Source of the DNA: a virus
Strand: one strand, 5' to 3'
Virus record (IMG/VR): IMGVR_UViG_3300037156_000269
Span: 32,626 to 96,625 of that record
DNA: 64,000 bases
The notes under the pieces: model-generated
Told to the model about the DNA's origin: nothing
Databases searched by the model: none
The model's input: only the letters and a program-made list of their open reading frames with translations
Program-made: the position numbers and the translations under genes
In this document: positions 1-64,000 of the stretch, piece after piece
Numbering within the stretch: the stretch's first letter is position 1
Layout of the letters: the number at the start of each line of letters is the position of its first letter

Positions 1-147
1 AGAAGCACCTCTCTCCCGAAGGCTGATGCCCTCCATCAAGAAGCTTTGCGATTGAATCAAAGGATGATGACTATTTCTTTAAGGCAGTTGGCCCGAGACC
101 TCCACCCATCAAAACCCGCGTGGTCTAAAGAACTGAAGAGGAAGTAA
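1..147 (+). CDS. C-terminal fragment of an upstream gene
   Basis: The frame is open from the first base and ends in TAA at 145-147, giving 48 residues that are basic near the end (...SWSKELKRK-like tail, with Leu/Arg-rich segments). The stop overlaps the ATG of the next gene (TAATG), the same coupling seen along this run of small genes, which is the main reason to believe it. No function can be given because the N-terminus lies outside the window. Confidence 0.6.
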   Translation, partial: RSTSLPKADALHQEALRLNQRMMTISLRQLARDLHPSKPAWSKELKRK

Positions 148-548
148 TGTTCACTTTGGGTTTCTCAAAAACCGCAGCCTTCGACCACAATAACCAGGGT
201 CTGGAATTTAAAATGTCCGACATGGGTAGTGGTAACGTCGGAGCAGGCGGCATGGCCCCCAGTGGTATTCCCTCCTACCAGCCTTTTGACAATAACAAAG
301 AGGGTGGAGGCCAGAAGCTGAGTCGCAAGGCCCGTGCCCGCATGGCCATCAATGCCATGTACAAGTTCAGCTCCGGGATGTCGGACGCAGGACTTTCAGA
401 TAGTGGCGGATCTGATATTGCGTCAGGTACCGTTGATCAGTTAAAATGGACTTCTCAGAACGGGCCCACTCTCGAGCAAGAAGCCGATGACCGTAAAGAA
501 CAAAAAAACCGCCGCAAGGCCTACCTTAAATCGAGGATACGCGAATGA
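147..548 (+). CDS. Small protein with capsid-targeting-like N-terminus
   Basis: 133 residues. It begins MFTLGFSKTAAF, the clearest copy of the N-terminal motif shared by about twelve proteins in this window. The remainder is Gly/Ser/Asp rich and ends in a strongly basic, charged tail (DDRKEQKNRRK). I recognise no domain. ATG 147 overlaps the preceding stop, and its own stop overlaps the next start (ATGA at 545), so four genes here are probably translationally coupled. I infer a virion-internal protein delivered with the DNA; the sequence does not show what it does. Confidence 0.75.
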   Translation: MFTLGFSKTAAFDHNNQGLEFKMSDMGSGNVGAGGMAPSGIPSYQPFDNNKEGGGQKLSRKARARMAINAMYKFSSGMSDAGLSDSGGSDIASGTVDQLKWTSQNGPTLEQEADDRKEQKNRRKAYLKSRIRE

Positions 549-877
549 GCTTTACAGATGGATTTTTTAAACTTGCGGCCGAACCGGTTGTCTTCAGTGC
601 TCTCGCCAATGCCGCGAAAAAAGGACTCTCCCACGCAGGCGGATCCACAATCAAGGATGCCCTGAAACTTAAAGGCCTCAGCCACATCGGCGAAGCCGTT
701 AAGAAAAGCGGTGGTCTTGGAAAAAGCTTCACCACTCAGGCCGGCCGCGAAGCCTTAGCTGAGGGCGTCGGTAAAGCAGCTCCATCTCTTGGCGCGGCGG
801 CAGCCTATGGTGTAGGTGCTAAAAAAGTTTACAATAAAGTCTCTGAGAACGATAACCGCGGACAGGGTGGGTACTGA
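545..877 (+). CDS. Small protein with capsid-targeting-like N-terminus
   Basis: 110 residues. It starts MSFTDGFFKLAAEP, matching the shared motif (aromatic, Gly-Phe, Lys-x-Ala). The body is rich in Ala, Gly and Lys, with a short hydrophobic Gly/Ala stretch near residues 80-95 that could contact membrane or pack as helix. The stop overlaps the next ATG (TGATG). No recognisable family. It is likely a co-packaged or head-associated protein, inferred only from the N-terminal motif and the operon. Confidence 0.75.
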   Translation: MSFTDGFFKLAAEPVVFSALANAAKKGLSHAGGSTIKDALKLKGLSHIGEAVKKSGGLGKSFTTQAGREALAEGVGKAAPSLGAAAAYGVGAKKVYNKVSENDNRGQGGY

Positions 878-1089
878 TGTTCACTTTAGGGTTTGAGAAA
901 ACAGCTGGCCCCGCTATTGCTGAAAACTTGTTCAACGACCGCCTAAAGCGTGTAGGACACAGCATCGCTCGTAAAACCAAAGATGTTGCCAAGCACGTCG
1001 TCAAAAACCGCAGAGATTATCTGTTTGGCGGCGGGGCTGCCGGCACGATCGGCACAGCCATCGGTGTAAACCGAAAAAAGGATAAATAA
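877..1089 (+). CDS. Small basic protein with capsid-targeting-like N-terminus
   Basis: 70 residues, starting MFTLGFEKTAGP. A basic amphipathic middle (many Arg/Lys, residues 20-48) is followed by a Gly/Ala-rich hydrophobic segment FGGGAAGTIGTAIG and a basic end RKKDK. It could be a small membrane-active or DNA-associated internal protein. The stop overlaps the next start (TAATG at 1087-1091). No family is recognised. Confidence 0.72.
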   Translation: MFTLGFEKTAGPAIAENLFNDRLKRVGHSIARKTKDVAKHVVKNRRDYLFGGGAAGTIGTAIGVNRKKDK

Positions 1090-1274
1090 TGTTCACCAAA
1101 GGCTTCAAAAAACAAGCAGACGCCCCACCGATCATGCCCACCGCGGCTCAAGGTAAAGCTTTCCGCAAAGGCATGAATCAAGACGTCTCCGTCTCCCAAG
1201 GCTGGCAGAACATCAAGAATGAAGTCGGCAGTCTCTTTGGAGGCGCCCCTAACGTCGGAAAAATGGGCGGCTGA
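1089..1274 (+). CDS. Small protein with capsid-targeting-like N-terminus
   Basis: 61 residues. It starts MFTKGFKKQADAPP, again with Gly-Phe followed by Lys and an alanine at the motif position. It is the last gene of this four-gene coupled run. The next gene lies on the opposite strand, and a weak GGGCGG/CCGCCC inverted repeat spans its end (about 1264-1299). No domain is recognisable. Confidence 0.7.
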   Translation: MFTKGFKKQADAPPIMPTAAQGKAFRKGMNQDVSVSQGWQNIKNEVGSLFGGAPNVGKMGG

Positions 1275-1310
1275 TAGCTAAAAACGAGGGCACACCGCCC
1301 CCGCTGCAAA

Positions 1311-1778
1311 TCACCACGCCGAAGCGCTACTACGGTTCCAGCCGCTATCAAACGGACTGTTGTTGCTGCTACTTCCTTGATTCCACAGAGGCTGCTGAGG
1401 GCTAGATGCTGCCGGTGATGCCGCAGGTCCAACTCCACTCTTGTTGTAGAATACTCCTGGAGTTGAAATGTCCACTCCTCGTCCATGCTTGTTCATTAGC
1501 GCTGCGCTGATGCCAGCAATAATCATCGCGCACAGCTCCACCAAAAACTTAGATATCGCGATCTCAATCGCCTGCTTGGAAAACTCCATAAACTTCCCAA
1601 GAACCCCTGCCATGAGCTCTACGAACTTGTCGGCTATCTTGCTCCCCGCCGATGCCGCTCTGCTCGCCTGCGTCCGATAATTCTTCACAAACTCACTCGG
1701 AACAAACTTCTCTGTTTCAGACTCCTTCACTGTCGCCCCACCCCATTGAAACTCCTCCTTGCCAACTGTAATCTCCAT
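1311..1778 (-). CDS. Hypothetical membrane-anchored protein
   Basis: 155 residues. The first half is hydrophilic, followed by a hydrophobic helix around residues 78-96 (FLVELCAMIIAGISAALM), then a low-complexity Ser/Pro/Asn/Gln tail that would be flexible. ATG 1778 is preceded by GAGGAGAAC. A strong minus-strand promoter lies 49 bp upstream at 1827-1856. The layout (coiled or charged N-part, one membrane helix, disordered tail) would fit an envelope-associated or lysis-accessory protein, but no family is recognised. Confidence 0.65.
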   Translation of the reverse strand: MEITVGKEEFQWGGATVKESETEKFVPSEFVKNYRTQASRAASAGSKIADKFVELMAGVLGKFMEFSKQAIEIAISKFLVELCAMIIAGISAALMNKHGRGVDISTPGVFYNKSGVGPAASPAASSPQQPLWNQGSSSNNSPFDSGWNRSSASAW

Positions 1779-1826
1779 CCAGTTCTCCTCGTGCTGAAAT
1801 ACGATACAATCATCTGTACCGGTAAA

Positions 1827-1856
1827 CTTATGCCAGAAATTGTTTTGTTTTTGCCT
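1827..1856 (-). promoter_or_regulatory. Minus-strand promoter, AGGCAA-N15-TGGCATAAG
   Basis: Read on the minus strand: AGGCAA (1856-1851), a 15-nt spacer ending TTTC, then TGGCATAAG. It sits just upstream of the 1778 start. One of about thirteen sites with the same architecture, all in front of minus-strand genes. Confidence 0.7.
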
Positions 1857-1860
1857 GGGC

Positions 1861-1947
1861 GAGTTAGAGTCGTTTTTGACTCTAACTGAATTAGTGGCAG
1901 ATCTGTCGCTAATTCAGTTCCTTAGATATATGATTCATGTATCTAAG
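1861..1947. promoter_or_regulatory. Three consecutive inverted repeats
   Basis: Hairpin one pairs GTTAGAGTC (1863-1871) with GACTCTAAC (1878-1886). Hairpin two pairs 11 bp, AACTGAATTAG (1884-1894) with CTAATTCAGTT (1909-1919). Hairpin three is CTTAGATATATG-ATT-CATGTATCTAAG (1921-1947), which begins inside the stop codon of the 172-aa minus-strand gene. None has a U-tract. They may be an RNA 3' structure, an mRNA processing site or operators. Confidence 0.7.
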
Positions 1948-2461
1948 CCAAACGTAGGTGCCGAATACCCTTCTGAGCCGCGAGTGCCGCGCCAGCAAGA
2001 CTGGCTGTTTTGTTGATGGATGGGATAGCCTCCAAAACCAGGCTCTTAAACTCATGAAATTCAGACCTCAAAGCATCGTGGTCTGCTCTAGGGACAGTAT
2101 TGACACTCCTGTTTTCTTTTACAAATCTGCGCAGCTCTGTGCGGAAAGCTACTGCCTGAGGGCTCCTAATATAAAACGCAAAATTTATCATTGCATCCTC
2201 CGTCCACAAAGTGAGGTCCTCTCTCAGTCTGTCTATGCCAAGCTCAGCCTTATGGGCTGTCAGGAATTCCTTAGGTACACGATTCGTGTACCTAAGCTCG
2301 TCCATTTCCTCGCGGTGCTGATTATAGGCATTCCACAGAGAATTCTGCCCGCACCCCAAACCGATTCCTATCTGCTTGTTCGTGCACACCAGAACAGAGC
2401 CTACGGCAATCATCGGCACACTTAGCCCTCTAAACCCCCAACGAACCAGTTCTACGTTCAT
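1943..2461 (-). CDS. BRO/Rha-like phage regulatory protein (tentative)
   Basis: 172 residues. The first ~60 (WGFRGLSVPMIAVG... then a small HTH-like stretch with NSLWNAYNQHREEMDEL) and the following segment LTLWTEDAMINFAFYIRSPQAVAFRTELRRFV resemble the antirepressor-type BRO-N/Rha/KilA accessory domains of phages, in which a short 'SP-x-A-x-x-FR' segment closes the domain. The C-terminal third looks helical. It is driven by the promoter at 2519-2548. It carries a perfect 12-bp hairpin inside the coding region (2270-2296) that pairs with the hairpin just after its stop as a repeated element, suggesting autoregulation. The family call is by eye only. Confidence 0.5.
   Translation of the reverse strand: MNVELVRWGFRGLSVPMIAVGSVLVCTNKQIGIGLGCGQNSLWNAYNQHREEMDELRYTNRVPKEFLTAHKAELGIDRLREDLTLWTEDAMINFAFYIRSPQAVAFRTELRRFVKENRSVNTVPRADHDALRSEFHEFKSLVLEAIPSINKTASLAGAALAAQKGIRHLRLA
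2270..2296. promoter_or_regulatory. 27-nt perfect hairpin inside coding region
   Basis: CTTAGGTACACG-ATT-CGTGTACCTAAG: 12-bp perfect stem with a 3-nt centre. It is a variant of the 27-nt element at 1921-1947, with matched changes on both arms (GGTACACG/CGTGTACC versus GATATATG/CATGTATC). Confidence 0.7.
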
Positions 2462-2518
2462 AAATCTCCTCTTGTCTTACCTAGACTTTTAGAAGCACCT
2501 AATCGTGCTACCAATCTT

Positions 2519-2548
2519 CTTATGCCCGAAATGCTTTTGTTTTTGCCT
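2519..2548 (-). promoter_or_regulatory. Minus-strand promoter, AGGCAA-N15-GGGCATAAG
   Basis: The minus strand reads AGGCAA (2548-2543), 15 nt, then GGGCATAAG ending at 2519. It drives the 2461 gene. Confidence 0.72.
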
Positions 2549-2570
2549 AACGCGTCACGGCTGCTATAGA
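2543..2570 (+). promoter_or_regulatory. Putative plus-strand promoter for the RNA polymerase gene
   Basis: TTGCCT (2543-2548), 16 nt, TATAGA (2565-2570). The TTGCCT is the exact complement of the AGGCAA box of the divergent minus-strand promoter. The start ATG at 2580 follows the TATAGA by 9 nt, as it does at the 14610 gene. Confidence 0.4.
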
Positions 2571-2579
2571 ATGGGGTCT

Positions 2580-5500
2580 ATGCGTACATTTTCCGGTTCC
2601 GACCAGTTCCAAGAATTGCAAAAAGTCGTCCTTGATTCCTACTCCAAGCTTTTCCCTGTGGAGAAAAACGGCTTTCGTTTAGAGCTCGGTAAGATGTGGC
2701 TGGACGACGAGGCTGTCGAGCCTGGAGACTTCACGACGCAGAAAAAGGTGAAGCTTGCCGGCAACACGTGGGGCGCGCCGCTTTACGCATCTCTTGTCCT
2801 CAAAGATGCTGACGGAAAAATCGTCGATCACTTAGAGAAAACTAGACTTGCTACCATCCCCAGACTTACCCCCCGCGGCTCCTACATCGTAAAGGGCAAC
2901 GAGTATCAGGTTGCAAACCAAATGATCCGTAAGCCAGGTGCCTACGTGGTGAAGTCGCAAAAGGGCGACCAGTTTAAAGGCATGCTCGCCCTCACCGGCG
3001 ATCGTCAGCAAAACTTCGAAGTTCACTTTGATACGACGACCAACAAGTACAAAGCAAAGCTCGGACAGTCCTTTATCCCCCTATACCCACTCCTGAAATC
3101 CTTGGGCGCGAGTGACAAGGAAATGGTTTCTGCGTGGGGAGAGAAGATCTTCACAGCGAATAAATCCGAGCGACCGACCGATTATTTTAAGCTCTCCGAG
3201 AAACTTGCCAGGGCACCGCGTACCGACAACCAACAGACAGCTATTGAAGCCATCCAGGCTTACGCAAAAACGGCCAAGGTTGATCCTAATATCACCAAGC
3301 TCACAATGGGTCATGCTTACGAGAACCTAAGCCACGGCCTCTTGCTGGACACCTCAAAGAAAATTCTTAGCAGCTATCAGGGCAAAACAGAACCGGACGA
3401 TCTCGAGAACCTTTTGTTCAAAGAGATCCGCTCTGTTGAGGATATGCTTCAAGATAGATTAGGAAGCAAAAAAGAACAAGATGGTCTAAAGCGAATGCTC
3501 ACACGCCACCTTGGGCGCAAGACATCCATCAGATCTCTCATTGATTTTAAGAAGCTCACAAGTCCTGTGGAGTCATTCTTTACGTCTGACAACAGAACAG
3601 CTACCAGTGAACAGTACAACCCCATTCACATGATCGCGGAGCAAAATAAGCTTACCATACACGGCACAGGCGGTATCACGAGTTCGCACGCTGTAAGCCA
3701 ATCTCTTCGCGAGGTGCATCCATCGCACATCGGATTTATCGATCCTGTGCATACACCGGAATGCTATGACGGCATGACTGAAGTTTTTACCAAGTCTGGG
3801 TGGAAAAAGTGGACTGATGTGACGGTCTCTGACAAGTTTGCTTGCCGCATCGAAAACACTTTGGAATTTCACGAAGCCAGTGCTTTCCACAAAAGCCATT
3901 ACAAAGGACTGATGTACGGGTTCAAAAATAACAAAGTAGATTATTTAGTAACACCCAATCACAGAATGTTTGTACAGGCAAATGATCCGAGCTCAGAGTG
4001 GAGAATCGAGACTGCCGAAAAGACGCACCTAAAAAATAGAAGACTTACCTCAGCGCATTTTCCGTTTTCTGGTGACACTTCAGCTACTCACTTCACACTT
4101 GAAAGAGTTGGCGGCTCTTCGTCGACTGTAAATTTCGACCGAATAAATATAGAGGACTGGTGTGAACTGGTTGGATGGGTTTTGTCAGAAGGTTGTGTTG
4201 TAAATAAGAAATACGGATCAAAGTATTCTTATGCGCTTAAAATCGCACAAAATGAAAAAGCCAATCCAGAGAAGTGCGCCAGAATAAAAGCACTGCTATC
4301 TAGACTGCCCTGGAGATGGTGTCAAAATACTGCAAAAACTGACTTCATAATTGGAGTTAAGCAACTTGCCATGCAATTCAAGGAACAAGGTTATTGCTAC
4401 GAAAAGTTCATTCCAGAATATCTCTTCGAGGCTCCTGTGCAGGCGCGAGAGCGCATGCTGGAAGCTCTTTTGTTAGGGGATGGGCGCACATTTAGTCACA
4501 GAGTTACTGGAGTTTCTTACGAGCAAAAAGTCTACACTACCACAAGCAAGGAGTTGGCCATAGGCGTAGAAAGACTTGCCATAGGTCTAGGATATGGGGT
4601 CAAGACAGCCGTCTATCAAGATAACCGTCAAGAGCACTATAGGGACATGTTTGAAATCCGTCTTTTGAGTCACGGTGATAGAACACTTCGTGCAAATTAT
4701 TACTACACTACAGATTTCAATGACACAGTTTATTGTGCTACAGTGCCTGGCAGCCTCCTTCTTGTTAGACGAAACGGCAGCGTTCCGATCTGGCTCGGCA
4801 ATAGTGATAAAACGGGCACGACACTGCATTTAGCGAGCGCTGTTGTAAAAGATGGGCGCAACATTCGCACGTTTGTTCGCAACGTAAAAACAGACAAGAT
4901 GGAGCTTCTAACTCCACAGGAAATCTACTTTAAGAACGTGGCGTTTCCAGATGAGTATGTTGGTGGCAAGTTCAAGAACGCATCTGGCGTTCGTATCCAA
5001 GCGCAGGGTAAAGTGGACATGGTTCCATCCCACAAGGTGGACTACGCCCTTCCGCACCCGACAGCTCTTTTTAGCCACTCAACAAACCTTGTTCCATACC
5101 TGAAAAACGACCAAGGTAATCGCGCCATGATGGCAGCAAAAATGATAGGACAAGCCATTCCGCTTGTCGACCGCGAAGCGCCGCTTGTTCAAACTGCTAT
5201 GCCAGACGGCAAATCATTTCATGAAGAGATTGGCAGACAGTTTTCGATCCAGTCACCCCATGCTGGTAAAATCACAGCCGTGCACTCGGACTACATCATG
5301 GTCGATAAGACCAAGATTCCTGTTTATAATAACTTCCCCCTTAATCAAAAAACTCAAATGCATCACACAGCTCTCGTGAATGTGGGCGACGAAGTTAAAA
5401 AAGGTCAGCTCTTAGCTGATTCGAACTACACGAAAAACGGCACTCTCGCTATTGGCAAGAACCTCACCGTGGCCTACCTGCCGTACCCTGGCTACACCTT

Positions 5501-8500
5501 TGAAGACGGTATCGTCATTACTGAGAGCGCCGCTAAGAAACTCTCGGCCGAGCAAAACTATCGTCATACTTTTAAGCTTGAGCCGAAAAGAAAAGAGACG
5601 GGCCTTCGCCGTTTCTTGAGTTATTACCCAAACACCATGACAAAAGATCAAGCATCGCACTACGAGTTGGATGGTGTGATCAAAAAAGGCACTCGAGTCA
5701 AATCAGGACAGATTCTCATCACAGGCATGAACTACGCCGCACACTCACCAGAGAACATGACACTCAACCGCCTCAACAAGGCTCTTGCTCTCCCGTGGTC
5801 CGACGCCTCTGTGAAGTACACAGGCGAATTCGAAGGTACTGTCACAGACGTAGTGAAGCGTGGAGACCAGATTGACGTGTTCGTGAAGTCTATTGAGCCT
5901 GCGCGCGAAAGTGACAAGCTCTCCGGCGTTCACGGTAACAAGGGAGTCATTACAAAAATCATCCCCGACAGCGATGCTCCGCGAACAAAAGACGGCAAAA
6001 TCCCCGATGTTTTCTTAAACCCGCACGGCATCATTGGGCGTATCAACGTAGGCCAGATCTATGAGTCGGCCGCAGGAAAGATTGCCCAAAAGACTGGGAA
6101 GCCGCGCATTGTTCATAACTTTGATTCTCATGACACTAATAAACAAATCACCGCCGACCTCAAAGCTCATGGAATTTCGGATGTTGAAGAGATGGTCACC
6201 CCTGACGGCAAGTCCTTGGGTAAAGTCCACGTCGGTGTCCCGTACATTCTGCGCCTCGCTAAGACTGGTAAAACAGGCTTCAGCGCGCGCATGCCGGGCC
6301 AAGGCTACGACGTAAACCTTCAGCCTGTAAAGGGCGGTGAAGAGGGAGCAAAGGCGCTCGATCAGTTGACCTTCTTCTCAATGCTCTCGCACGGGGCAAA
6401 GAAAAATCTTCTTGACGCTCACGTGAAGTCTGAAAATAATGACGAGTTCTGGCACGCAATCGAGATGGGTAAGATCCCGCCAACACCACAGCCGAGCTTC
6501 GCCTTTAACAAATTCATCGCTTTACTTAAAGGTGCTGGCATTAACGTCGACAAACAGGGCAGCGAATTCCACCTGGCCCCCATGATGGACAAGGACACAC
6601 TCAAAGTTAGTAAAGGAAAAATCTCTGATGCTAGGTTCCTCTACGGCAAGAACAACGCCGAGATCAAAGGCGGATTCTTTGATACGTCCATCACTGGTGG
6701 GTTGGCGGGAAAGAACTATGGCCATCTGGAGCTTGCCGAGCGCATGGCGAATCCGGTATTTGAGAATGCAATCAAAGCGCTCACAGAAATCAAGGGACCG
6801 CAGTACGAGCATCTCGTCGCCGGAAGACTTCACGTAACCCCAGACGGGAAGCTTACACCAACATCCGATGCGAAAACTAAAACAGGCGGCGAAGGCGTTG
6901 CGGCCCTACTCCGGCACATCGATGTCGACAAGAGCCTCTCGACCTATAAAGCCCAGATCCGGAAAGTTAAAACCGGCGCCGATACTGACAAGCTAAACCG
7001 AAAGATTCGCTACCTCACAGCTCTCAAAGAACTGAATCTCTCACCCGAGGAAGCCTATACGCGTAAGCTTGTTCCCGTTGTACCGCCAATCTACCGACCC
7101 ATTCAGGAGATCCCTGGACGTGGCCGTGTCGTAGCACCACCGAACTTTCTTTACCAGAACCTAGGAATTCTTACAGAAGCTCACCATCACCCCGTCATGA
7201 AATTCTTAGGCGATGAGGAGAAAGCGCAGCTTCGCGAAGAAACTTACAAAGCCACCCGCGCCGTGGCCGGTCTTGAGCCCGTTCTCACTCGCGGAAAAGA
7301 CCAGCCTATCGAGGGGTTCCTGTCGCAGATCACAGGATCTGCCCCTAAACAGGGGTTTTTCCTAAATAAACTCATCACCAAAAAACAAGATCTCGTTGGC
7401 CGCGGTGTCATCACAAACGGCCCCGATCTGCATATGGATGAAATCGGGATTCCAGAGAAAATGGCTAAATCCATCTTCCGCCCATTCACCGTGAGAGAGT
7501 TTACACAGTCTGGGTATAAGCCAGATGTTGCTCGCCGAGAGATCGATGAGAACACACCTCTCGCACGAAAGATGCTTGAGAGTGCTATGAAGAAACGCAC
7601 GGTCCTCATGAATCGCGCGCCCTCGCTTCACAAGTTCTCAATCATGGCATTTAAACCGAAGCTCTCGAGCGGTCTCGCGGTTAAAGTTCCGCCCCTTGTT
7701 TTCAAAGGGTTCAACGCCGACATTGACGGAGATGCCGTCTCTCTCCACGTTCCTGTCTCAGAAGAAGCTCTACGTGAATCCACCAAGATGTTCCCATCGA
7801 ACAATTTGTGGAAGCCTGGAACCGGCGAACTCATGACAGTCCCGACCCAAGAAGCTGCGATCGGTCTTTATTTTCTGTCTAAAACAGACAAAGGTCGTGC
7901 GGAGATTAACAATCTAATCCCCGCAAAATATCATGTGAATACGCAGCTCACATCCAAAGGAGCCGCTGAACTTTATGACCGCATAGCCAAGGATCTTCCT
8001 CATCAGTTCCCAAACATCGTTCACGCCATGAAGCAGCTCGGTGACAAGCATGCCTATGAAGTGGGCTTCACCGCAAGTGTCGCTGACCTAGCTGTGGACA
8101 CCAAAGCGCGCGACGCGATCTTTAAACACGGAGATCAGGATGCAGCAAAGCTTCGCCTAGCCCACAAACCAGGGCTCGAGCGCGATAACAAAATCGCCGC
8201 CATTTATGAAAAAGCCGCTCAGGATTCCTACAAAGGCATCAAGGAGCAGATGAAAAATAGCGGATCAAGCTTCTATCACATGATCGCTTCAGGAGCCCGA
8301 GGCAAAGACAACCAGCTCATGCAGATGGTCTCGGCCCCAGGTATCGTCATGGACGCGAAAGACCGAAAGGTCCCAGTTCCATTAAACAAATCTTATGCTG
8401 AAGGTATCACCACATCCGATTACTTCATGGCCTCCTACGGAGTTCGTAAAGGCATGATGGACAGATCCCTTCAAACTGAGAAGCCAGGCGCCGCCAACAA

Positions 8501-9710
8501 AGACATCATGGCCGTTGCCGGCGATCACGTGGTTTCAGAAAATGATTGTGGAACAAAACGCGGAGTCGAGCTTCCAATTACTAGCCCGGATGTTTACGAC
8601 CGATTTCTCTCACACGACCAGCACGGCCACAAACGCAACGAACCGGTCACTCCTCAGCTCATCTCCGAGCTCGGGAAAAAACACGTGAAAACCATCAACG
8701 TGCGCACACCTCTTCGGTGCCTAGCGCCCAAAGGGCTTTGCTCACACTGCTTTGGGATAGATGAGCACGGTCACCTGCCTCAAATCGGTGATAACATAGG
8801 AGCCAAAGCAGGACAGACGATGACCGAGCCAATGACGCAGTTCGTCATGAAGACATTTCACACTGGCGGCGTCTCCTCGGGAGCACCGACTTCGAAAGGA
8901 TTTGAGCGTGTCTCTCAGCTCCTTAATATGCCAAAGTACGTCTCTGGCCAGGCTGCACTTTCTGAGGTTTCTGGAAAGGTATCGAAGATATCAAAGACAC
9001 CTGCAGGTGGCTTCGACATTCACGTTGGAGACCAGATCCACACCGCTCGCCCAGGCGTCACACCAAGCGTGTCCGTTGGTGACAGCGTCCACAAAGGCGA
9101 CAAGCTCACCGACGGCGTAATCAAGCCACAGGAGCTTTTACGCCACAAAGGAATGTTGGCCGCGCAGAACTACATCGTGGATGAGCTCAAGGACACCTAC
9201 AGCCAGCAGGGGGTTCCGATGCAACGCAAGATCTTCGAGACCGTTATCCGTGCCGCGACGAACAATACCCGTGTCGTTGAGGCACCAAAACACTCCAACT
9301 TTATAGTCGGCGACGTGATCCCATACACCTCGGCTGTTCACTATAACGAGACCAGAAAAGTCTCCGTACCTGTGAGTCATTCGTCTGGCTACTTCCTGAA
9401 AGAGAATGTCGGCAAACTTCCGCAGTTCCACGAGGTAACAGACAAAGATCACTCTTATCTCCGCGAGATGGGTCACACGCACGATATTGAGGTCCTCAAA
9501 GATCCGCTCATTCACGCACCTATGATAAAGGGCATTACTCATGTTCCAGCTCTCCGCAAAGACTGGATGGCTCAGCTCGGTTACCGCTATATCAAAGAAG
9601 CCCTCACAGAAGGTGCGGCGCAATCTTGGAAATCAAATGTCGAAGGAACACACCCAGTGCCGGCGTTCGCGTTCGGCGCGTCGATGGGGAAAAAAAAGGA
9701 GCATTACTGA
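2580..9710 (+). CDS. Fused beta-beta' DNA-dependent RNA polymerase, intein-containing
   Basis: About 2376 residues in one chain, roughly 2029 after intein removal. The beta part shows the lobe motif PRGSYIVKGNEYQV, the GYTFEDGIVI motif, SDKLSGVHGNKGVIT near residue 1110 with both catalytic lysines, and PDVFLNPHGIIGRINVGQIYE. The beta' part shows NRAPSLHKFSI, the catalytic metal site NADIDGD (about 1712-1718), a cysteine cluster RCLAPKGLCSHCFG, the trigger-loop region VMKTFHTGG (about 2089) and a C-terminal EGAAQSW. No alpha, omega or sigma gene is visible here. I chose ATG 2580; ATG 2571 in the same frame is possible. It most likely transcribes phage genes from the unusual promoters in this genome. 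It lacks the N-terminal targeting motif of its neighbours, so nothing shows that it is packaged. The stop overlaps the next start (TGATG). Confidence 0.95.
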   Translation: MRTFSGSDQFQELQKVVLDSYSKLFPVEKNGFRLELGKMWLDDEAVEPGDFTTQKKVKLAGNTWGAPLYASLVLKDADGKIVDHLEKTRLATIPRLTPRGSYIVKGNEYQVANQMIRKPGAYVVKSQKGDQFKGMLALTGDRQQNFEVHFDTTTNKYKAKLGQSFIPLYPLLKSLGASDKEMVSAWGEKIFTANKSERPTDYFKLSEKLARAPRTDNQQTAIEAIQAYAKTAKVDPNITKLTMGHAYENLSHGLLLDTSKKILSSYQGKTEPDDLENLLFKEIRSVEDMLQDRLGSKKEQDGLKRMLTRHLGRKTSIRSLIDFKKLTSPVESFFTSDNRTATSEQYNPIHMIAEQNKLTIHGTGGITSSHAVSQSLREVHPSHIGFIDPVHTPECYDGMTEVFTKSGWKKWTDVTVSDKFACRIENTLEFHEASAFHKSHYKGLMYGFKNNKVDYLVTPNHRMFVQANDPSSEWRIETAEKTHLKNRRLTSAHFPFSGDTSATHFTLERVGGSSSTVNFDRINIEDWCELVGWVLSEGCVVNKKYGSKYSYALKIAQNEKANPEKCARIKALLSRLPWRWCQNTAKTDFIIGVKQLAMQFKEQGYCYEKFIPEYLFEAPVQARERMLEALLLGDGRTFSHRVTGVSYEQKVYTTTSKELAIGVERLAIGLGYGVKTAVYQDNRQEHYRDMFEIRLLSHGDRTLRANYYYTTDFNDTVYCATVPGSLLLVRRNGSVPIWLGNSDKTGTTLHLASAVVKDGRNIRTFVRNVKTDKMELLTPQEIYFKNVAFPDEYVGGKFKNASGVRIQAQGKVDMVPSHKVDYALPHPTALFSHSTNLVPYLKNDQGNRAMMAAKMIGQAIPLVDREAPLVQTAMPDGKSFHEEIGRQFSIQSPHAGKITAVHSDYIMVDKTKIPVYNNFPLNQKTQMHHTALVNVGDEVKKGQLLADSNYTKNGTLAIGKNLTVAYLPYPGYTFEDGIVITESAAKKLSAEQNYRHTFKLEPKRKETGLRRFLSYYPNTMTKDQASHYELDGVIKKGTRVKSGQILITGMNYAAHSPENMTLNRLNKALALPWSDASVKYTGEFEGTVTDVVKRGDQIDVFVKSIEPARESDKLSGVHGNKGVITKIIPDSDAPRTKDGKIPDVFLNPHGIIGRINVGQIYESAAGKIAQKTGKPRIVHNFDSHDTNKQITADLKAHGISDVEEMVTPDGKSLGKVHVGVPYILRLAKTGKTGFSARMPGQGYDVNLQPVKGGEEGAKALDQLTFFSMLSHGAKKNLLDAHVKSENNDEFWHAIEMGKIPPTPQPSFAFNKFIALLKGAGINVDKQGSEFHLAPMMDKDTLKVSKGKISDARFLYGKNNAEIKGGFFDTSITGGLAGKNYGHLELAERMANPVFENAIKALTEIKGPQYEHLVAGRLHVTPDGKLTPTSDAKTKTGGEGVAALLRHIDVDKSLSTYKAQIRKVKTGADTDKLNRKIRYLTALKELNLSPEEAYTRKLVPVVPPIYRPIQEIPGRGRVVAPPNFLYQNLGILTEAHHHPVMKFLGDEEKAQLREETYKATRAVAGLEPVLTRGKDQPIEGFLSQITGSAPKQGFFLNKLITKKQDLVGRGVITNGPDLHMDEIGIPEKMAKSIFRPFTVREFTQSGYKPDVARREIDENTPLARKMLESAMKKRTVLMNRAPSLHKFSIMAFKPKLSSGLAVKVPPLVFKGFNADIDGDAVSLHVPVSEEALRESTKMFPSNNLWKPGTGELMTVPTQEAAIGLYFLSKTDKGRAEINNLIPAKYHVNTQLTSKGAAELYDRIAKDLPHQFPNIVHAMKQLGDKHAYEVGFTASVADLAVDTKARDAIFKHGDQDAAKLRLAHKPGLERDNKIAAIYEKAAQDSYKGIKEQMKNSGSSFYHMIASGARGKDNQLMQMVSAPGIVMDAKDRKVPVPLNKSYAEGITTSDYFMASYGVRKGMMDRSLQTEKPGAANKDIMAVAGDHVVSENDCGTKRGVELPITSPDVYDRFLSHDQHGHKRNEPVTPQLISELGKKHVKTINVRTPLRCLAPKGLCSHCFGIDEHGHLPQIGDNIGAKAGQTMTEPMTQFVMKTFHTGGVSSGAPTSKGFERVSQLLNMPKYVSGQAALSEVSGKVSKISKTPAGGFDIHVGDQIHTARPGVTPSVSVGDSVHKGDKLTDGVIKPQELLRHKGMLAAQNYIVDELKDTYSQQGVPMQRKIFETVIRAATNNTRVVEAPKHSNFIVGDVIPYTSAVHYNETRKVSVPVSHSSGYFLKENVGKLPQFHEVTDKDHSYLREMGHTHDIEVLKDPLIHAPMIKGITHVPALRKDWMAQLGYRYIKEALTEGAAQSWKSNVEGTHPVPAFAFGASMGKKKEHY
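3762..4802 (+). other. Intein with LAGLIDADG homing endonuclease in the beta part
   Basis: 347 residues, beginning with Cys (CYDGMTEVFTKSGWKKW, block A) and ending VPIWLGN followed by Ser as the +1 residue. Block B is seen as LVTPNHRMFV. Two dodecapeptide motifs are visible: LVGWVLSEGCV and LEALLLGDGRTF, with acidic Glu and Asp at the catalytic positions. It is inserted after HTPE in the stretch equivalent to the nearly invariant ETPEG of bacterial RpoB. The penultimate residue is Gly, not the usual His. This DNA is A/T-richer than the flanking polymerase sequence, which fits recent acquisition. Confidence 0.93.
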
Positions 9711-9931
9711 TGAAGCTCAGCGAAGTTTTTGAAAAGTATCCAAAGGGCACCGAGGTCAAGCGAGTCTTGAACTACACAGAACCTGAGAGGTCTTTCACAG
9801 TGTTTCGTGGCAAGGTAGACGAGAAGAAGGATGGTTTATTCTGGCTGATCGACTACGCAGAACCTCCTGTCCCGGGTCTTCTTGGTCTTACTGGCAGACC
9901 GCAAGACTCTGATGGATGGGAGCTACTCTGA
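9710..9931 (+). CDS. Hypothetical small protein coupled to RNA polymerase
   Basis: 73 residues starting MKLSEVFEKYPKGTEVKR. ATG 9710 overlaps the polymerase stop (TGATG), and its own stop overlaps the next start in the same way. The composition suggests a small soluble beta fold with acidic and aromatic residues (GLFWLIDYAEPP). I recognise no family. Tight coupling to the polymerase makes a polymerase-associated role possible but unproven. Confidence 0.7.
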   Translation: MKLSEVFEKYPKGTEVKRVLNYTEPERSFTVFRGKVDEKKDGLFWLIDYAEPPVPGLLGLTGRPQDSDGWELL

Positions 9932-10179
9932 TGTTTACAAAAGGTTTCACAAAATCAGCAGAAGTCCTCGACACCGCAGAACGCAAAGAACTTCCTTCGA
10001 AAGATTTCGCACTCAAAGGCGCTAAAAAAGGCAAAGCCAACGAAGGTAAGTACCCGATTCCAGACGAAAGTCACGCGAGAAATGCACTTTCTCGCGTGAG
10101 TCAATTTGGGTCTCCTGCAGAAAAAGCAGCTGTCCGCGCCAAGGTCCATGCTAAATACCCGAACATCGGTAAAAAATAA
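9931..10179 (+). CDS. DUF6582-like small protein with targeting-like N-terminus
   Basis: 82 residues. It begins MFTKGFTKSAEVL, the shared N-terminal motif. The rest (LPSKDFAL...KYPIPDESHARNALSRVSQFG...AAVRAKVHAKYPNIG) matches by eye the small domain often annotated DUF6582 in phage structural clusters, typically with the motif 'YPIPD-x-x-HARNAL'. ATG 9931 overlaps the preceding stop. Function unknown; the N-terminus suggests prohead delivery. Confidence 0.7.
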   Translation: MFTKGFTKSAEVLDTAERKELPSKDFALKGAKKGKANEGKYPIPDESHARNALSRVSQFGSPAEKAAVRAKVHAKYPNIGKK

Positions 10180-10197
10180 CTGATAAAATGAGGCACT

Positions 10198-10704
10198 ATG
10201 TTTACACACGGTTTTAAAAAAACAGCCGCAGCTCCCGGAGTCGCGTCCATGGCCAGCAAGGCCAAGGGCCTCCTTCCAAACTTCATGAAGGCAAAAGCCC
10301 CCGTTGCCGCCGTCGCCAGTAAAGTAAAGGGCAACGTGGCCGCCTCTGCAGCCGCACGCGGCGCCTCCAAGATCGGAGACAAAGGGTTCACCTCCGGGTT
10401 TAGCGGTTCAGCCAATATGCACGACAAAATCAAAACCATGCCCAACGCTCAACAAGGCCGCATAGAAAAAAGCTACGCTAAATCCAAAGGCGTCAAAGTC
10501 GAGGATCGCGGTAGCCAGTTTGAAAAAGCACAACGTAAAGCAAAAGCACCTGCTTCAGCACCATCTGCTCCTGCAGCGAAGCCCGCGGACGGTGGAAGTT
10601 TCATGTCGAAGATTAAGCCAGCACATGCAGCTATTGGGGCCGGTGGCGCAGCGGCAGGGTACTTGGCGGCCAGTTCCGGTAACAACAACCAACAGCAAAG
10701 GTAA
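10198..10704 (+). CDS. Ala/Lys-rich protein with targeting-like N-terminus
   Basis: 168 residues starting MFTHGFKKTAAAPG. The body is Ala/Lys/Gly/Pro-rich and low complexity, with a C-terminal Gly/Ala hydrophobic segment (AAIGAGGAAAGYLAA) and a Gln/Asn tail. GATAAA at 10182-10187 lies 10 nt before the ATG and may be a promoter -10 element. No domain is recognised. The composition resembles small internal head proteins that bind DNA, which is inference. Confidence 0.7.
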   Translation: MFTHGFKKTAAAPGVASMASKAKGLLPNFMKAKAPVAAVASKVKGNVAASAAARGASKIGDKGFTSGFSGSANMHDKIKTMPNAQQGRIEKSYAKSKGVKVEDRGSQFEKAQRKAKAPASAPSAPAAKPADGGSFMSKIKPAHAAIGAGGAAAGYLAASSGNNNQQQR

Positions 10705-10710
10705 GTGAAA

Positions 10711-11178
10711 ATGAGCTTCTGCTGTGGGTTTGAAAAAACATCAGCTTCCATCCCAGGCGCGATTGGCGCAGTTCGTGGTACAGCCGCGAAAGTAACTAAA
10801 GGCATCTCAGCCGGTATCAAAAAGTTCGTCGGTGGGCAGAAGGCCAAGGGCATCTCCAGCTACCGATCAGCCTCTGGTGTTGGCAGCAAGATGGCTCCCG
10901 GCGAAGGATTAGCCGCAGGCCGAGCTCGTCGCGCACAAGCCTCTGGCAAAGGTAGCTTCACGCCGAAGGCCAACGATGCTCGCGAAACAAAAGCTCGCTC
11001 AGACGTGTATGCGCGCAAAACGAAAGTAGAAGATGCCAAGTCTGGCAACAAACCGTCATTCGCTCGCAAGCATCCGTTTATAACGGCCGGCGCTCTGTAT
11101 CTTGGAACCAAGTCCGCTCTCAGCGGTGGTGACAAAGAACAGTCCCAGCAACCGCAGTACATCGGCCCTCAGCAATAG
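10711..11178 (+). CDS. Basic Ala/Gly-rich protein with targeting-like N-terminus
   Basis: 155 residues starting MSFCCGFEKTSAS, a variant of the shared motif. It is very basic (many Lys/Arg, Gly/Ser linkers), with a short hydrophobic segment ITAGALYLGTKSAL near the end and a Gln-rich tail. ATG 10711 was preferred over the in-frame GTG at 10705 because the motif then sits at the extreme N-terminus. Last gene before the terminator at 11184. Confidence 0.7.
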   Translation: MSFCCGFEKTSASIPGAIGAVRGTAAKVTKGISAGIKKFVGGQKAKGISSYRSASGVGSKMAPGEGLAAGRARRAQASGKGSFTPKANDARETKARSDVYARKTKVEDAKSGNKPSFARKHPFITAGALYLGTKSALSGGDKEQSQQPQYIGPQQ

Positions 11179-11183
11179 CTAAA

Positions 11184-11209
11184 AAAGACTGAGCACGCGC
11201 TCAGTCTTT
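11184..11209. terminator. Bidirectional intrinsic terminator
   Basis: AAAGACTGAGC pairs with GCTCAGTCTTT around an ACGC loop, with A-runs on one side and T-runs on the other, so it can end both the plus-strand block and the minus-strand gene that stops at 11214. Confidence 0.8.
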
Positions 11210-11213
11210 AAAG

Positions 11214-11558
11214 TTATCGCGTGAGCGATGTCTTCTTGAGATTGCTTTTATTCTTTGAAATAAAACCGTACATTGAACTCACCGGGCAGTCCAATTCTTT
11301 AGACAAAGTCACAACAGACTTGCCCTCTTTATTCCCGCGCACAATTGCGTTCAGGCGATTGTCTTTGGACATGTTAGCCCACTTTGTCGCGCGCTGAGTC
11401 CGGACTGTCGTAGCCACAGCCGATGCATTGCCGTGCTCGGCTGCCGCCTTCACAGTCATTTCCAGCGTAACGGTTTTCTCAAGTACTCTTACGATCGCTT
11501 CAATAACTAGCTCACGCCCGAAGACTTCTTCGAGTTGTTTGATCACTCTTTGGCTCAT
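11214..11558 (-). CDS. Small putative DNA-binding regulator
   Basis: 114 residues from ATG 11558 (MSQRVIKQLEEVFG), preceded by GAGAGG. The C-terminal third (GKSVVTLSKELDCPVSSMYGFISKNKSNLK) reads like a helix-turn-helix of the kind that follows a Ser/Leu-rich 'stepwise' recognition helix. The middle contains an Ala/Thr/Arg-rich linker. It is preceded by the promoter 11598-11627. Likely a phage transcription regulator; the target is unknown. Confidence 0.55.
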   Translation of the reverse strand: MSQRVIKQLEEVFGRELVIEAIVRVLEKTVTLEMTVKAAAEHGNASAVATTVRTQRATKWANMSKDNRLNAIVRGNKEGKSVVTLSKELDCPVSSMYGFISKNKSNLKKTSLTR

Positions 11559-11597
11559 AAAAACCTCTCTGGAGTAGCGGAATGCCACTTCATATTA

Positions 11598-11627
11598 CTT
11601 ATACCCGAATTGAGGCTCTATTTACCT
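11598..11627 (-). promoter_or_regulatory. Minus-strand promoter, AGGTAA-N15-GGGTATAAG
   Basis: The minus strand reads AGGTAA (11627-11622), 15 nt ending ATTC, then GGGTATAAGTA. It lies 40 bp upstream of the 11558 start. Confidence 0.72.
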
Positions 11628-11639
11628 GATTCTAATAGC

Positions 11640-12080
11640 TAATTTAAAGTCCCTTGCGGGGCTACGCAGGACACCCCCGCAGAGCCTGTTACCAAAAGAT
11701 GCTCATCTTTTGGTATCAAGCCCGAGCAGGGCTGAGTGGAAATGAAGCGAAAATCCTTCATACATGCATACTTCAAAGGCTGCTACGGAGCATTCAACCG
11801 TGGGTCTTCGGTGACCTGGTACGCGCATTCTACGCGAGTAAATTTTCAATGGCACTTTGAAGGACACAAACAGTCGTGCTTCTCGCCTCATTCCCCTCAA
11901 CCCTAAGGTCCCTCGGAATTCAGCTTAAACAATCTTAACGTTATCCCTAACGTAGGGGGCTACGGTTGAAGAGTAGTATACGTTCTTCCAACTGAGCCAC
12001 ACCATTCTCCTTACTAGAGTACCTGTTTGTTTTCGGCGATCATGTCTACAGGACTTATCTTACTGATAAATCCTTACCAT
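11640..12080 (-). ncRNA. Candidate ~440-nt structured noncoding RNA
   Basis: No convincing gene lies between 11559 and 12102, yet a strong -10 (TGGTATAAG, 12093-12085) faces this region. Minus-strand structure, 5' to 3': a tRNA D-arm-like GGCTCAGTTGGAAGAAC (about 11982-11998); CGTAG-CCCC-CTACG (11964-11951); CGTTA-GGGA-TAACG with a GNRA-type loop (11952-11939); GGTC-ACCGAA-GACC; AGCCC-TGCTC-GGGCT (about 11733-11719); a 12-bp perfect hairpin TACCAAAAGATG/CATCTTTTGGTA (11715-11690); and TGCGGGG/CCCCGCA (11681-11655), whose loop carries GTCC that could pair with the GGGAC just downstream as a pseudoknot. No 3' tRNA half or CCA end is seen. In size and style it resembles the large ornate phage RNAs (GOLLD, ROOL), but I cannot show homology. 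Confidence 0.6.
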
Positions 12081-12084
12081 GTAT

Positions 12085-12114
12085 CTTATACCAGGAAAAT
12101 GCCTATTTTAGCGG
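12085..12114 (-). promoter_or_regulatory. Minus-strand promoter for the noncoding RNA
   Basis: A good CC-TGGTATAAGATA -10 block (12093-12085), with only a weak match (CCGCTA) at the -35 position. It lies directly after the stop of the 12103 gene and in front of the noncoding stretch. Confidence 0.55.
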
Positions 12115-12504
12115 CACAAAAGCGTTGCACGCGAGGTCGGCGGGAGTTGCTCCCATCTGCATGCAGGGAGGTTCTTTCTTGTGAGGGCTCGTGCGAAAGT
12201 GCTGACAGTTGTTGCAGAGCGGGACATCCTCCAACGGAAGCAAAGCCTTCCCGTCTTTCTCCCAGAACTGCTGGAAGCGCATGACGTTTCTGGCCTCCTG
12301 CCACTGAGGTCCTAAATACATAAGCTGACTTTTCATGTTGTACATGAGATCAGATAACACCTTCTCCGTCTCACCCACGAAGGGGATAAGCGTCGGGAAT
12401 GATTCTGCACGGTCCTTGATAAACTCCCGAAATCCTGGGACATCGTGCTCCAGATAAATCTTATGGAGCCGTCTGCGCTCGGCTTTCTTTTCTTCTCTGT
12501 TCAC
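12103..12504 (-). CDS. Hypothetical protein with C-terminal Cys4 motif
   Basis: 133 residues from GTG 12504, preceded by AAGGAGATTTGA. The N-terminal half is charged and helical (NREEKKAERRRLHKIYLEHD...). The last 40 residues hold C-x2-C ... C ... C (LCNNCQHF...PPCMQM...LACNAF), which looks like a small zinc-binding site. It sits downstream of the SSB gene, across that gene's terminator. No family is recognised. Confidence 0.65.
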   Translation of the reverse strand: MNREEKKAERRRLHKIYLEHDVPGFREFIKDRAESFPTLIPFVGETEKVLSDLMYNMKSQLMYLGPQWQEARNVMRFQQFWEKDGKALLPLEDVPLCNNCQHFRTSPHKKEPPCMQMGATPADLACNAFVPLK

Positions 12505-12520
12505 TCAAATCTCCTTAGCT

Positions 12521-12543
12521 AAAAAAGAGCCCCGAAGGGCTCT
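12521..12543 (-). terminator. Intrinsic terminator after SSB
   Basis: Minus-strand AGAGCCC-TTCG-GGGCTCT followed by six T. It separates the SSB gene from the 12504 gene. Confidence 0.85.
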
Positions 12544-12556
12544 AAACAAATACTAT

Positions 12557-12961
12557 TTAGAACGGAATTTCTTCGCTCGTGTCAAAGCTCGGCTCTGGGC
12601 CAAATCCAGGAGCCTGATCTTGCTGCCCACCGCCGGCGCCGCCAGCAGGTGACAAGAACTGAACGTTGCTAGCGACGATGTCTGTGGCATAATGCTTCTG
12701 CCCATCTTTGTCATACGAGCGCGTTTGAAGCTTTCCTTCAACGTAAACCTTCTTGCCTTTCGAGAGGAACTTGCCACAGTTCTCCGCTTGTTTCCCCCAA
12801 ACAGTTACGCGCGACCACTCGGTGCGTTCCTGCTTAGTCCCGTCTTTCCCTAACCACTTCTCTGTGGTCGCTACCGACAGATTGCAGACGGCGTTTCCGT
12901 TGATATTCTTAACATCTGGGTCTGCTCCAAGATTTCCGATAAGCATTACTTTATTTAACAC
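12557..12961 (-). CDS. ssb: Single-stranded DNA-binding protein
   Basis: 134 residues. The OB-fold core is clear (VMLIGNLGADPDVKNING, NLSVATTEKW, TEWSRVTVWGKQAE, SKGKKVYVEGKLQTRSYDKDGQ), followed by a Gly/Gln linker and the classical acidic tip EEIPF, which recruits replication and repair proteins. The length is slightly short for bacterial SSB and normal for phage SSB. The start is GTG 12961, with AAGGAGAAGGAAA upstream. It coats single-stranded DNA in phage replication and probably serves the family-A polymerase at 30.5 kb. Confidence 0.95.
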   Translation of the reverse strand: MLNKVMLIGNLGADPDVKNINGNAVCNLSVATTEKWLGKDGTKQERTEWSRVTVWGKQAENCGKFLSKGKKVYVEGKLQTRSYDKDGQKHYATDIVASNVQFLSPAGGAGGGQQDQAPGFGPEPSFDTSEEIPF

Positions 12962-13031
12962 TTTCCTTCTCCTTCCTCACCACCCGGCGAGGCATTAGTT
13001 GTGAGGACATAATCGCCCTTCACTCAATTTC

Positions 13032-13544
13032 TTATTCCATAAACTGTCTTGTTTGTGCCCAGAAGTAACTGTCCATCAAAAACAAAAGCTTTGAGTGGCC
13101 ATACCGCATCCACTCATCATGCGCCACTTGCGGAATCCAGTTATCGTGCTTAACCCTGAAAAGAGCTATAGCAAGCCCTGTGCGATCCGCACCGTGCTCA
13201 CAATGTACGAAGATAGGACGCAGCGAAGGATCTCTTAATGCCGCCTGCACTTTGTCCTCATCAGCAGGCACCGGGCCGACGAATCCTGAGAGAGGAATTG
13301 AGATAACTCGGATCCCATTATCCATTGCATCCTGCATCTCTTGCGCAAGCTCGCCTGGCGCATTGTTGAGATCAAGGATCGTCCTCACCCCGAGCTGCCT
13401 CAGGAACTGCACTCCCTTTGTATTCGGCTGAGCCCCACGGTAAATGCCATCCTGAACCTTGGCTAGGTTTAGAATGGGAATGGTGCTGGTCGGCGCAGAC
13501 GCGCATGCGGATAAAAACAGTAAAAGGAATATGGCTTTAATCAT
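13032..13544 (-). CDS. Lipoprotein tyrosine/dual-specificity phosphatase
   Basis: 170 residues. A short hydrophobic signal (IKAIFLLLFLSAC) ends in a lipobox with the acylated Cys at 14. The catalytic loop HCEHGADRTG (His114, Cys115, Arg121) is the HC-x5-R signature of cysteine phosphatases. The preceding segment (GIYRGAQPNTKGVQFLRQLGVRTILDL) is typical of the DSP/Siw14-like group, and the Asp in PADEDK could be the general acid. It should therefore sit on the outer face of a membrane and act on phosphoprotein, phosphoinositide-like or polyphosphate substrates; the substrate is unknown. Start ATG 13544 overlaps the preceding stop (TAATG). Confidence 0.85.
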   Translation of the reverse strand: MIKAIFLLLFLSACASAPTSTIPILNLAKVQDGIYRGAQPNTKGVQFLRQLGVRTILDLNNAPGELAQEMQDAMDNGIRVISIPLSGFVGPVPADEDKVQAALRDPSLRPIFVHCEHGADRTGLAIALFRVKHDNWIPQVAHDEWMRYGHSKLLFLMDSYFWAQTRQFME

Positions 13545-13819
13545 TAGTTGTCCTCTCCACTCACGTCTTTAACCCAATCCTCGAGCTGATCTGCCCGCGG
13601 TGGTGTCCAGTTTTTAATGAGGCCGGTTTTCAACTCAATGTCGAGCACCAGGTAATCGCCACCACCGTAGGGAAAGAAACCAGGAACGTAGCCGTCATCC
13701 ATCGCTATCTCGTTCCCATTCTCATCCTGCAAGGTGTAAGCTCCACGGTCAGAAACCTTCGCATGAACTTGAATAACACTAGCCTCTACTTCTTTTTCAA
13801 TCTTGATTTTAAATTTCAT
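13544..13819 (-). CDS. Hypothetical protein
   Basis: 91 residues from ATG 13819 (MKFKIKIEKEVEASVI). Its start overlaps the stop of the upstream gene (ATGA). The sequence suggests a compact beta-rich fold with a Tyr/Gly-rich middle (GYVPGFFPYGGGDYLVLDIEL) and an acidic end. It belongs to a four-gene coupled set, with two paralogous genes upstream and the phosphatase downstream. No family is recognised. Confidence 0.7.
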   Translation of the reverse strand: MKFKIKIEKEVEASVIQVHAKVSDRGAYTLQDENGNEIAMDDGYVPGFFPYGGGDYLVLDIELKTGLIKNWTPPRADQLEDWVKDVSGEDN

Positions 13820-14151
13820 AATCTCATCCAATTCTTTTCAATAACTTTAGCGATTTCCTCAAAGGGCATGCCCTCATCGTTGAGATCGGCTAGCGCCTTT
13901 TCTCCCATGAGAGTCCCGTCCGAGCTATTCATACCGGCCCATTCCTGCACCTCACTGGGTAGATAGTTATCTCTCCACACGAGTCCTTTACCATACTGGG
14001 TCATCCCATGTTTTTTAGTGACCCCATGCTTAATAGCAAGCTCGCACAATACGCCTAGACAGCAGTAGAGCTCGCCAGTACAAAGTTGTTTTTTCCCCTG
14101 TTGATAATGCGGTAATGCAGCCACCCACTCATCCGCGATTTCTTTTCTCAT
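13816..14151 (-). CDS. Phage protein of the CCLGVLC family, copy 2
   Basis: 111 residues from ATG 14151 (MRKEIADEWVAALPHYQQG). It contains LYCCLGVLCELA, a signature I recall from small uncharacterised phage proteins, plus LPSEVQEWAGM and ALADLNDEGMPFEEIAKVI. It is a paralogue of the gene immediately upstream, with the same order of motifs. ATGA overlaps at both ends. Function unknown. Confidence 0.75.
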   Translation of the reverse strand: MRKEIADEWVAALPHYQQGKKQLCTGELYCCLGVLCELAIKHGVTKKHGMTQYGKGLVWRDNYLPSEVQEWAGMNSSDGTLMGEKALADLNDEGMPFEEIAKVIEKNWMRL

Positions 14152-14519
14152 AACTCCTCCCAACGGTCTTTGATGATGCAAGCTAGCTCAGCAAAATCTC
14201 TGCCTTCATCGTTCAGGGCCGCTAAGGAAAAGGTGTGCCCGGTGCTTTGATTACAAAAACCGCCGCCTGCACTCTGCATCCCGGCCCATGCGCGAACTTC
14301 GATTGGCAATATCGCTATCTCTTTTGCACCCCCGTACGCAAACTCACCTTCCCAATCCGGATCGTCTTTCACAGGCGGGGGAATAACTCCAGCCTTGACC
14401 GCCATCTCGCACAATACGCCCAGACAACAAAAACCTTCTTTGAATCCCTTAAGTCGCCCGCGAGCCTGAACGTACTTCGGGAGCTCATCCACCCACTGCA
14501 TTGCAATTTCTTTTTTCAT
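14148..14519 (-). CDS. Phage protein of the CCLGVLC family, copy 1
   Basis: 123 residues (MKKEIAMQWVDELPKYVQARG). It has the same order of motifs as its neighbour: GFCCLGVLCEMA, LPIEVRAWAGM and SLAALNDEGRDFAELACII. ATG 14519 is preceded by GGAGGAGATTT. First gene of the minus-strand unit driven by the promoter 14538-14567. Function unknown. Confidence 0.75.
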   Translation of the reverse strand: MKKEIAMQWVDELPKYVQARGRLKGFKEGFCCLGVLCEMAVKAGVIPPPVKDDPDWEGEFAYGGAKEIAILPIEVRAWAGMQSAGGGFCNQSTGHTFSLAALNDEGRDFAELACIIKDRWEEL

Positions 14520-14537
14520 AAATCTCCTCCTGTGTTA

Positions 14538-14567
14538 CTCATACCAGGAATTAGGAAATTGTTGCCC
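14538..14567 (-). promoter_or_regulatory. Minus-strand promoter, GGGCAA-N15-TGGTATGAG
   Basis: The minus strand reads GGGCAA (14567-14562), 15 nt ending ATTCC, then TGGTATGAGTA. On the plus strand a GATAGA (14595-14600) lies 9 nt before the ATG of the 14610 gene. Confidence 0.68.
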
Positions 14568-14609
14568 ATCAGGTGACTTTAGGTCAACCGCTGTGATAGA
14601 CTTCTGGAC

Positions 14610-15632
14610 ATGGCAAAAGAACAAAGCCCCTATGAAGGACTACTCGATAACCTCGGCGGTAAAGTAAGCCTAGGCCAAGTCATTAGCGTCGACGCAGTCA
14701 ACCGCACCGTGCGCGTCAAAACGCTCGGCAATGCTGAGCACGGGACTGACGATCAGGATCTTCCGAACGTAAAAATTCTCCATATGCAGTGGTCTCCAGA
14801 TGGCACCTACGCTGTCGCGATGCCACAAATCGGCACCTACTACATCGTTGGTTATCTCAACTCCGAACCCGTCCTACTCGGCGCGTACCCACTCAGCAAC
14901 ACCTTCGGCGGCGGAGCCCAAGCGAACCAAACCGACGACCTTGCGCCAGGGGATTATGCTTTTGTCACAGCCGCAGGCTCACGCCTTATCATACGCTCCG
15001 GCGGAACTGTCGAGATTGAGTCCACAAAAAACTGCCGCACCTACTGGCTCCCAATCCAAGACACCATCACGACTGTCTGCCAAAATAAAGAGATGTCTGC
15101 CGGACCCGGATACGAGAACTGGACTGTTGACCCCAACACCGACGCCACCACTGTCACTCAAAAGGTATTCGACAACTTAAGCGTCAGCACCGCTGTTCAA
15201 ACTCAAATCGGTACAACTGTCGCAGGGCCCGTCTTCGATTTTCAAGTAGGTCCCGTCGACGACTCCCTCAACATCGTGGCGCCCACCATGCAAATGCAAG
15301 TGGCGGCCGACGGCACAACAACCGTGAATGTTGCCCAAGGCAAAGTCACCGTCACGATCGCGCCGGACGGGACACTCAAAATAGCTACCGCTTCCGATGC
15401 CACATTTAACGTAGGCGGTAAAGCCACCGTGAATGCCACAGGAGATGTTGACGTAACCGCCGGCGGGGATTGTAATGTGACTGCAAGTGGCAAGATTACA
15501 GAGACCGCACCATTGATTATTTTAAATAAACAGGGATCTGGAGTTACTACGTTTAACTCGCATCTCGGTGTGATCGACGAAATAGTCGGAACGCCGTGTC
15601 AACCAAGCACAACGGTATTCGCCGACATATAA
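14610..15632 (+). CDS. Baseplate spike / assembly protein (gpV/gp5-like)
   Basis: 340 residues. The N-terminal ~100 residues look like the OB-fold of gpV/gp5 spike proteins (LGQVISVDAVNRTVRVKTLG, then VAMPQIGTYYIVGYLNSEPVLLGAYP). The C-terminal half is built of short beta repeats rich in V, T, D and G (DGTTTVNVAQGKVTVTIA, GDVDVTAGGDCNVTASGKI), the usual trimeric beta-helix of the membrane-piercing spike. The start follows a GATAGA box by 9 nt with no Shine-Dalgarno, so its mRNA may be leaderless. It opens a short run of tail-tip genes. Confidence 0.85.
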   Translation: MAKEQSPYEGLLDNLGGKVSLGQVISVDAVNRTVRVKTLGNAEHGTDDQDLPNVKILHMQWSPDGTYAVAMPQIGTYYIVGYLNSEPVLLGAYPLSNTFGGGAQANQTDDLAPGDYAFVTAAGSRLIIRSGGTVEIESTKNCRTYWLPIQDTITTVCQNKEMSAGPGYENWTVDPNTDATTVTQKVFDNLSVSTAVQTQIGTTVAGPVFDFQVGPVDDSLNIVAPTMQMQVAADGTTTVNVAQGKVTVTIAPDGTLKIATASDATFNVGGKATVNATGDVDVTAGGDCNVTASGKITETAPLIILNKQGSGVTTFNSHLGVIDEIVGTPCQPSTTVFADI

Positions 15633-15645
15633 AGGAGATTTAGTT

Positions 15646-15945
15646 ATGGCACTAAAATGGTTTTGTGATCAGAGCGGAATAGAAGTTTTCATGGCTCCCC
15701 CTTACGTGATTAAAACCGACAAGGACGGCAAGCCTGTTACCAAAAAAATCAAAACCATGAATGCCGAGGGTGAGCTTGTCGTGAGCGAAGTGGCGCACGT
15801 TATTTACTCCAAACCAAAAGCCTACATCATCCGCCTATCGGTCGGGGATGAGGTCATCCAGCGTGTGCTATGCGAAGATGAGCTGAACAAAGTAAAAGCG
15901 AAACTCAAAGATGCCTGGAATGTGCTCGAAGGACTGAAGCCGTGA
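15646..15945 (+). CDS. Hypothetical tail-cluster protein
   Basis: 99 residues starting MALKWFCDQSGIEVFM, with AAAGGAGATTTAGTT upstream. The protein is mixed alpha/beta with a basic middle (KTDKDGKPVTKKIK) and a helical end (DELNKVKAKLKDAWNVLEGL). It lies between the spike gene and a Gly-rich gene whose GTG overlaps its stop. No family is recognised; a baseplate-associated role is inferred from position. Confidence 0.7.
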   Translation: MALKWFCDQSGIEVFMAPPYVIKTDKDGKPVTKKIKTMNAEGELVVSEVAHVIYSKPKAYIIRLSVGDEVIQRVLCEDELNKVKAKLKDAWNVLEGLKP

Positions 15946-16538
15946 TTTCTGGGCCAGGATGGTCAACCGATCTTTACGGCCTGCTCACCGGGATAGGCCT
16001 ACTGGGTTCAAAACTCCATGAATTTACTGATGCAGTGGGGCTTGGCTCAGCAAGTCACGTCGTTGGCAAAACTTTCGTCACCGTCGACGTAGGCACAGTT
16101 CCTGGTGCAGGTGTTGGAACTGGGACTGGAATTACAGGCCTTTCTGCGTCCACCATTTCCAGCACCATCTACTCAATGGCCGTCTTGTCCTTTGGCCAGG
16201 CAGGGTCCAGGCTAAAAGACACCTGCGACCAAATCGCCGCAGCGTGCGTGGCTCAAATGGCTCTCGCGACTTTGGCAACTGTCGATAGCCCGGTCTACCT
16301 TGGCGGCGGTACGATCACTCCAGGTACAATCGCGGTAATTCCGGCTGTCTGGGGAGCGACAATACAGTCGCAAGCCCCGAACTTCCTCGGAAGCCAGTGG
16401 CCAAATTTTGCTGCCGCGATCGGCACTGGCATGGGTGAAAACGTACAAAGCTCTGGCACAGGGTCCCTTGTCATCGTCGGTAGCCCATCGGGAGCACCGG
16501 TACCAGGCGGGGGCGCCGGCGGCGGTACAATATCATGA
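15942..16538 (+). CDS. Gly/Ala/Thr-rich protein next to the spike
   Basis: 198 residues from GTG 15942 (GTGA overlap with the preceding stop). It is unusually hydrophobic and small-residue rich (VGTVPGAGVGTGTGITGLSAS) and ends in a Gly/Pro tail. It has a plausible cap- or hub-like composition, but no PAAR signature. Position after spike and small protein suggests a spike-tip, baseplate or virion-associated role, which is inference. Confidence 0.65.
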   Translation: MISGPGWSTDLYGLLTGIGLLGSKLHEFTDAVGLGSASHVVGKTFVTVDVGTVPGAGVGTGTGITGLSASTISSTIYSMAVLSFGQAGSRLKDTCDQIAAACVAQMALATLATVDSPVYLGGGTITPGTIAVIPAVWGATIQSQAPNFLGSQWPNFAAAIGTGMGENVQSSGTGSLVIVGSPSGAPVPGGGAGGGTIS

Positions 16539-17139
16539 CAGAGAAAATTTGTGCTGCGTGCAAAGAACCTAAGTCTTTAGAAGAAGATTTTAGCCCGCGA
16601 AAAAACAGAAAAACTCACCCGTACGCCTCTTGGTGCAGAGCCTGCATGAGACTTTATAGTAAAGAACATTACCAAAGAAACGATAGGGCAAAATACAAAG
16701 AAACAAAAGAAAAGCATATAGCTAGAGCGCTCTCTTGGAAAAAGAGTAATTCTGAAAAGTATAGGGACATAACCAAAAATGGCGGAATAAAAACATAGAA
16801 AGGTTATCCACTTATTTAGCCGAGTGGAGGAAAAGAAATCCAGATTATCGGGCGATTAAGTACGCAGAAAATCCAGGCAAATTTTTAGCCGTGAGTGCAA
16901 AGAGGCGCTGCGCTATCCTAAAAAGAACTCCTTCGTGGGCTGACCTTAGCGAAATAAGAGCTTTCTATGTAGCGTGCCCCAAGGGAATGGTTGTGGATCA
17001 TATAGTACCTCTATGTGGACGAGAAGTTTCAGGACTGCATATACGATCCAACCTCCAATATCTGACGGTCAGTGAAAACTGCCGTAAAAGCAATAAGCTG
17101 ATCCTGGACTATTTGGTTGCCAACTCCATGCAGGACTAG
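16535..17139 (+). pseudogene. HNH homing endonuclease, frameshifted
   Basis: Two pieces in different frames. The first (16535-16798) has N-terminal cysteines ICAACKE...WCRACM and a basic helical middle. The second, in the -1 frame, runs from about 16773 to 17139 and holds the HNH core VVDHIVPLCGREVSGLHIRSN and NCRKSNK. Joined with one missing or extra base near 16773 they align along their length with the intact HNH gene at 42818-43432 (TPVWSDLNKLR versus TPSWADLSEIR; LHVDHIVAL; NLQYLT). It is either a decaying mobile endonuclease or a single sequencing error. The start overlaps the previous stop (ATGA). Confidence 0.8.
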
Positions 17140-17235
17140 TTTAAACTACTGCATTGTCAGCCTATTTCCTGTAAAATATGCATGTGTCTTGTTTTTCCTT
17201 ACCAAGACACGTAGTCTTAACGCTAGGAGCTACTG

Positions 17236-19404
17236 ATGTCGGGACTTCAGAATTTATTTTCAATAGAACCAACTCTCCCCAACGTCCAATCGCATAAGAT
17301 GCCGGACAATCCGGAGAAGTGGTCCGAAGTGCTCACGACTTACCTTCGTGAACAGTTCCCCGACGCAGCCAAGCTCCCCGTCGTTGTTGAGTATCGTAAG
17401 CGCGATGACCAATCAGGTACGGCTCTTGGAGCTTTGCAAATCAGCTCCGAAGAAGCTTCGAAAACTCTCTTCATCCCATTCATCATTCGTAAGTTTGAAC
17501 TCTCTCCCCTTGATGTGTGGATGGAGCCAAAAACTCAGATCGTTCACCCCCTCACAAAAGACACGTTCAAAGAAGTGTTCTTTGTTCAGGGCCCTGCCGA
17601 CGGTCTCGATGCGCGCCCAACAGATTCCACAGGTAGTTACTTCAATGATCCTAGTCTTTGGACAACAAACTACCCTCCTCTCCAAGGCCGCTACTCTTAC
17701 GCTTCTGCTGGCTTTCCACTTCTCGACGTGACGTCAGATTCCTACACAAAAGAAGATGGTGAGAGTTTCAAACAATACCTTCGCGACAACCCGTCTCTTG
17801 TGGCCAAGTTCCAAAAACACGGCTATGCAGAAGTCCTTGAAAAACTCGCTAAGAAATCCTACGTCAACAGTGGCGATTACGTAGCAAGCGCTATGAATTT
17901 AATTCCAACAAGTGCCGTGCAGTTAAAAAGAAACGCAACTGCCAACGACTACTCAGTTCTAACCAGTGTCGAGGGTATCTTCGACACTGGTGAAGTGGTT
18001 CGCATGAACACTGATGACTGTCGTAAGTTCCTCTCTAAAATCACAGGCTCCACTGAAGATGTGTTGAGTGAGCTTGACCAAGAAGGTGAGAAGCTCCTCA
18101 TCGTGCGCAAGCCTGCTGACGGTGTTTTCCTCTATGACTCCTCTGAGCCAGGCCCCGAAGAAGCAAAAGAATTCGCCATGTACCGGGTTAAGACTCAAAC
18201 CGGTCTTCAGCTCGACGGTATCGTTGTCCCCAATGTCGTGGACTTTGCCGGCAGAAAAAAGGGCTACAAGCTCTTCCTGTCCAAGTCCGCATCCAGTTTC
18301 CAGAAGTCCATTGCAGGCATCAAGATGGTTGGCGTTGATTCGAAAGCCCCCATCAAGCACTGTCTCGAGCCTCGCGATATCCGTGTCGGCCAAACAGGCA
18401 CCTTCATGTACATTGATGATGGCAAAGCGATCGCGACAGAACCCGTTACCATTAAGGCTATCGAGAATCACGACTGCCTTCACGTTGTTGATGTAAATGG
18501 TAAGCGCTTTAACGTTCGCCGCGGCTACGGTGACTACTTCACCAAAGAAGAAAAAGAAGCTCATAAACCAATAGACGCGAAGTCCTCAGTCCCAGGTCTC
18601 GTAAAAGAACCCAAGCGCGTTTACTTAGATGCTCATGGCATGATCGAAGTTCGTAAAGACATCTTTATCATCCCATCAAAAATGATGTGGATTCCGATGG
18701 AAGATCTTCGCGACGTAAGCGCCACTCCTGCCGAGTGGATCATGAAAGAAGCCGCCAGCAAAATGGAACTGGACCCCATGACAGTTCGCTGGACAGGTAT
18801 CGACTTCGATATCACAGGTGCTGGCTTACCTAAGCTATCGCTCGACAAAGCGCGCACAGAATTGCTCCTCGCGAACTCTGGCGTGAGCATGAATAAGATT
18901 GCCGCTGCTATGAAAAAAGCAAAAGCCACAGGCCGTGTGAAAATCCACGGTGTTGACCGCCTGCGCTCGCGCGCAGAGAAAGTCTCCGAAACCGGCAAAC
19001 TTATCGCCAAGATCTCCTCTGTTGTCGCTTCGCTGAAAACGAACATGCTTAAAGAAGCCGCCGAGATCGATGACAACGCAACTGTCGACGTTCTCTTAGG
19101 ACTGAACTTCCTTAACCCAGACAACCTTGCCAAATTCGTGGCCTACAAACCCGTATTCGACAAGGTCCTCGACTACTTAGCCGAGCTCACCTTGGCCTCG
19201 CGCCTTGGTCTCAAAGACATCCCCGAAGCAGCGGCCGTTTCTGGCATGCATAAACTCATGGAGATCGTTGATGGTCTCGGTAAAATGCAAGCCTCTATGA
19301 AACGTCCTGCAACAAAGACCGCAGCAGCTCAGAAGCCTCTCAGTAAAGGGAAGAAATACCTCCCAGCTAAAGGCGCTAAACTGATCGCTATGGTCGGCGG
19401 CTGA
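17236..19404 (+). CDS. Large hypothetical virion protein with K-x-A motifs
   Basis: 722 residues from ATG 17236 with TAGGAGCTACTG upstream. No domain is recognised. The N-terminal half looks mixed alpha/beta; the last ~200 residues are helical and Ala/Lys-rich, ending MKRPATKTAAAQKPLSKGKK. Hydrophobic-x-K-x-A motifs (LEKLA, LSKSA, MNKIA, TKTAA) recur, as in the scaffold and capsid proteins at 35-42 kb, suggesting it enters the prohead and may be processed. TTGTCA (about 17154) with TAAAAT nearby could belong to a promoter, but the spacing is poor. Confidence 0.75.
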   Translation: MSGLQNLFSIEPTLPNVQSHKMPDNPEKWSEVLTTYLREQFPDAAKLPVVVEYRKRDDQSGTALGALQISSEEASKTLFIPFIIRKFELSPLDVWMEPKTQIVHPLTKDTFKEVFFVQGPADGLDARPTDSTGSYFNDPSLWTTNYPPLQGRYSYASAGFPLLDVTSDSYTKEDGESFKQYLRDNPSLVAKFQKHGYAEVLEKLAKKSYVNSGDYVASAMNLIPTSAVQLKRNATANDYSVLTSVEGIFDTGEVVRMNTDDCRKFLSKITGSTEDVLSELDQEGEKLLIVRKPADGVFLYDSSEPGPEEAKEFAMYRVKTQTGLQLDGIVVPNVVDFAGRKKGYKLFLSKSASSFQKSIAGIKMVGVDSKAPIKHCLEPRDIRVGQTGTFMYIDDGKAIATEPVTIKAIENHDCLHVVDVNGKRFNVRRGYGDYFTKEEKEAHKPIDAKSSVPGLVKEPKRVYLDAHGMIEVRKDIFIIPSKMMWIPMEDLRDVSATPAEWIMKEAASKMELDPMTVRWTGIDFDITGAGLPKLSLDKARTELLLANSGVSMNKIAAAMKKAKATGRVKIHGVDRLRSRAEKVSETGKLIAKISSVVASLKTNMLKEAAEIDDNATVDVLLGLNFLNPDNLAKFVAYKPVFDKVLDYLAELTLASRLGLKDIPEAAAVSGMHKLMEIVDGLGKMQASMKRPATKTAAAQKPLSKGKKYLPAKGAKLIAMVGG

Positions 19405-19429
19405 TATGCGGGGGGCGGGCAAGGAGTGA

Positions 19430-20359
19430 ATGCTGGCATACCGTCTCCCGTTTCATAGACATCTCAAATGGCTTTGTATCGAAGGACTGTCTGTCAAAGA
19501 CATACAGTCGTATTACGACAACATACAGATGGCCAAACCCACCGAGACGCAGATCGAAGCTGCCACAGAAGACGTGCGCAAAATGTTCATGTCCCCAGCT
19601 ACACGCCGGCGTCTCGCGAAGAAGATTTTTAGCACAGATGACCAGCTTTTATGGCAAAAATACGGGCTTGAGGAGATCTACCTCCATCAGGTAGGCCAAA
19701 CCCCCTGGGCCGAAATTCCGCAAGTGCTTAACCACCCCGTCATGCGCGTAGCTTTCGAATGCTGCCTCATTGCGGGTCTGGAGCACGAGGAGATATCGCA
19801 GCTATTGCCGTCGGTTTACGCGCTCCCTTTGAGCGCTAAGAACATCGAGACATACGCCAAGTATTTCTTCGATCACAAGGCCATGAAGAAAAGCGATTGG
19901 CAGGGGTACCTGAATCAGATCGCGGACGATCGCTACACGCACACCCGCATCTTCGCGGCACTCACCAGGCCACAAGAAGAAGTCTTACACGCCGTGGGCC
20001 TGCCGAGCAGACTTCAGTACGGGACCATGCTCAAGAACGTCATGAACACAGCCAACTACCGCTTCGAGTACTACTCGCGCCAGCAGAGTCCTGAAGCTCA
20101 GGCCGAGGCGCGCAGTTGGGCTAAAGTCATGATGGATGCCGGCGTACGGCACGAGAAATTCGGATCCACGGACGCCACGGATTTTTCCAAAGTCCTGCAG
20201 ACAGAGTTTGCCTACGCAGACGAGACCATAGAAAGCATCACCCCAGAAATGTTGTCGGATGTTAAACCAGCCGTTGATATGGTCGACAAAAGTCTATCGC
20301 CAGCGGTTCCACCACCGCCCGATGCTGTGAATCAATCACCGGATCGCAACGATCTCTAG
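19430..20359 (+). CDS. Hypothetical protein upstream of the terminase
   Basis: 309 residues, ATG with GCAAGGAGTGA upstream. Largely helical. The start (HLKWLCIEGLSVKDIQSYYDNI) could form a helix-turn-helix, and the last 35 residues are Pro-rich and disordered. It lies between the 722-aa protein and the lipoprotein/terminase pair, so a small-terminase or head-completion role is possible, but no signature confirms it. Confidence 0.7.
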   Translation: MLAYRLPFHRHLKWLCIEGLSVKDIQSYYDNIQMAKPTETQIEAATEDVRKMFMSPATRRRLAKKIFSTDDQLLWQKYGLEEIYLHQVGQTPWAEIPQVLNHPVMRVAFECCLIAGLEHEEISQLLPSVYALPLSAKNIETYAKYFFDHKAMKKSDWQGYLNQIADDRYTHTRIFAALTRPQEEVLHAVGLPSRLQYGTMLKNVMNTANYRFEYYSRQQSPEAQAEARSWAKVMMDAGVRHEKFGSTDATDFSKVLQTEFAYADETIESITPEMLSDVKPAVDMVDKSLSPAVPPPPDAVNQSPDRNDL

Positions 20360-21015
20360 TACCTTTAAAATCACTATGGCGATCATCTGACGCAGCGGAT
20401 AAAGAGGCTGTTTTGGACCGTAACCGGCGTTTTGAGAAGAGTAAAAAATCCTGGTTACAAATCACGATTTTCACCCGACTAGAGCAAAGGCTCTGTACTG
20501 TAATGATACAATATACGGCGCGTCACACCTATAGTGGTAGTTTATCTACTAGTCTAGGTACCAAAATGATACGTTTTTACACTTTGCGTCTACCCGGGTA
20601 CAAAAAGAAATAGGAAAAGTGGGTACAAATGACTCGCGGCGCATTCCTTAATTCTTCAATGAAATCAACGGCAACAAAAATGTAACCGTGTCACCACCGA
20701 CATGTTTAATAAGCTCCTAATAAAAGTTTTTGTGACTACATACCATTTCCTCTCAATTTATTTTATTAGAGCCCCCCTCTTGCGGGGAGGGTGCGACGGT
20801 GGTGACATTTGCTATTTTCTACACAATATTTGTTTTGTTTTTTCTGTACACAGACCCCGTTTAGCTATTATGCATGGCGGCAATACCGGTGATCAGTGAT
20901 AATTTTGTGCGCAGCAATAGGCGTCTAGGCTTTTTAAAACTGGCTTGCCTAATAACCCTCCCAGGGATAATTATGTGAACTGTTTGCAAACAAAACCCCT
21001 TTTAGGAGGAGATCT
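20360..21015. ncRNA. 656-bp gene-free interval with strong RNA-like folding
   Basis: No credible gene. Visible structure on the plus strand: AGAGC-aaag-GCTCT (about 20481-20494); ACCTA...GTAG-tttat-CTAC...TAGGT (about 20526-20560); and an 11-bp perfect long-range pair TGTCACCACCG (20689-20699) with CGGTGGTGACA (20797-20807), which encloses a CCCCC/GGGG hairpin (about 20772-20790). GGGTACAAA occurs twice (20587-20630). TTGCCT near 20945 with TAATTA 17 nt later may be a promoter for the 21016 gene. It is a likely noncoding RNA or long regulatory leader. Confidence 0.45.
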
Positions 21016-21495
21016 ATGTCTATCCGTTTCAGTGCAGTTCTTGCACTCATCGCTCTTTCAACAGTCGTGGCGTGTACGCCGGCCGCGGTAACACCGCCTG
21101 TGCCTGGCGCCAGCCCGACAGCAACCCCTGCCGCAGCCCCAAGCATTGGCTGTGTCATTGAGCAGTCTGTAGGCGGCGTTGTAGCCCTTGCGATCGCATC
21201 TGAGCTTCAGTGCTCGAATCAGTTGGCAATTCAGGCCACTGTGTCGGCAGCGGCTGTAAAAGTCGGTATTTGCACAGCTCCAGCAGCTCTTGCGATTGGT
21301 CAGCCCAAAGCGAAGGTGTCGGGTAAGCCAGCACTTAAGTCTGTAGGCGGCGATATCTGTACATCGGTCGCGAGCAGTGTGCTCTCAGGACTAGCAAATA
21401 GTGCGATCCCAGCGGCATGGGGCTGTTCGGCCGCAAGCGCTCAAGTCTCTCTTCAGAGCTTGATCGCCGGCGCTTGTGCAAAAGCATTCCCCTAG
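21016..21495 (+). CDS. Predicted lipoprotein
   Basis: 159 residues. Signal peptide MSIRFSAVLALIALSTVVAC with the lipobox cysteine at 20, then a Pro/Thr/Ala linker and an Ala/Val/Ser-rich domain with several further cysteines that could form disulfides in the periplasm. Excellent ribosome binding site AGGAGGAGATCT. Position before the terminase and after a long structured leader is unusual. It could be an outer spanin-like or superinfection-exclusion lipoprotein; neither is shown by sequence. Confidence 0.75.
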   Translation: MSIRFSAVLALIALSTVVACTPAAVTPPVPGASPTATPAAAPSIGCVIEQSVGGVVALAIASELQCSNQLAIQATVSAAAVKVGICTAPAALAIGQPKAKVSGKPALKSVGGDICTSVASSVLSGLANSAIPAAWGCSAASAQVSLQSLIAGACAKAFP

Positions 21496-21521
21496 TACTT
21501 AAATAAAAGTTAGAAGACGAG

Positions 21522-21550
21522 AGCCGCGCTGTCATGGTGCGGCTTTTTTT
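21522..21550 (+). terminator. Intrinsic terminator after the lipoprotein gene
   Basis: AGCCGC (21522-21527) pairs with GCGGCT (21539-21544), followed by seven T on the plus strand. Confidence 0.85.
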
Positions 21551-21587
21551 ATTCCAAATATGGGCAAAGTTTACCTATACTGGGTGA

Positions 21588-23294
21588 ATGAGTAATTCAG
21601 AACAAGAAGAGATGTTGGATGAGCTAGGGTCGGCGAATCCATATGAAGCCAATGCTGCGGCTCAAAAAAGAGCCGTCTACGATCAGAAGGCTGCCCGCGG
21701 TTTATCAGAGGCCACGAAAACTTTGATAAAAGCTTTGAAGACAAAGTGGGTTAGCACTCTAATTTATCTTGATGGAAAGCAGTTTAGTTTCGCCGGGCGG
21801 AATTATTTGTATCCAATTTACAACGGGTTCTACCCACGCAAGATTTTAAAGTTCGCGCGTCAGTCAGAGAAGTCTACTTTTCTCGCGAACGACATGATCG
21901 TGAACTGTGCAGTGACCCCTTATACGAAGTCCATCTACATCGCGCCATCGCACTCGCAAGTAAGACAGTACTCAAACGGCAAGTTGAAACCCTGGACCAC
22001 AGACTCTCCCATCTTAAAAAAGTTCTTCCTCTCCACCAGTGTCAGTGATCAGGTTTTTGAAAAAGGTTTCACCAACGGCTCGATGATGTTTTTGAGGTCG
22101 GCTTTTTTGAATGCCGATCGTGTGCGGGGGCTAAGCGGGACTGAACTCTATCTGGATGAGCTACAGAATATTTTATCCTCTAATATCCCTGTTATTTTAG
22201 AAGTCTTGTCCCATGCCGAGAGTCCGCAGGTGACCTACTCTGGTACGCCTCTCACAAATGACAATCCTATTGAGTCGATGTGGGCTAAATCATCGCAGTG
22301 TGAATGGCTGGTCCCGTGTACACGGCACTCACCAACTCACTGGAATTATTTAGACACGCGCAATATCGGTAAGACGGGTCCTATCTGTAACAAATGCGGC
22401 AAGGGAATTAATCCTGCTTTCGGAAAGTGGTTTAAGCTTTCGGCCCAAGACGATATCATGGGGTTCCACATATCTCAGCTCATGGTTCCGTGGATGCAGT
22501 CCCCTACAAAGTGGAAAGAACTTCTGTTTAAGTATGAGACTTACTCCACAGGTCAGTTTGCAAATGAGGTTTTGGGGGTCAGTTATGACTCAGCCTCTAA
22601 GCCGGTCACGCGCACCGATCTTATCGCCTGCTGCTCATCGAAACATCCATTCAGAAAATCACCAGACAACTACACAAATTCACTTACTTTGTTTGCAGGG
22701 GTTGATTGGGGGGAGGGTGTGGATGGCTCTGAAATAGGAGTTAAGGGCAGACTAAAAAATGCCAGTTACACAGTTCTTACCATCGGTGCTTACATCACTC
22801 CAAAAATCTTCCATGTGTTCTACATGAAACGCTACACCGGTGAAGAAGCTATGCCTGGTAATTGTGTTCGTGACATCATCCAGATCTGTAAACAAATGGG
22901 TGTTGCCTGCATGGGCGTAGATTGGGGCCATGGCTGGGGTGTGAACGAGCAGCTCGAGCTTGCTTTTGATAAGCCAGGCCACAAACGAGTGGTTAAGTTT
23001 CAGTATGTTGGGATGCAGAAGGAACGTAAAAAGTATGATGGCATAGGTGTAAAGTACCAGCTCAATCGTACAGAAGTCATGACAGATTTCTTTGAGGATT
23101 TAAAGCGACAGCGGTATCTCTTTCCGGACTGGGAAACCATGAAATCATTTCTTATGGACATCGAGCACATTCATGCGGAATACGCGACAAGCGGCACGCT
23201 CAAGTACGATCACAGAACGTCGGAACCTGACGATGCGGCTCACTCAATTATTTTGTGTCGCGAGGCTGCGGATAACTATTACGGGAAGCAGTAG
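21588..23294 (+). CDS. terL: Terminase large subunit
   Basis: 568 residues: DNA-packaging motor ATPase plus headful or site-specific nuclease. The Walker A-type loop is ARQSEKST (90-97), with Glu where Gly is usual. Walker B is ELYLDEL (Asp190-Glu191), with the ATPase coupling motif YSGTP after it. A Cys/His insertion (CTRHSPTHW ... CNKCGKG) probably binds zinc. The RNase H-like nuclease begins FAGVDWGEG and continues with MGVDWG and the late acidic pair EPDDAAHS. TATACT (21576-21581) lies 6 nt before the ATG and has little ribosome binding sequence after it. The gene ends just before the periodic tract. Confidence 0.92.
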   Translation: MSNSEQEEMLDELGSANPYEANAAAQKRAVYDQKAARGLSEATKTLIKALKTKWVSTLIYLDGKQFSFAGRNYLYPIYNGFYPRKILKFARQSEKSTFLANDMIVNCAVTPYTKSIYIAPSHSQVRQYSNGKLKPWTTDSPILKKFFLSTSVSDQVFEKGFTNGSMMFLRSAFLNADRVRGLSGTELYLDELQNILSSNIPVILEVLSHAESPQVTYSGTPLTNDNPIESMWAKSSQCEWLVPCTRHSPTHWNYLDTRNIGKTGPICNKCGKGINPAFGKWFKLSAQDDIMGFHISQLMVPWMQSPTKWKELLFKYETYSTGQFANEVLGVSYDSASKPVTRTDLIACCSSKHPFRKSPDNYTNSLTLFAGVDWGEGVDGSEIGVKGRLKNASYTVLTIGAYITPKIFHVFYMKRYTGEEAMPGNCVRDIIQICKQMGVACMGVDWGHGWGVNEQLELAFDKPGHKRVVKFQYVGMQKERKKYDGIGVKYQLNRTEVMTDFFEDLKRQRYLFPDWETMKSFLMDIEHIHAEYATSGTLKYDHRTSEPDDAAHSIILCREAADNYYGKQ

Positions 23295-23296
23295 GT

Positions 23297-23330
23297 AAAA
23301 AAAACCCACCCCTTTTTACGGGGGTGGGTT
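23297..23330 (-). terminator. Strong minus-directed terminator closing the periodic tract
   Basis: AACCCACCCC (23303-23312) pairs with GGGGTGGGTT (23321-23330). On the minus strand the stem is followed by eight T, so it terminates transcripts coming from the 24-25 kb side. The plus strand has no T-run after the stem. Confidence 0.85.
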
Positions 23331-24260
23331 GCCGCAGAACGTCACTGCGCAACACTATGCCCATGCTTTACAGCACGTCACCCTGCTCTGCAAAAGCCCA
23401 ACAATGCGACACTGCACCGTGACGAAGCTTCACGATAATTCACACTGCCATGCCGCTGCAGAACCATACTTGACCCCACCTCATCATGCCAATGCTTCAC
23501 TCGGATTCAACAAAACTGCGCCTCATTTTACCGTGACGAGGCTTCACTAAGCCGCAGCTCACCTTGCCAACACTTCACGTTGCTGTGCTACACCTTGACA
23601 TCACTTCACCGTAGCTCACCTTGCCAAAACAAAACAGGACCCAACGGCGCCTTACCAACGCGAACCTAGACCAAGCTTTACGATACCGCCGCACAACACT
23701 ACTCCACTTTACTGCTGCTATTCTAGACCGTACATTGCCAACGCTAAACCGCACGCCACCTCATCATGCCCATGCCATGCTAGACGCTGCTTCACCTTAC
23801 CCATGCACTACCTGACCTAACTAAACTATGCTGGTACGAGGCCATACTCCACCTCACTCCACAACAACAGCACAATACTCGGCCGTACTAAAACAATGCT
23901 GAACTGAACCTTACCACTGCTTTACAGCACCTATGCATTACCTAACGTCACCTCACCCTACCAATACCGATCTGGACTATGCAGAACTCTGCTATGCCGA
24001 TGCCTTGCGAAACCATGCCACACCTCGCTATTGCATGAGACCGCCACACAGAACCACTGCTCAGCATCACCTCGCCTCACCATACCAACGCGTTACCGGG
24101 CTTAACCACGCAGACACTTTGCAGAGCCTTACAACACCGATGCCTGACTTTACATCACCAATGTGATACTCTAGACTACTTTACCATTACAGACCTGTAC
24201 GACACTCCGCCTCGCCTCGCCACGACCGTACATTGCTTCACATCACCATTACTTTACAAG
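23331..24260. repeat. Quasi-periodic tract: A/G-C dinucleotide every ~5.16 nt
   Basis: Not coding and not an ordinary tandem repeat. Walking the plus strand, the C of an AC or GC step falls at 23335, 40, 45, 50, 55, 60, 66, 71, 76, 81, 86, 91, 97, 402, 407, 412, 417, 423, 428, 433 and so on. The steps are 5 with a 6 about every sixth, and single missed steps keep the register. The same holds at 23583-23640, 23883-23946, 24060-24137 and 24200-24257. That is about 178 steps over 922 bp, equal to NNNGY on the minus strand. Intervening bases are not conserved. The tract fills exactly the space between the terminator and the stop codon at 24267. Confidence 0.85.
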
Positions 24261-24266
24261 TTTGGT

Positions 24267-25142
24267 TTATTGGACGGTCGGTTGCTGTTCGGCAGTTGCT
24301 GTCTTTTTACGGAGTGGAATATCGACTTCAGCGTTGATGCACTTAATCTCGCTGGAAAACATACCTCTACCACTATTGCGCCATTGTCCTAACCCATTGA
24401 AATATTGGCCATATTCGAAAATATCGAGAAGGAAATCCTCTGTCAGTTTCGAGTTCTTTAAGACACGCAAATCAAACTCAAACTCTGTTCCGGGTTCAAT
24501 GACTTCAGACTTGGCCAGCGTCACGCGGGGGCCTTGAGCTGTGATCACGCGGAGTGAGCGCTCAAGGAAATAAGGCGTTCCGTCGGCGTTGCGCTTTAGA
24601 TCCTTGTTGGCCACGATGAACGGGTTTACACATCGCACTTGAGTGTTGATGATCTCATGAGTGTAGGTAGCCGATTGGAGGATTGTGCCATTCTTCTTTT
24701 CTCGGACTTGGCACAATGTCTTCGCTGCGGCCTTCATGTATCCGTAGATCATGTGATCTCCGATGCACGGACGGTTTGTTTCTTTATCCCAGAAGAAGAT
24801 TGTCGCACCTTTTAGATCTAGACTCTGGAAGGTTTCTTTCAGCGCTTCGAGTTTACCGGTCAAAGCCATATCGCGCTGCTCAGGAGTGAATGTGTAGCCA
24901 ACGACGGTCTCTAGGCTGTCCACGAGGCGAGACAATTCCTCATCGCCCTTTTCAGCAGAGATTTTCATCTGTCCGAGGTATTTATTGACCGCTGTGTTCA
25001 CGTCACTCTTGTCGAGAATGAGCTCGCGCTGCTTCGAGAGGATGTGAGTGTTGTGGATGTGCGGATCGGACGGGTTGGTTGCAAGCATCTCTCTTAGAAG
25101 AGTGAGCTTGATGTGATACAGATCAAAAATAGTTGCACGCAT
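24267..25142 (-). CDS. RAMP-like (Cas5/6/7-type) putative RNA-binding protein
   Basis: 291 residues. The N-terminal ~110 are helical and charged. The middle and C-terminal part look like an alpha/beta ferredoxin-type domain, with KGATIFFWDKETNRPCIGDH, a beta-rich segment PRVTLAKSEVIEPGTEFEFDLRVL, and a glycine loop GLGQWRNSGRG at residues 250-260. This fits exactly the GxGxxxxxGxG loop near the C-terminus of Cas6 and related RAMP proteins, where it contacts RNA. I also recall similar GLGQWRNxGxG endings in uncharacterised phage proteins. It is the only gene of a unit running from the promoter at 25199-25228 to the terminator at 23297, with the 925-nt periodic tract as its 3' part. An RNA-binding role on that tract is my inference. 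Confidence 0.6.
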   Translation of the reverse strand: MRATIFDLYHIKLTLLREMLATNPSDPHIHNTHILSKQRELILDKSDVNTAVNKYLGQMKISAEKGDEELSRLVDSLETVVGYTFTPEQRDMALTGKLEALKETFQSLDLKGATIFFWDKETNRPCIGDHMIYGYMKAAAKTLCQVREKKNGTILQSATYTHEIINTQVRCVNPFIVANKDLKRNADGTPYFLERSLRVITAQGPRVTLAKSEVIEPGTEFEFDLRVLKNSKLTEDFLLDIFEYGQYFNGLGQWRNSGRGMFSSEIKCINAEVDIPLRKKTATAEQQPTVQ

Positions 25143-25198
25143 GGAAGACTCCTAGCCTTAAAGGCTGTTAAAAGTTGTAACACGATCGTTACAAAACA

Positions 25199-25228
25199 CT
25201 TATAACGGGAATTGTTTATTTTGTGACA
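25199..25228 (-). promoter_or_regulatory. Minus-strand promoter, TGTCAC-N15-CGTTATAAG
   Basis: The minus strand reads TGTCAC (25228-25223), 15 nt ending ATTCC, then CGTTATAAGTG. The spacing is as in the other sites, but both boxes are less typical. It drives the RAMP-like gene, with a leader of about 50 nt. Confidence 0.6.
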
Positions 25229-25231
25229 GCT

Positions 25232-25253
25232 AAAAAGAAGCCCCGAAGGGCTC
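25232..25253 (-). terminator. Intrinsic terminator
   Basis: Minus-strand AGCCC-TTCG-GGGCT followed by TCTTTTT. It ends the 26-25 kb unit just before the next promoter. Confidence 0.85.
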
Positions 25254-25260
25254 CTAAAAA

Positions 25261-25500
25261 TCACAGAACATTTTTTGTTTCTAGTGCCAACTCTATCTGT
25301 TCGCTTAAGCTCTTTAGACACGCTTCCCTATCTATCTTCACATGTGCTCCCATGCCTTCTGCCTCCATAAATTCGATGAGCTCATCGAGCGCCTTCTTTG
25401 CCTGCTCGTAGTTCTTATCTTTGTAGTCTGGGTTGAGCACTGTCTGTGTCGCAAAGTTGTTGACGAAGGACATGAAAAAATCTGTCTGGTGAAGTTGCAT
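25261..25500 (-). CDS. Hypothetical protein
   Basis: 79 residues from ATG 25500 (MQLHQTDFFMSFVNNFA), preceded by AGGAGATTT. The first part may form one helix, followed by a charged helical part (DKNYEQAKKALDELIEFMEAEG). Probably a small alpha-helical accessory protein. Last gene of its unit before the terminator. No family is recognised. Confidence 0.65.
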   Translation of the reverse strand: MQLHQTDFFMSFVNNFATQTVLNPDYKDKNYEQAKKALDELIEFMEAEGMGAHVKIDREACLKSLSEQIELALETKNVL

Positions 25501-25507
25501 AAATCTC

Positions 25508-25792
25508 CTATGGTTTGTGTGGAATCTTCTCAAAACAAAGATCAGCCTCATCAAGTAGAACATTCAGTATCTTGAAAAGCTCCGGCGTCAGTTCCTCTAT
25601 ACTGAACGCACAGACAACGCTTGTGATCTTGTTTAGAAGCTCGGCGCTTTCGTTAATCATTATAATCTCGCTGTGACTCAGACTGAGTTTGCCTCCGTGT
25701 GCTTGCGCACGAAGACTATCTCTTAAGAAGTGCATTTTCTGTGTGAAGTGGTCTACCCTCTCCAGTAACTCGGCTAGATCTTCATTTGGCAT
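25508..25792 (-). CDS. Hypothetical helical protein
   Basis: 94 residues from ATG 25792, with AAGGAGCTATT upstream. Almost entirely helical with Leu heptads (EDLAELLERVDHFTQKMHFL, INESAELLNKITSVV), so a small coiled-coil or helical-bundle dimer is likely. No family is recognised. Confidence 0.65.
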   Translation of the reverse strand: MPNEDLAELLERVDHFTQKMHFLRDSLRAQAHGGKLSLSHSEIIMINESAELLNKITSVVCAFSIEELTPELFKILNVLLDEADLCFEKIPHKP

Positions 25793-25804
25793 AATAGCTC
25801 CTTT

Positions 25805-25915
25805 CTAGTTGTGTAAAAGCATCCAAGCAACAGCTCCAATAAGCACGGTCAGCCATGCGAGCGTCCTGGCAAGAAAAACGTTTCTGGCGGCTTGTTTGTT
25901 TTTAGCGAATTCCAT
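25805..25915 (-). CDS. 36-residue single-span membrane protein
   Basis: From ATG 25915, with AAAGGAGATTTA upstream. A basic N-terminus (MEFAKNKQAARNVF) is followed by one hydrophobic helix (ARTLAWLTVLIGAVAWMLL), giving a cytoplasmic N-terminus by the positive-inside rule. The perfect ribosome binding site and the clean position between two genes support it being real. Function unknown. Confidence 0.65.
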   Translation of the reverse strand: MEFAKNKQAARNVFLARTLAWLTVLIGAVAWMLLHN

Positions 25916-25941
25916 TAAATCTCCTTTAGTTTAATTAGAAA

Positions 25942-25967
25942 AGAGGACCTCTTGCGAGAGGTCCTCT
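25942..25967 (-). terminator. Intrinsic terminator after the collagen-like gene
   Basis: AGAGGACCTC and GAGGTCCTCT form a 10-bp perfect stem, followed on the minus strand by TTTTC. The small membrane gene starts just beyond it. Confidence 0.8.
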
Positions 25968-25979
25968 GGCCTGAACTGA

Positions 25980-26846
25980 TTATAACGTCGATACACGGAT
26001 CGGGCCTGAGACAGTGGTGACATCGGATCCAGAAAGGCTGGCGTTACTGAACAGCATCATACCTGTCGCCGAGGCGCCGCTGGCGTGGCAGCTTGAATCG
26101 AAGTACGAGAGGTAGTTTGTACCACCTGCCACATAAGCGTGGGCCTGGAGATAGCCTCCGTTGTAGACCACAATCTCACCCTCCATATAGGACGTGGAGC
26201 CTGCTCCGGCTGGGGCCATGACGTTACCCGTGCAACCTGCGCCGTCGTAGTACATTGTTCCGACGACTCTGATACCGCCAGCAGCCGTGTTGCTATAACT
26301 GATGAGGTGGCCAGATACGGTGTTCAGGAACAAGTTATAGTACTGGGTACCCATGATGAACTGGAGGTTGGGCTGAGCGCTTCCAGTGGAGTCGTGGACG
26401 ACGAGAGCGCTTCCAGCGGCACCGGCTGCTCCAGTCGCTCCTGTTGCGCCGGCGGGGCCTGTTGCTCCTGTGACTCCGGTCGCACCCGTAGCACCGGCTG
26501 CTCCAGTAGGACCAGCGGCGCCGGCTGCTCCGGCCGGGCCGGTAGCGCCTGCGGCACCAGCGGCGCCTGTGGCTCCGGTCGCACCTGTGCTACCGGTTGC
26601 TCCAGCTGCGCCAGCGGGACCTACGAGGCTCATGACGGTAGCGGTTGTTCCATTGCAGGTCATGTCGACGTTGTTGCCGTTTTGAGCGAGGGTACAGCCA
26701 GCATCAGCGAGAACCTGTTGCAGTTTAGAAGGGGCAGTAAGCGCTGGAGTCGCGGCAGTTGAGGAACCACCAGCTCCGCCTCCGGGACAAGCAGTGAGAG
26801 TAAGAGTCGATGAAAGAGCAAGTACAACTGTGTATAATGTTTTCAT
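25980..26846 (-). CDS. Collagen-like lipoprotein
   Basis: 288 residues from ATG 26846, preceded by AAGGAGATTTAT. Signal peptide with lipobox LTAC ([20 protein letters not shown]), then a Gly/Ser linker, a ~40-residue globular part with two cysteines, and about 25 uninterrupted Gly-x-y triplets ([16 protein letters not shown]-type, rich in Ala and Thr). A C-terminal ~110-residue domain follows, probably a trimerising head. It should form a trimeric surface-anchored fibre. Because it sits with minus-strand accessory genes rather than tail genes, it may coat the infected host rather than the virion; this is inference. Confidence 0.85.
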
Positions 26847-26856
26847 ATAAATCTCC

Positions 26857-27060
26857 TTAGTTTGTTTTATTACAAAGATCGTGGAACGCGTAAAACCCGT
26901 TGACCGGGAGTCCGAGAATTGCGACGAGAGTGTTTTCAATACACACTCTTGCCACGTCTGTTTTTTCTATGTAGCTCTGCTCGAATGTCTTATCAGTGGT
27001 TGTGCCGAGGGTGGCACATCCAGAGAGAAAGACGAACGAGCATAAAATAACTTTATTCAT
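26857..27060 (-). CDS. Small lipoprotein
   Basis: 67 residues from ATG 27060, with GGAGAGGAAGAAA upstream. [19 protein letters not shown] gives a signal with lipobox LSGC; the mature part is about 50 residues with two cysteines (VCIENTL ... DLCNKTN) that could form a disulfide. The start lies inside the end of the preceding gene. Its size and type are those of an o-spanin or an exclusion lipoprotein; the partner i-spanin is not evident. Confidence 0.75.
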
Positions 27061-27451
27061 TTTCTTCCTCTCCTTCTGTTTCTGCGGGTTCACTTGCCGC
27101 TGGGTTAGGGATGAACAATCTTGAGTAGGCCTCTGCATTCTTCTCTATAACGTTCTCGAGCATTTTCTGTATGAGCAGATCGTGTATCTCTGTGGCTTTC
27201 TTGCCCCAGACTTTTTCTTGTTCTTCTGCGATTTCTTCGAGTTCTCCCCAGACGATGAGGAAGTCATCTATGTGTCCTTTAAGACCTTCTGTGATGAGAT
27301 ACTTTGGTGCAGGGACGTCGTCTACGTCTTTACCTTTTTTTGCGTACTCGATAACTCTTGCGTGATATTTCTTATATTCGGCGTGTAATTGTTTGATCAT
27401 TTGAGCGACGGCTTGTTCAGAAAAAACTGATTTCATTTTGCTAGATTTCAT
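27053..27451 (-). CDS. Hypothetical helical protein
   Basis: 132 residues. ATG 27451 overlaps the upstream stop (ATGA) and has GGAGGATTT in front. Long amphipathic helices (AVAQMIKQLHAEYKKYHARVIEYAKKG; IWGELEEIAEEQEKVWGKK-like) and an acidic tail (ETEGEEENE). No family is recognised. Confidence 0.68.
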   Translation of the reverse strand: MKSSKMKSVFSEQAVAQMIKQLHAEYKKYHARVIEYAKKGKDVDDVPAPKYLITEGLKGHIDDFLIVWGELEEIAEEQEKVWGKKATEIHDLLIQKMLENVIEKNAEAYSRLFIPNPAASEPAETEGEEENE

Positions 27452-27825
27452 AAATCCTCCACAATTTGTTTAAATTCTTTAATAGCTTGCCAGTGATTCC
27501 ACATAACGAGTTTAGCGATCTTCACCAAGAGCCAGTGTGTTCTTTGACAGTACCTGTTGTGTTCGTGCTCGATGTGTTTTAGTTGATAGCGTAGTTCTGC
27601 GATTGCGATTTCTTTTGCTGCCTCTGTGATGTCTTCGTCTGGGTCACTAATACGCTGCCCTGCCTTTAGGATGTCTTCTGCGGCAAGCTTCCCTATTTGG
27701 TAGGCAAGCGAGGTCGATCTCCTGCTGGCATGTCTGGACCTGAATATCATAACGACTTGGAATTGGACTAGAGTAGCTCCAAGCTCCACATCGTGTTTTC
27801 CTGGTAAAAACGTTTGTTGGTTCAT
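27448..27825 (-). CDS. Hypothetical protein
   Basis: 125 residues from ATG 27825, with AAGGAGCTTT upstream. A mixed beginning (FLPGKHDVELGATLVQFQVV), then helices rich in Ala, Glu and His (LKHIEHEHNRYCQRTHW). First gene of the unit downstream of the promoter 27943-27972 and its hairpin. No family is recognised. Confidence 0.65.
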   Translation of the reverse strand: MNQQTFLPGKHDVELGATLVQFQVVMIFRSRHASRRSTSLAYQIGKLAAEDILKAGQRISDPDEDITEAAKEIAIAELRYQLKHIEHEHNRYCQRTHWLLVKIAKLVMWNHWQAIKEFKQIVEDL

Positions 27826-27871
27826 AAAGCTCCTTTAATAATTAAGTTTTGTTTCGTTGTTTAAACAGAAA

Positions 27872-27914
27872 AGCCCCAATCTATGGACACAAGACGTGTT
27901 CATAGCTTGGGGCT
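27872..27914 (-). terminator. Terminator-like hairpin just downstream of a promoter
   Basis: AGCCCCAA pairs with TTGGGGCT, with inner CTATG/CATAG and ACAC/GTGT pairs, and is followed on the minus strand by TTTTCTGTTT. It lies 29 bp after the -10 of the 27943-27972 promoter and before the 27825 gene, so it can act as an attenuator or make a short RNA. Confidence 0.7.
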
Positions 27915-27942
27915 AAATAGATACTATTTTATCTACACTATA

Positions 27943-27972
27943 CTTATACCCGAAAAAGGTCGTTTTGTGCCT
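27943..27972 (-). promoter_or_regulatory. Minus-strand promoter, AGGCAC-N15-GGGTATAAG
   Basis: AGGCAC (27972-27967), 15 nt ending TTTTTC, GGGTATAAGTA. It overlaps the stop codon of the 327-aa gene. It is followed by TAGTG-x-AGATAAAATAGTATCT, a leader also present at 29045-29068. Confidence 0.72.
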
Positions 27973-28954
27973 ATGGTTTGGGCGCCTTATTTGCTACGTA
28001 TTTGTAATGCCTTTCATGCTCTTCAATGATGATGAGCTTCGTCTGACTTAGACCAGGCCCGCACGGTTGCCATCTCAAATGTGTGCTCACGGTTGTGGAG
28101 TCTACCGAGTACTGCCTGTCTTTGCCGAAGCTCCAGTTGAGGAGAGACACGGTATAAACAGAACTTCTTAACCCAACGTTTGTTTTGTTAGCCTCTTTCT
28201 TCTCTCTGCTACTCAGCTCCCTTATGGGCTTGAGATCAGATACGTCTGGATTCAACGAGTGAACGTACATGGATAGGTTTAGAAAAGTTCTGAAAATATT
28301 GTCTTGCACATCTGATCTCGGATTGCCTAAGTGAGCGTTCTCATTTCCATGCAGGTTGTCTAAAGAAGTTTCGAACTTATCCCCCGCCTTGACTTCCAGA
28401 CACACCCAGCCAGCGTTCCCGAACGTTCCTGAGATCGGACCGGTCGTATCTGATTTTGTGGTGTAGCCTACCTTGAGAAGCAGCCTATCTTCCGCCCACG
28501 GGCTCTTTATGAACGACACGTAAGCCCCGACAAGATTGTCGCCGTCGTGGTCATACATAACTCCAGGCTCGAAGGAGAAATAGGCCATGAAGCCGGGTTT
28601 TGGCAAAAGCTCTTCGCGAAGCTCTACGTCCATCCTTTGCATGGCTTTAAGAAAATCTGGATTCACTTTATAGATTTTAGAGTTCTCAGCTTGCCGGAAG
28701 GACTCAAACATACCGCAGAGGGCAACATCAAATTCAACTGAGACTATTGCTGTTACAACTTTTGCGTGCTGGGCGCCGGCCTTCTTAACCTCTTCCCAGT
28801 TTATGTCCCTCTCGGCACTGAAGTCTTTTCCCTTGATATAACTTAAAGAAGTGGCTTTACCAACAGTGCGCAGAGCTTTGAATGAGAACTTGTCCAGGTC
28901 GGTCCCCAGGTTCCCGGCGTAGAAGTAATAATCTGGATGCATCAATGACTTCAT
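27971..28954 (-). CDS. AcrVA2-like protein (tentative anti-CRISPR family)
   Basis: 327 residues from ATG 28954, with GGAGGATTC upstream. The C-terminal segment STHLRWQPCGPGLSQTKLI followed by IIEEHER is close to the conserved ending of the widespread AcrVA2-like family (H/L-R-x-Q-x-x-GPG-x-S-x-x-K-x-I-x-I). The length is near the 322 residues of AcrVA2. AcrVA2 itself blocks Cas12a production by binding the nascent Cas12a N-terminus. The rest is globular and not diagnostic. Most members of this family have never been tested, so the activity is open. Preceded by the promoter/leader at 29069-29098. Confidence 0.5.
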   Translation of the reverse strand: MKSLMHPDYYFYAGNLGTDLDKFSFKALRTVGKATSLSYIKGKDFSAERDINWEEVKKAGAQHAKVVTAIVSVEFDVALCGMFESFRQAENSKIYKVNPDFLKAMQRMDVELREELLPKPGFMAYFSFEPGVMYDHDGDNLVGAYVSFIKSPWAEDRLLLKVGYTTKSDTTGPISGTFGNAGWVCLEVKAGDKFETSLDNLHGNENAHLGNPRSDVQDNIFRTFLNLSMYVHSLNPDVSDLKPIRELSSREKKEANKTNVGLRSSVYTVSLLNWSFGKDRQYSVDSTTVSTHLRWQPCGPGLSQTKLIIIEEHERHYKYVANKAPKP

Positions 28955-28998
28955 GAATCCTCCTTATAAATAAGTTTTGTTTTAAGTAGAAAATAAGA

Positions 28999-29038
28999 AA
29001 CCCCGAACGCATAGCCGATTGGCTAAAGCTCAGGGCTT
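28999..29038 (-). terminator. Terminator-like hairpin in the leader of the AcrVA2-like gene
   Basis: On the minus strand AAGCCCTGAGC faces GTTCGGGGTTT with mismatches, enclosing a good TAGCC-aatc-GGCTA hairpin, followed by TTTCTTATTTTC. Same position relative to promoter and gene as the hairpin at 27872-27914. Confidence 0.55.
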
Positions 29039-29068
29039 TTAAAAAGATACTATTTTATCTTCACTAAA

Positions 29069-29098
29069 CTTATACCAGAAAAAGGGCACTTTTTGCCC
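29069..29098 (-). promoter_or_regulatory. Minus-strand promoter, GGGCAA-N15-TGGTATAAG
   Basis: GGGCAA (29098-29093), 15 nt ending TTTTTC, TGGTATAAGTT. Followed by the same 22-nt leader motif (TAGTGAAGATAAAATAGTATCT, here 29068-29047) as the 27943 promoter. Confidence 0.72.
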
Positions 29099-29113
29099 TT
29101 CTGTAAACAGGCC

Positions 29114-29290
29114 TTATTTTGCTGATTTTGGCAGGAAGCCAGAAGAGTTGAAGGCTTTGTTTGGGTTACCGATGTCGATGTACTTAGCACCGGCATTAAG
29201 TGCTGCGCGATCGGCCAGGCGTTGGGATGCCTGGCGGGCGGCTGAGGATGCTCCGGGAGCTACTTTGCGGAAACCTTTTAAGAAGTTCAT
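29114..29290 (-). CDS. 58-residue protein with targeting-like N-terminus
   Basis: From ATG 29290. It begins MNFLKGFRKVAPG, matching the Gly-Phe-x-Lys-x-Ala N-terminal motif of the plus-strand small proteins, and is then Ala/Arg/Ser-rich, ending FLPKSAK. It is the only copy of the motif found on the minus strand. The ribosome binding site is weak (GAGAT 12 nt before). Function unknown; the motif suggests delivery into the head. Confidence 0.6.
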   Translation of the reverse strand: MNFLKGFRKVAPGASSAARQASQRLADRAALNAGAKYIDIGNPNKAFNSSGFLPKSAK

Positions 29291-29329
29291 GGGGGTGATT
29301 ATCTCAAAGATTTCCGCAGAAGAAAAGCC

Positions 29330-29566
29330 CTAAGCGTTTCCGATGGCTGGTGCTTTGCTTCCGACGATCGGGGCCTGGGGCTGGAACTTGGTATTGTCTG
29401 GGACATAGCGTAATTTGACCATGCTGTGGATGTCCAGAGAGATCTCTTGTCCTGGAAGGGTTGTCGACTTTTTTAGCTGCAACAGATTTTGCCAGGCCGA
29501 CAGCATTTCTGGCGTCACGTCCAGAACATAGTGACTGTTGATCCTCGGTTCTTTATCTAGTTCCAA
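29330..29566 (-). CDS. Hypothetical protein
   Basis: 78 residues from TTG 29566, chosen because AAAGGAG lies 8 nt in front. It starts with an acidic stretch (ELDKEPRINSHYVLDV), then VTPEMLSAWQNLLQLKK and a beta-like end with Pro-rich tail. The start lies inside the end of the upstream gene. No family is recognised. Confidence 0.58.
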   Translation of the reverse strand: MELDKEPRINSHYVLDVTPEMLSAWQNLLQLKKSTTLPGQEISLDIHSMVKLRYVPDNTKFQPQAPIVGSKAPAIGNA

Positions 29567-29936
29567 CGGGGGCTCCTTTGTAAATTTGTTCTTTGGTGGC
29601 TTTCGTCATTTTGTATCTTCTTGGGCGAATTCTGGCGAGCTCGCTTAAGGCTGCGAAATAGGAGAGGCCGAAGGGGCACCCTCCGGAATGGATCGCAACG
29701 TCTCCGCTTACAACGATCTCATCTGGCACGCCGCGCTCTGGCACTACGACCTGCTGATCTACGTCCTCCACTGACCACTTGTCCGTAAGCTCTATCGGGA
29801 AGGCCAGACGCACACACGCCAGGTCAAGTCCGATCGGGTCGTCGAGGATCCCGACCAGGATGGTTTTATCTAACTCCACCACCCCAAGAAAGAAATCTGA
29901 GGGTGGCTTATTCATTGTTTCTTGAAGTGATATCAT
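29553..29936 (-). CDS. Hypothetical protein
   Basis: 127 residues from ATG 29936, with AAAGGTAATCCC upstream; an internal ATG at residue 8 is possible. Beta-rich acidic body (VVELDKTILVGILDDPIGLDL; DVDQQVVVPERGVPDEIVV), then a Ser/Gly-Cys segment and a basic Arg/Lys-rich tail. No family is recognised. Confidence 0.6.
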   Translation of the reverse strand: MISLQETMNKPPSDFFLGVVELDKTILVGILDDPIGLDLACVRLAFPIELTDKWSVEDVDQQVVVPERGVPDEIVVSGDVAIHSGGCPFGLSYFAALSELARIRPRRYKMTKATKEQIYKGAPVGTR

Positions 29937-29954
29937 TGGGATTACCTTTTTTGT

Positions 29955-30365
29955 TTAGTTCTGGGATCCATCGCATTTTTCGCAGATGTGGCCATCTACG
30001 TCGGGGCATTTGTCCGGTCTACAGTCTGGGCAGTTTCCGACAGTATCGCAGGTTGGGCAGGGCTCGACACCTTTTACAATATCTTCGAGCTCTGCAATCT
30101 CACGTTGTCGTATCTTCCATACACCGACCACATCCGTATAAGGATCACCGCCGCGAGTGTAGACTTCAGACCAGCGGACGGTCTGCATAAACGAGAGCCT
30201 CGGCATTGTCACTAGTTTGTCAAAGGACGCGCGATCAACAAAACAGTCGTATTGATGCGCGTACTTACCAGGGTGAGTGCTCATTACGACTGCTGGCAGG
30301 TGAGCTTCTTCGTAAATCCACTTTACTTTAGGCTTAAGCTCCGCGATTAGTTCTTCTATTGTCAT
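29955..30365 (-). CDS. Hypothetical protein with C-terminal zinc-ribbon-like cysteines
   Basis: 136 residues from ATG 30365, overlapping the upstream stop (ATGA). The N-terminal part is mixed alpha/beta (YAHQYDCFVDRASFDKLV; YTRGGDPYTDVVGVW). The last 35 residues carry three CxxC-type pairs (CPTC, CPDC, CEKC) plus a further Cys, likely zinc ribbons. Possibly a nucleic-acid-associated accessory protein; no family is recognised. Confidence 0.65.
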   Translation of the reverse strand: MTIEELIAELKPKVKWIYEEAHLPAVVMSTHPGKYAHQYDCFVDRASFDKLVTMPRLSFMQTVRWSEVYTRGGDPYTDVVGVWKIRQREIAELEDIVKGVEPCPTCDTVGNCPDCRPDKCPDVDGHICEKCDGSQN

Positions 30366-30478
30366 TCGCAATCCCCCTCAGCCCAGGCCGCAACGTTAGC
30401 CCAGATATAAAAACCTATCGTCGCAACGATTACCGCCGCGACAATGCCTGACAAAAATACTTGTGCTAGGATCGTCAT
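30362..30478 (-). CDS. 38-residue single-span membrane protein
   Basis: From ATG 30478, with AAAGGACGATAA upstream. It is nearly all hydrophobic (MTILAQVFLSGIVAAVIVAI, then GFYIWANVAAW) with an acidic end AEGDCE. The stop overlaps the next ATG (ATGA), and it lies just after the promoter at 30514-30543, making it the first gene of the unit. Function unknown. Confidence 0.65.
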   Translation of the reverse strand: MTILAQVFLSGIVAAVIVATIGFYIWANVAAWAEGDCE

Positions 30479-30513
30479 TTATCGTCCTTTCTTTTATAAA
30501 ACGCTTCACAACA

Positions 30514-30543
30514 CTTATACCATAAATAGCTATTATTTAGTCC
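30514..30543 (-). promoter_or_regulatory. Minus-strand promoter, TGGTATAAG type
   Basis: TGGTATAAGTG (30522-30514) is a good -10 block; the -35 position reads GACTAA and is weak. It overlaps the end of the polymerase gene. Confidence 0.55.
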
Positions 30544-32452
30544 ATACGGGCAGCAAATTTCCTTCGACTTTCATAGTGACTTTTTTGAGCATCTTGTTGG
30601 CCTCTTCGATCATGATCTTCTTTTGAAGTTCGTGACCTTCCTGGGCACAGGATTTATGAAAATCGACCACGGTTTCATCGTAAACAGAGTTGTAGAAACG
30701 GGCATCGTAGCCGAGGCGTTTAAATTCCTTTCTCATTACCGCCATAGCATTTTTGGTCATGTCCGCGTTCACTGTCTGGATTTGACAGTTGGCGCCTTCT
30801 CGTTGGATGGCTGCTAGATGACCCTTGTGCTTCTGCTTGATCATCTCAGGCAGATCGCGGCAGCGCATGTCATCTGTCAGTGCAATCTTGCCGTTTCTGG
30901 TTAGCTCTTTTATCGCTTCAGCTTCGATCTTCTTGATGTTCGGCTTGAACCAATGTCGAGTCCGGCCGTTGACGTTATGCATGATGAACTGCGAAGACGC
31001 CAAGCGTTGCTGAGATTTAAGCCAGCCTATTGCCTGGTGGAATGTGTTGTTGTATTTTTTAAATAGCTGCTCGCACTCTTCCAGAGTAATCTTGTGACCT
31101 ATCTCATAAACAAGCTTTTCGTATAAACTAAATGGGCTCATTCCGTATGCTATACCGAAGGATAAAGTTTTTGCAGGCGTGCGGTAATGGGCGTTCTCGT
31201 TGGTCTTTGTAACCTCAACGCCCAATAGCATCGACGCCACGTAACAGTGGAAATCCACGCCCGAGTTAAAGCCTTCAATCATCAGCTCATCACCACTCAG
31301 CTCGGCTAGAATTACTAGCTCTGCTCCGCTATAATCCACAGTTGAAATAAGCCGATCGTCATCTGTACAAAAAGCGTTTCGATATCTCTTATCTCGTGGA
31401 ATATTTAGACAGTTGAGCCCTCTGCATGTCGGTCTTCCTGTTTCAGTTCCATATTGGTTCATCCTGAAATGCACGCGGCCGGTTTCTGAATTAATTCCGT
31501 CGAGATAAGTCTGCCCATACGTACCAGTGAGCTTTGCAGCCGATCGGTAAGCCATCAGCGCGCGAATAGGCTCCAGATCCTTGATCTTGTTTTGAGTCTT
31601 TTTATTCGTATTGCTGATTGTTTTACCACCGACCTTTACGCCCATCATCTGAAGTGCACGAAGAACTTCTGGGGTTGAGTCGTAATTGATATCAACCACA
31701 AGCTCTCCTTCGCGGCCAGGCTCGAGGCTCCACTCTTTGTTGCACACAGGCTCAAACCATCGGTCGAGAATCGCTTTGGCTTCTTTAGCTTTTTGCGCGT
31801 TCTGAAGCATGATCTGCTTCCACGCCTCTACACTGATCTTCTGACCGTAGAACTGAATGTCAGCGAAGGCTTGAATAGCTCCGCACTCGGTATGGAGCCA
31901 GGTGTCAAGGACACCTGCTTCAATAGCTGCTTCTTTGATCTTGCCAGCGAGAGGGATCATGACGTGCGCATCGAATGCCGCGTACTCGAGCTGTTCTTGC
32001 GAAAACTCTCCTTCATAGTCAATGAAGGATGTTTGTAGATCCTTGTCCATTTCAAGACCGAGGTATTTCTTAGCCACGGTTGCGAGGTCAAGGCCGCCGA
32101 ACTGAGACCCTGCGGTGAGGCACCGCTCACCTAAGCGTGTGCAGACAAGGTTCTCTGTCTCAACCCCACAAGTCCCTTTCGTCATCATGTATTCAAAGGG
32201 TGCGTTGTGTGCGAGCTTAATGATTTTGTCGTTGTCGAGAAGCGGCTTAAAGATCAGTAGGTTATTTTTATTTCTGGTGTCTACAACCCAAGTGTTGTCT
32301 TTATCTGCGAAAGTGGACAGGGTCGCTTTGTTTTTATGCGGGTCGAGGCCGGTAGTTTCTAAATCCCATCCAACGACTTTTTGAGTGAGTAAATGCTGAC
32401 AAAGTTTATGTGCTTCAGCAGCGCTTTTGATATAGGTGAACGGTATCGCCAT
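30533..32452 (-). CDS. polA: Family-A DNA polymerase with 3'-5' exonuclease
   Basis: 639 residues. The N-terminal exonuclease domain has Exo I DLETTGLD (Asp30, Glu32), Exo II LAHNAPFEY and Exo III YAAFDAHVMI. The polymerase domain shows motif A VDYSGAELVILAEL (DYSQIELR type), motif B RTPAKTLSFGIAYG and motif C YNSVYDE (about 587-593), with Tyr in place of the usual His of HDE. It lacks a 5' nuclease domain, as in T7-type phage polymerases. It is likely the phage replicase. ATG 32452 has GGGAGGAATCC in front; promoter at 32491-32520. Confidence 0.94.
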   Translation of the reverse strand: MAIPFTYIKSAAEAHKLCQHLLTQKVVGWDLETTGLDPHKNKATLSTFADKDNTWVVDTRNKNNLLIFKPLLDNDKIIKLAHNAPFEYMMTKGTCGVETENLVCTRLGERCLTAGSQFGGLDLATVAKKYLGLEMDKDLQTSFIDYEGEFSQEQLEYAAFDAHVMIPLAGKIKEAAIEAGVLDTWLHTECGAIQAFADIQFYGQKISVEAWKQIMLQNAQKAKEAKAILDRWFEPVCNKEWSLEPGREGELVVDINYDSTPEVLRALQMMGVKVGGKTISNTNKKTQNKIKDLEPIRALMAYRSAAKLTGTYGQTYLDGINSETGRVHFRMNQYGTETGRPTCRGLNCLNIPRDKRYRNAFCTDDDRLISTVDYSGAELVILAELSGDELMIEGFNSGVDFHCYVASMLLGVEVTKTNENAHYRTPAKTLSFGIAYGMSPFSLYEKLVYEIGHKITLEECEQLFKKYNNTFHQAIGWLKSQQRLASSQFIMHNVNGRTRHWFKPNIKKIEAEAIKELTRNGKIALTDDMRCRDLPEMIKQKHKGHLAAIQREGANCQIQTVNADMTKNAMAVMRKEFKRLGYDARFYNSVYDETVVDFHKSCAQEGHELQKKIMIEEANKMLKKVTMKVEGNLLPVWTK

Positions 32453-32490
32453 GGATTCCTCCCTGAACGCGTAATTGGTTCATCAAATAT

Positions 32491-32520
32491 CTTATGCCAG
32501 AATTAACTGCGAAAGTGCTT
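32491..32520 (-). promoter_or_regulatory. Minus-strand promoter, AAGCAC-N15-TGGCATAAG
   Basis: AAGCAC (32520-32515), 15 nt ending AATTC, TGGCATAAGATA. Upstream of the DNA polymerase gene and overlapping the end of the 32503 gene. Confidence 0.65.
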
Positions 32521-32931
32521 GGCGGTGTCTTTTCGCATGAGGCCTACGCAGTAGGACCAACAGGACTGGAGTCCGGGCACAAAGATTTCAAGACCGTACC
32601 CGGCGGGGTCGACTTCTTCGCCTTCGACAATGCCATATTTCATTTCTGCTAGCACAAACACCGTGGAGCCTTCTTTAGCTACACGCCAAAGTTCTTTGAG
32701 CGCCTCATCAGTCTTAAAGGCTTTTTCTGTTATGACGAACAGGTATCCTGAGTCCGAGTCTAAGCTTGGAAGATAGGACGCTTCTATGCAGAGTGTCGGA
32801 GTGCTATAATTTCTATAAAGCTCATCTAGTATCTTGTCAGAAGGATTACCGCCGACAAAAATGATGCGAGGTCCGCCGTTGGTAGATTTTCTCAACCCCA
32901 GAATCGCGGCATAGTTTTCAGAGCTTAGCAT
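32503..32931 (-). CDS. Hypothetical protein, methyltransferase-like fold (weak)
   Basis: 142 residues. Alternating strands and helices (RIIFVGGNPSDKILDELY, SGYLFVITEKAFKTDEALKELWRVAKEGSTVFVLAEM) resemble the second half of class-I methyltransferases, where a helix containing L-x-E-x-x-R-V-x-x-x-G precedes a strand. No SAM-binding GxGxG is seen, so it may be a degenerate or partner domain. The start overlaps the glycosyltransferase stop by 14 nt. Confidence 0.6.
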   Translation of the reverse strand: MLSSENYAAILGLRKSTNGGPRIIFVGGNPSDKILDELYRNYSTPTLCIEASYLPSLDSDSGYLFVITEKAFKTDEALKELWRVAKEGSTVFVLAEMKYGIVEGEEVDPAGYGLEIFVPGLQSCWSYCVGLMRKDTAKHFRS

Positions 32932-33886
32932 AAATGTCCTTAAAGTATTTCACAAAGGTGTCCGGGTTCCAGTGGAGCTCCATCCAAGATCTCGCGCGTC
33001 GGCCGCGCGCATAGATCTCTTCCGGATTCCTGAGCAGGTTCATCATCTGTCCTTCTACTGTTTCCGGGACCACTTGTAAAGAAGGCAGCGCATTGACGGC
33101 ATCTTGACCGACGACGCGCGCCATTGCGTTCTGAGTGTGTGAGTCCATGCTACAGAATGTGGCCACGCCAAAGGCCATGTACTCTAAAAATGACAGATGG
33201 TAGCTCCCTGTTACAATCTCCTCGAGCCCAATGTCGGCCCACTTCTTTCGAATGAGAGTTTCTTCATACGGAGTGTTGGTGATGATATCGGACTGAATAA
33301 TGCCGGCGCGCTCAAACTTCATAAGAAAGGCGCGCATCGCCTCGTAGCCTTTGTTATCCCAGCCGCGGAGGTTCACATTGCTTGGGGCAAAGGAGACTCG
33401 GGGCGGGTGGTTTTTTGGGGGATTTGCGAGGGGTCTGTAGTTCGCGTCAAAAATGGGGAGGACGTTTGGTACAGCAAATTCGGCTTCGGGGTATTGCCTC
33501 ACTTGGTACTGGGCTACGACAGCCTTTCTGCCATTGAAGAAGGGATCAGAGATTGTGGCTTCAAAACTCTCAGTCGAGTTCCTGGGAGAGTGGTACTGGA
33601 TAAGGCACGGCTTTTTCTTGCAGATCTCGATCAGGTGCGGGTGGTGACGGAAGATCTCCTGTTCAAAAGCAAAGTTGTGAAAATGGATAATGTCGAACGA
33701 TTTCAAAGACTCGGAAAGAGCTTCCGAACCCATCCCAGTCCAGAGCTGTCCGCCGACGAATACTTTGTTGGTGTTCGTTTGTCGGTGAAGCAGGACGGTC
33801 GCCTCATGCCCCGCATTGCGCTGAATTTGGGCTAGGTTGGCCGGAGAGTTCGAAAGCGGTGTGTTGCTCAGGTGTAGGATTCTCAT
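32918..33886 (-). CDS. GT-B fold glycosyltransferase (GT4-like)
   Basis: 322 residues from ATG 33886 (MRILHLSNTPLSNSPANLA), with ATGA overlap to the upstream stop. The N-terminal Rossmann beginning, DIIHFHNFAFEQE, then the linker and a C-terminal domain with VSFAPSNVNLRGWDNKGY, IGLEEIVTGSYHLSFLEYMAFGV and a helical end are typical of GT-B retaining enzymes. The Glu in SFLEYMAFG sits where GT4 enzymes hold the nucleotide-sugar. It may modify phage DNA, a virion protein or host surface glycan; nothing here decides which. Confidence 0.78.
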   Translation of the reverse strand: MRILHLSNTPLSNSPANLAQIQRNAGHEATVLLHRQTNTNKVFVGGQLWTGMGSEALSESLKSFDIIHFHNFAFEQEIFRHHPHLIEICKKKPCLIQYHSPRNSTESFEATISDPFFNGRKAVVAQYQVRQYPEAEFAVPNVLPIFDANYRPLANPPKNHPPRVSFAPSNVNLRGWDNKGYEAMRAFLMKFERAGIIQSDIITNTPYEETLIRKKWADIGLEEIVTGSYHLSFLEYMAFGVATFCSMDSHTQNAMARVVGQDAVNALPSLQVVPETVEGQMMNLLRNPEEIYARGRRARSWMELHWNPDTFVKYFKDIYAKL

Positions 33887-34323
33887 GTCAGTATCAGCCT
33901 GCTTTCTTTGATCAGGAGGTCCGTGAATTTTTTGGTGTAGCGGATCCAAACAGGTTTTTTAGGATCGAAGTTGAATTCAGCGATCGCCACCCGTCCTTCG
34001 TCGGTGTAGAGGAGATAGCCCTTTTTGCGAAGCTCTGTTAGACCCGCCGCGACATGGCGAGGGTCATACCCGCACTGCTCAAACCCCCAGAGGACATTGG
34101 CGAGCATTCCTTCTGCCACTTGATTTGCTTTTTTGAAGCATTTGTTGAGTTCAACGAACATCATGAGGTCAGGCCCGTTGCCGATCGCGAGATCTGTCGG
34201 CACGTGCGTAATGCCAAAATATGGGGCCTGCACGATCGTAAGTGGTTCTTTTGTTGGATCTAGGAGCAAACTAGATGGTAGAATGACGGACTGAGGCGGC
34301 TTCGGCAACTTCGGTACAGACAT
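33883..34323 (-). CDS. Hypothetical protein, winged-helix-like
   Basis: 146 residues from ATG 34323 (MSVPKLPKPPQSVILPSSLL), with TTGGAGATTTACTTA upstream. After a Pro-rich start, the second half (GYDPRHVAAGLTELRKKGYLLYTDEGRVAIAEF) looks like a winged helix (helix, recognition helix, beta wing). Candidate DNA-binding regulator at the head of a minus-strand unit that diverges from the 34436 gene. No family is recognised. Confidence 0.6.
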   Translation of the reverse strand: MSVPKLPKPPQSVILPSSLLLDPTKEPLTIVQAPYFGITHVPTDLAIGNGPDLMMFVELNKCFKKANQVAEGMLANVLWGFEQCGYDPRHVAAGLTELRKKGYLLYTDEGRVAIAEFNFDPKKPVWIRYTKKFTDLLIKESRLILT

Positions 34324-34435
34324 TAAGTAAATCTCCAAAATAGGAACAATGGTTCTAATTGGATGGTAGCAAGGTTTGGTCTTCTCAGACAAGTCGGTTG
34401 TAGCACTTCGTCAAAGCTGATAAACTTGGGGCATT

Positions 34436-34756
34436 ATGTTTTTAATTGGATTTAGTAAGGTGGCGGCTAGTTACGCTAATTTGACCCCCGAGGACATCGC
34501 CGAACGCGTTTCCGAGAAGTATCCTTATCAGGGTGCGGTCTACGGTGCGGCGGCTGGTGCGGCGGCTGGTGGAGCAAAAAAGCACACCGCGAAAGCAGCT
34601 CTTGTCGGCGCCGGTCTTGGCGCTGCGGCTGGAGCCGGTGTAGGTCACGGGCGTAAGGCTTGGTCGAAGTATAAATCTCGCAGGCTTGGTCGTGAGATCA
34701 GCGAATACAATCTCCGGGCAACCCCGCGCCGCTACAGTTATCACGAGGAGGATTAA
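34436..34756 (+). CDS. Gly-zipper protein with targeting-like N-terminus
   Basis: 106 residues starting MFLIGFSKVAASY, the shared N-terminal motif. A Gly/Ala-rich hydrophobic segment (GAVYGAAAGAAAGGAKK, GAGLGAAAGAGVGHG) forms glycine zippers, and the tail is very basic with Tyr. GATAAA (34419-34424) lies 11 nt before the ATG. First gene of the head-morphogenesis block. It could be a membrane-active ejection or internal protein. Confidence 0.7.
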   Translation: MFLIGFSKVAASYANLTPEDIAERVSEKYPYQGAVYGAAAGAAAGGAKKHTAKAALVGAGLGAAAGAGVGHGRKAWSKYKSRRLGREISEYNLRATPRRYSYHEED

Positions 34757-34759
34757 TCA

Positions 34760-35608
34760 GTGCATCGTTCAAAAGAAGTCCTAAACAATCTCGCCAAACT
34801 CGCTGCAGAAGCGTATTTATCTAAAAAAACTCCTCTCAACACTTCACTGACGAAAACGGCTAAAGAAGAGGGCCTCGAGCCCCACCAGATTGAGTATGTG
34901 GCGGCACAAGCCAATCACACCGTTTGGGAACGCCTTTACGGAATGGATAAAAAAGCGAGCTATGATTTCCCAGTCGCCGATCCCAATGCGGTCATCAAAG
35001 AGCTTCAGGTAAAGCCAAAAGGTGTTATCAAAGAAGCCGGTCTCGACTATCTTTCAGGACCTGGCGGCTACACCGAGAAAACAGCTTCGTTCGAGCTGAG
35101 CAGCATCGACAAGACTTCCGCAGAAAAGCGCGAGCTCAAAAAGACTCTTCAACAGCGTTTTGATAAGATGGCCTCTGCCAAAGAAGACCTCGAAGGCCAG
35201 ATGTTCATGCTGAAGTTAAAATTTGGCGAGGTTGAGAAGACTTTTATGAAAGAAGCGCGGGCTCTCATTATGGAGCAGCCGTTTACTGATCGTGGCGCGG
35301 CTATGATGAAGATAGCTGAATTTGTGCGCTCGGCTTCGGAAGACAACGAAGCTCTAGCTCGTGCTCTTATGCTGAAGCTTTCGGCGGTTATCGTTGGTCA
35401 GGGGCTCATCAAGAAGGCTGATCTTAAGGCTCCAGAAGAGTATATCGACATGAAGATGCCGGCGAAGATCGTCAACGGTCGCCACGCTCTCTATATCACA
35501 ATTAAAACTTTAAAAGACATCCGTCAGGAGTACGATCCTTTGCACCGTGGTGCCGAGATCGTCGACAGCTCTTTACCAGAACTAAGGGAGAAGATCCGTG
35601 CACTCTAA
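34760..35608 (+). CDS. Helical head-assembly protein with K-x-A motifs
   Basis: 282 residues from GTG 34760, preceded by GAGGAGGATTAATCA. Mostly helical and charged. The hydrophobic-x-K-x-A motif recurs (LAKLA, LTKTA, MDKKA, TEKTA, FDKMA, FMKEA, MMKIA), a density typical of scaffold or core proteins that are cut during head maturation. No family is recognised. It begins the cluster leading to protease, scaffold-like proteins and capsid. Confidence 0.7.
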   Translation: MHRSKEVLNNLAKLAAEAYLSKKTPLNTSLTKTAKEEGLEPHQIEYVAAQANHTVWERLYGMDKKASYDFPVADPNAVIKELQVKPKGVIKEAGLDYLSGPGGYTEKTASFELSSIDKTSAEKRELKKTLQQRFDKMASAKEDLEGQMFMLKLKFGEVEKTFMKEARALIMEQPFTDRGAAMMKIAEFVRSASEDNEALARALMLKLSAVIVGQGLIKKADLKAPEEYIDMKMPAKIVNGRHALYITIKTLKDIRQEYDPLHRGAEIVDSSLPELREKIRAL

Positions 35609-35795
35609 AGGATTTATTGGCGGGTTTGAAAAGACGGCCGGAGTTCTCAGCACGTTAGCGGCCCCCGTTAAGGCAGCTGGCAAGTTCGCGGTCAAAGCTC
35701 TGGGCGGCGGCGCGAACATTGCGATGACTGCTTTGGGTGCTGGTGTTGAGGGTGCTCAGGGTTACAAAAAGCTGACAGACGCTGCGGCGAGGTAA
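35598..35795 (+). CDS. Small protein with targeting-like N-terminus
   Basis: 65 residues from GTG 35598, with GGGAGAAGATCC upstream. It starts VHSKGFIGGFEKTAGVL, with the shared GF-x-KTA shifted five residues inward, followed by Ala/Gly-rich amphipathic and hydrophobic segments. The start overlaps the previous gene by 11 nt. Likely an internal or head-associated peptide. Confidence 0.68.
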   Translation: MHSKGFIGGFEKTAGVLSTLAAPVKAAGKFAVKALGGGANIAMTALGAGVEGAQGYKKLTDAAAR

Positions 35796-35798
35796 TAG

Positions 35799-37046
35799 AT
35801 GAGTAAACTGCGCAAGCAAGCAAGACATGACTTAGACTGTATTCTGAAGCTTGCGAATATCCCGCCTGCGCAGGCGGCTCTTAATATTGAATACATAAAG
35901 GGCATTGCAAAGCCTCTGTTGGCGGCACTGGCCACCGCGGGCGCGGCTGGCCTCACGTCTTACTACTACTCTAAAAAAGACAAAGAACGACACAGTCAGG
36001 CGCTCCTAGACAGCATGAAATCTCTGGCTGTAAAAAGCCCCGAGTTTGGCAAAAGCCCTGAGCAGTTTTTCGAACGATTCGGAGAGCTCTCTGTCATCTC
36101 CCCAACGATTGCAAAAAACCCAACGCTGGCATCAAAAATTCTTGCAAAGAAATTGAACACGGGATTCAGCGTTGATGACATCCATAAACTAACTTCCATC
36201 GAGAACAATGCGTCAGGGCACAAATCGTATAGCCCTGGAGCTGCGGGACGCGCGAGTGCGTCACATGCGCTCACAACTTTAACGACAGCACTTGGTCACG
36301 ATTTTCTAGCGCACAAAATCAAACTGGATGCCGACTACACCGATCGGACGTCTAAAATCAAGAAGGCTCAAGAGACCTTGGCAAGAATGATGCGAATACA
36401 AGACGAGGCGGCGATCCACGAGGCCGCAAGCCACGAAAAAGAGGGGCATGTGAAAGAGCAAAGCGGGCAACGAGTCAGTGACGAATGTTTGGGTACAATG
36501 CTTGCTGAACGGTATGTTCTTGTTAAACAAGCAGGGAAACAAACCGGGCTCTTGGGCGAGGGATTCAAAACCATGGGAAAAGGACTTCAGTTCTTTGCCC
36601 CAGCTCTTGCTTTGGGTGGCGGTATCGAATTGATTCGCCACGTGGTAGAGTCGCGCAGAAACTCCGTTTTGCAGGCACAAGCTGACAAAAACTTCAAAAG
36701 CATGATGGCTACAAACGATAACCTGAAAAGTCCTGAGAACCGATACCTGGCTCAGGAGGCTTTCGATACGCTAAAAGCTGTCGCTCCATCTCTTGCTGCG
36801 CGGCCACTGGTAGCAAAAACTTTCATTGAATACACAGTCGGGCAGGGACAACTTGCTCCACAGACCGTTCAGCAGTTGGCTGAGGCTGAAGACAAAGTTC
36901 GTGGCGTTGGCGGTAAGGGTGGGTTCTTTGACGAGCTCAAGGCCACCGTGGGCGGCAAGTCAGCGCGCGATCTGATGAACCCCAAAACTATCATGGACGC
37001 CGAGACTCATGGACGGCGCCACAGTTATGGTCGGGGTAATAAGTAG
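35799..37046 (+). CDS. Hypothetical head-cluster protein with two hydrophobic segments
   Basis: 415 residues. Basic N-terminus, a hydrophobic stretch at about 37-55 (IAKPLLAALATAGAAGLTSYYY) and another near 265-285 (LQFFAPALALGGGIELI). In between are helical charged regions with His/Glu. K-x-A motifs recur (ILKLA, VKQA). It lies directly upstream of the prohead protease. It may be an internal head or ejected protein that interacts with membrane. Confidence 0.65.
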   Translation: MSKLRKQARHDLDCILKLANIPPAQAALNIEYIKGIAKPLLAALATAGAAGLTSYYYSKKDKERHSQALLDSMKSLAVKSPEFGKSPEQFFERFGELSVISPTIAKNPTLASKILAKKLNTGFSVDDIHKLTSIENNASGHKSYSPGAAGRASASHALTTLTTALGHDFLAHKIKLDADYTDRTSKIKKAQETLARMMRIQDEAAIHEAASHEKEGHVKEQSGQRVSDECLGTMLAERYVLVKQAGKQTGLLGEGFKTMGKGLQFFAPALALGGGIELIRHVVESRRNSVLQAQADKNFKSMMATNDNLKSPENRYLAQEAFDTLKAVAPSLAARPLVAKTFIEYTVGQGQLAPQTVQQLAEAEDKVRGVGGKGGFFDELKATVGGKSARDLMNPKTIMDAETHGRRHSYGRGNK

Positions 37047-37048
37047 TC

Positions 37049-38902
37049 ATGGACAAACGTCTGCTCTTCCCGAAAAATCACGGGCGTGAGCGCGACATCT
37101 TCTTCGTCAACGAAGATAAGGTGTTTTTGCAAAAACACGCCTCTGGGTACCATCCAAAGATTCAAGATTATGTGAGCAAGGCAAAGCCACTTGAGGGTTT
37201 GATTCAGGTTCTCATTACGGCCTTAGGCGCATACCCATTTTGGCCTCAGAACGTAAACGGAGATCGATTTTTGGAGCCAGCATTGGCCCATGAGGGAGAT
37301 GATTATGGCTACCAGACCTTCGCAACAAACGCGAACTACTTCAACCACCACATCAATAAAGATCCTTCACTGGCCAAAGGGAAGGTACTCGCAGCCGTCT
37401 GGAATGAACGGGCAAGACGTGTCGAGCTCATTCTCGGCATCGATCCACAACTTGATACCGACGCCGCGACGGAAATCTCTAACGGCAACAATCTTGCTTT
37501 TAGCATGGGTGCTAAGCTTCCTTTTGACGTTTGTTCTATTTGCGGAAATTGCGCAAAAACACGTATGGAGTACTGCGACCACCTCAGATACCAAATGAAT
37601 CAGATGGACCCCATCACCGGTATGCTGGTGGGGGCACTGAATCCACGCCCACGATTTTTTGATATTTCCCGGGTGCTTATCCCGGCCGACAAGACTGCCT
37701 ATATGTGGGAGAAGATCGCTTCTCCTGCCAGTGCTTTGCTGTCTAAGTTAAGCTCTGCTGAGCTTGCGGAAACATCGGCAAAGAACTGGTTTGATGATAA
37801 ATACCTCCAAGAAAAAGTTGCAATGAAGACAGAGGCTTGGGAAGAAAAACAATCGGGGAAAAGATCGGCAAAAACGGCTGCAGTAAATAAGAGCGCGACT
37901 ATCACTAAGGAGATCCCTGTGACGGAAGCAAAACCACTGTTTGCGTCCCGGTTAAATAAGATTCTGCCTGTCGCGAAAAAGGCCCTCGATGCCTCGGCCC
38001 CAGATCTTGATATGAGTCTTTTCAAAGGCTACAGCCTTCCTCAGATCCTGAGTACGCTGGTCGGGCTATCGATTATTCCTAAAGCCGGAGAGTCTCACAC
38101 CCTTTATGAGCTCTTTGCTGCACACTCGAATATGGATCCAAAGGCTTTTGGGCCGCACGCTTTTTCGCCGGAGTTGGCAAAAAAGCTTCTTCCACAAGTG
38201 CCGGAGCGCTCGTTCGCGCGTCCAGTTCTGTATCGACGCATTGTCGTTTTAGCCGGAAAACCTGAGTCCGAACTTCGCAAAATGGCAGAAGATGGTGGCA
38301 AAAAAGCTTTCCACGCTGGACTGGCGGCCGGACTTATCGCTGCAGCACTCGCGTACAGCGGGCACAGCACAGCTCTCGGAAACCTGCTAGCAGAGCACCC
38401 TTTCCTGACCGCCGTCTTCGGAGCAACCGCGATCAAGAGCTTAAGAGCGCTTGCCCCGGACCGTCCCGTCGTGACTGGTGAAGTTTCTCTTGCGGAACCT
38501 GGTAACCCTTTATATAATACGAACTGGCAGAGACGTTTTGCCGATGCGCAAGCACGTCCCGTCACAGTTATCAAAACTGGTGCTGATCAAAAATCTACTG
38601 TTTTTGAAGATACTCTTGGTGGGATACCTTTTTTGCTATCTCTCGAGGGGATTACTCAGCAACCAGTCCTTGAATTATTGGAACACAATCCGAACATTTT
38701 ATCTGGCAGCCTGATGACCAAAGAGTCGAGCGTTCTTAGTCAGAACGTAGCAGAAATTCTGACTTCTGCCCGCCGATTCATAAAGTCAGCTTCTCTAGAG
38801 AACTTAGAGTTCTTAGAGATAGTACCGGAGAACAGCAGAAACTCAGTCTGGGACCTGGCAATACTACACGCGGCCGATAGAATAACACGGAAGACAAGCT
38901 AA
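37049..38902 (+). CDS. Prohead protease fused to a large C-terminal region
   Basis: 617 residues. Residues ~50-240 look like a herpesvirus-type/S78 prohead protease: NANYFNHHINKDP with the candidate catalytic His100/101, KGKVLAAVWNERARRVELILGID, and NNLAFSMGAKLP with the candidate nucleophile Ser152. A Cys/His cluster (CSICGNC ... YCDHLR) follows. The remaining ~370 residues include K-x-A motifs (SAKTAAV, FIKSASL, LRKMAED) and a Gly/Ala hydrophobic segment near 430, and may be a scaffold/core part released by autocleavage. The enzyme matures the head; its probable targets are the neighbours with the same motif. Confidence 0.8.
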   Translation: MDKRLLFPKNHGRERDIFFVNEDKVFLQKHASGYHPKIQDYVSKAKPLEGLIQVLITALGAYPFWPQNVNGDRFLEPALAHEGDDYGYQTFATNANYFNHHINKDPSLAKGKVLAAVWNERARRVELILGIDPQLDTDAATEISNGNNLAFSMGAKLPFDVCSICGNCAKTRMEYCDHLRYQMNQMDPITGMLVGALNPRPRFFDISRVLIPADKTAYMWEKIASPASALLSKLSSAELAETSAKNWFDDKYLQEKVAMKTEAWEEKQSGKRSAKTAAVNKSATITKEIPVTEAKPLFASRLNKILPVAKKALDASAPDLDMSLFKGYSLPQILSTLVGLSIIPKAGESHTLYELFAAHSNMDPKAFGPHAFSPELAKKLLPQVPERSFARPVLYRRIVVLAGKPESELRKMAEDGGKKAFHAGLAAGLIAAALAYSGHSTALGNLLAEHPFLTAVFGATAIKSLRALAPDRPVVTGEVSLAEPGNPLYNTNWQRRFADAQARPVTVIKTGADQKSTVFEDTLGGIPFLLSLEGITQQPVLELLEHNPNILSGSLMTKESSVLSQNVAEILTSARRFIKSASLENLEFLEIVPENSRNSVWDLAILHAADRITRKTS

Positions 38903-38911
38903 GGAGTACTC

Positions 38912-39559
38912 ATGGCTACATTAGAAGAAATCTTAGCGCAGGTAGGGTTAAGCGAAGCACCGTCACAAACGAAGACTGCTTCTGCCGCCGCACCGAGCTC
39001 TAAGGAAGTTAACAAAGTATTAGAGGATTTGGGACTAAGTGGAGTCGAAGATATCGACAACGCAGGCGTGACCAAAACCGCATCCGAAGGAAGGAACCAC
39101 ATGGGATTTACAGATATCTACGACTCGATGTTCGGTGAGGTAGCTCCGGCTGCTACAGAGGAAACACAAGTGAAAACTGCTGCCGCTGACGCTGTTGCTA
39201 CAGCTGAAGCCGGCGCAGAAGAAGTCACCGAGTCTTCGACAGCAATGGGCGAATTGACAGGCATTTATTTCAACGTGCTTGAAGATTCTTTCTACGAAAA
39301 ACTCGCAGGCGACCTTGAAATGGAAGCCGGCAAAGGACACAAGAGCGTTGACAACGCTGGTGGCGAGTTGTCGCGCATCGTTGGCAAAGAAGGCGATCCA
39401 CGCATCGCTGTAAACCACGACCCCGCTAGCGGCGCTGGTTTGAAAGTTAACCCAGGAAACCAAACTCCGTACTCGCTGAAAGCCAAAGCACAGATCAAAG
39501 CGATCCTGAAAAGGAACATGAAGTCTGAGCCAGGCGACATCGGTGGATACAACGAGTAA
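38912..39559 (+). CDS. Acidic core/scaffold-like protein with three KTA motifs
   Basis: 215 residues, with TAAGGAGTACTC upstream. The first half is acidic and Ala/Glu-rich, punctuated by QTKTASAA, VTKTASEG and QVKTAAAD, nearly identical to QVKTAQAG in the capsid protein. The second half ends in a basic C-terminus (KAKAQIKAILKRNMK). This arrangement (repeated cleavage-like sites, acidic body) is what one expects of a scaffold that is digested during maturation. Confidence 0.7.
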   Translation: MATLEEILAQVGLSEAPSQTKTASAAAPSSKEVNKVLEDLGLSGVEDIDNAGVTKTASEGRNHMGFTDIYDSMFGEVAPAATEETQVKTAAADAVATAEAGAEEVTESSTAMGELTGIYFNVLEDSFYEKLAGDLEMEAGKGHKSVDNAGGELSRIVGKEGDPRIAVNHDPASGAGLKVNPGNQTPYSLKAKAQIKAILKRNMKSEPGDIGGYNE

Positions 39560-39586
39560 ACGAAGAAAAAGAAATAGGAGTTAAAT

Positions 39587-40417
39587 ATGGATTTGCAGAA
39601 ATTAAGCACAGCGATGGAAAAGATGTCCGAAGAGGATCTCCAAGCCATTCTGGACACTGAGTTTGATGCTGAACTGGAAAAAGAAGCTTCTGACGAGCTT
39701 GCACAATCCGATCTCGAAAATGCTTTGTACGCTTATGGCGCATACAAAGCTGACCTCGAAATCGAGAGTGAAGAAGCTGGCGAAGATGGCATGAGCAAGG
39801 AAGCCTCTGAAAATTTCGAAGCCGCTGAGACAGAGATCTCTGCAGCTATCGAAGCCGGTATTGTAGAGCTTGGCCTTGACGCCATCGAAGATGACGTTGA
39901 AATGCATAAGACTGCAATGTCTGCCGCTTCTTTGATTTTCGAAGGCTACACTGACCATATGGAAAAGTGTGCGGCGAAAAGCAAAAAAGACGGTAAAGGC
40001 CTCAAAGGCATGTACGGTGCTGCCAAGAAAAAAATTGGCGCTCTTGCAGGCAAAGCTGGAGCACTCGGCAAAAAGCACGGTAAAGCCGGCGCTCTCCTTG
40101 CTGGCGGCGCAGCTCTCGGTTACGGCGGAGCAAAAGCTCACGAGCACATGAAGAAAAGTGCTTCTGAGCTTACCGCTGCTGAACTCGTTGACCTCACTTT
40201 GTCTAAACAGGCAACAGTTGAAGTCGTCGCTGACGGCATCGAGAAACTCGCGGCTCGTGGATCTGCTAAGGCTGGATTGCTTTCGAAAGGTCTGGGCCAT
40301 GTAAAAGCCCTCCACAAGAAGCATCTCGCCGGTCACGGTAAGCACATGGCTGCTGCCGGTGCAGCTGGCGCAGGCGCGGGCTACTTGGCTCATCGCATGC
40401 AGAAGAAGGATAAGTAA
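39587..40417 (+). CDS. Core/scaffold-like protein, acidic then basic
   Basis: 276 residues, with ATAGGAGTTAAAT upstream. An acidic N-terminal half (EEDLQAILDTEFDAELEKEA...) is followed by a very basic Gly/Lys/His-rich half with Gly/Ala hydrophobic patches. Hydrophobic-x-K-x-A is frequent (LEKEA, MSKEA, MHKTA, MEKCA, MKKSA, LSKQA, IEKLA). Probably an internal scaffold or precursor of DNA-binding internal peptides. Confidence 0.7.
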   Translation: MDLQKLSTAMEKMSEEDLQAILDTEFDAELEKEASDELAQSDLENALYAYGAYKADLEIESEEAGEDGMSKEASENFEAAETEISAAIEAGIVELGLDAIEDDVEMHKTAMSAASLIFEGYTDHMEKCAAKSKKDGKGLKGMYGAAKKKIGALAGKAGALGKKHGKAGALLAGGAALGYGGAKAHEHMKKSASELTAAELVDLTLSKQATVEVVADGIEKLAARGSAKAGLLSKGLGHVKALHKKHLAGHGKHMAAAGAAGAGAGYLAHRMQKKDK

Positions 40418-40418
40418 G

Positions 40419-40886
40419 ATGGCAGTCCGCCCGCTGAAAGACCTATTACGGGACGCTGACAAGTTTAGCACTTCGCTAAATAAGTCGGCATCAGCGGCGC
40501 CTGCCGGACCAGACGAGATTACTGCTTTCGCTGAGAGTTTGATTGACGCTGAGTCAATCACCTCCAGCGATAACGGTTTCGAGAAGATGGCAATGGCTCT
40601 TAACAGAGCCGATGCCCTACTCCAAATCGAGACCCTTCTCAAGATCGCGAAATTTGAAGAGCAGGCTCTAAAGGCAGGCTTCTCAAAAGAGCAGGTCAGT
40701 GAGGCAGTGGAGAAGATCGCGGCTAAAAAAACTCGCGATAATCTGGCCGTTTTAATGGCAGTCGACGGTGGTATTATCCCTGGAATAGATAAAAATACGC
40801 TGGTGAAGAAAAAAGTTCCAGCTAGCGAAATCGGTCAGGCACTTAATGAAAAAGTGGTGACCAAGAGTTTGGGGTACGGCACATGA
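40419..40886 (+). CDS. Head-cluster protein with K-x-A motifs
   Basis: 155 residues from ATG 40419 (MAVRPLKDLLRDADKFS). Helical, with LNKSASAA, FEKMAMA, LLKIAKF and VEKIAAK. A Gly/Ile/Pro stretch (VDGGIIPGIDKN) lies near the end. The next ATG overlaps its stop (ATGA). Likely scaffold or minor head protein. Confidence 0.68.
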   Translation: MAVRPLKDLLRDADKFSTSLNKSASAAPAGPDEITAFAESLIDAESITSSDNGFEKMAMALNRADALLQIETLLKIAKFEEQALKAGFSKEQVSEAVEKIAAKKTRDNLAVLMAVDGGIIPGIDKNTLVKKKVPASEIGQALNEKVVTKSLGYGT

Positions 40887-41227
40887 AAACAGTTTCTACT
40901 GAACAAGTGAAACTCGCCGGTGAACTCCTAAAGCGTGAACACGAGCTTCGTTTAGGTTTGGAAAAAGAAGCTCAGGATCACAAGCTTGAGAAACGGGCGG
41001 CTAAAATCGCTTTTCGTGAGATCGAGCTTGGATTGTCTGAGCCTTATAAAAGCCATGAGGAGTTTCTGAATAAGGTCGCAAACCTTATGAAAGAAGACCT
41101 CGACGTGGTTGAAAAGGCGCTTGAAAGAGGATACGGACCTTCGCGTAGAATTGGCGAACTTGCTGAGGAAACCGGCAAGAGTCTCGACCCATTCACACGT
41201 TGGGTAAAACACGGCGAACTGGAATAA
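40883..41227 (+). CDS. Small helical head-cluster protein
   Basis: 114 residues, starting inside the preceding stop (ATGA). Highly helical and charged (REHELRLGLEKEAQDHKLEKR), with LEKEA, LEKRA and LNKVA. It may be a scaffold component. It precedes the decoration-like gene. Confidence 0.68.
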   Translation: MKTVSTEQVKLAGELLKREHELRLGLEKEAQDHKLEKRAAKIAFREIELGLSEPYKSHEEFLNKVANLMKEDLDVVEKALERGYGPSRRIGELAEETGKSLDPFTRWVKHGELE

Positions 41228-41247
41228 CAAAGAAGGAGTATTAAATT

Positions 41248-41718
41248 ATGGCAACATTACCTGAATTGGTCGCCCCTATTGCGGTCGATCTTCGCGCAGC
41301 AGACGAGTCTTTCGATATCATCAAAGGTATCGAGCATCTTAATTACCAGGATGGTTTGTTGGTCGATCAGACCCTTACCGTTACTCCTGGCGACTGGATG
41401 ACGATTGCATCAAGCGGCTTTGTTGTTCCGGCAACAGGCAACGCGGTGGGAAACGTTTACCCAGTCATCGTTGGCAACAACGAATATGACTCTCTTGCTA
41501 CTGGCGACCTCACAGTCGCTATCGGCGGGGGCTTCATGTACAAGACGACTAAGTATGTCGCTGGTTCATACACAATTGGTCAAAACCTTTGTGTAAAAGA
41601 TCTTGGCGGCGGCGAGCGCGTTCCATCGGCAGCAGGCTCTAACGACGCAATCGTTGGTCGCGTGTTTGCTCTGGACATTGTGAAGAACGTCATGACGATT
41701 CTGGTTCTTAACCGCTAA
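41248..41718 (+). CDS. Capsid decoration-like protein
   Basis: 156 residues, with AGAAGGAGTATTAAAT upstream. Beta-rich and Gly/Val/Thr-rich (DQTLTVTPGDWMTIASSGFV, GNVYPVIVGNNEYDS, GRVFALDIVKNVMTILVL). The size, composition and position directly before the major capsid gene fit a head-decoration protein. It has no K-x-A sites, consistent with addition after maturation. Confidence 0.65.
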   Translation: MATLPELVAPIAVDLRAADESFDIIKGIEHLNYQDGLLVDQTLTVTPGDWMTIASSGFVVPATGNAVGNVYPVIVGNNEYDSLATGDLTVAIGGGFMYKTTKYVAGSYTIGQNLCVKDLGGGERVPSAAGSNDAIVGRVFALDIVKNVMTILVLNR

Positions 41719-41748
41719 TCGGCGGGCCCTAGTGGCCGCAACGATAAA

Positions 41749-41772
41749 AGAGAGTGTGGATTCACACTCTCT
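41749..41772 (+). terminator. 10-bp perfect hairpin between decoration and capsid genes
   Basis: AGAGAGTGTG-GATT-CACACTCTCT. No immediate T-run, so it may be a weak terminator, an RNase processing site or an mRNA stabiliser that sets the capsid mRNA level. Confidence 0.6.
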
Positions 41773-41833
41773 GGCAAAATTAGTTTTGTTTTTGTATTTG
41801 AATTCGAAGCCAACCTAAGAAGGAGGAGGCACC

Positions 41834-42757
41834 ATGTTTTCTGATGAGGCAGCAACGTTTAACAACCTGTTCGTCGAGCGTATGGATACGCAAGATGGAC
41901 AAGTGAAGACTGCTCAAGCGGGTCAAGCGTATGTACGCTCGTTCCTGCGTGAACACTCTGTAGCGCGCAAGATCCTTCCACCTGAGTCAGTCACTCGCGC
42001 AGACCTGACTCGCAGCACCCGCCACGATACGCTGATCAAAATCGTGGATTTCGAACATCCGTCTACAGCAGCAGCTGTAAACTTCCGTTCGGCTGGTCGC
42101 GAGCGTTACCTTCAAGGTAAACGTTACGCTGTGCCATTCTTCAAAGTAGAGAGCGATCTCTTCACGAAGAACGAAGCGGAACTGTTGGCCTACGAGTATC
42201 CGGTAACTAAAGTTATCGAAGAGAACTCGATCAAGGACATCATGTTCGTAGAAGATTCGACTTTCATCTCCGCTTCAAACGGAGCCGTTTACAACAGCGG
42301 TAAGAAAATCGTATCGGCCGACACAAGCGTAACACGCTCGAACTTGAACAAATTGTTCAAGATGATCGACGTAGACAAGCTTCAGTCGATGGTGTGCTTG
42401 ATGACCAACGTCGATTTCGATGACTGGCAGACACAGCAAGCAACAGACGTCGGTTCGCCGATGGCTTCTGCTATGACTGTTGACGGTTACAAGCATGACC
42501 ACATCATGCGCCGCCGCCTCATCGTCACAAACAAAGTTGATCTGCTCCCACCGGGCACAATCAATGCCTATACTGATCCTCAGTTCTTAGGGAATTTTTT
42601 CATATTGAATGATGTGAAATTTTGGATCAAGAAAGAAGCAGACAAGGTGTTTTGGAAGACCTGGGAGTACGTCGGCCTCGGAATTGCAAACCTTCGTTCG
42701 GTTTCGCAAATCACTCTCGCAGTCCCACAAATTATCCCTGGCGGCGGAAGCTTCTAA
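41834..42757 (+). CDS. Major capsid protein
   Basis: 307 residues, with a very strong AAGAAGGAGGAGGCACC in front. The order of segments suggests the HK97 fold: an N-arm with QVKTAQAG near residues 23-30, an extended loop region (RERYLQGKRYAVPFFKVESDLF), a central helix (KNEAELLAYEYPVTKVIEENSIKDIMFVED) and a C-terminal beta region. VKTA in the N-arm is a plausible prohead-protease cut, which would remove ~26 residues. Its position after protease, scaffold and decoration genes supports the call. Confidence 0.82.
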   Translation: MFSDEAATFNNLFVERMDTQDGQVKTAQAGQAYVRSFLREHSVARKILPPESVTRADLTRSTRHDTLIKIVDFEHPSTAAAVNFRSAGRERYLQGKRYAVPFFKVESDLFTKNEAELLAYEYPVTKVIEENSIKDIMFVEDSTFISASNGAVYNSGKKIVSADTSVTRSNLNKLFKMIDVDKLQSMVCLMTNVDFDDWQTQQATDVGSPMASAMTVDGYKHDHIMRRRLIVTNKVDLLPPGTINAYTDPQFLGNFFILNDVKFWIKKEADKVFWKTWEYVGLGIANLRSVSQITLAVPQIIPGGGSF

Positions 42758-42789
42758 GGATAGCTAAACAAGCTTTTGCTTGTAGGCCA

Positions 42790-42820
42790 AAGAAGGCGGT
42801 ATCACTGCCGCCTTCTTTTA
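42790..42820 (+). terminator. Intrinsic terminator after the capsid gene
   Basis: AAGAAGGCGG pairs with CCGCCTTCTT, followed by TTTATTTT. It lies between the capsid gene and the convergent HNH gene. Confidence 0.85.
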
Positions 42821-43432
42821 TTTTAAGGTGATAAGCTTATTACTTTTTCTACTGTTTGCAGGCTGAGTTAGATACTGAAGATTCCACGGGACGTGCAATC
42901 CAGAGGCCTCTATCAAATAAGAACTTCCGTCATTAAGAATTATTTTAGTCCTGGCTTTTAAAGCCACTATGTGGTCGACGTGCAGACTTGCAGGGCACCC
43001 GTCAAAAACTTCCCTAAGCTTATTCAGATCTGACCACACAGGAGTTCTTTGGATTATCATGGCCCTTCTGTTAGCCGACCATGACTTATACTTCCCTGGA
43101 TTTTTCTTATAATCGTCTTTCATCCACTGATTTACGTAAGACCTCCAGATTTTTTTGTTCTTCAGGAGCCATCTTTTTTGCAGAAATGAAGTCTGCTCCT
43201 TATTTTTAAGAGCCCAAGCCCTACTCAGCTTATAAGCCAACTCTCTGTTGTTACCAGCCCACTTCCTATTTCGTTCATTGATTTCTTTTTTGTTTTTCGA
43301 ATAATAGTCAGCTTTGGCTTTCTTCTGGCAACCCTTACATCTCCAATCAAAGCCATCTTTTGCCATTTTATTTTTGTAAAAGTCACTGAGAGGTTTTGGT
43401 TTACCTTTGCACGTGCAACAAACTTTGGTCAT
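42818..43432 (-). CDS. HNH homing endonuclease, intact
   Basis: 204 residues from ATG 43432. N-terminal cysteines CCTCKG...CKGC form a likely zinc site; a long basic helical middle with repeated W-x-x-x-N/K (KWAGNNRELAYK, RAWALKNKEQ) follows; and the C-terminal HNH core is LHVDHIVAL ... SGLHVPWNLQYLT ... NSRKSNK. It is inserted on the opposite strand between the capsid and the next structural gene, with its own promoter at 43449-43478. Paralogue of the broken copy at 16535. Confidence 0.88.
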   Translation of the reverse strand: MTKVCCTCKGKPKPLSDFYKNKMAKDGFDWRCKGCQKKAKADYYSKNKKEINERNRKWAGNNRELAYKLSRAWALKNKEQTSFLQKRWLLKNKKIWRSYVNQWMKDDYKKNPGKYKSWSANRRAMIIQRTPVWSDLNKLREVFDGCPASLHVDHIVALKARTKIILNDGSSYLIEASGLHVPWNLQYLTQPANSRKSNKLITLK

Positions 43433-43448
43433 AAATCCTCCTATTCTA

Positions 43449-43478
43449 CTTATACCCGAAACTCGGAAACTATTGCCT
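43449..43478 (-). promoter_or_regulatory. Minus-strand promoter, AGGCAA-N15-GGGTATAAG
   Basis: AGGCAA (43478-43473), 15 nt ending GTTTC, GGGTATAAGTAG. It drives the HNH gene. The complementary TTGCCT faces the plus-strand 43561 gene. Confidence 0.75.
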
Positions 43479-43512
43479 ACCCGCCAAAGAGTGCGCTATG
43501 CTCTATTACACA

Positions 43513-43535
43513 GGTTCCGTTTTATTTACGGAACC
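43513..43535 (+). promoter_or_regulatory. Leader hairpin
   Basis: GGTTCCG-ttttattta-CGGAACC, a 7-bp perfect stem in the leader of the 43561 gene, 26 nt before its GTG. Confidence 0.55.
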
Positions 43536-43560
43536 CCCATATATAAACAGGAGACACACT

Positions 43561-44175
43561 GTGCCTAACGCGAATGCGCAATCCCATAAAGTTCCTACTA
43601 AAATCGTTGTCACAAACATCACACAGAAGGCTGGCGGCGCTGGCTACTTTCTCGATCCAGGTGAGGGGTATGGCAATAAAATCATCGGCCCCGGCCGTTC
43701 GATGACGTTTGATTGCCCGGGTGGTCATATGCCAGACATTCTCCAAGTTTGGGGCAATGCAGTAACTGTTCATGACGCGTCAAACGGTGTGGAGATCTTA
43801 GGATCTGGCGGCGGCGAGCTGTCTCCTGGTCTGGTATCTCCTGTACGGGAAATGGCTGGTGAGCGTGATCTCGACCCGGACAATGAGGACTTTCTTAATG
43901 ATGAGGAGCCCAGCCTTGATGAGGCGATCGATGCGAACATGCCCAATCGCTTGGCTGGCCACAGCCCGAATGAGCGCGGCGGCCCTATTGCCGGCGACCT
44001 CCGTCAGCAAAGCTCGCGCACGAAGGTGTCACTAGGAACGCGCACAGACGAAGTCGTTGGCGGGGAGCTATCTCCAATCCCAGGCGACCGGCCGCGGGAT
44101 CTGGACAATTCGCAGCAATACACGATCAAAGCCCCGCGCGCGAATCATGTGGGCGGGATTGTCGGGAAGAAGTAG
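43561..44175 (+). CDS. Hypothetical structural protein
   Basis: 204 residues from GTG 43561, with AACAGGAGACACACT upstream; an ATG 63 nt earlier is in frame but would disrupt the leader hairpin. The N-terminal ~85 residues look like a small beta domain (KIVVTNITQKAGGAGYFLDPG, HMPDILQVWGNAVTVHDA), and the rest is acidic, Pro/Gly/Asn-rich and probably disordered. Located between capsid and connector genes; possibly a head fibre or head-completion protein. Confidence 0.65.
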   Translation: MPNANAQSHKVPTKIVVTNITQKAGGAGYFLDPGEGYGNKIIGPGRSMTFDCPGGHMPDILQVWGNAVTVHDASNGVEILGSGGGELSPGLVSPVREMAGERDLDPDNEDFLNDEEPSLDEAIDANMPNRLAGHSPNERGGPIAGDLRQQSSRTKVSLGTRTDEVVGGELSPIPGDRPRDLDNSQQYTIKAPRANHVGGIVGKK

Positions 44176-44209
44176 TCGAGAGGGCCTGGCCTATGGTATT
44201 CTGTAGGCT

Positions 44210-44689
44210 ATGGCTTTATTCGATATGCCCGAGTTGGAACAGCAACGTCTGAAGAAGGCGCGCAAATATCTGCGCCTTTTCACCATGGATACTCCAGAAC
44301 TAAACCGCCTTGTGCAGGGGTATGAAATCGATGAAGACCGCCTTGAGTTTGCTATTATGCTTACTATCTCTGACTGGAACTCGACCACTCCGCTTATTGG
44401 GAAAGTCACTCTGGGGAATTTTCCTTCACTCTATCTTTTGATTCACGGGGCCGCGATCCAGTGTTTGAAGATGGCAGGGATGTACCAGTCGAGGAACGAA
44501 CTGACGTACTCGTCGGGCGGTAGCTCATTTGTGCGCGCGAATAAAACTCCCTATTATCAGAGCTGGATACAAAATTTCGCTTCGGAATACGAGGCAAAAA
44601 AGCTCAACATGAAGATCCAGCAAAACATTGAAAAGAGCTACGGTAAGGGCTTCGGCTCTGAGTACGAGTTAATTGGCTGGGATTTCTAA
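44210..44689 (+). CDS. Head-tail connector-like protein
   Basis: 159 residues. Helical N-terminus (LEQQRLKKARKYLRLFTMDTPELNRLVQGYEIDEDRLEFAIMLT), a loop, then more helices. This is the sort of all-helical adaptor found after the capsid gene in myophages. TATTCT (44197-44202) lies 7 nt before the ATG. Family not identified, so neck or adaptor is inferred from position. Confidence 0.6.
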   Translation: MALFDMPELEQQRLKKARKYLRLFTMDTPELNRLVQGYEIDEDRLEFAIMLTISDWNSTTPLIGKVTLGNFPSLYLLIHGAAIQCLKMAGMYQSRNELTYSSGGSSFVRANKTPYYQSWIQNFASEYEAKKLNMKIQQNIEKSYGKGFGSEYELIGWDF

Positions 44690-44702
44690 ATAGAGGGTAT
44701 TT

Positions 44703-45620
44703 ATGGCTCTCACCATCAACTTCAAAAAAGTAGAAGTCATCCCCCTCTCCAGGAACCCTGCGAAGATTTTAGTGCGATGGCAGACTAACCTGATTGGTGC
44801 TGACCTAGCTGATTTCGAGTTTTACGTGGAGCGCGGAAACACTCAGGATAATAATCCTGGGTTTCAGCATATTACTGAGTATGGTACGCCGGTGCTGCCA
44901 CCTATTGCCTCGGCGCCCACACAAAACTTTCAGGTTATGAGTCGCGCGATCGATGGACTGGCAGATAGCTGGCATGTGGATTACACGCCCGAGATGCTGA
45001 ACTTAGATAAACAGCTTATCTATCGCGTACGGGCACGGAAGAAATCAACGCAAGAAGAGATTACGTCTTTGCCTATTTCTCTTGGCGGCGCGCTTGATTT
45101 GGTTGGTCTTTATATCGCAGAAGAGATCAACTTTGAGTTGTCTGATGCGACGGGTGCTCCAAGCCTGATTTACAATCGCCGCAGGGGTGGCATTCAGTGT
45201 TCGTGCTTTGACCCGATTCAGAAGAAGAGGACCACGTCGAGCTGCCAGATTTGTTTCGGAACGAACTGGGTGGGCGGGTTTTACGACCCGATCGACGCGT
45301 ATGTGGACTTTAATCCCAACCCGAAAAATGCTCTGATTACGCAATGGGGGGAAAGTCAGGAGAACGCGACGAGAGTCATGCTAGCCAACTTCCCGATAGT
45401 TTTGCCTGGTGATGTGATTCGCGAGCTTAATACGAATAGGCTTTGGAGGATCGGGCAGCGCGTGAATACGACAGAGAAACGTCGCGTAACACTTCTCCAG
45501 TTTCCCGAGGTCCAGGAAATTAAGCCTGGGGATATTGAGTACAAGCTTCCGATTGATGAGCAGTTTATGCTGGCGAAGATTGAAGAGTTTGCGGCTGTGC
45601 GCCGGCGGAGGGAATTTTGA
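44703..45620 (+). CDS. Neck/virion protein with Cys4 site
   Basis: 305 residues. The N-terminal ~130 residues resemble an Ig/FN3-like beta domain (INFKKVEVIPLSRNPAKILV; YRVRARKKSTQEEI). The middle holds CSCFDP ... SCQICFGTNW, a probable zinc site with Gly-Phe-Tyr segments. The C-terminal beta domain ends in a helical Arg-rich tail (AAVRRRREF). Its place among neck and tail-completion genes suggests a head-closure or neck protein. Confidence 0.65.
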   Translation: MALTINFKKVEVIPLSRNPAKILVRWQTNLIGADLADFEFYVERGNTQDNNPGFQHITEYGTPVLPPIASAPTQNFQVMSRAIDGLADSWHVDYTPEMLNLDKQLIYRVRARKKSTQEEITSLPISLGGALDLVGLYIAEEINFELSDATGAPSLIYNRRRGGIQCSCFDPIQKKRTTSSCQICFGTNWVGGFYDPIDAYVDFNPNPKNALITQWGESQENATRVMLANFPIVLPGDVIRELNTNRLWRIGQRVNTTEKRRVTLLQFPEVQEIKPGDIEYKLPIDEQFMLAKIEEFAAVRRRREF

Positions 45621-46147
45621 GTTTCACAAAAGGTTTTCTCAGCAAAAAGCGCAAGCCCGGCAAAGGCTCGGATGATTCTGAGCCGCCAGTCACCAATCAG
45701 ATGTCGACCTTCAATTCCGAGAACCAGCGGCTCGACCCTGGTGCCTACACTGAGTTAAAAACAGCGAGTGCTAAAAAGAAGGCAGACCCCTACGGAAGGG
45801 GGTTTGTTAAGGCTTTAAAGGATATGGGCCCTACAGATAGTAATCCGCTGCGCCTTTATCCGGGCCCTGAACAGCCGTGGAACGTTTCAGGTTCAGACAA
45901 AGTGGCGGGTGTGACGGCTCCGCTTAAAGCTCCTACATCCCCGGGAGCCGGAGCTGCGCAGGCCTTTAAACCAATGAGCGCACCGAAACGCGTGACACCG
46001 AATATGGGGGCTTACGGAGCGCCAAAGGGTGCGAGTGGTGTTTTCGGTAAATCAGTAACGGCTCCGTTCGCGCAGTCCTACGGAAAATTCGGGCGCAGAC
46101 CTAGACAGGCTATAAAATCTATTACCCGCCTCCACAGGGGCATGTAG
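45617..46147 (+). CDS. Basic protein with targeting-like N-terminus
   Basis: 176 residues from TTG 45617, overlapping the previous stop (TTGA). It begins MSFTKGFLSKKRKPG: the aromatic/GF part of the shared motif is there, but the following K-x-A is replaced by a basic run. The rest is Pro/Gly/Lys/Ala-rich and probably disordered, ending in Arg-rich RRPRQAIKSITRLHRGM. Internal virion protein or tail-cluster accessory. Confidence 0.6.
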   Translation: MSFTKGFLSKKRKPGKGSDDSEPPVTNQMSTFNSENQRLDPGAYTELKTASAKKKADPYGRGFVKALKDMGPTDSNPLRLYPGPEQPWNVSGSDKVAGVTAPLKAPTSPGAGAAQAFKPMSAPKRVTPNMGAYGAPKGASGVFGKSVTAPFAQSYGKFGRRPRQAIKSITRLHRGM

Positions 46148-46458
46148 TGGTTACGCTTCAATCTGTGCAGCCTCTGTTCGAGGATCAGTCCCCGGTACCA
46201 GAGGGGACTTTACAGCAGGCCGTCATAGACGACTTCAAGCTCAATAACTTGGCCGGTGTCCCTGAGCAAAAGATTCAGATTTCCTTTAATACGGAAGAGG
46301 GCGGTGATATACTCATCAAAGTGATAGACCCGCACGCGGCATCGGGATATCTCGTCTTCCAAGACGAAAGCGCCTACAAGCATTGGCTGAACGTTCAGCT
46401 CTATGAGCCGTCTCAAGATGAAATTCAGGAGGCAGCTCGTAATGGCACAGGGGCCTAG
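46147..46458 (+). CDS. Hypothetical tail-cluster protein
   Basis: 103 residues from GTG 46147 (TAGTG overlap). Mixed beta protein with VPEQKIQISFNTEEGGDILIKVID and an acidic helical end. Position between neck and tail-completion genes. No family is recognised. Confidence 0.65.
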   Translation: MVTLQSVQPLFEDQSPVPEGTLQQAVIDDFKLNNLAGVPEQKIQISFNTEEGGDILIKVIDPHAASGYLVFQDESAYKHWLNVQLYEPSQDEIQEAARNGTGA

Positions 46459-47086
46459 GGATTATATTGACCCGAATAAGTTCTACTCAAATACGCTACG
46501 GTTCATGGAGAACTCGTTTCTGGTGTTTTTGCAGTCCTTGTTCAACAATTTTCCACCAGGCGCCAACTGTCTTCACTACGACGACTCTCCCGAAGCTTCG
46601 GAGATTGCGATTGAAGGTCAGAATACCGACAATCTCACAAACGTCGACACTAGACCAAAGATCGTGGTGGCACGTGGTCCGGTTCGAATGAATAAGACTG
46701 GTATCAACAACTTTGTTGGTTCCAAAAACCTGACGCTCCAGCAGAGGCAGTCGGTGGTGATCAAAAGCGGTACGGTCGGCATTAGCTGCTACAGCCGCGA
46801 AGATCTTGAGGCAGATAGGATTGCCGAGATCGTAGCATCTGCGATAGAATCCATGACTGATGTAATACGTCAGTTTGGGTTCCTGGAAGTTCGGGCGACG
46901 GACATAGGCTCTAAAGCCATGATCAAGTCGGACTCGAGACCGGATTTATTTGTGGTACCCGTTTTAATTAGCGCGAAAGTCACTGAGAACTACAACAGGA
47001 AGATTGTGGATCCAGTTTTGCTCAGAAAAATTATCTTCCAGTACGTGATCCAGCCCGTAAATTTGAGAATACCGCCCACTGTTTAA
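46442..47086 (+). CDS. Tail completion / terminator-like protein
   Basis: 214 residues from ATG 46442 (MAQGPRDYIDPNKFYSNTL), with GGAGGCAGCTCGTA upstream. The alpha/beta layout (helix with FMENSFLVFLQSLF, strands KIVVARGPVRM and SVVIKSGTVGISCYS, helix IAEIVASAIESMTDVIRQFG, late strand LFVVPVLISAKV) and position just before the sheath fit a tail terminator or sheath-completion protein of myophages. Confidence 0.6.
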   Translation: MAQGPRDYIDPNKFYSNTLRFMENSFLVFLQSLFNNFPPGANCLHYDDSPEASEIAIEGQNTDNLTNVDTRPKIVVARGPVRMNKTGINNFVGSKNLTLQQRQSVVIKSGTVGISCYSREDLEADRIAEIVASAIESMTDVIRQFGFLEVRATDIGSKAMIKSDSRPDLFVVPVLISAKVTENYNRKIVDPVLLRKIIFQYVIQPVNLRIPPTV

Positions 47087-47109
47087 GTGGGGTGTAAAAG
47101 GAGTTCGTA

Positions 47110-49044
47110 ATGGCATATCGTCAACCCAGTGTAACCGTGTACCAGAATTTTACTGGAGTGACACCGGCACTCGCTCTGTTCAGCTTATCCAATATCAATA
47201 TTGGCCCTGCTTTTCAGGTTGTGAACTCTGCCTCGGCTGGAAGCTATGTGGGTTCGGCTGGAGTTTATAGCTACCCCGGACAAATCGCGGGCTCTTACGT
47301 TGACACTCGCCCGCTTGATCCTACTGACCTCATCAGTTTCCCTGTGTCCATCAATCTCCAGAACACAGTCGTTTCTTATCTGACTGGAACTGTTGGCGCG
47401 ATTCTGATTGCGAACTTAAATCAGTTTACTGACGCGACATCCAATGAATTCGCAAACGTAGCTGTGGGTGATGTTATCGTCGTGACAGGTTCTGTTCACG
47501 GGAACAGCGGATCTTACACAGTTCGTCAGGTTATCAGCCCGAACGTTCTTCAGACCAACGAGACATTTGTGGCGGCGGAGACGGGTCTTGCGTACACTAT
47601 TCGAAGAAATCTGCAGTCGACTGTCGGTCTTATCAACATTCCGACATCTACTGCCGGTGTGGTTGTTAGCTCCACTGAAGTAGATCTTCCTGTCGGTCTG
47701 ACAGCAACTGCTCCAGTCATCGGCGCTCAGCCAATCGTTTCGGCGACGGTCCTTCTGTCTTACCGTGCACAGCGGATCGAGCTTTCTGCTGAGGCGGCAA
47801 ACTTCACAACTACACTTGGTCTTCAGGCATCGTTTGGTGTGGATCAGATTGTCCCTGAAAACCCGCTCGCTTTTGCGGCTTTCTTGGCTCTGCAGAACGG
47901 GACTCCGTCGACAGATGTTCTGGCGCTCGACTCTCAATATCTCTCAAACGAGTTGCTCTCTTATGCAGACGCATTCGCGGTTCTTGAGAATGAAGATGAG
48001 TACGCACTCAACGTCCTTACACAGAGCACAGCGGTGCATAGTGCCTTGAATGCGCACGTTCTCGCAATGAGTGATCCTTCTATGAAGCTCGAGCGTGTCG
48101 GTATCACAAACCGTCAGCTCATCACAACAGCGGTTGTGGTTCCTATTGGTCTTAGTGATGGTGTTTTCAGCGGTTCGGGTCAAACCACTTTCACAAGTGC
48201 TTCGAGCACTTTCCTGACGAGCGGCGTTGTTCCTGGCATGTTTATCAACGTATCAGCTCCATCAGGCGCTGTTGGCCGATACTTGATCGCGGCAATTGGC
48301 AGCCAGACTCAAGTGACGCTTGCAGCCGGTCCTGCGACCGTCTACAGCGGCGCTACTTTCTTGGTTGACGAGAACTTAAGCTTAGACGACCAGGCCAACT
48401 ACCTCTCGGCTTATGCGTCGAGCTTGGGCTCGCGTCGCCTTGTTGTGACTTGGCCCGATGTTGTGAATATCCCGGTCGGATCGACAATCCGCCCACTTCC
48501 AGGGTATTTCCTGGGTGCAGGTCTCGGAGCGCTCACTACAGCGCTTCCGACTCAGCAAGGTTTCACGAACCAGAACTTGGCTGTTTATTCAGGTGTCGTC
48601 CACTCGACCAAGTATTTCACGAACACACAGCTCAACACGATCGCAAACGGCGGCGTGATGATCTTCGCTCAGAATATTCTGAACGTTACGGCTGTCTATA
48701 TCCGTCATCAGCTGACAACGGATCGCTCGGCCATCAAGTTCCAGGAATACTCGATCACCAAAAACGTGGATTTTATTGCGAAATTTATTCGCACTAACCA
48801 CTCCAAGTTCCCTGGTAAGTACAACATTGTCGACAATGCTTTTGATGACTTAAAAACAAGCGCTGTTGGTATCATCGGTTTCTTGAAAGATTCAACTAAG
48901 AAGCCGAAAATTGGTGGCGTGATCAAGAGCGGTAGCCTTACAAGCGCCATTCAGGATCCAGTAAACATCGACGGTATTATCGAGCAGTGGGCTTTGGACA
49001 TTCCAATCCCGCTCAACAACCTCGATATTACGATTAACGTTTAA
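47110..49044 (+). CDS. Contractile tail sheath protein
   Basis: 644 residues, with AAAAGGAGTTCGTA upstream. A large beta-rich N-terminal and variable part is followed by a C-terminal region with the sheath pattern: a helix around NTIANGGVMIFAQN, the strand AVYIRHQLTTDRSAIKFQEY, the helix KNVDFIAKFIRTNHSKF and the terminal extended strand (IIEQWALDIPIPLNNLDITINV) used for subunit interlacing. The following tube gene supports it. This establishes a myovirus-type tail. Confidence 0.88.
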   Translation: MAYRQPSVTVYQNFTGVTPALALFSLSNINIGPAFQVVNSASAGSYVGSAGVYSYPGQIAGSYVDTRPLDPTDLISFPVSINLQNTVVSYLTGTVGAILIANLNQFTDATSNEFANVAVGDVIVVTGSVHGNSGSYTVRQVISPNVLQTNETFVAAETGLAYTIRRNLQSTVGLINIPTSTAGVVVSSTEVDLPVGLTATAPVIGAQPIVSATVLLSYRAQRIELSAEAANFTTTLGLQASFGVDQIVPENPLAFAAFLALQNGTPSTDVLALDSQYLSNELLSYADAFAVLENEDEYALNVLTQSTAVHSALNAHVLAMSDPSMKLERVGITNRQLITTAVVVPIGLSDGVFSGSGQTTFTSASSTFLTSGVVPGMFINVSAPSGAVGRYLIAAIGSQTQVTLAAGPATVYSGATFLVDENLSLDDQANYLSAYASSLGSRRLVVTWPDVVNIPVGSTIRPLPGYFLGAGLGALTTALPTQQGFTNQNLAVYSGVVHSTKYFTNTQLNTIANGGVMIFAQNILNVTAVYIRHQLTTDRSAIKFQEYSITKNVDFIAKFIRTNHSKFPGKYNIVDNAFDDLKTSAVGIIGFLKDSTKKPKIGGVIKSGSLTSAIQDPVNIDGIIEQWALDIPIPLNNLDITINV

Positions 49045-49062
49045 AAGTAAGGACGAAAAAAC

Positions 49063-49785
49063 ATGGCGGCAATTACTGATTTTTCAAACTGGGATTTTAG
49101 CAACTACCACGTGCAACAAGAGTTGCAAGGTGGGCAGTTTGTGTCGGCAGAAACCAGCCTTATCGCTTCGGGTGCTCCGACCTTGAGCGGTACAGGTCCT
49201 TACTCAGACGTTCCAGTAGGTCAGGTAGGGACAGTGTTCCCGATCGGTCTTATCGAGAACGCGGGCATCAGCCAAAGTAAGCAGCTTCAGAAGATTTTTG
49301 AAATCGGCTCAAGCCGCTCTTACTTCATCCCCGGCCGCGTAATCGGCTCTGTGAGCATGGGGCGTATTTTTTACTACGGCCCCTCGATCCTCAGAGTTCT
49401 GTACGCGTACTACTACAACAACACGAACGGTATCAACATCGGTACGGTGGATGCGTCGACCAACATCACACTTGCTGATGGAAGTCTCGCGCAGTCGCCA
49501 CTTGCACGGTTGCTCGATACCGGTTCGCAACAGTATCACCAACTTCGTCAGTCGCCCGGTGATGACTACTTCTTCGTGAACTTGGCGTCGGATTTGTTCC
49601 ACCAGGCGTTTGGTTTAGCGTTCTACTTTAAAGACGCAAACTACAACTCTGTAGGTGCGTTCTACCTGGAGAACACTTATATCCAGGGGCATCAATTCAG
49701 CGTAAGCTCGGGCTCGGTGTTAATCATGGAAGGCGTTTCCGCGCAGTACGATCGTATCGTGCCGATCAAGTTGTTGAACGCATAA
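49063..49785 (+). CDS. Tail tube-like protein
   Basis: 240 residues directly after the sheath. A beta-rich body (LIENAGISQSKQLQKIFEIGSSRSYFIPGRVIGSVSMGRI), an inner variable part with SLAQSPLARLLD, and a C-terminal strand pair (YIQGHQFSVSSGSVLIMEGVSAQYDRIVPI) fit the gp19-like tube family. It forms the inner channel of the contractile tail. Confidence 0.78.
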   Translation: MAAITDFSNWDFSNYHVQQELQGGQFVSAETSLIASGAPTLSGTGPYSDVPVGQVGTVFPIGLIENAGISQSKQLQKIFEIGSSRSYFIPGRVIGSVSMGRIFYYGPSILRVLYAYYYNNTNGINIGTVDASTNITLADGSLAQSPLARLLDTGSQQYHQLRQSPGDDYFFVNLASDLFHQAFGLAFYFKDANYNSVGAFYLENTYIQGHQFSVSSGSVLIMEGVSAQYDRIVPIKLLNA

Positions 49786-49794
49786 GGCGGCCAG

Positions 49795-50679
49795 ATGTTC
49801 TTAGGCGGCTTCAAGAAGCAATCCGGGTCCCTTGATAAGGGGGACCGGAAAGATGTGCGCAATTCTGCGATAGCCGGTACGGCCGGCGGAGCTGCTCTTT
49901 ATGCCGGCCACGATTACATGCTGGACCGCAGAGAGAAAAAACTACCAAACCGAAGAACTTTTTCTGAGTTCAAAAAACACCTCAATCCAGGCGATATTTT
50001 AATTTCTGGAGGAACGCCGGCAAAGTCAGATGCTCTTTGGCTCAGCTCAAAGATCCCGCAAAAGCTGTGGGAGATGACTCCGGAAATTATTAAGGATAGG
50101 AAAATCACAACGATCAGCAGCATGCTGAGCGGAGCTGGTGCCGGGTCGAAATATCACGCCGGCATTTATTTAGGTAAAAACCGTGTCGGGCACATGTCCG
50201 GCGGGGCCTATAACGAAAGTCTGAAAGCTGCATTCAAGAACCAGAACGTAGCAGCTTATCGGTTTGGTGACTCCACTAAAAAAGAGCGCGAGTCGGCTGT
50301 TAAATATGTTCGCAAGGTCATTAAAGACAAAACTCCGTACAGTCTAGCAAAGGCTGCGCCGCAAGTACTTACGAACTTGGTAAGTCCTATTGGGCGCAAA
50401 GCGAACCGCAAAGCGAAAGGCAGTCAGGTTTGCAACACGCTTCCCTCGCGTGCGTACAATAAGCGACGTTTCACGTGGCAGGGGGAGCACACTTATTCAG
50501 GGGATTTAAGGAAAGCGAAAAACTTAGCTCCCGTTGCGCGTAAGGATGCGTTTAAGCTACCTATTGCTTACACGGCAAGAGGCCGCCTAGGACAGGCGGC
50601 TAAGGGCATTAAGTTCGGACTTGGGGCAGCCGCAGCGACCTACGGCTACAAGAAGTACAAAGAGCACCAAGGCAAGTAG
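49795..50679 (+). CDS. Permuted NlpC/P60-like (YiiX-type) enzyme with targeting-like N-terminus
   Basis: 294 residues starting MFLGGFKKQSGSL, the shared N-terminal motif. The domain from ~60 to ~240 has LNPGDILISGG, KYHAGIYLGKNRVGHM (candidate His121) and KGSQVCNTLPS (candidate Cys213). His before Cys is the circularly permuted papain order of YiiX/YaeF-type and LRAT-like members of the NlpC/P60 clan. Such enzymes cut peptide or amide bonds, often in cell wall, or act as acyltransferases. The N-terminal motif suggests it is carried in the virion and acts at or after DNA entry. Basic Gly/Ala-rich C-terminus. Confidence 0.72.
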   Translation: MFLGGFKKQSGSLDKGDRKDVRNSAIAGTAGGAALYAGHDYMLDRREKKLPNRRTFSEFKKHLNPGDILISGGTPAKSDALWLSSKIPQKLWEMTPEIIKDRKITTISSMLSGAGAGSKYHAGIYLGKNRVGHMSGGAYNESLKAAFKNQNVAAYRFGDSTKKERESAVKYVRKVIKDKTPYSLAKAAPQVLTNLVSPIGRKANRKAKGSQVCNTLPSRAYNKRRFTWQGEHTYSGDLRKAKNLAPVARKDAFKLPIAYTARGRLGQAAKGIKFGLGAAAATYGYKKYKEHQGK

Positions 50680-50683
50680 TGAT

Positions 50684-51157
50684 CTACTGAACCAGAAAAG
50701 CCATCTCGATAAACCACAGTGCGTACATCAGGTTTAAGAAGCCTTCGCTCCACCAGAAAAGTTTATTACTTTCTGATCGGAGCTGGGCGGCTTTAACGAC
50801 AGCGGGGTTTTTGCTTTGGTAATCGAGAGACATTTGAGCAAGGTCCTCAGCGGAAGCTACTTGGAAACGGCCGAAGAATTCCTTCGAGACTCGAGCGCGA
50901 TCGAGCGCGAAGTGCGAGAGGAAGTCGATAGCCATAACTCCCAGGAGTAGCGGGATAGCCACTTCTTTACCCATTTTTATCCAATAGCCGAGAACGAGCA
51001 CTAGTGTGAGGACGCTGTGCACGGAGGCGCGGGCGCACATTGGCAGGATCCAGTTTGTCTGTGCAAGACCTTTTACGGTGTAACGACATTGTAGGGGGTC
51101 GTTAGCTAAAAAATGTTTCAGTGCAAAAAGGGCAACTAAAATGAATGCGACTGGCAT
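50684..51157 (-). CDS. DUF3307-like integral membrane protein
   Basis: 157 residues from ATG 51157. At least four hydrophobic helices. The opening ALKHFLANDPLQ and later HSVLTLVLVLG with HFALDRARVS match the DUF3307 pattern (HFLADF...Q ... H ... HF-x-x-D-x-x-K). The conserved His/Asp suggest metal or substrate binding in the membrane. Function of the family is not known; it is frequent in phages and near DNA-related genes. Confidence 0.65.
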   Translation of the reverse strand: MPVAFILVALFALKHFLANDPLQCRYTVKGLAQTNWILPMCARASVHSVLTLVLVLGYWIKMGKEVAIPLLLGVMAIDFLSHFALDRARVSKEFFGRFQVASAEDLAQMSLDYQSKNPAVVKAAQLRSESNKLFWWSEGFLNLMYALWFIEMAFLVQ

Positions 51158-51172
51158 GAGTAACCTCCATGT

Positions 51173-51895
51173 TTATTTAACTGCTTCGTTTCCTAAAACT
51201 CTTTTGGAATTTTCCCTGATAAAGCGATTTTTAGCCATGATTTTATCGCGCCGATCTGAATCAAAAATCCATGATGATTGTGGCATAAAAAGCATGGGTA
51301 GCGGGTCGGCACCATCCGTTGGTTTATCGTAGCCGTAAATCCAGATCTTGTCCTGAAGGTATACGGGCAGCTCAAGGAGCTCCTGGCGATCTTCGTGGAG
51401 TAGGATCTCACAGTCGAAATTTTGGTGCAACCAGTCCTCATTTACTTCGGCAGAGCCTGAGCAGAACACTTTGGCCTCTTCGAGACGAAAGCCATAGGAG
51501 CCGGAGAAGTTGTCGAGGAAAGTCAGCGTCTCGGTGAGGTGCTCTTCTTTGAATCCAACTTTGGAGACGGACTTAATCTGAAACCCGTCGGCAGAGTCGA
51601 TTCTGGAAACGATCTTTGGGATAAGCTTGGCCGGGGCGACGAGATACGGCTTTGTGGTGCTCTTTAAAGCAAGCTCTCCAAACTCGTCTAAGCCTCCGAT
51701 CTGGGCAATGGATGAGCCCAAGGCGATAATCATGCCTACCTTATCTAGCGGCACGCCGATGAGCTCTAGGCGCGCGCCGGCCGATGGCGGGCAGTTGACC
51801 AGCACAAAGCTCGTGTGCGTCTGGATGAGCCAGCAGGGGGGTATGAGCGGCCACCTGGAATGCGCACGGCCAGTACCGAGTGCGCGGAGTTTCAT
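51173..51895 (-). CDS. Degenerate metallo-beta-lactamase-fold protein
   Basis: 240 residues starting MKLRALGTGRAHSRWPLIPP. The beginning, SFVLVNCPPSAGARLELIG and GMIIALGSSIAQIGGLDEFGE follow the MBL order (a strand, LVDCP, then T-H-x-H-x-D-H-x-GGL-x-EF). The metal-binding HxHxDH is replaced by LGSSIAQ, so the metal site is lost. A binding or regulatory role is more likely than hydrolysis. ATG 51895 overlaps the upstream stop (ATGA). Confidence 0.7.
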   Translation of the reverse strand: MKLRALGTGRAHSRWPLIPPCWLIQTHTSFVLVNCPPSAGARLELIGVPLDKVGMIIALGSSIAQIGGLDEFGELALKSTTKPYLVAPAKLIPKIVSRIDSADGFQIKSVSKVGFKEEHLTETLTFLDNFSGSYGFRLEEAKVFCSGSAEVNEDWLHQNFDCEILLHEDRQELLELPVYLQDKIWIYGYDKPTDGADPLPMLFMPQSSWIFDSDRRDKIMAKNRFIRENSKRVLGNEAVK

Positions 51896-52404
51896 GACAT
51901 CATGCAGATCTTGCCGACCTGCTCCAGAATAGTGGGAATGATTTCTTCAATGGGTTTTGCGTCAAAGTTCCATGCCTCGACGGCATCGCGGATGATGTAG
52001 CTTGTGGCCTTGATTTCGTAATCGGGACGGGGAAGGAAGATCTCCACTCTCAGTGTTGTGGGCACGATTTTATTCAGGAGTTGGACTGTGGTCTTTATTG
52101 CCAGATTGAGAAGCTCTACGGCTTTAAGGTTCTTATTTGGATGGATGGGTATGACGTGAAGAACGTAGTCGGCTTTGATAGTGCCGTACTCGATTTCGAC
52201 GAGCGACGTTCTCAGCTTCTTGGTGTTTATTTCGGACACGTTCGTGAGCTGTTTATCGAATTCTGATAGCGGAGTGCGGTCTTGAATAATGCCGCTGTCT
52301 TCTAGCAGCGACAGAAAAGTATTAGCGTGCTCTTCTGGCGTTAGCTCAGTTCCTGGCACTGCCTCTGGATCTTCTTCGAAGAAAAATGTGTCATCCTTGC
52401 TCAC
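51892..52404 (-). CDS. Hypothetical acidic protein
   Basis: 170 residues from GTG 52404, with AGAGGAACCC upstream; the frame remains open 17 codons further. The acidic beginning (SKDDTFFFEEDPEAVPGTELTPEE) is probably flexible, followed by an alpha/beta domain (KADYVLHVIPIHPNKNLKAVELL; PTTLRVEIFLPRPDYEIKATS). It overlaps both neighbours, in a coupled set with the nuclease and the MBL-like protein. No family is recognised. Confidence 0.6.
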   Translation of the reverse strand: MSKDDTFFFEEDPEAVPGTELTPEEHANTFLSLLEDSGIIQDRTPLSEFDKQLTNVSEINTKKLRTSLVEIEYGTIKADYVLHVIPIHPNKNLKAVELLNLAIKTTVQLLNKIVPTTLRVEIFLPRPDYEIKATSYIIRDAVEAWNFDAKPIEEIIPTILEQVGKICMMS

Positions 52405-52822
52405 GGGTTCCTCTTGCGTCGGTGAAGAACTGATTAAGATCCCAGTTTTTACCACTTCGATTGATTCTAGGCGCTTCTAGCACTTCCCTCAAAGTATAAT
52501 TTTCTTTGAGGTCTAGCATGTAAACAGCCACATCCTGAAGTCCGATGATGACACAGCTATGTTGGCCGTTTTCTCTCACTTTTTTTAAGAACTCGAGCTG
52601 AACTGTGCTCACTTCATGCGTGAGACATTTCGAGTCTGGACGCTTGGGAAGTTTCCGAATGAACTTGAGCTCCATGGCATAAAAATAAGTATTGTAGACT
52701 GCGCTAACGTCTGGAAGTCCGCCGCGGAACATGTCGGTATTTGTCCAGACAAGTGCTCCGGGGTAAGCGCTGATGAGATCTTTTTTAAATCCTGCTTTAA
52801 AGCCCGCCTCATCAACCGCCAT
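52391..52822 (-). CDS. PD-(D/E)xK nuclease, VRR-NUC/resolvase-like
   Basis: 143 residues from ATG 52822. FKKDLISAYPGALVWTNTD, then the core GGLPDVSAVYNTYFYAMELKFI (Asp in LPDV, Glu-Leu-Lys) and TVQLEFLKKVRENG with the usual Q-x-x-x-L helix are the marks of small VRR-NUC or Holliday-junction-type nucleases. It probably processes branched DNA in recombination or packaging. The start overlaps the end of the OB-fold gene. Confidence 0.78.
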   Translation of the reverse strand: MAVDEAGFKAGFKKDLISAYPGALVWTNTDMFRGGLPDVSAVYNTYFYAMELKFIRKLPKRPDSKCLTHEVSTVQLEFLKKVRENGQHSCVIIGLQDVAVYMLDLKENYTLREVLEAPRINRSGKNWDLNQFFTDARGTREQG

Positions 52823-53147
52823 TTACTACATCCGTCAAAATGGTGAAGGCGCGCACACGAACACGGTCGACACCGTTAAGGTTGTCGGCTCTGAGATAAC
52901 CCTTTACCTGATATCTGACTCCTACAATGAGTTCTCTGTAGTAGGTTTCAGCCTGACGGCCCAGGGCTTCGATCGTGAAGTAGTTTTCATGGCGACCGGG
53001 AGCTCCGGAACCGGTGGTAAAATGCTCAGTAACTAAAAAAGTAAATGAAAGTAATTTCTGACCGTTGCGAAGAGTTATCATCTTGGGTTCGTCTATAATG
53101 ACGCCCGAGCCCTTCCAGTCGTTTGAGTCGCGCTGCACAAGTTGCAT
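52812..53147 (-). CDS. OB-fold, SSB/PriB-like protein
   Basis: 111 residues from ATG 53147. A single OB-like domain: GSGVIIDEPKMITLRNGQKLLSF, then FLVTEHFTTG, NYFTIEALGRQAETYY and GVRYQVKGYLRADNL. It is shorter than the SSB at 12.6 kb and has no acidic tip. It probably binds single-stranded DNA or pairs with the nuclease whose gene overlaps it by 11 nt. Confidence 0.65.
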   Translation of the reverse strand: MQLVQRDSNDWKGSGVIIDEPKMITLRNGQKLLSFTFLVTEHFTTGSGAPGRHENYFTIEALGRQAETYYRELIVGVRYQVKGYLRADNLNGVDRVRVRAFTILTDVVNGG

Positions 53148-53157
53148 AAAAATGAGT

Positions 53158-53193
53158 CTCCCCTATCTGACCAGAACTGGCTAGATAGGGGAG
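53158..53193. terminator. Strong hairpin without U-tract
   Basis: CTCCCCTATCT (53158-53168) pairs with AGATAGGGGAG (53183-53193), with an inner CCAG/CTGG pair. It lies between the 53200 gene and the OB-fold gene, where it may separate two transcripts or shield an mRNA end. Confidence 0.6.
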
Positions 53194-53199
53194 ATGGTA

Positions 53200-54465
53200 T
53201 CAGCGATTTTGCGGTGCGGTCAATTGCTTGGTTCGCTGTTGAGTGAGTGCGTGGATCCGGGCGCCGGCCCCCATGTGATGAGGGCAGGTGACGGCTGGGC
53301 AGAGCGTGCGGCCGCATTTGGCCTGATTATCCATTTGATTAACGGTCATGAAAATACAGCGCTGACAGGCGAACCCTGTGCGGGGCGGGTGGACCTGCCG
53401 GTACGTCTGGCAGTTCCTTCCGATATGATCCGAATAGGTATCCGTGTCCGTCGGGTCCAGCATGCCTCCGCAAGAGCACACGGGGTGCAGCAAAGCGGTT
53501 ATATTTATATCCTTCGTGCAGTGGACGAGGGCACCGCAGCAGGAGCATGTATCAGGTGCTCTGTTTGGAATGCACTCCAGATGCTCTAGGGTGTAGACAT
53601 CAACGCCATCGACAACAACTCTGCCACCACCCCTATCCAACGGAGACACGGTTCCGTTGTCGTTCAGGCACAGGAGTCTGTCGTAGATGAGGTGATATTC
53701 AGTTATGAACGGGAGCGCCGCAGGTCCCTTAAGCCATGTGATCACGCCAAGAGCTGCGGCCATCCAGAAGGTGCGATCGTCGTGTGCTGCATGAGAAGCG
53801 TCGTAGCAGTCTTGTTGTTTTTCACTATAGATCACACCCTCGATATGGTTTTCAAGAGCCTGCTCGACGGTCTCCTCAAACCAGCGAATGTCTCCCCAAA
53901 CAATGCTGGAGATTCTGGCAAAAAGAGATTCAAGAGCTTCTTCTCGGCTGCTGAATTGTGGGGGAATGTAGCTGCCATTTAGGAATTCCAGCACCTCTCG
54001 GCTGTTTAGTATTTTGCGCACCTCATGAAAGGGTCTGAAGTCCCAGGTGGGGTCGAGTTCATAAATTTCGATCTTCCCAGGGTTCAGTACGTCTCCTGTC
54101 TTTTTGTGGCGATAGGTGTGCGTAAACTCGTCATGTGTGATTCTGACCAACGTATCTACCAGGAAGAAATAGGGCTCCGCGTAGTCTACGCTGCGAAGAA
54201 TGGACGAGCAGACGTCCTCGATAGAGGAATACTTCGACGGTATAATGCCAAGACCGGTGGTGAGCTTTTCTACGAACGAGAGCATTTCTGCTGGAAGCCT
54301 GCGAACGTTGTCGAACTGATAACATCCCCATTGCTCAACTGTCATTTCGATGAGCGGAGAGTGTTCCTTGTGAAACTTTTCATGCGGGTGGTCGATAAAC
54401 GTGTCATCAACCTTCCACAGGTTTTGGTTGTTTAAAAGATTGTGCCTTGCATTCTGTTGGTTCAT
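53200..54465 (-). CDS. Large Cys-rich hypothetical protein
   Basis: 421 residues from ATG 54465. The first ~300 residues form an alpha/beta domain without recognisable motifs. The last ~120 hold at least twelve cysteines in CxxC-type pairs (TCSCCG, VCSCGG, ACQRC, KCGRTLC, TCPHH), so several zinc sites. Driven by the promoter 54488-54517. Possibly a nucleic-acid-binding or ubiquitin-like zinc protein; no family is recognised. Confidence 0.68.
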   Translation of the reverse strand: MNQQNARHNLLNNQNLWKVDDTFIDHPHEKFHKEHSPLIEMTVEQWGCYQFDNVRRLPAEMLSFVEKLTTGLGIIPSKYSSIEDVCSSILRSVDYAEPYFFLVDTLVRITHDEFTHTYRHKKTGDVLNPGKIEIYELDPTWDFRPFHEVRKILNSREVLEFLNGSYIPPQFSSREEALESLFARISSIVWGDIRWFEETVEQALENHIEGVIYSEKQQDCYDASHAAHDDRTFWMAAALGVITWLKGPAALPFITEYHLIYDRLLCLNDNGTVSPLDRGGGRVVVDGVDVYTLEHLECIPNRAPDTCSCCGALVHCTKDINITALLHPVCSCGGMLDPTDTDTYSDHIGRNCQTYRQVHPPRTGFACQRCIFMTVNQMDNQAKCGRTLCPAVTCPHHMGAGARIHALTQQRTKQLTAPQNR

Positions 54466-54487
54466 AAATACTCCCTTGTTCAGAGTA

Positions 54488-54517
54488 CTTATGACATAAA
54501 TTAGGGCTTTTGTTCCT
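54488..54517 (-). promoter_or_regulatory. Minus-strand promoter, AGGAAC-N15-TGTCATAAG
   Basis: AGGAAC (54517-54512), 15 nt, TGTCATAAGTA. 23 bp upstream of the 54465 start. Confidence 0.6.
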
Positions 54518-54995
54518 GCGCGGCTTTCTGTTTTGCGTCTGGCGCCACGGCGGGTTTTTTACCTTTTGGGCCTTCTTGCACTAGAGCAAGTCCAACGGGA
54601 TCTGCTGGGATGGGACCGGCCATTTTAGAGGGATCACGCTCGATGGGGGTTAGCTCCGGAACACCTACGATTGCGATGTCGGGAATGCCCCACTCGTCTT
54701 TGGCGAGCTTGTAGTGAAGCTTAAATGTGTGCGGGACGGGTTTGTGAAAGAGGTCGGTGGCGCCGATGGTTTTGCCAACGTTTACAGTTCCCTCAGCCCA
54801 TGCTTCCCACACGCCGTTCACATCAACCATTGATTTTATACCTGCGGGCCCTATGACAACTGTTCGCGCGTCGGCCCAGTAAATAACTTCGTGTGTGTTG
54901 AGGGCTTTGCAGGCTCGGTTGAGGGCTGGTTTAATCGCCAACTCGGGGGACATTGGGATTGCGTTCCCCTTGCGGGTTATTCCTTGGATGAGCAT
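54501..54995 (-). CDS. Hypothetical protein
   Basis: 164 residues from ATG 54995. Beta-rich with TVVIGPAGIKSMVDVNGVWEAW and a Lys/Ala/Pro/Gln-rich flexible tail (KGKKPAVAPDAKQKAAQEQKP). The start overlaps the end of the upstream gene. No family is recognised. Confidence 0.65.
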   Translation of the reverse strand: MLIQGITRKGNAIPMSPELAIKPALNRACKALNTHEVIYWADARTVVIGPAGIKSMVDVNGVWEAWAEGTVNVGKTIGATDLFHKPVPHTFKLHYKLAKDEWGIPDIAIVGVPELTPIERDPSKMAGPIPADPVGLALVQEGPKGKKPAVAPDAKQKAAQEQKP

Positions 54996-55396
54996 TATAA
55001 GCCACCTTTCTTTGCTTGTACTTTTTTGAAAGTTTCTTTGTAACCTTTGGACGTGATGCTGGGAGCCATGCGAGAGATGTGGCCACGCTGCTTCAACTCT
55101 TTAACTCTGTCGCCGCCGGTATTTCCGACGTTGTGTTCGTAATTCTCACGAGTGGCAGATACAACGCGCGGCTTGCCACTACCTGTGTCATATTTGTATC
55201 CTATGGTACCGTTGCGTTCAAACTGGACTTTGAAGGTGAGATTTGTCTTGAAGGGTAGCATCTCGATTTTTCGATAGACCTTGCCTTCGAATTCGTAAGT
55301 ATCTGGAGCGTCCACGTTTGACGGCAGCTCAACGACCAGGTCCTTTTTGTATGAACGATATAAATACTGGATAACTCTATCATTTAACCAACTCAT
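54995..55396 (-). CDS. Hypothetical protein
   Basis: 133 residues from ATG 55396, with AGGAGATTT upstream. It contains YEFEGKVYRKIEMLPFKTNLTFKV followed by a basic region (TSKGYKETFKKVQAKKGG). No family is recognised; it is coupled to the 54501 gene. Confidence 0.65.
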   Translation of the reverse strand: MSWLNDRVIQYLYRSYKKDLVVELPSNVDAPDTYEFEGKVYRKIEMLPFKTNLTFKVQFERNGTIGYKYDTGSGKPRVVSATRENYEHNVGNTGGDRVKELKQRGHISRMAPSITSKGYKETFKKVQAKKGGL

Positions 55397-55471
55397 AAAT
55401 CTCCTATGTCGACAACGTCGATGCTCCCATAACTGGACTGCGTAGGCAAGTCCCGTATGCTAAAATGGGCT

Positions 55472-55717
55472 ATGTCACTTCCTTGGTGGAAAATTCCTCG
55501 AAAAACAAAACACGCATGTGCCAACAAGGACACGTCCGTAACTCTAACGGACGGCAAAATGGCCTATCTAAAGAAAAACGCTTTTGTGAGTCCGGTCAGA
55601 AAGTCCTACCTGCCTTGGGGCCATCCGCTGCTCGAGTATTATGACGAGACTCTCTACATGGTGGCCGACACCCCTGTTGGGTTTTGCAAGATCAAGCTTG
55701 AAGACATCGATTGGTAA
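55472..55717 (+). CDS. Isolated plus-strand small gene
   Basis: 81 residues from ATG 55472 (MSLPWWKIPRKTKHACANKD). TAAAAT (55461-55466) lies 5 nt before the ATG. A small basic protein with a Pro/Trp-rich start and the beta-like segment LEYYDETLYMVADTPVGFCKI. It is the only plus-strand gene in the 50.7-64 kb block and is followed by its own terminator. No family is recognised. Confidence 0.62.
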   Translation: MSLPWWKIPRKTKHACANKDTSVTLTDGKMAYLKKNAFVSPVRKSYLPWGHPLLEYYDETLYMVADTPVGFCKIKLEDIDW

Positions 55718-55743
55718 AAAACCGCGCTCTAGGCGCGCGGTTT
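55718..55743. terminator. Bidirectional intrinsic terminator
   Basis: AAAACCGCGC pairs with GCGCGGTTT. It separates the isolated plus-strand gene from the convergent minus-strand gene. Confidence 0.75.
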
Positions 55744-55752
55744 AGAAGATAA

Positions 55753-56070
55753 TTAGTCCACTACTTTCTTGGACTCCTCACTAACGTGATCGTAGAACGT
55801 CTGAATCTCTACCCAGTAGTCGCCAATCGGCAATGGCTTAGACGCGTGAGAAGACGACCCACCAACGTGCGAAACTGTCGCGGCTTTCACAACGCGAAGA
55901 TACTTCTTCCCGTCAGACTCGCCGATTAGTGCTTTACCTTTGCTAATCACATGAGCGTTATTTGACCCCTGATGGATCGTGGCCGCAGCTTTCATCTTCG
56001 CTTCTTTCGGGATTTTGAACCCCTCTTGCGTAAGCAGGAGCACATCACCATGGCGTCTTTCTTGAATCAT
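55753..56070 (-). CDS. Small beta-rich protein, partner of the DUF6745-like gene
   Basis: 105 residues from ATG 56070 (MIQERRHGDVLLLTQEGF); an ATG at 56085 is also possible. The pattern R-x-GDVLL near the start, a central ALIGESDGKKYLRVV, and the end PLPIGDYWVEIQTFYDH match a small beta protein I recall in phages and bacteria, usually next to DUF6745-type genes as here. The conserved His of the family is only partly kept. Function unknown. Confidence 0.6.
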   Translation of the reverse strand: MIQERRHGDVLLLTQEGFKIPKEAKMKAAATIHQGSNNAHVISKGKALIGESDGKKYLRVVKAATVSHVGGSSSHASKPLPIGDYWVEIQTFYDHVSEESKKVVD

Positions 56071-56072
56071 AC

Positions 56073-57446
56073 TCAGGCTTCCCATAAGGTCTCAACCTCT
56101 TCTCTTTTACGTCCGTTGTTTAAATATTCCAGAGCTTCCTTAGCTGTCTTCGTTCCAGGCTTCGACCCGAGGATGTAGACTTCCTTCGAACTTGCACATT
56201 TCATTTTCAGATAAGGCCTGGGGCCGGTTTTGTCGTAGTCGATCGTGAGAAGCTCATACTTTCCACCAGTCTTAGTTTTGTAGGTGTCGATGGTTTTCGC
56301 GCCCAGTATCTTTATCGTTCTCTCAAGTCCAATCTTTCGAATGATCTCTCTGCGGACATCTGCATTTGTTTCTTTCATCACCATTTCTTTGGTGATTTTC
56401 TTTGCCGGCGTCTCGGCAATTTCTTTCGGAACAGCCACCCCATTCAGTCGGTACATCGGGTATGTGTCACGATAGAGAAGTGAGGGTCCGCCATCTTTGT
56501 GCAGGCGGCCTTCTATTTCTGTCACGTGAATTTCTTTTGGGAAATCAGAGACGAAGCAGATGTCTTTGAACGGATAGAAGAGGTGCAGCTCTTGGAAATG
56601 AGAAAGAAAGCGTCTGAAGAGACCGAAATCTTTTTCTTTGCCGGGCAAGAGCTCGGTCAGAATGAAATCATAATAGCCGTAATAATTGCCCCAGTGCCAA
56701 ACAGCCGCCGCGTAAGCTGGCGCAAAACATTCTAGCTGCTGGCTGTCGAGCTGGCTGCGGAGCTGGCTGTCGAGCTGGCTGTAGAGCTGGCTGTCGAGCT
56801 GGCTGTCGAGCTGGCTGCGGAGCTGGCTGTAGAGCTGGCTGCGGAGCTGGCTGTCGAGCTGGCTGTAGAGCTGGCTGTCGAGCTGGCTGTCGAGCTGGCT
56901 GCGGAGCTGGCTGTAGAGCTGGCTGTAGAGCTGGCTGTCGAGCTGGCTGTCGAGCTGGCTGTCGAGCTGGCTGCGGAGCTGGCTGTAGAGCTGGCTGTAG
57001 AGCTGGCTGTCGAGCTGGCTGCGGAGCTGGATGCGGAGCTGGCTGTCGAGCTGGCTGTAGAGCTGGCTGTCGAGCTGGCTGTCGAGCTGGCTGTCGAGCT
57101 GGCTGTCGAGCTGGCTGTCGAGCTGGCTGCGGAGCTGGCTGTCGAGCTGGCTGCGGAGCTGGCTGTCGAGCTGGCTGCGGAGCTGGCTGTCGAGCTGGCT
57201 GCGGCTTATTCTCTCATCAAAATTGGAACCTTTAATCAGATTACACGCGAGTTGGCACGCCATTGGGGAGTCGAGAAAAATTATATACTTCGGCTTCTCC
57301 ATTTTTAAAATATCTGTGTACATGAAATCAACCGCTAGTCTGGCCTTTTTCACGTTAATCGTTTTTGTTCTACGCCCAATGTCTAACCATTTCTTGAGAT
57401 AAACTGTAACTTTCTTTTCTTGTTGCGCGGTCATTTTTTCAATCAT
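56073..57446 (-). CDS. DUF6745-like protein with 38 SQL tetrapeptide repeats
   Basis: 457 residues. An N-terminal helical part (~80 residues) is followed by about 38 tandem tetrapeptides SQL-[D/R/Y] (roughly residues 81-233). Then comes a globular domain with AAAVWHWGNYYGYYDFILTEL, LHKDGGPSLLYRDTYPMYRLNG and ETNADVRREIIRKIG, which fits the DUF6745 order (H-x-x-x-GPA ... Y-x-hGV ... N-x-E-x-RR-x-x-x-x-x-G). Repeats of the sort 'SQL-x' are known in this family, but this is a long set. The stop is overlapped by the next gene. Function unknown. Confidence 0.72.
   Translation of the reverse strand: MIEKMTAQQEKKVTVYLKKWLDIGRRTKTINVKKARLAVDFMYTDILKMEKPKYIIFLDSPMACQLACNLIKGSNFDERISRSQLDSQLRSQLDSQLRSQLDSQLRSQLDSQLDSQLDSQLDSQLDSQLYSQLDSQLRIQLRSQLDSQLYSQLYSQLRSQLDSQLDSQLDSQLYSQLYSQLRSQLDSQLDSQLYSQLDSQLRSQLYSQLRSQLDSQLDSQLYSQLDSQLRSQLDSQQLECFAPAYAAAVWHWGNYYGYYDFILTELLPGKEKDFGLFRRFLSHFQELHLFYPFKDICFVSDFPKEIHVTEIEGRLHKDGGPSLLYRDTYPMYRLNGVAVPKEIAETPAKKITKEMVMKETNADVRREIIRKIGLERTIKILGAKTIDTYKTKTGGKYELLTIDYDKTGPRPYLKMKCASSKEVYILGSKPGTKTAKEALEYLNNGRKREEVETLWEA
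56738..57205. repeat. 12-bp tandem repeat array, ~38 units
   Basis: Near-perfect repeats of GAGCTGGCT plus GTC, GCG or GTA (plus strand). The unit differs almost only in the codon for Asp, Arg or Tyr, and there is one variant unit (IQLR). It stays in frame and encodes the SQL repeats. Confidence 0.93.
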
Positions 57447-57470
57447 TTGTGTCTCCTGCTTATTACGGTT

Positions 57471-58820
57471 TCAGTTCTTATAGTTCCCATACCGTGTTGA
57501 GCGGTCTTTCACGATAAAGTCTTTTAGATTGTTAATCAGTGGTTGGTTGTCTGTTTTAAGAATATTCTTTAATTTAGCAGCTTCCCATTTCTTAAAGACG
57601 TCGGGGTCTATGTTGTAGTGTTTCATGAAAGCGTTGAGATCTGGAATCTTGGCCATGAGCTCATATTTAGCCTTCAGAGCACCGTCTTCAACCGGGTCGA
57701 GCAGAAGCCTTTTCGCGCGCTGAGACTCCTCTCTGATTTTCATGTCCGTTGCAATCCAGTCTATTGTCTCCTCGCTCACTTTCCACCCGTACCACATGCC
57801 ATCGATATCCACTCGCCTTGTTGGCGAGAGCGTTTCGATACCATCCTTAAGAACCTTATTGAGCTCGTCGTATAGGGCACCTATGGTTCTAAGGTTAGAT
57901 GCCAGTCGTTTCAGATCCTCGAAGTTTCTAACGTTTAGGTCAACTTCACCGCGGGCCTTTTGCTCGCAAAGCTTCAGGTTCTCTGGACACTCTTGAACCA
58001 TGTGGCAGTAGTCGCAGGCACTACCTGGTATAGCAGGAAACTCTTCGAAGTGCTCGATCGCCCCAACACATGCGTGAATGTAGCTTTCAATATTCTTGAG
58101 CTCAATATCTGACCAGTAGACCGGAGCTTGGTAAAAGTTCAGACCTGGGTGACAGAAATGGATCACTGTTTTTATTTGGTATCCTGGGTAGAACATGCTC
58201 ACAAGCCACGCGTAGGCGCCAAGCTGAAAATTGACGTCCTCATTCTGTGCCGCATTTGGAGTGCTCTTATGATCAAGAATCACCACAGTTTTTGTGATGT
58301 GGTCGACGTTGATTTGATCAAGTCTTCCGGCAAAGAATGCAGCCGGGTTTGGCAGACCGTTCTCTTCAACGTACGGGACCGGCACATAGGCTGTTCGCGG
58401 GGCTACGTCATCGAGGAGAGTGTCTTCCTCGTAGAAGGCTACGCCAAAAGCCATCTCACAGTTCGTGTCTTTGTTCAGGTACGGGCTTGGGTTTCCGATG
58501 TAGGCCGCAGCCGCATCTTTAATCAAGTCCACCTGAGCGTACGACGCAGGCCAGAGAGCCACGGACTCGCTTACCCAGTTTGAGAGCTGAGTGGGACTGA
58601 TCTTCTCTCCTGCAATCAGAGCCTTTGTAATGAGCGACAGGACGTGGTGGATCGCACTTCCGCGCGCGCTCGCGAGACTTGCACCTGTGGAACGATCTTT
58701 GCGGATGTACTGGCCAAAGAATCTTTGAGGACACCTGGCTACGATAAGACGTGACGGTGAGTAAGGACCGTGTTTAACCGCGCGGACAGAAAATCCGCGT
58801 GGCGGTTCTTGGTAAAGCAT
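57471..58820 (-). CDS. RecB/Cas4-like PD-(D/E)xK exonuclease with Fe-S-type cysteines
   Basis: 449 residues. Nuclease core: GRLDQINVDHITKTVVILDHKST (Asp, then Asp-His-Lys) followed by NFQLGAYAWLV, the Q-x-x-x-Y helix. A Cys near the start (VARCPQRFF) with a later group (SACDYCHMVQEC) is the four-cysteine Fe-S arrangement of Cas4 and AddB. Helical C-terminus. A family of phage RecB-like exonucleases fits, likely for recombination or host-DNA degradation. The upstream -10 TTCGGGTATAAG at 58863 may drive it. Confidence 0.8.
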   Translation of the reverse strand: MLYQEPPRGFSVRAVKHGPYSPSRLIVARCPQRFFGQYIRKDRSTGASLASARGSAIHHVLSLITKALIAGEKISPTQLSNWVSESVALWPASYAQVDLIKDAAAAYIGNPSPYLNKDTNCEMAFGVAFYEEDTLLDDVAPRTAYVPVPYVEENGLPNPAAFFAGRLDQINVDHITKTVVILDHKSTPNAAQNEDVNFQLGAYAWLVSMFYPGYQIKTVIHFCHPGLNFYQAPVYWSDIELKNIESYIHACVGAIEHFEEFPAIPGSACDYCHMVQECPENLKLCEQKARGEVDLNVRNFEDLKRLASNLRTIGALYDELNKVLKDGIETLSPTRRVDIDGMWYGWKVSEETIDWIATDMKIREESQRAKRLLLDPVEDGALKAKYELMAKIPDLNAFMKHYNIDPDVFKKWEAAKLKNILKTDNQPLINNLKDFIVKDRSTRYGNYKN

Positions 58821-58862
58821 TTTAAATCTCCTTGAAAATATTGCAAAGATGGATCTGTGAAT

Positions 58863-58892
58863 CTTATACCCGAAGCCTCTTAGTCTTGGTCT
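58863..58892 (-). promoter_or_regulatory. Minus-strand promoter, GGGTATAAG with weak -35
   Basis: GGGTATAAGATT preceded by GGCTTC; the -35 position reads AGACCA. 43 bp upstream of the 58820 start. Confidence 0.55.
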
Positions 58893-59131
58893 TCGGGTGG
58901 AAGGTCTTCTCCATGGAACGAGGACTCGCCTGGCTCAAGATCAAGCTCTTCCGGCGCCCCGTCATCATCGAATTCGTTGTCAGAGTCCGCATCGTCATCT
59001 GATTCGTCATATTGTTCGGTGTCAGCGGCTAAGTCGTCATTAGGATCTTCGATAAGATCCTCAATCGACTCACCGCTTTCATTTATGATGTCTTCCGCTG
59101 CCTGCGAGTTCTCTTCGTTCCGTGGCGGCAT
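58880..59131 (-). CDS. Highly acidic small protein (possible DNA mimic)
   Basis: 83 residues from ATG 59131, with GGAGATACGGA upstream. Over 40 percent Asp/Glu (EDLIEDPNDDLAADTEQ, DESDDDADSDNEFDDDG), no cysteines, almost no basic residues. The size and charge resemble phage DNA-mimic inhibitors such as Ocr or gp44-type proteins, but it may simply be disordered. No family is recognised. Confidence 0.62.
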   Translation of the reverse strand: MPPRNEENSQAAEDIINESGESIEDLIEDPNDDLAADTEQYDESDDDADSDNEFDDDGAPEELDLEPGESSFHGEDLPPEDQD

Positions 59132-59142
59132 TCCGTATCTCC

Positions 59143-59361
59143 TTAAGGTTGGTTTAGAAGTAGCTTGATCTCACTTAAGAAAATCTGCAAAAGCTTTTCT
59201 TCTGCGTCAACACCTATTGCGGACAGAATGACCATGTGATGCGAACCTAGACATTCGGCGGTAAGACGAAAAAGCTCCAGCCTGACTTTGTTTCTCAGGT
59301 CTTGGAGAATCTGTTCCTCTGTTTTTTTTAGTTCAGCTTCCGACAGGTCCAGGTGCAGCAT
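59143..59361 (-). CDS. Small helical protein
   Basis: 72 residues from ATG 59361 (MLHLDLSEAELKKTEEQIL). All helical: LRNKVRLELFRLTAECLG, EEKLLQIFLSEIKLLL. The start lies 29 bp inside the end of the upstream gene. No family is recognised. Confidence 0.58.
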   Translation of the reverse strand: MLHLDLSEAELKKTEEQILQDLRNKVRLELFRLTAECLGSHHMVILSAIGVDAEEKLLQIFLSEIKLLLNQP

Positions 59362-59656
59362 TTGGCGCGATCTCCACCGGTTTACCAACCAATTCCTCAG
59401 CCTGCTCCATAATACCCGGAACCTCGGACTGTGCCTTGGCAACGGTATCGGCTGACGGAGTGAGGGCCTCAGACACATCGGTGACCACAAGCTCTTTGCG
59501 GCCATCGTGGTTGTAGGTCCACTTGAAGTTAGCGCGAAAATTCGTCTGTTCCTCTAGGTTCCTTAAAAGGACGTTAAAGAGCTCCGCTGCTTGGGTAAAC
59601 AGAGCTGCTGGCGATACGTTTGCCGTGTCTATGGGCAGACCAACTTCATCTTGCAT
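59333..59656 (-). CDS. Hypothetical protein
   Basis: 107 residues from ATG 59656, with AAGGAGATTTGGTTT upstream. A helical start (SPAALFTQAAELFNVLLRNLE) and an acidic, Pro-rich C-terminus. No family is recognised. Confidence 0.63.
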   Translation of the reverse strand: MQDEVGLPIDTANVSPAALFTQAAELFNVLLRNLEEQTNFRANFKWTYNHDGRKELVVTDVSEALTPSADTVAKAQSEVPGIMEQAEELVGKPVEIAPNAAPGPVGS

Positions 59657-59678
59657 AAACCAAATCTCCTTAAAAAGA

Positions 59679-59700
59679 AGGGCCTTGCGTGAGGCCCTTA
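59679..59700 (-). terminator. Intrinsic terminator after the 388-aa gene
   Basis: AAGGGCCT pairs with AGGCCCTT, followed on the minus strand by CTTTTT. Confidence 0.78.
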
Positions 59701-59704
59701 AAGT

Positions 59705-60871
59705 TTAGAACAATGGGTGCTCGGCTGGTGCTGTAGCCACAGCAGGTGCCGCTGGTGGGGCTTGAGGAGCTGCCGCGGCCACATCTTTTACTGAAGTGGG
59801 CTTCACGTCCTTTTTGGCCTTCTTGCTGTCCTTGATGCGGTTCTTGAGATACGTCACAAGACTTTGTACGTCTGGGAAAGCTTTCGCTGTCGCCATGCGG
59901 AGCTCTTCTGAGTTCTCTTTTCCAACGATTTGAGCGATCTCGGCAAAAGCCGGGGCTGCTGCCGCATCATTGGCCCGTCTGCGAACCGCGTCATCATCTG
60001 TCTGAGCTGCCGCATTGGTCAGGCTTGTCTCAAGCTGAGGAGCCTGTTGTGCCGCCTCTAACAGCTCATCCTGACCCTCAGAGCCAATGATGGGTGTTGG
60101 GTTAGCTGGGCGATAGAGTTCGCGACTGCGGATGTACATAAGAGCGTCCCAGTCCTCCGGTGCGATCGCACTGCGGAATTGAGTCTCGTACTCAGCGAAG
60201 CTGACGTTCTCAATGTGCACAACGTCCGTCGGGCGTTTCGACATTGATCCGTCTTTGTTCGGAAAGTTAATCGTGTCTTTCTTTTTGAACATCCTGTAAA
60301 TCTGTCCCGAGATCTTCCCTTGGTAACGAAGAGCCGCTTTCTGGAAACAGCTCAAAGTGTTTTTGACCGCGTTGATCGACGTATTATCGAGCGTGAACAG
60401 CGATCCCATTGAGTACTGCGGAACCATGATGTTCAAAAACATGTGCTCAGTGCAGTTTGCGTTGATGTAGTCTGGGCACGACTTGTAGGAGCACTGACGG
60501 ACGCGCGAGCGCGCGACACCTGGGAACTGCTCTTGCGAAAGCCCGGACACTTCCTGGCCTACTTTAAAGAATGCGGCAACCGAACCCATGGGGGTCTGGG
60601 TTTTGGGATTCACATAGTCATGCATGCTTTTGCAGATGAGTTCTGTTTTCGAGTACCAGCGAAGATCGGGCTGGAACGCATGCCTTAAATCGTCCGAGTA
60701 GATGGTGAAGAAAATCTCTGTTGGGGTTTCAGTGAGAATAGGAATCAGTTGTGGGGCGTCGTGAAGAAGAAAATGCGGGTAGTTTTTTGGATAGCCCTTT
60801 TCGTCTTTACCGCCAGCTCTGATTTTACCGTCGCGGCGAAGCGCAAGCGTGTCCGTTAGTCCTTTGATCAT
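59705..60871 (-). CDS. Recombination-directionality-factor-like phage protein (tentative)
   Basis: 388 residues. The N-terminal half resembles the phage family often annotated as RDF-like: KIRAGGKDEKGYPKNYPHFLLHD, EIFFTIYSDDLRHAFQPDLRWYSKTELICKS, then a Cys cluster CSYKSCPDYINANC and MGSLFTLDNTSINAVKNTL. The C-terminal third is Ala/Pro/Lys-rich and disordered, ending APAEHPLF. Its own promoter lies at 60924-60953. It may be a DNA-replication or recombination accessory; the name is only by resemblance. Confidence 0.5.
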   Translation of the reverse strand: MIKGLTDTLALRRDGKIRAGGKDEKGYPKNYPHFLLHDAPQLIPILTETPTEIFFTIYSDDLRHAFQPDLRWYSKTELICKSMHDYVNPKTQTPMGSVAAFFKVGQEVSGLSQEQFPGVARSRVRQCSYKSCPDYINANCTEHMFLNIMVPQYSMGSLFTLDNTSINAVKNTLSCFQKAALRYQGKISGQIYRMFKKKDTINFPNKDGSMSKRPTDVVHIENVSFAEYETQFRSAIAPEDWDALMYIRSRELYRPANPTPIIGSEGQDELLEAAQQAPQLETSLTNAAAQTDDDAVRRRANDAAAAPAFAEIAQIVGKENSEELRMATAKAFPDVQSLVTYLKNRIKDSKKAKKDVKPTSVKDVAAAAPQAPPAAPAVATAPAEHPLF

Positions 60872-60923
60872 AATAAATCTCCTTTGTGTATTATCTTGTA
60901 TAAAATAGAAGTCCTACACGCAA

Positions 60924-60953
60924 CTTATATCTGGAAAGTGATGGTTTGTGCCA
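60924..60953 (-). promoter_or_regulatory. Minus-strand promoter, TGGCAC-N15-AGATATAAG
   Basis: TGGCAC (60953-60948), 15 nt ending TTTCC, AGATATAAGTTG. 53 bp upstream of the 60871 start. Confidence 0.62.
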
Positions 60954-60954
60954 C

Positions 60955-61017
60955 GCAGAAAATGATCAGTATAATGACCACTTCGGGCCTTAATGTCCAA
61001 TATACTGATCATTCTGC
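60955..61017. repeat. 17-bp interrupted inverted repeat
   Basis: GCAGA + AATGATCAGTATA on the left pairs with TATACTGATCATT + TCTGC on the right, with a 2-nt bulge; the loop has TTCGGGCCT. It is just upstream of the 60924 promoter and downstream of the 61089 stop, so operator, terminator or attenuator are all possible. Sequence 61018-61088 shows nothing further. Confidence 0.7.
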
Positions 61018-61088
61018 GCCGCGCGTGTCAGTTAAATGGTTGTTTAGGCCCGTAAGATGGAACTTTAACTATTTTACTGCCAAGTGGC

Positions 61089-61271
61089 CTATGGCTTTTT
61101 CAACTCATCCAGCTTCAGCTTGATCTCCATGACTTCATTCGTCGCTTGTGCGCGCTGCGGAGCCGGTGCTCCGGTCTTCTGAAGCTCGTGTTCCTGAAGC
61201 TTTTTGCGGCTGTATTCGCTTTGCAGCTCGTCGATAAGCTCTTGTTTGTCGACACCTAGTTTTTCCATCAT
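61089..61271 (-). CDS. Small coiled-coil protein
   Basis: 60 residues from ATG 61271 (MMEKLGVDKQELIDELQSEY), with GAGGAATTAGTT upstream, overlapping the region of the upstream stop. Two charged helices joined by a Gln/Ala/Pro linker, ending IKLKLDELKKP. No family is recognised. Confidence 0.62.
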   Translation of the reverse strand: MMEKLGVDKQELIDELQSEYSRKKLQEHELQKTGAPAPQRAQATNEVMEIKLKLDELKKP

Positions 61272-61273
61272 AA

Positions 61274-61516
61274 CTAATTCCTCTCGGCCTCTGGAGGGGC
61301 GGATACCGTAACTACCAGTTGCTTGTCGATGATGATCTGGAGAGCCGCTCCGATGATCAGGACCGCTTCCGACAGCCGTTCTTGGTTGTCCAGCATAGCA
61401 TAAAGGAGGTCGTCGTGGCTCTTGGAAAAGCGCGCTGCCTCGGCCCTTTCTCGGACTTTTTCTAGGATTGTCTGGAGAATCTTATAGGTCTCCATATTGG
61501 GGCTTATTTTTTTCAT
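61274..61516 (-). CDS. Small helical protein
   Basis: 80 residues from ATG 61516 (MKKISPNMETYKILQTIL), with AGGGGCAGC upstream. Helices with LEKVRERAEAARFSKSHDDLLYAML and a hydrophobic stretch AVLIIGAALQIIID. No family is recognised. Confidence 0.62.
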   Translation of the reverse strand: MKKISPNMETYKILQTILEKVRERAEAARFSKSHDDLLYAMLDNQERLSEAVLIIGAALQIIIDKQLVVTVSAPPEAERN

Positions 61517-61593
61517 CAAAGCTGCCCCTATTGGTTAAGCAGACAGCCTTGATTGTAACACGCAGTGCTCTAAACTAAATCCTGACCCTAGGC

Positions 61594-62250
61594 CTAGTCC
61601 TCTTCTCCTGTGTGGGCGGAGATCTTGGCTCGGTGGCCTTTCATGATTCGAGACTCAAAGGATTTGGACGCTTTTACCGGCCGTTCGCCGTAATGTCCTT
61701 GTCCTGCATATCCACGGGTCACTGACGGCATCGCATCCCCGTCGTCTTCATCAGGGTCGCCCATAACGTTGTCTAAAAATGCCTCGGCATTGTTGCCTGC
61801 ATTTTTTACTTTAGGGGCCGCGAACGCGCGTTGAAATTCAGCCACTTCGGCCGGGTCCAGAGCGTCATCTTCCGCGACCTGCTCCTCTAGAGACTTGTTG
61901 TTTTGCGTGTCCTCGTCGTTTGATAACTCGTGTTGCGGAGTATTGCCTTCAACATGCCCGAAGGCCTCTTCCACTGCAGATTCGATCGTAGGTGGGGCTG
62001 CGGCTTCTTTGTGTGCGTCCGCAAAAGACCTTCTTTTCGCTTCAACTTTGACTGCTTGAACGGGCGCTTGGTAGGCGACCTCTCCGCCCAGAAGCTCAAT
62101 ACACTTCTGCTTAAGCATGTCGTTGAGCAGACCCTCGAGCTGACCGACGACGGCGTCTATATTTTGACGGCTCAAAACCGCATATGCTGCGATTTTGCTG
62201 CGCGTGTCTTCGGATGGCTGAATGGTGATCCCATCGAAACTAATCGCCAT
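61594..62250 (-). CDS. Hypothetical protein with disordered C-terminus
   Basis: 218 residues from ATG 62250 (MAISFDGITIQPSEDTRSKI). The first ~60 residues form a helical domain (AYAVLSRQNIDAVVGQLEGLLNDMLKQK) of the type seen in small nucleic-acid-binding or regulatory proteins; the rest is acidic/Gly/Ala-rich and probably disordered, with a basic end. The stop of the upstream gene lies two bases before it. No family is recognised. Confidence 0.6.
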   Translation of the reverse strand: MAISFDGITIQPSEDTRSKIAAYAVLSRQNIDAVVGQLEGLLNDMLKQKCIELLGGEVAYQAPVQAVKVEAKRRSFADAHKEAAAPPTIESAVEEAFGHVEGNTPQHELSNDEDTQNNKSLEEQVAEDDALDPAEVAEFQRAFAAPKVKNAGNNAEAFLDNVMGDPDEDDGDAMPSVTRGYAGQGHYGERPVKASKSFESRIMKGHRAKISAHTGEED

Positions 62251-62251
62251 C

Positions 62252-62653
62252 TTATACCTCAACTCTTCGTTTTGTTTTGGGGTCCTTGCCGTTATAGGCT
62301 TCTTTCATCAGTGCGTGTGTCGTGTCGTCGACATCGTGGGCTTCGTAGTGCTCCCCGCGGGGAGAAAGCTTTTGCTTCTGCATATTCCCACCGTTGCGCG
62401 GGCGCGAGAGCCTAGACTGCACGCTCTCGTACTGTTCAGTGAGACGCGCACATTCTTTCTGCGCGGCAGCGAGCTCAGCATCGTTTGCGAGAAGAGCTCT
62501 TTTTAGGTCTGAAATTTCTTTTTCAAATTCTTTGGCGACCCCATCAACCAAAGCCACGATGGCCATGGACTGAAGCGCCTCTGCCGATTCCAGATATTTT
62601 GAAGCCGTTGGTGAAAAATCTGCAAGGGCTTTGCCGTCAACTTGAACCTTCAT
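62252..62653 (-). CDS. Coiled-coil protein
   Basis: 133 residues from ATG 62653, with GGGAGATTTATT upstream. A long coiled coil (VAKEFEKEISDLKRALLANDAELAAAQKECARLTEQYESVQS), then a basic flexible tail. No family is recognised. Confidence 0.62.
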   Translation of the reverse strand: MKVQVDGKALADFSPTASKYLESAEALQSMAIVALVDGVAKEFEKEISDLKRALLANDAELAAAQKECARLTEQYESVQSRLSRPRNGGNMQKQKLSPRGEHYEAHDVDDTTHALMKEAYNGKDPKTKRRVEV

Positions 62654-62707
62654 AATAAATCTCCCAAATAGGAATGTATTTCCTATCTGGAAGGTATCAG
62701 GGGAGGT

Positions 62708-63409
62708 TTATTTAATCAACGGTTTGTTGTCATTTCCGGGGAACGGCAAGAATCTTGGGCCCTCATCATCCTTCCAGCCACAACCCAACGTCCACCCCGT
62801 GCGTCTGGTCATCGTGTAGCGAAGAGGAACCTGACTCTCGTCAGATGCGAACCCGCAATCGAGTTCAAAAATAATACCCCTTTTTGTGCGCATGAAGAAA
62901 ACCCCGCCGCGGTGCGTATGCCCGTGGGCTACTGATTGTTGATAGTGCTTGCAGTGTGCCCCGTTGGTTTGTGTAAAGGTTCCGTGTGTATAAACTACAT
63001 TATCAATTTCTAGCTCTTCTTGAGTATCCATAATAGTTGTGACACCAGGGAACTCAAATATAGGGCGCATCTCGATAAGAGACTCAACTTCTGGACACTC
63101 TTCTAGAATGCGTCTCTCTGGACGCACATCGTGATTGCCGCGGATCTGGTAGCACTTTGCTTTAGGTGCGGCCAGTCTTAAATTCTTCCACATCGCAGCG
63201 GCACCCATCCTGCCTTCGGCAAGTTCTTGTTTAGGTGTCATAAGATCATTAGTTTTTGCGAAGCGGGAAAAACTATAGGCGTCATACAAATCCCCTAGCT
63301 GGATGATTATGTCAGGTTGTTTAGCCTTTGCGGCTTGGTAGATCCAGGCTAATGTCTCATTTGACTGCCATGGGAAATGCGTATCAGGTACGCAAAGGAC
63401 TTTCTTCAA
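62708..63409 (-). CDS. Calcineurin-like metallophosphoesterase
   Basis: 233 residues from TTG 63409, chosen because GGGGGG lies just upstream. All signature blocks are present: VPDTHFPW (D-x-H), LGDLYD (GD), RGNHDVRP (GNHD), VVYTHG (H) and AHGHTHRG (GHTH). It is a two-metal phosphoesterase acting on phospho-mono- or diesters, such as nucleotides, RNA ends or DNA. In phages it may process nucleic acid ends or cyclic nucleotides; the substrate is unknown. Confidence 0.85.
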   Translation of the reverse strand: MKKVLCVPDTHFPWQSNETLAWIYQAAKAKQPDIIIQLGDLYDAYSFSRFAKTNDLMTPKQELAEGRMGAAAMWKNLRLAAPKAKCYQIRGNHDVRPERRILEECPEVESLIEMRPIFEFPGVTTIMDTQEELEIDNVVYTHGTFTQTNGAHCKHYQQSVAHGHTHRGGVFFMRTKRGIIFELDCGFASDESQVPLRYTMTRRTGWTLGCGWKDDEGPRFLPFPGNDNKPLIK

Positions 63410-63485
63410 ACAGACCCCCCAATATTTTAAGTTATTGCCCAATGTTACGGCAGTTCCTTAAAAGCGATAGGAGGCGCAAATAAAT

Positions 63486-63701
63486 CTATCCCTTAGTCTC
63501 GCCCTTGGGCTGCAGATAGGTAAAAAGATTGACGATCGCTTCTTCTTCGGTAGTCCCCACAAGTTTAGTTGCGGGTGCTCCGTAGCTCATGTAATCGACC
63601 AAGAAGCCCTCGTTGCCGGACACTCTTACCTTGCTTATGGTGACCTCCCGGCCCAACTTCTCGTTGAGCCAGGCTTTCATTTCTTCAAGTGGTGGGTTCA
63701 T
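63486..63701 (-). CDS. Hypothetical protein
   Basis: 71 residues. A short alpha/beta protein (EMKAWLNEKLGREVTISKVRVSG; EEEAIVNLFTYLQPKG). The start overlaps the end of the last minus-strand gene. No family is recognised. Confidence 0.6.
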   Translation of the reverse strand: MNPPLEEMKAWLNEKLGREVTISKVRVSGNEGFLVDYMSYGAPATKLVGTTEEEAIVNLFTYLQPKGETKG

Positions 63702-63999
63702 CTAATTTTCCTACAATGCCTACCGTCATCGCAGCACCGGCTCCCGCTGCGTCATCGGCTAGCTCAGCCTCGGGTGTGGCCGCATTTTCTGCTGTCAGAT
63801 CCAGCTGCTCCTCGAAGATTCCATCAGGGAGTGCATTACCGGTCTGAAGCTGTCCTGCCGGAGCTGCTTCAGCCCCATTGGCTCTCAAGTGAGCTCGGTA
63901 CTTTTTGGTCGCGTTTCCGACACTAGCAAAGTCGCTAGCCAAAAGATCTTTAAGCTTAAGGACGGAGAGGGCGCTCTCTTCTGTGTCTTTCACAAGCTC
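63685..63999 (-). CDS. Hypothetical protein, possibly cut by the window edge
   Basis: A GTG at 63993 could start a 102-residue protein, but the frame stays open to the window end and no clear ribosome binding site is visible, so the N-terminus may lie outside. Basic in the first third (KKYRAHLRANG), then Ala/Glu-rich and acidic. No family is recognised. Confidence 0.5.
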   Translation of the reverse strand, partial: ELVKDTEESALSVLKLKDLLASDFASVGNATKKYRAHLRANGAEAAPAGQLQTGNALPDGIFEEQLDLTAENAATPEAELADDAAGAGAAMTVGIVGKLDEPTT

Positions 64000-64000
64000 T

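Follow-up and report, generated by a model that had tools for sequence, protein, structure and literature searches.

Head proteins of a lineage of large phages related to Bacillus phage G seem to be cut after Lys-x-Ala

A lineage of large phages, including the phage from which the 64,000-nucleotide stretch of DNA analysed here (the window) derives, seems from its sequences to process its capsid-building proteins by cutting after Lys-x-Ala (K-x-A) and not after the usual x-Glu. Specifically, a 617-aa prohead protease, distantly related to gp19 of Bacillus phage G, would cut after Ala in G-[LMF]-x-K-x-A^[SA] (^ marks the cut). During head maturation this protease would remove extensions from both of its own ends, core and scaffold proteins rich in K-x-A would be digested to short peptides, and the capsid N-arm would lose 27 residues, leaving a mature shell protein that starts with QAGQAYVR. 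A short N-terminal tag, FxxGFxKxA, would bring small, very basic proteins to the prohead core and be removed there; the detagged proteins would therefore be packaged alongside the DNA and would probably be ejected, like T4 internal proteins. We consider this scheme as a whole (a K-x-A^ prohead protease, head processing and tag-based packaging) very probable. The sequences establish that the motif exists, that it gathers in the head cassette, that it is conserved and where it sits, and they also reveal the tag; experimental support is limited to phage G, whose capsid is cut at the aligned residue; the 617-aa protein as the cutter, the digestion of core proteins and the packaging role of the tags are what we infer from these.

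When gapped residue pairs were scanned without bias, K-x-A came out with the strongest enrichment in the head-assembly genes pooled from five phages. In the head cassettes of the window phage and four relatives taken together it occurred 230 times versus 119 expected (p 9e-20, rank 1), and the window head cassette by itself held 49 versus 29 expected (rank 2 of 1,677 pairs, p 4.5e-4); single-protein tests were weak for most proteins, and the signal resides in the pooled cassettes. In each of the 17 divergent metagenomic loci, too, K-x-A ranked first or second among approximately 1,400 pairs. Outside the head cassette of the window phage there was no excess (278 versus 281 expected), and none was found in the remainder of the genome in four of the five phages compared. 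Phage G was a weaker case in the pair test, with K-x-A only sixth in its head cassette and slightly in excess in the remainder of its genome (485 versus 433, p 0.008), and Rhodococcus phage E3, which has a related protease, showed no K-x-A enrichment. In T4, used as a positive control, L-x-E and I-x-E ranked first and second, i.e., the known [LI]-x-E motif was recovered. A logo of the K-x-A sites displayed Gly at P6, Leu or Met at P5 and Ser at P1' (58 versus 16, p 1e-15), and the extended motif reads G-[LMF]-x-K-x-A^[SA]. When a matrix was trained on the head cassettes of Salmonella phage Arash and Vibrio phage D69 only, its top ranks were mostly occupied by head-cassette proteins and tags, and the window capsid site came 38th of 53,482.

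The major capsid protein (307 aa; 41834..42757, + strand) matched phrog_2522 (E 2e-12) and phage G gp27 in PDB 6wkk (E 1.7e-10; the deposited sequence spans gp27 residues 1-280). At the conserved end of its N-arm lies K25-T-A27 (41906..41914, + strand), present in 7/7 close orthologues and located within the QVKTAQAG that a sequence-only reading of this DNA had singled out as a candidate cleavage site. N-terminal sequencing of the phage G capsid protein placed the cut after residue 27, A27 (VALA^QAMA), which shortens the protein from 282 to 255 residues in agreement with its mass (PMC5646251). In our alignment, A27 of the window protein (KTA^QAGQ) corresponds residue for residue to the phage G cut residue 27, and the mature window capsid is predicted to start with QAGQAYVR, as the earlier reading foresaw. 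Since Ala takes the place of Lys at P3 in the phage G site (A-L-A), a P3 Lys is usual but not obligatory; the same capsid position reads K-V-G or K-L-G in three other lineages (L093, L094 and L096) and T-E-L-Q in one. The K-x-A specificity suggested earlier is therefore supported as a motif but not as a strict rule. The idea that K-x-G in the capsid arm would be accompanied by K-x-G scaffolds was not borne out: L093 and L094 retain K-x-A, and L096 has a weak K-x-G excess only (17 versus 10.6).

The protease (617 aa; 37049..38902, + strand) is encoded just upstream of the capsid gene, in the company of core/scaffold genes, an arrangement shared by the window, Arash, D69, phage G and most of the loci L084-L108. 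The protein matched the head maturation protease family phrog_18299 (E 5.8e-7) and phage G gp19 (E 5e-18), and its homologues in E3, PhiXhv-12 and Pupper are annotated as prohead, head maturation or capsid maturation proteases. Its core covers approximately residues 50-215, where H101, S152 and E126 are invariant in an alignment of 16 relatives; H101 and S152 are an invariant His and Ser, as expected of S21-type (herpesvirus/T4-like) serine proteases, and are the putative catalytic residues. An hhalign comparison with T4 gp21 was colinear and weak (E 0.023, probability 2%), a PDB sequence search with the protease gave no meaningful match, and AlphaFold models of protease and capsid, built from shallow alignments, were of low confidence (pLDDT 41 and 31) and were left unused. 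Predicted processing sites flank the core. On the N side, K29-H-A31 (LQKHA^SG; 37133..37141, + strand) has a K-x-A counterpart at a roughly corresponding position in those divergent proteases that are extended at the N terminus, among them that of phage G (LVKTA^AK). On the C side, K222-I-A224 (MWEKIA^SP; 37712..37720, + strand) is found in 6/6 close orthologues and at the same place in divergent proteases (Arash VLEKVA^NH, D69 VLQKVA^SN, phage G ILEKVA^SK). Placement beside the core and in the capsid N-arm, concentration in the head cassette and orthologue conservation thus all support the earlier proposal of K-x-A as a prohead-protease motif.

That proposal also held that similar motifs crowd the scaffold-like proteins, the protease's C-terminal region and a 722-aa protein, which we confirmed for the scaffold-like proteins and the protease (10 K-x-A) but not for the 722-aa protein taken alone (10 versus 6.1, p 0.09). 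The 215-aa scaffold/core-like protein (38912..39559, + strand) does contain the reported QTKTASAA (K21), VTKTASEG (K55) and QVKTAAAD (K88), with KTA at nt 38972-38980, 39074-39082 and 39173-39181, as well as KLA at residue 130. Three further scaffold/core-like proteins follow on the + strand: one of 276 aa (39587..40417) with 7 K-x-A, of which K32, K71, K108 and K220 are conserved 6/6; one of 155 aa (40419..40886) with K-x-A at SLNKSA, GFEKMA, LLKIA and VEKIA (4-5 in this 155/156-aa protein); and one of 114 aa (40883..41227) with 5 versus 0.9 expected, 3/5 sites being conserved in 7/7 orthologues. A core-like protein of 282 aa (34760..35608, + strand) has 9 versus 3.7 expected, with 5/9 sites conserved 6/6, and a 415-aa head-cassette protein (35799..37046, + strand) has 5, without excess over chance. 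The decoration-like protein (156 aa; 41248..41718, + strand) lacks K-x-A, as had been pointed out, although this carries little weight given that 0.5 were expected and 5/7 orthologues have one or two. The window is part of a phage of 175 kb, and the capsid, portal and protease of this phage are distantly related to those of Bacillus phage G. A terminase fusion considered for a 2401-aa ORF was dropped, the stretch more likely being an intein.

The earlier reading overlooked an N-terminal tag on many further proteins. Counting all K-x-A within the N-terminal 25 residues gave no clear excess; only the longer G-F-x-K-x-A stood out. In three related phages, FxxGFxKxA opens 12, 17 and 20 ORFs (49 in total), and the counts compared with shuffling were 12, 15 and 16 versus approximately 0.5. 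The bodies behind the tag are mostly unrelated to one another and basic (median body pI 9.8-10.4), several have Gly/Ala-rich hydrophobic stretches, the predicted cut usually falls after 10-11 residues, and tagged ORFs cluster near the genes for portal, capsid and RNA polymerase. In the window, tags on the + strand are MFTLGFSKTA^ (147..176; ORF 147-548), MSFTDGFFKLA^ (545..577; ORF 545-877), MFTLGFEKTA^ (877..906; ORF 877-1089), MFTKGFKKQA^ (1089..1118; ORF 1089-1274), MFTKGFTKSA^ (9931..9960; ORF 9931-10179, body DUF6582-like, E 0.0035), MFTHGFKKTA^ (10198..10227; ORF 10198-10704), MSFCCGFEKTS^ (10711..10743; ORF 10711-11178), MFLIGFSKVA^ (34436..34465; ORF 34436-34756, G[FL]xKxA retained in 6/6 orthologues), (V/M)HSKGFIGGFEKTA^ (35598..35639; ORF 35598-35795) and MFLGGFKKQS^ (49795..49824; ORF 49795-50679, body NlpC/P60-like by eye and without a Pfam match); MNFLKGFRKVA^ (29258..29290; ORF 29114-29290) is on the - strand. 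A short N-terminus shared by different proteins and ending in the protease motif is a mark of T4-type capsid-targeting sequences, and FxxGFxKxA is likely an analogue of these; it would probably load small basic proteins into the virus head and be removed there.

Several other explanations can be offered for these patterns. One is that helical scaffold proteins with much Lys and Ala produce the enrichment incidentally, as K, A, E and L are abundant in the core proteins and the window cassette alone reaches a p of just 4.5e-4. However, shuffles preserving local composition still left K-x-A at z = 10.7 and 19.9, with [LM]xKxA[SA] seen 55 times versus 2.8, while [LIVM]-x-E reached just 2.3 and 4.4. 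Similar residues (R-x-A, K-x-S, K-x-G), other spacings (KA, K..A) and the reversed pair (A.K) were not enriched in the same specificity test, and K and A inside K-x-A are conserved at 77% and 75% across orthologues versus 50-51% for other K and A; we give this explanation practically no weight. Alternatively, G-[LMF]-x-K-x-A may be a docking motif that joins core proteins to the capsid lattice or to each other, the cut being elsewhere. Positions beyond P3-P1 are indeed fixed more strongly than a protease should need (P6 Gly; P9 Phe in 49/49 tags), and T4 capsid-targeting sequences both target and get cut, but the motif's final residue aligns with the one after which the phage G capsid protein was found by experiment to be cut, the motif flanks the protease core on both sides and Ser is favoured directly after Ala, which makes docking improbable.

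It is very unlikely that the motif is real but another enzyme (e.g., a host protease) makes the cut, or that cleavage follows Lys as with trypsin: although P3 Lys is highly conserved in orthologues while P2 varies, and the role of the protease is predicted from sequence, the phage G cut follows Ala at a site without P3 Lys, and the sites flank the phage's own protease. A somewhat larger, still minor, chance is that the tag signals another destination (membrane or tail), since one tagged ORF (49795) sits after tail genes and several bodies have the hydrophobic stretches noted above; against this, the tag repeats the head-cassette motif, P6 Gly included, the tagged ORFs cluster as described above, and their bodies are very basic. 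Returning to cleavage after K-x-A, a wider form of the scheme strikes us as reasonably likely, in which the protease system extends over a wide group of large phages, and a transferable FxxGFxKxA tag in the window subclade loads 12-20 different basic proteins per phage into the head, perhaps including one DNA-ligase-like and one kinase-like enzyme, for delivery to the next host. If true, head maturation across phage G relatives would have a readable motif, with mature capsid and protease ends predictable from sequence, a list of unannotated small genes could be predicted to encode proteins that are packaged and probably injected, and the tag would be a further short signal, besides T4's, for putting foreign proteins into phage heads.

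Among characterised prohead proteases, the motifs that we checked (T4, phiKZ, 201phi2-1, SPN3US and P1) all end in Glu, as the earlier reading stated, and a K-x-A specificity would be new for this reason; the window sites end in Ala. T4 gp21 ([LI]-x-E) is similar in that a short P3-x-P1 motif crowds core proteins and ends the capsid propeptide, and T4 internal proteins carry capsid-targeting sequences of approximately 10 residues, likewise short N-terminal tags ending in the protease motif. T4 differs in having Glu at P1 and Leu/Ile at P3, where the window system has Ala and Lys; the FxxGFxKxA tag, for its part, occurs on 12-20 different ORFs per phage, and the two proteases have no clear sequence match (hhalign E 0.023). 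PhiKZ gp175, 201phi2-1 and SPN3US gp245 (S-x-E, A-x-E) share C-side self-processing, several propeptide sites and processed ejection proteins, but cut after Glu and mostly remove long propeptides, not a shared 10-residue tag; the P1 capsid is also cut after Glu (NKAMLE^SVAAEM). Herpesvirus assemblin cuts Ala^Ser, and its release and maturation sites lie on the flanks of the catalytic domain and in the scaffold, similar to what is predicted for the window protease; it is not known to prefer Lys at P3. For phage G and its relatives, a cleavage motif or rule seemingly has not been proposed before in the accessible literature. Tagged phage G proteins were tried as ADP-ribosyltransferases, with weak matches only (E 0.02-0.04). 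Phage G differs in the P3 Ala of its capsid site and in its own recurrent N-terminus, MKRLxKK[AS], but has a homologous portal, protease and capsid (gp14, gp19, gp27; PDB 6wkk), a capsid protein that is cleaved behind Ala at the corresponding position and K-x-A flanking the protease core on both sides.

The window spans bases 32,626-96,625 of a 175,117-base virus record, and in ORFs called in-house the head-assembly cassette lies at 34.4-42.8 kb of the window. It contains the genes for the protease (37049-38902, + strand; phrog_18299, E 5.8e-7) and the major capsid protein (41834-42757, + strand; phrog_2522, E 2e-12), with K-x-A-rich proteins encoded before the protease gene and between the two; the portal gene, homologous to gp14 of Bacillus phage G, lies upstream of the window (30,081-31,964 of the record). 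Named relatives are Salmonella phage Arash and Vibrio phages D69, D148 and D181, with phage G more distant. After the presumed catalytic Ser, the protease core of the window phage and most relatives conserves a possibly zinc-binding C-x-x-C ... C-x-H cluster, and the protease family can only tentatively be linked to the T4/herpesvirus fold. In three divergent metagenomic loci (L104:4711-7698, L107:6139-9834 and L108:3842-7906) the protease gene carries intein-like insertions with Hint and LAGLIDADG matches, some near the catalytic core; L107 and L108 also have an Intein_splicing match.

All K-x-A sites named in the sequence-only reading as candidate cleavage sites (Ala at P1, Lys at P3) are present in the window, and the motif is real. 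We counted gapped residue pairs without preselecting a motif (up to ~1,800 per cassette), with expectations from each protein's own composition. Pooling head cassettes from five phages (the window phage, Arash, D69, phage G and the metagenomic relative G004) put K-x-A first (230 vs 119 expected, p 9e-20, with sites treated as independent and related loci being non-independent samples); taken singly, Arash, D69 and G004 also had it at rank 1, the window phage at rank 2 and phage G at rank 6. It also ranked first or second in 17/17 further loci, found via a protease profile, mostly at 30-49% protease identity and including near-duplicates. The identical count on T4 head proteins, used as a control, recovered the known motif of that phage, with L-x-E first and I-x-E second. 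In 12-residue-block shuffles K-x-A reached z 10.7 and 19.9, K..A was at most weakly enriched (z 0.6 and 1.7), and R.A, K.S, K.G, E.A, KA, K...A and A.K showed no enrichment. By the pair test, the remaining genome had no K-x-A excess in the window phage, Arash, D69 or G004, and for phage G the excess was slight (485 vs 433, p 0.008). In E3, which is related through its protease, K-x-A was not in excess; in I3 the excess was modest (21 vs 9.5). Outside the cassette, a 367-aa protein (G000 record 20668-21771, L003; 11 K-x-A vs 3.9 expected) and a 375-aa protein (G004 6594-7721; 18 vs 5.5) are candidate further core or head proteins.

Around K-x-A in head proteins, the enriched residues are Gly (P6), Leu or Met (P5), Glu or Val (P4), Thr, Glu or Gln (P2) and Ser (P1'; 58 vs 16, p 1e-15); the form first proposed, hydrophobic-x-K-x-A, is therefore correct and can be extended by a small residue after Ala. 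Across six or seven close orthologues the motif's K and A are kept in 77% and 75% of cases, compared with 50-51% for other K and A (p 3e-17 and 2e-15, respectively), while P2 varies freely. In divergent lineages with both protease ends present, K-x-A lies on both sides of the core, the C-side exceptions being one K-I-G and one shifted site; the E3, I3 and PhiXhv-12 proteases are without these flanking motifs. The aligned position of the capsid N-arm (shifted by one residue for Arash and D69) reads KTA, KEA, KLA, KIA, KVA, KVG or KLG, and T-E-L-Q in one lineage. A scoring matrix trained on the Arash and D69 head cassettes only ranked the window capsid site 38th of 53,482, its top ranks being mostly window head-cassette proteins and N-terminal tags.

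According to Table 1 of Hua et al. 2017 (PMC5646251), the capsid protein of phage G has 282 residues (31.2 kDa) and its mature, N-terminally sequenced form 255 (28.2 kDa). Since 27 residues are thus removed and residues 28-282 have a computed mass of 28,170, we deduce the cut (^) as EEGRVALA^QAMANPIR, its exact site following from mature length. BLAST aligns the window and phage G capsids without gaps from residue 12 of each through the cut point, so that the window site, DGQVKTA^QAGQAYVR, likewise ends at residue 27, with Q-A following in both. The start at QAGQAYVR, which the sequence-only reading had named as the capsid N-terminus that would favour the idea, therefore aligns with the mature phage G N-terminus, the window cut itself being predicted. 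Ala at P1 is supported by experiment in phage G; Lys at P3 is not, because the phage G site has Ala there.

The sequence-only reading missed a tag, M-(x)-F-x-x-G-F-x-K-x-[AS], fixed at the N-terminus of 12 ORFs in the window phage, 17 in G001 (a further phage) and 20 in G004, compared with ~0.5 per phage for shuffled N-termini. It measures 10 residues to the predicted cut in 26/49 and 11 in 18/49; Phe occupies P9 in 49/49, selection having demanded Phe or Met there only for tags with Gly somewhere other than position 5 or 6. The tagged bodies form ~30 groups and are strongly basic, with a median pI of 9.8-10.4 (p 5e-4 to 5e-6). One, G004 record 61599-62789 (L062), weakly matches a DNA ligase OB domain (E 0.0011) and shares with a related tagged ORF of G001 (record 20397-21554, L070) a KIDG motif of the kind found in DNA ligases; G004 64014-64706 is kinase-like by eye, without a Pfam match. 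Phage G (JN638751.1) has about ten or more dispersed ORFs starting MKRLxKK[AS] or similar (e.g., at 11937, 28218, 207449, 255160, 255911 and 258975), some with weak ADP-ribosyltransferase-like matches; this start may be a targeting tag of its own, with a K-x-[AS] form at its end.

A 2401-aa ORF (window 2505-9707, + strand) encodes fused beta and beta' subunits of RNA polymerase (Rpb2_6, E 1.5e-49; Rpb1_2, E 2e-26; Rpb1_5, E 1e-25), its G004 counterpart having 2033 aa. An intein may occupy residues about 418-780: PHROG matches in this stretch are to thymidylate synthase, terminase and PhoH families, and Pfam gave no intein match there. The Arash RNA polymerase ORF (OQ632216.1 130093-134670) starts MPKSA^SELTP, in which residues 3-5 form a K-x-A^S site, as though the protein were packaged and then cut.

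The earlier statement that known motifs end in Glu holds for the T4, phiKZ, 201phi2-1 and SPN3US cut sites and for the P1 capsid, cut at NKAMLE^SVAAEM according to its sequence and published N-terminus. No publication proposing K-x-A was found in the literature searched, with most subscription journals outside its coverage. In T4, the internal proteins bear a capsid-targeting sequence of ~10 residues, and gp21 removes short N-terminal peptides from them. In SPN3US, the paralogues gp53 and gp54 have an identical N-terminus containing that phage's motif. The simplest reading of the tag would be a T4-type capsid-targeting arrangement with a different motif, and we call the whole a prohead protease of known kind with a predicted new specificity, together with a putative capsid-targeting tag of new sequence.
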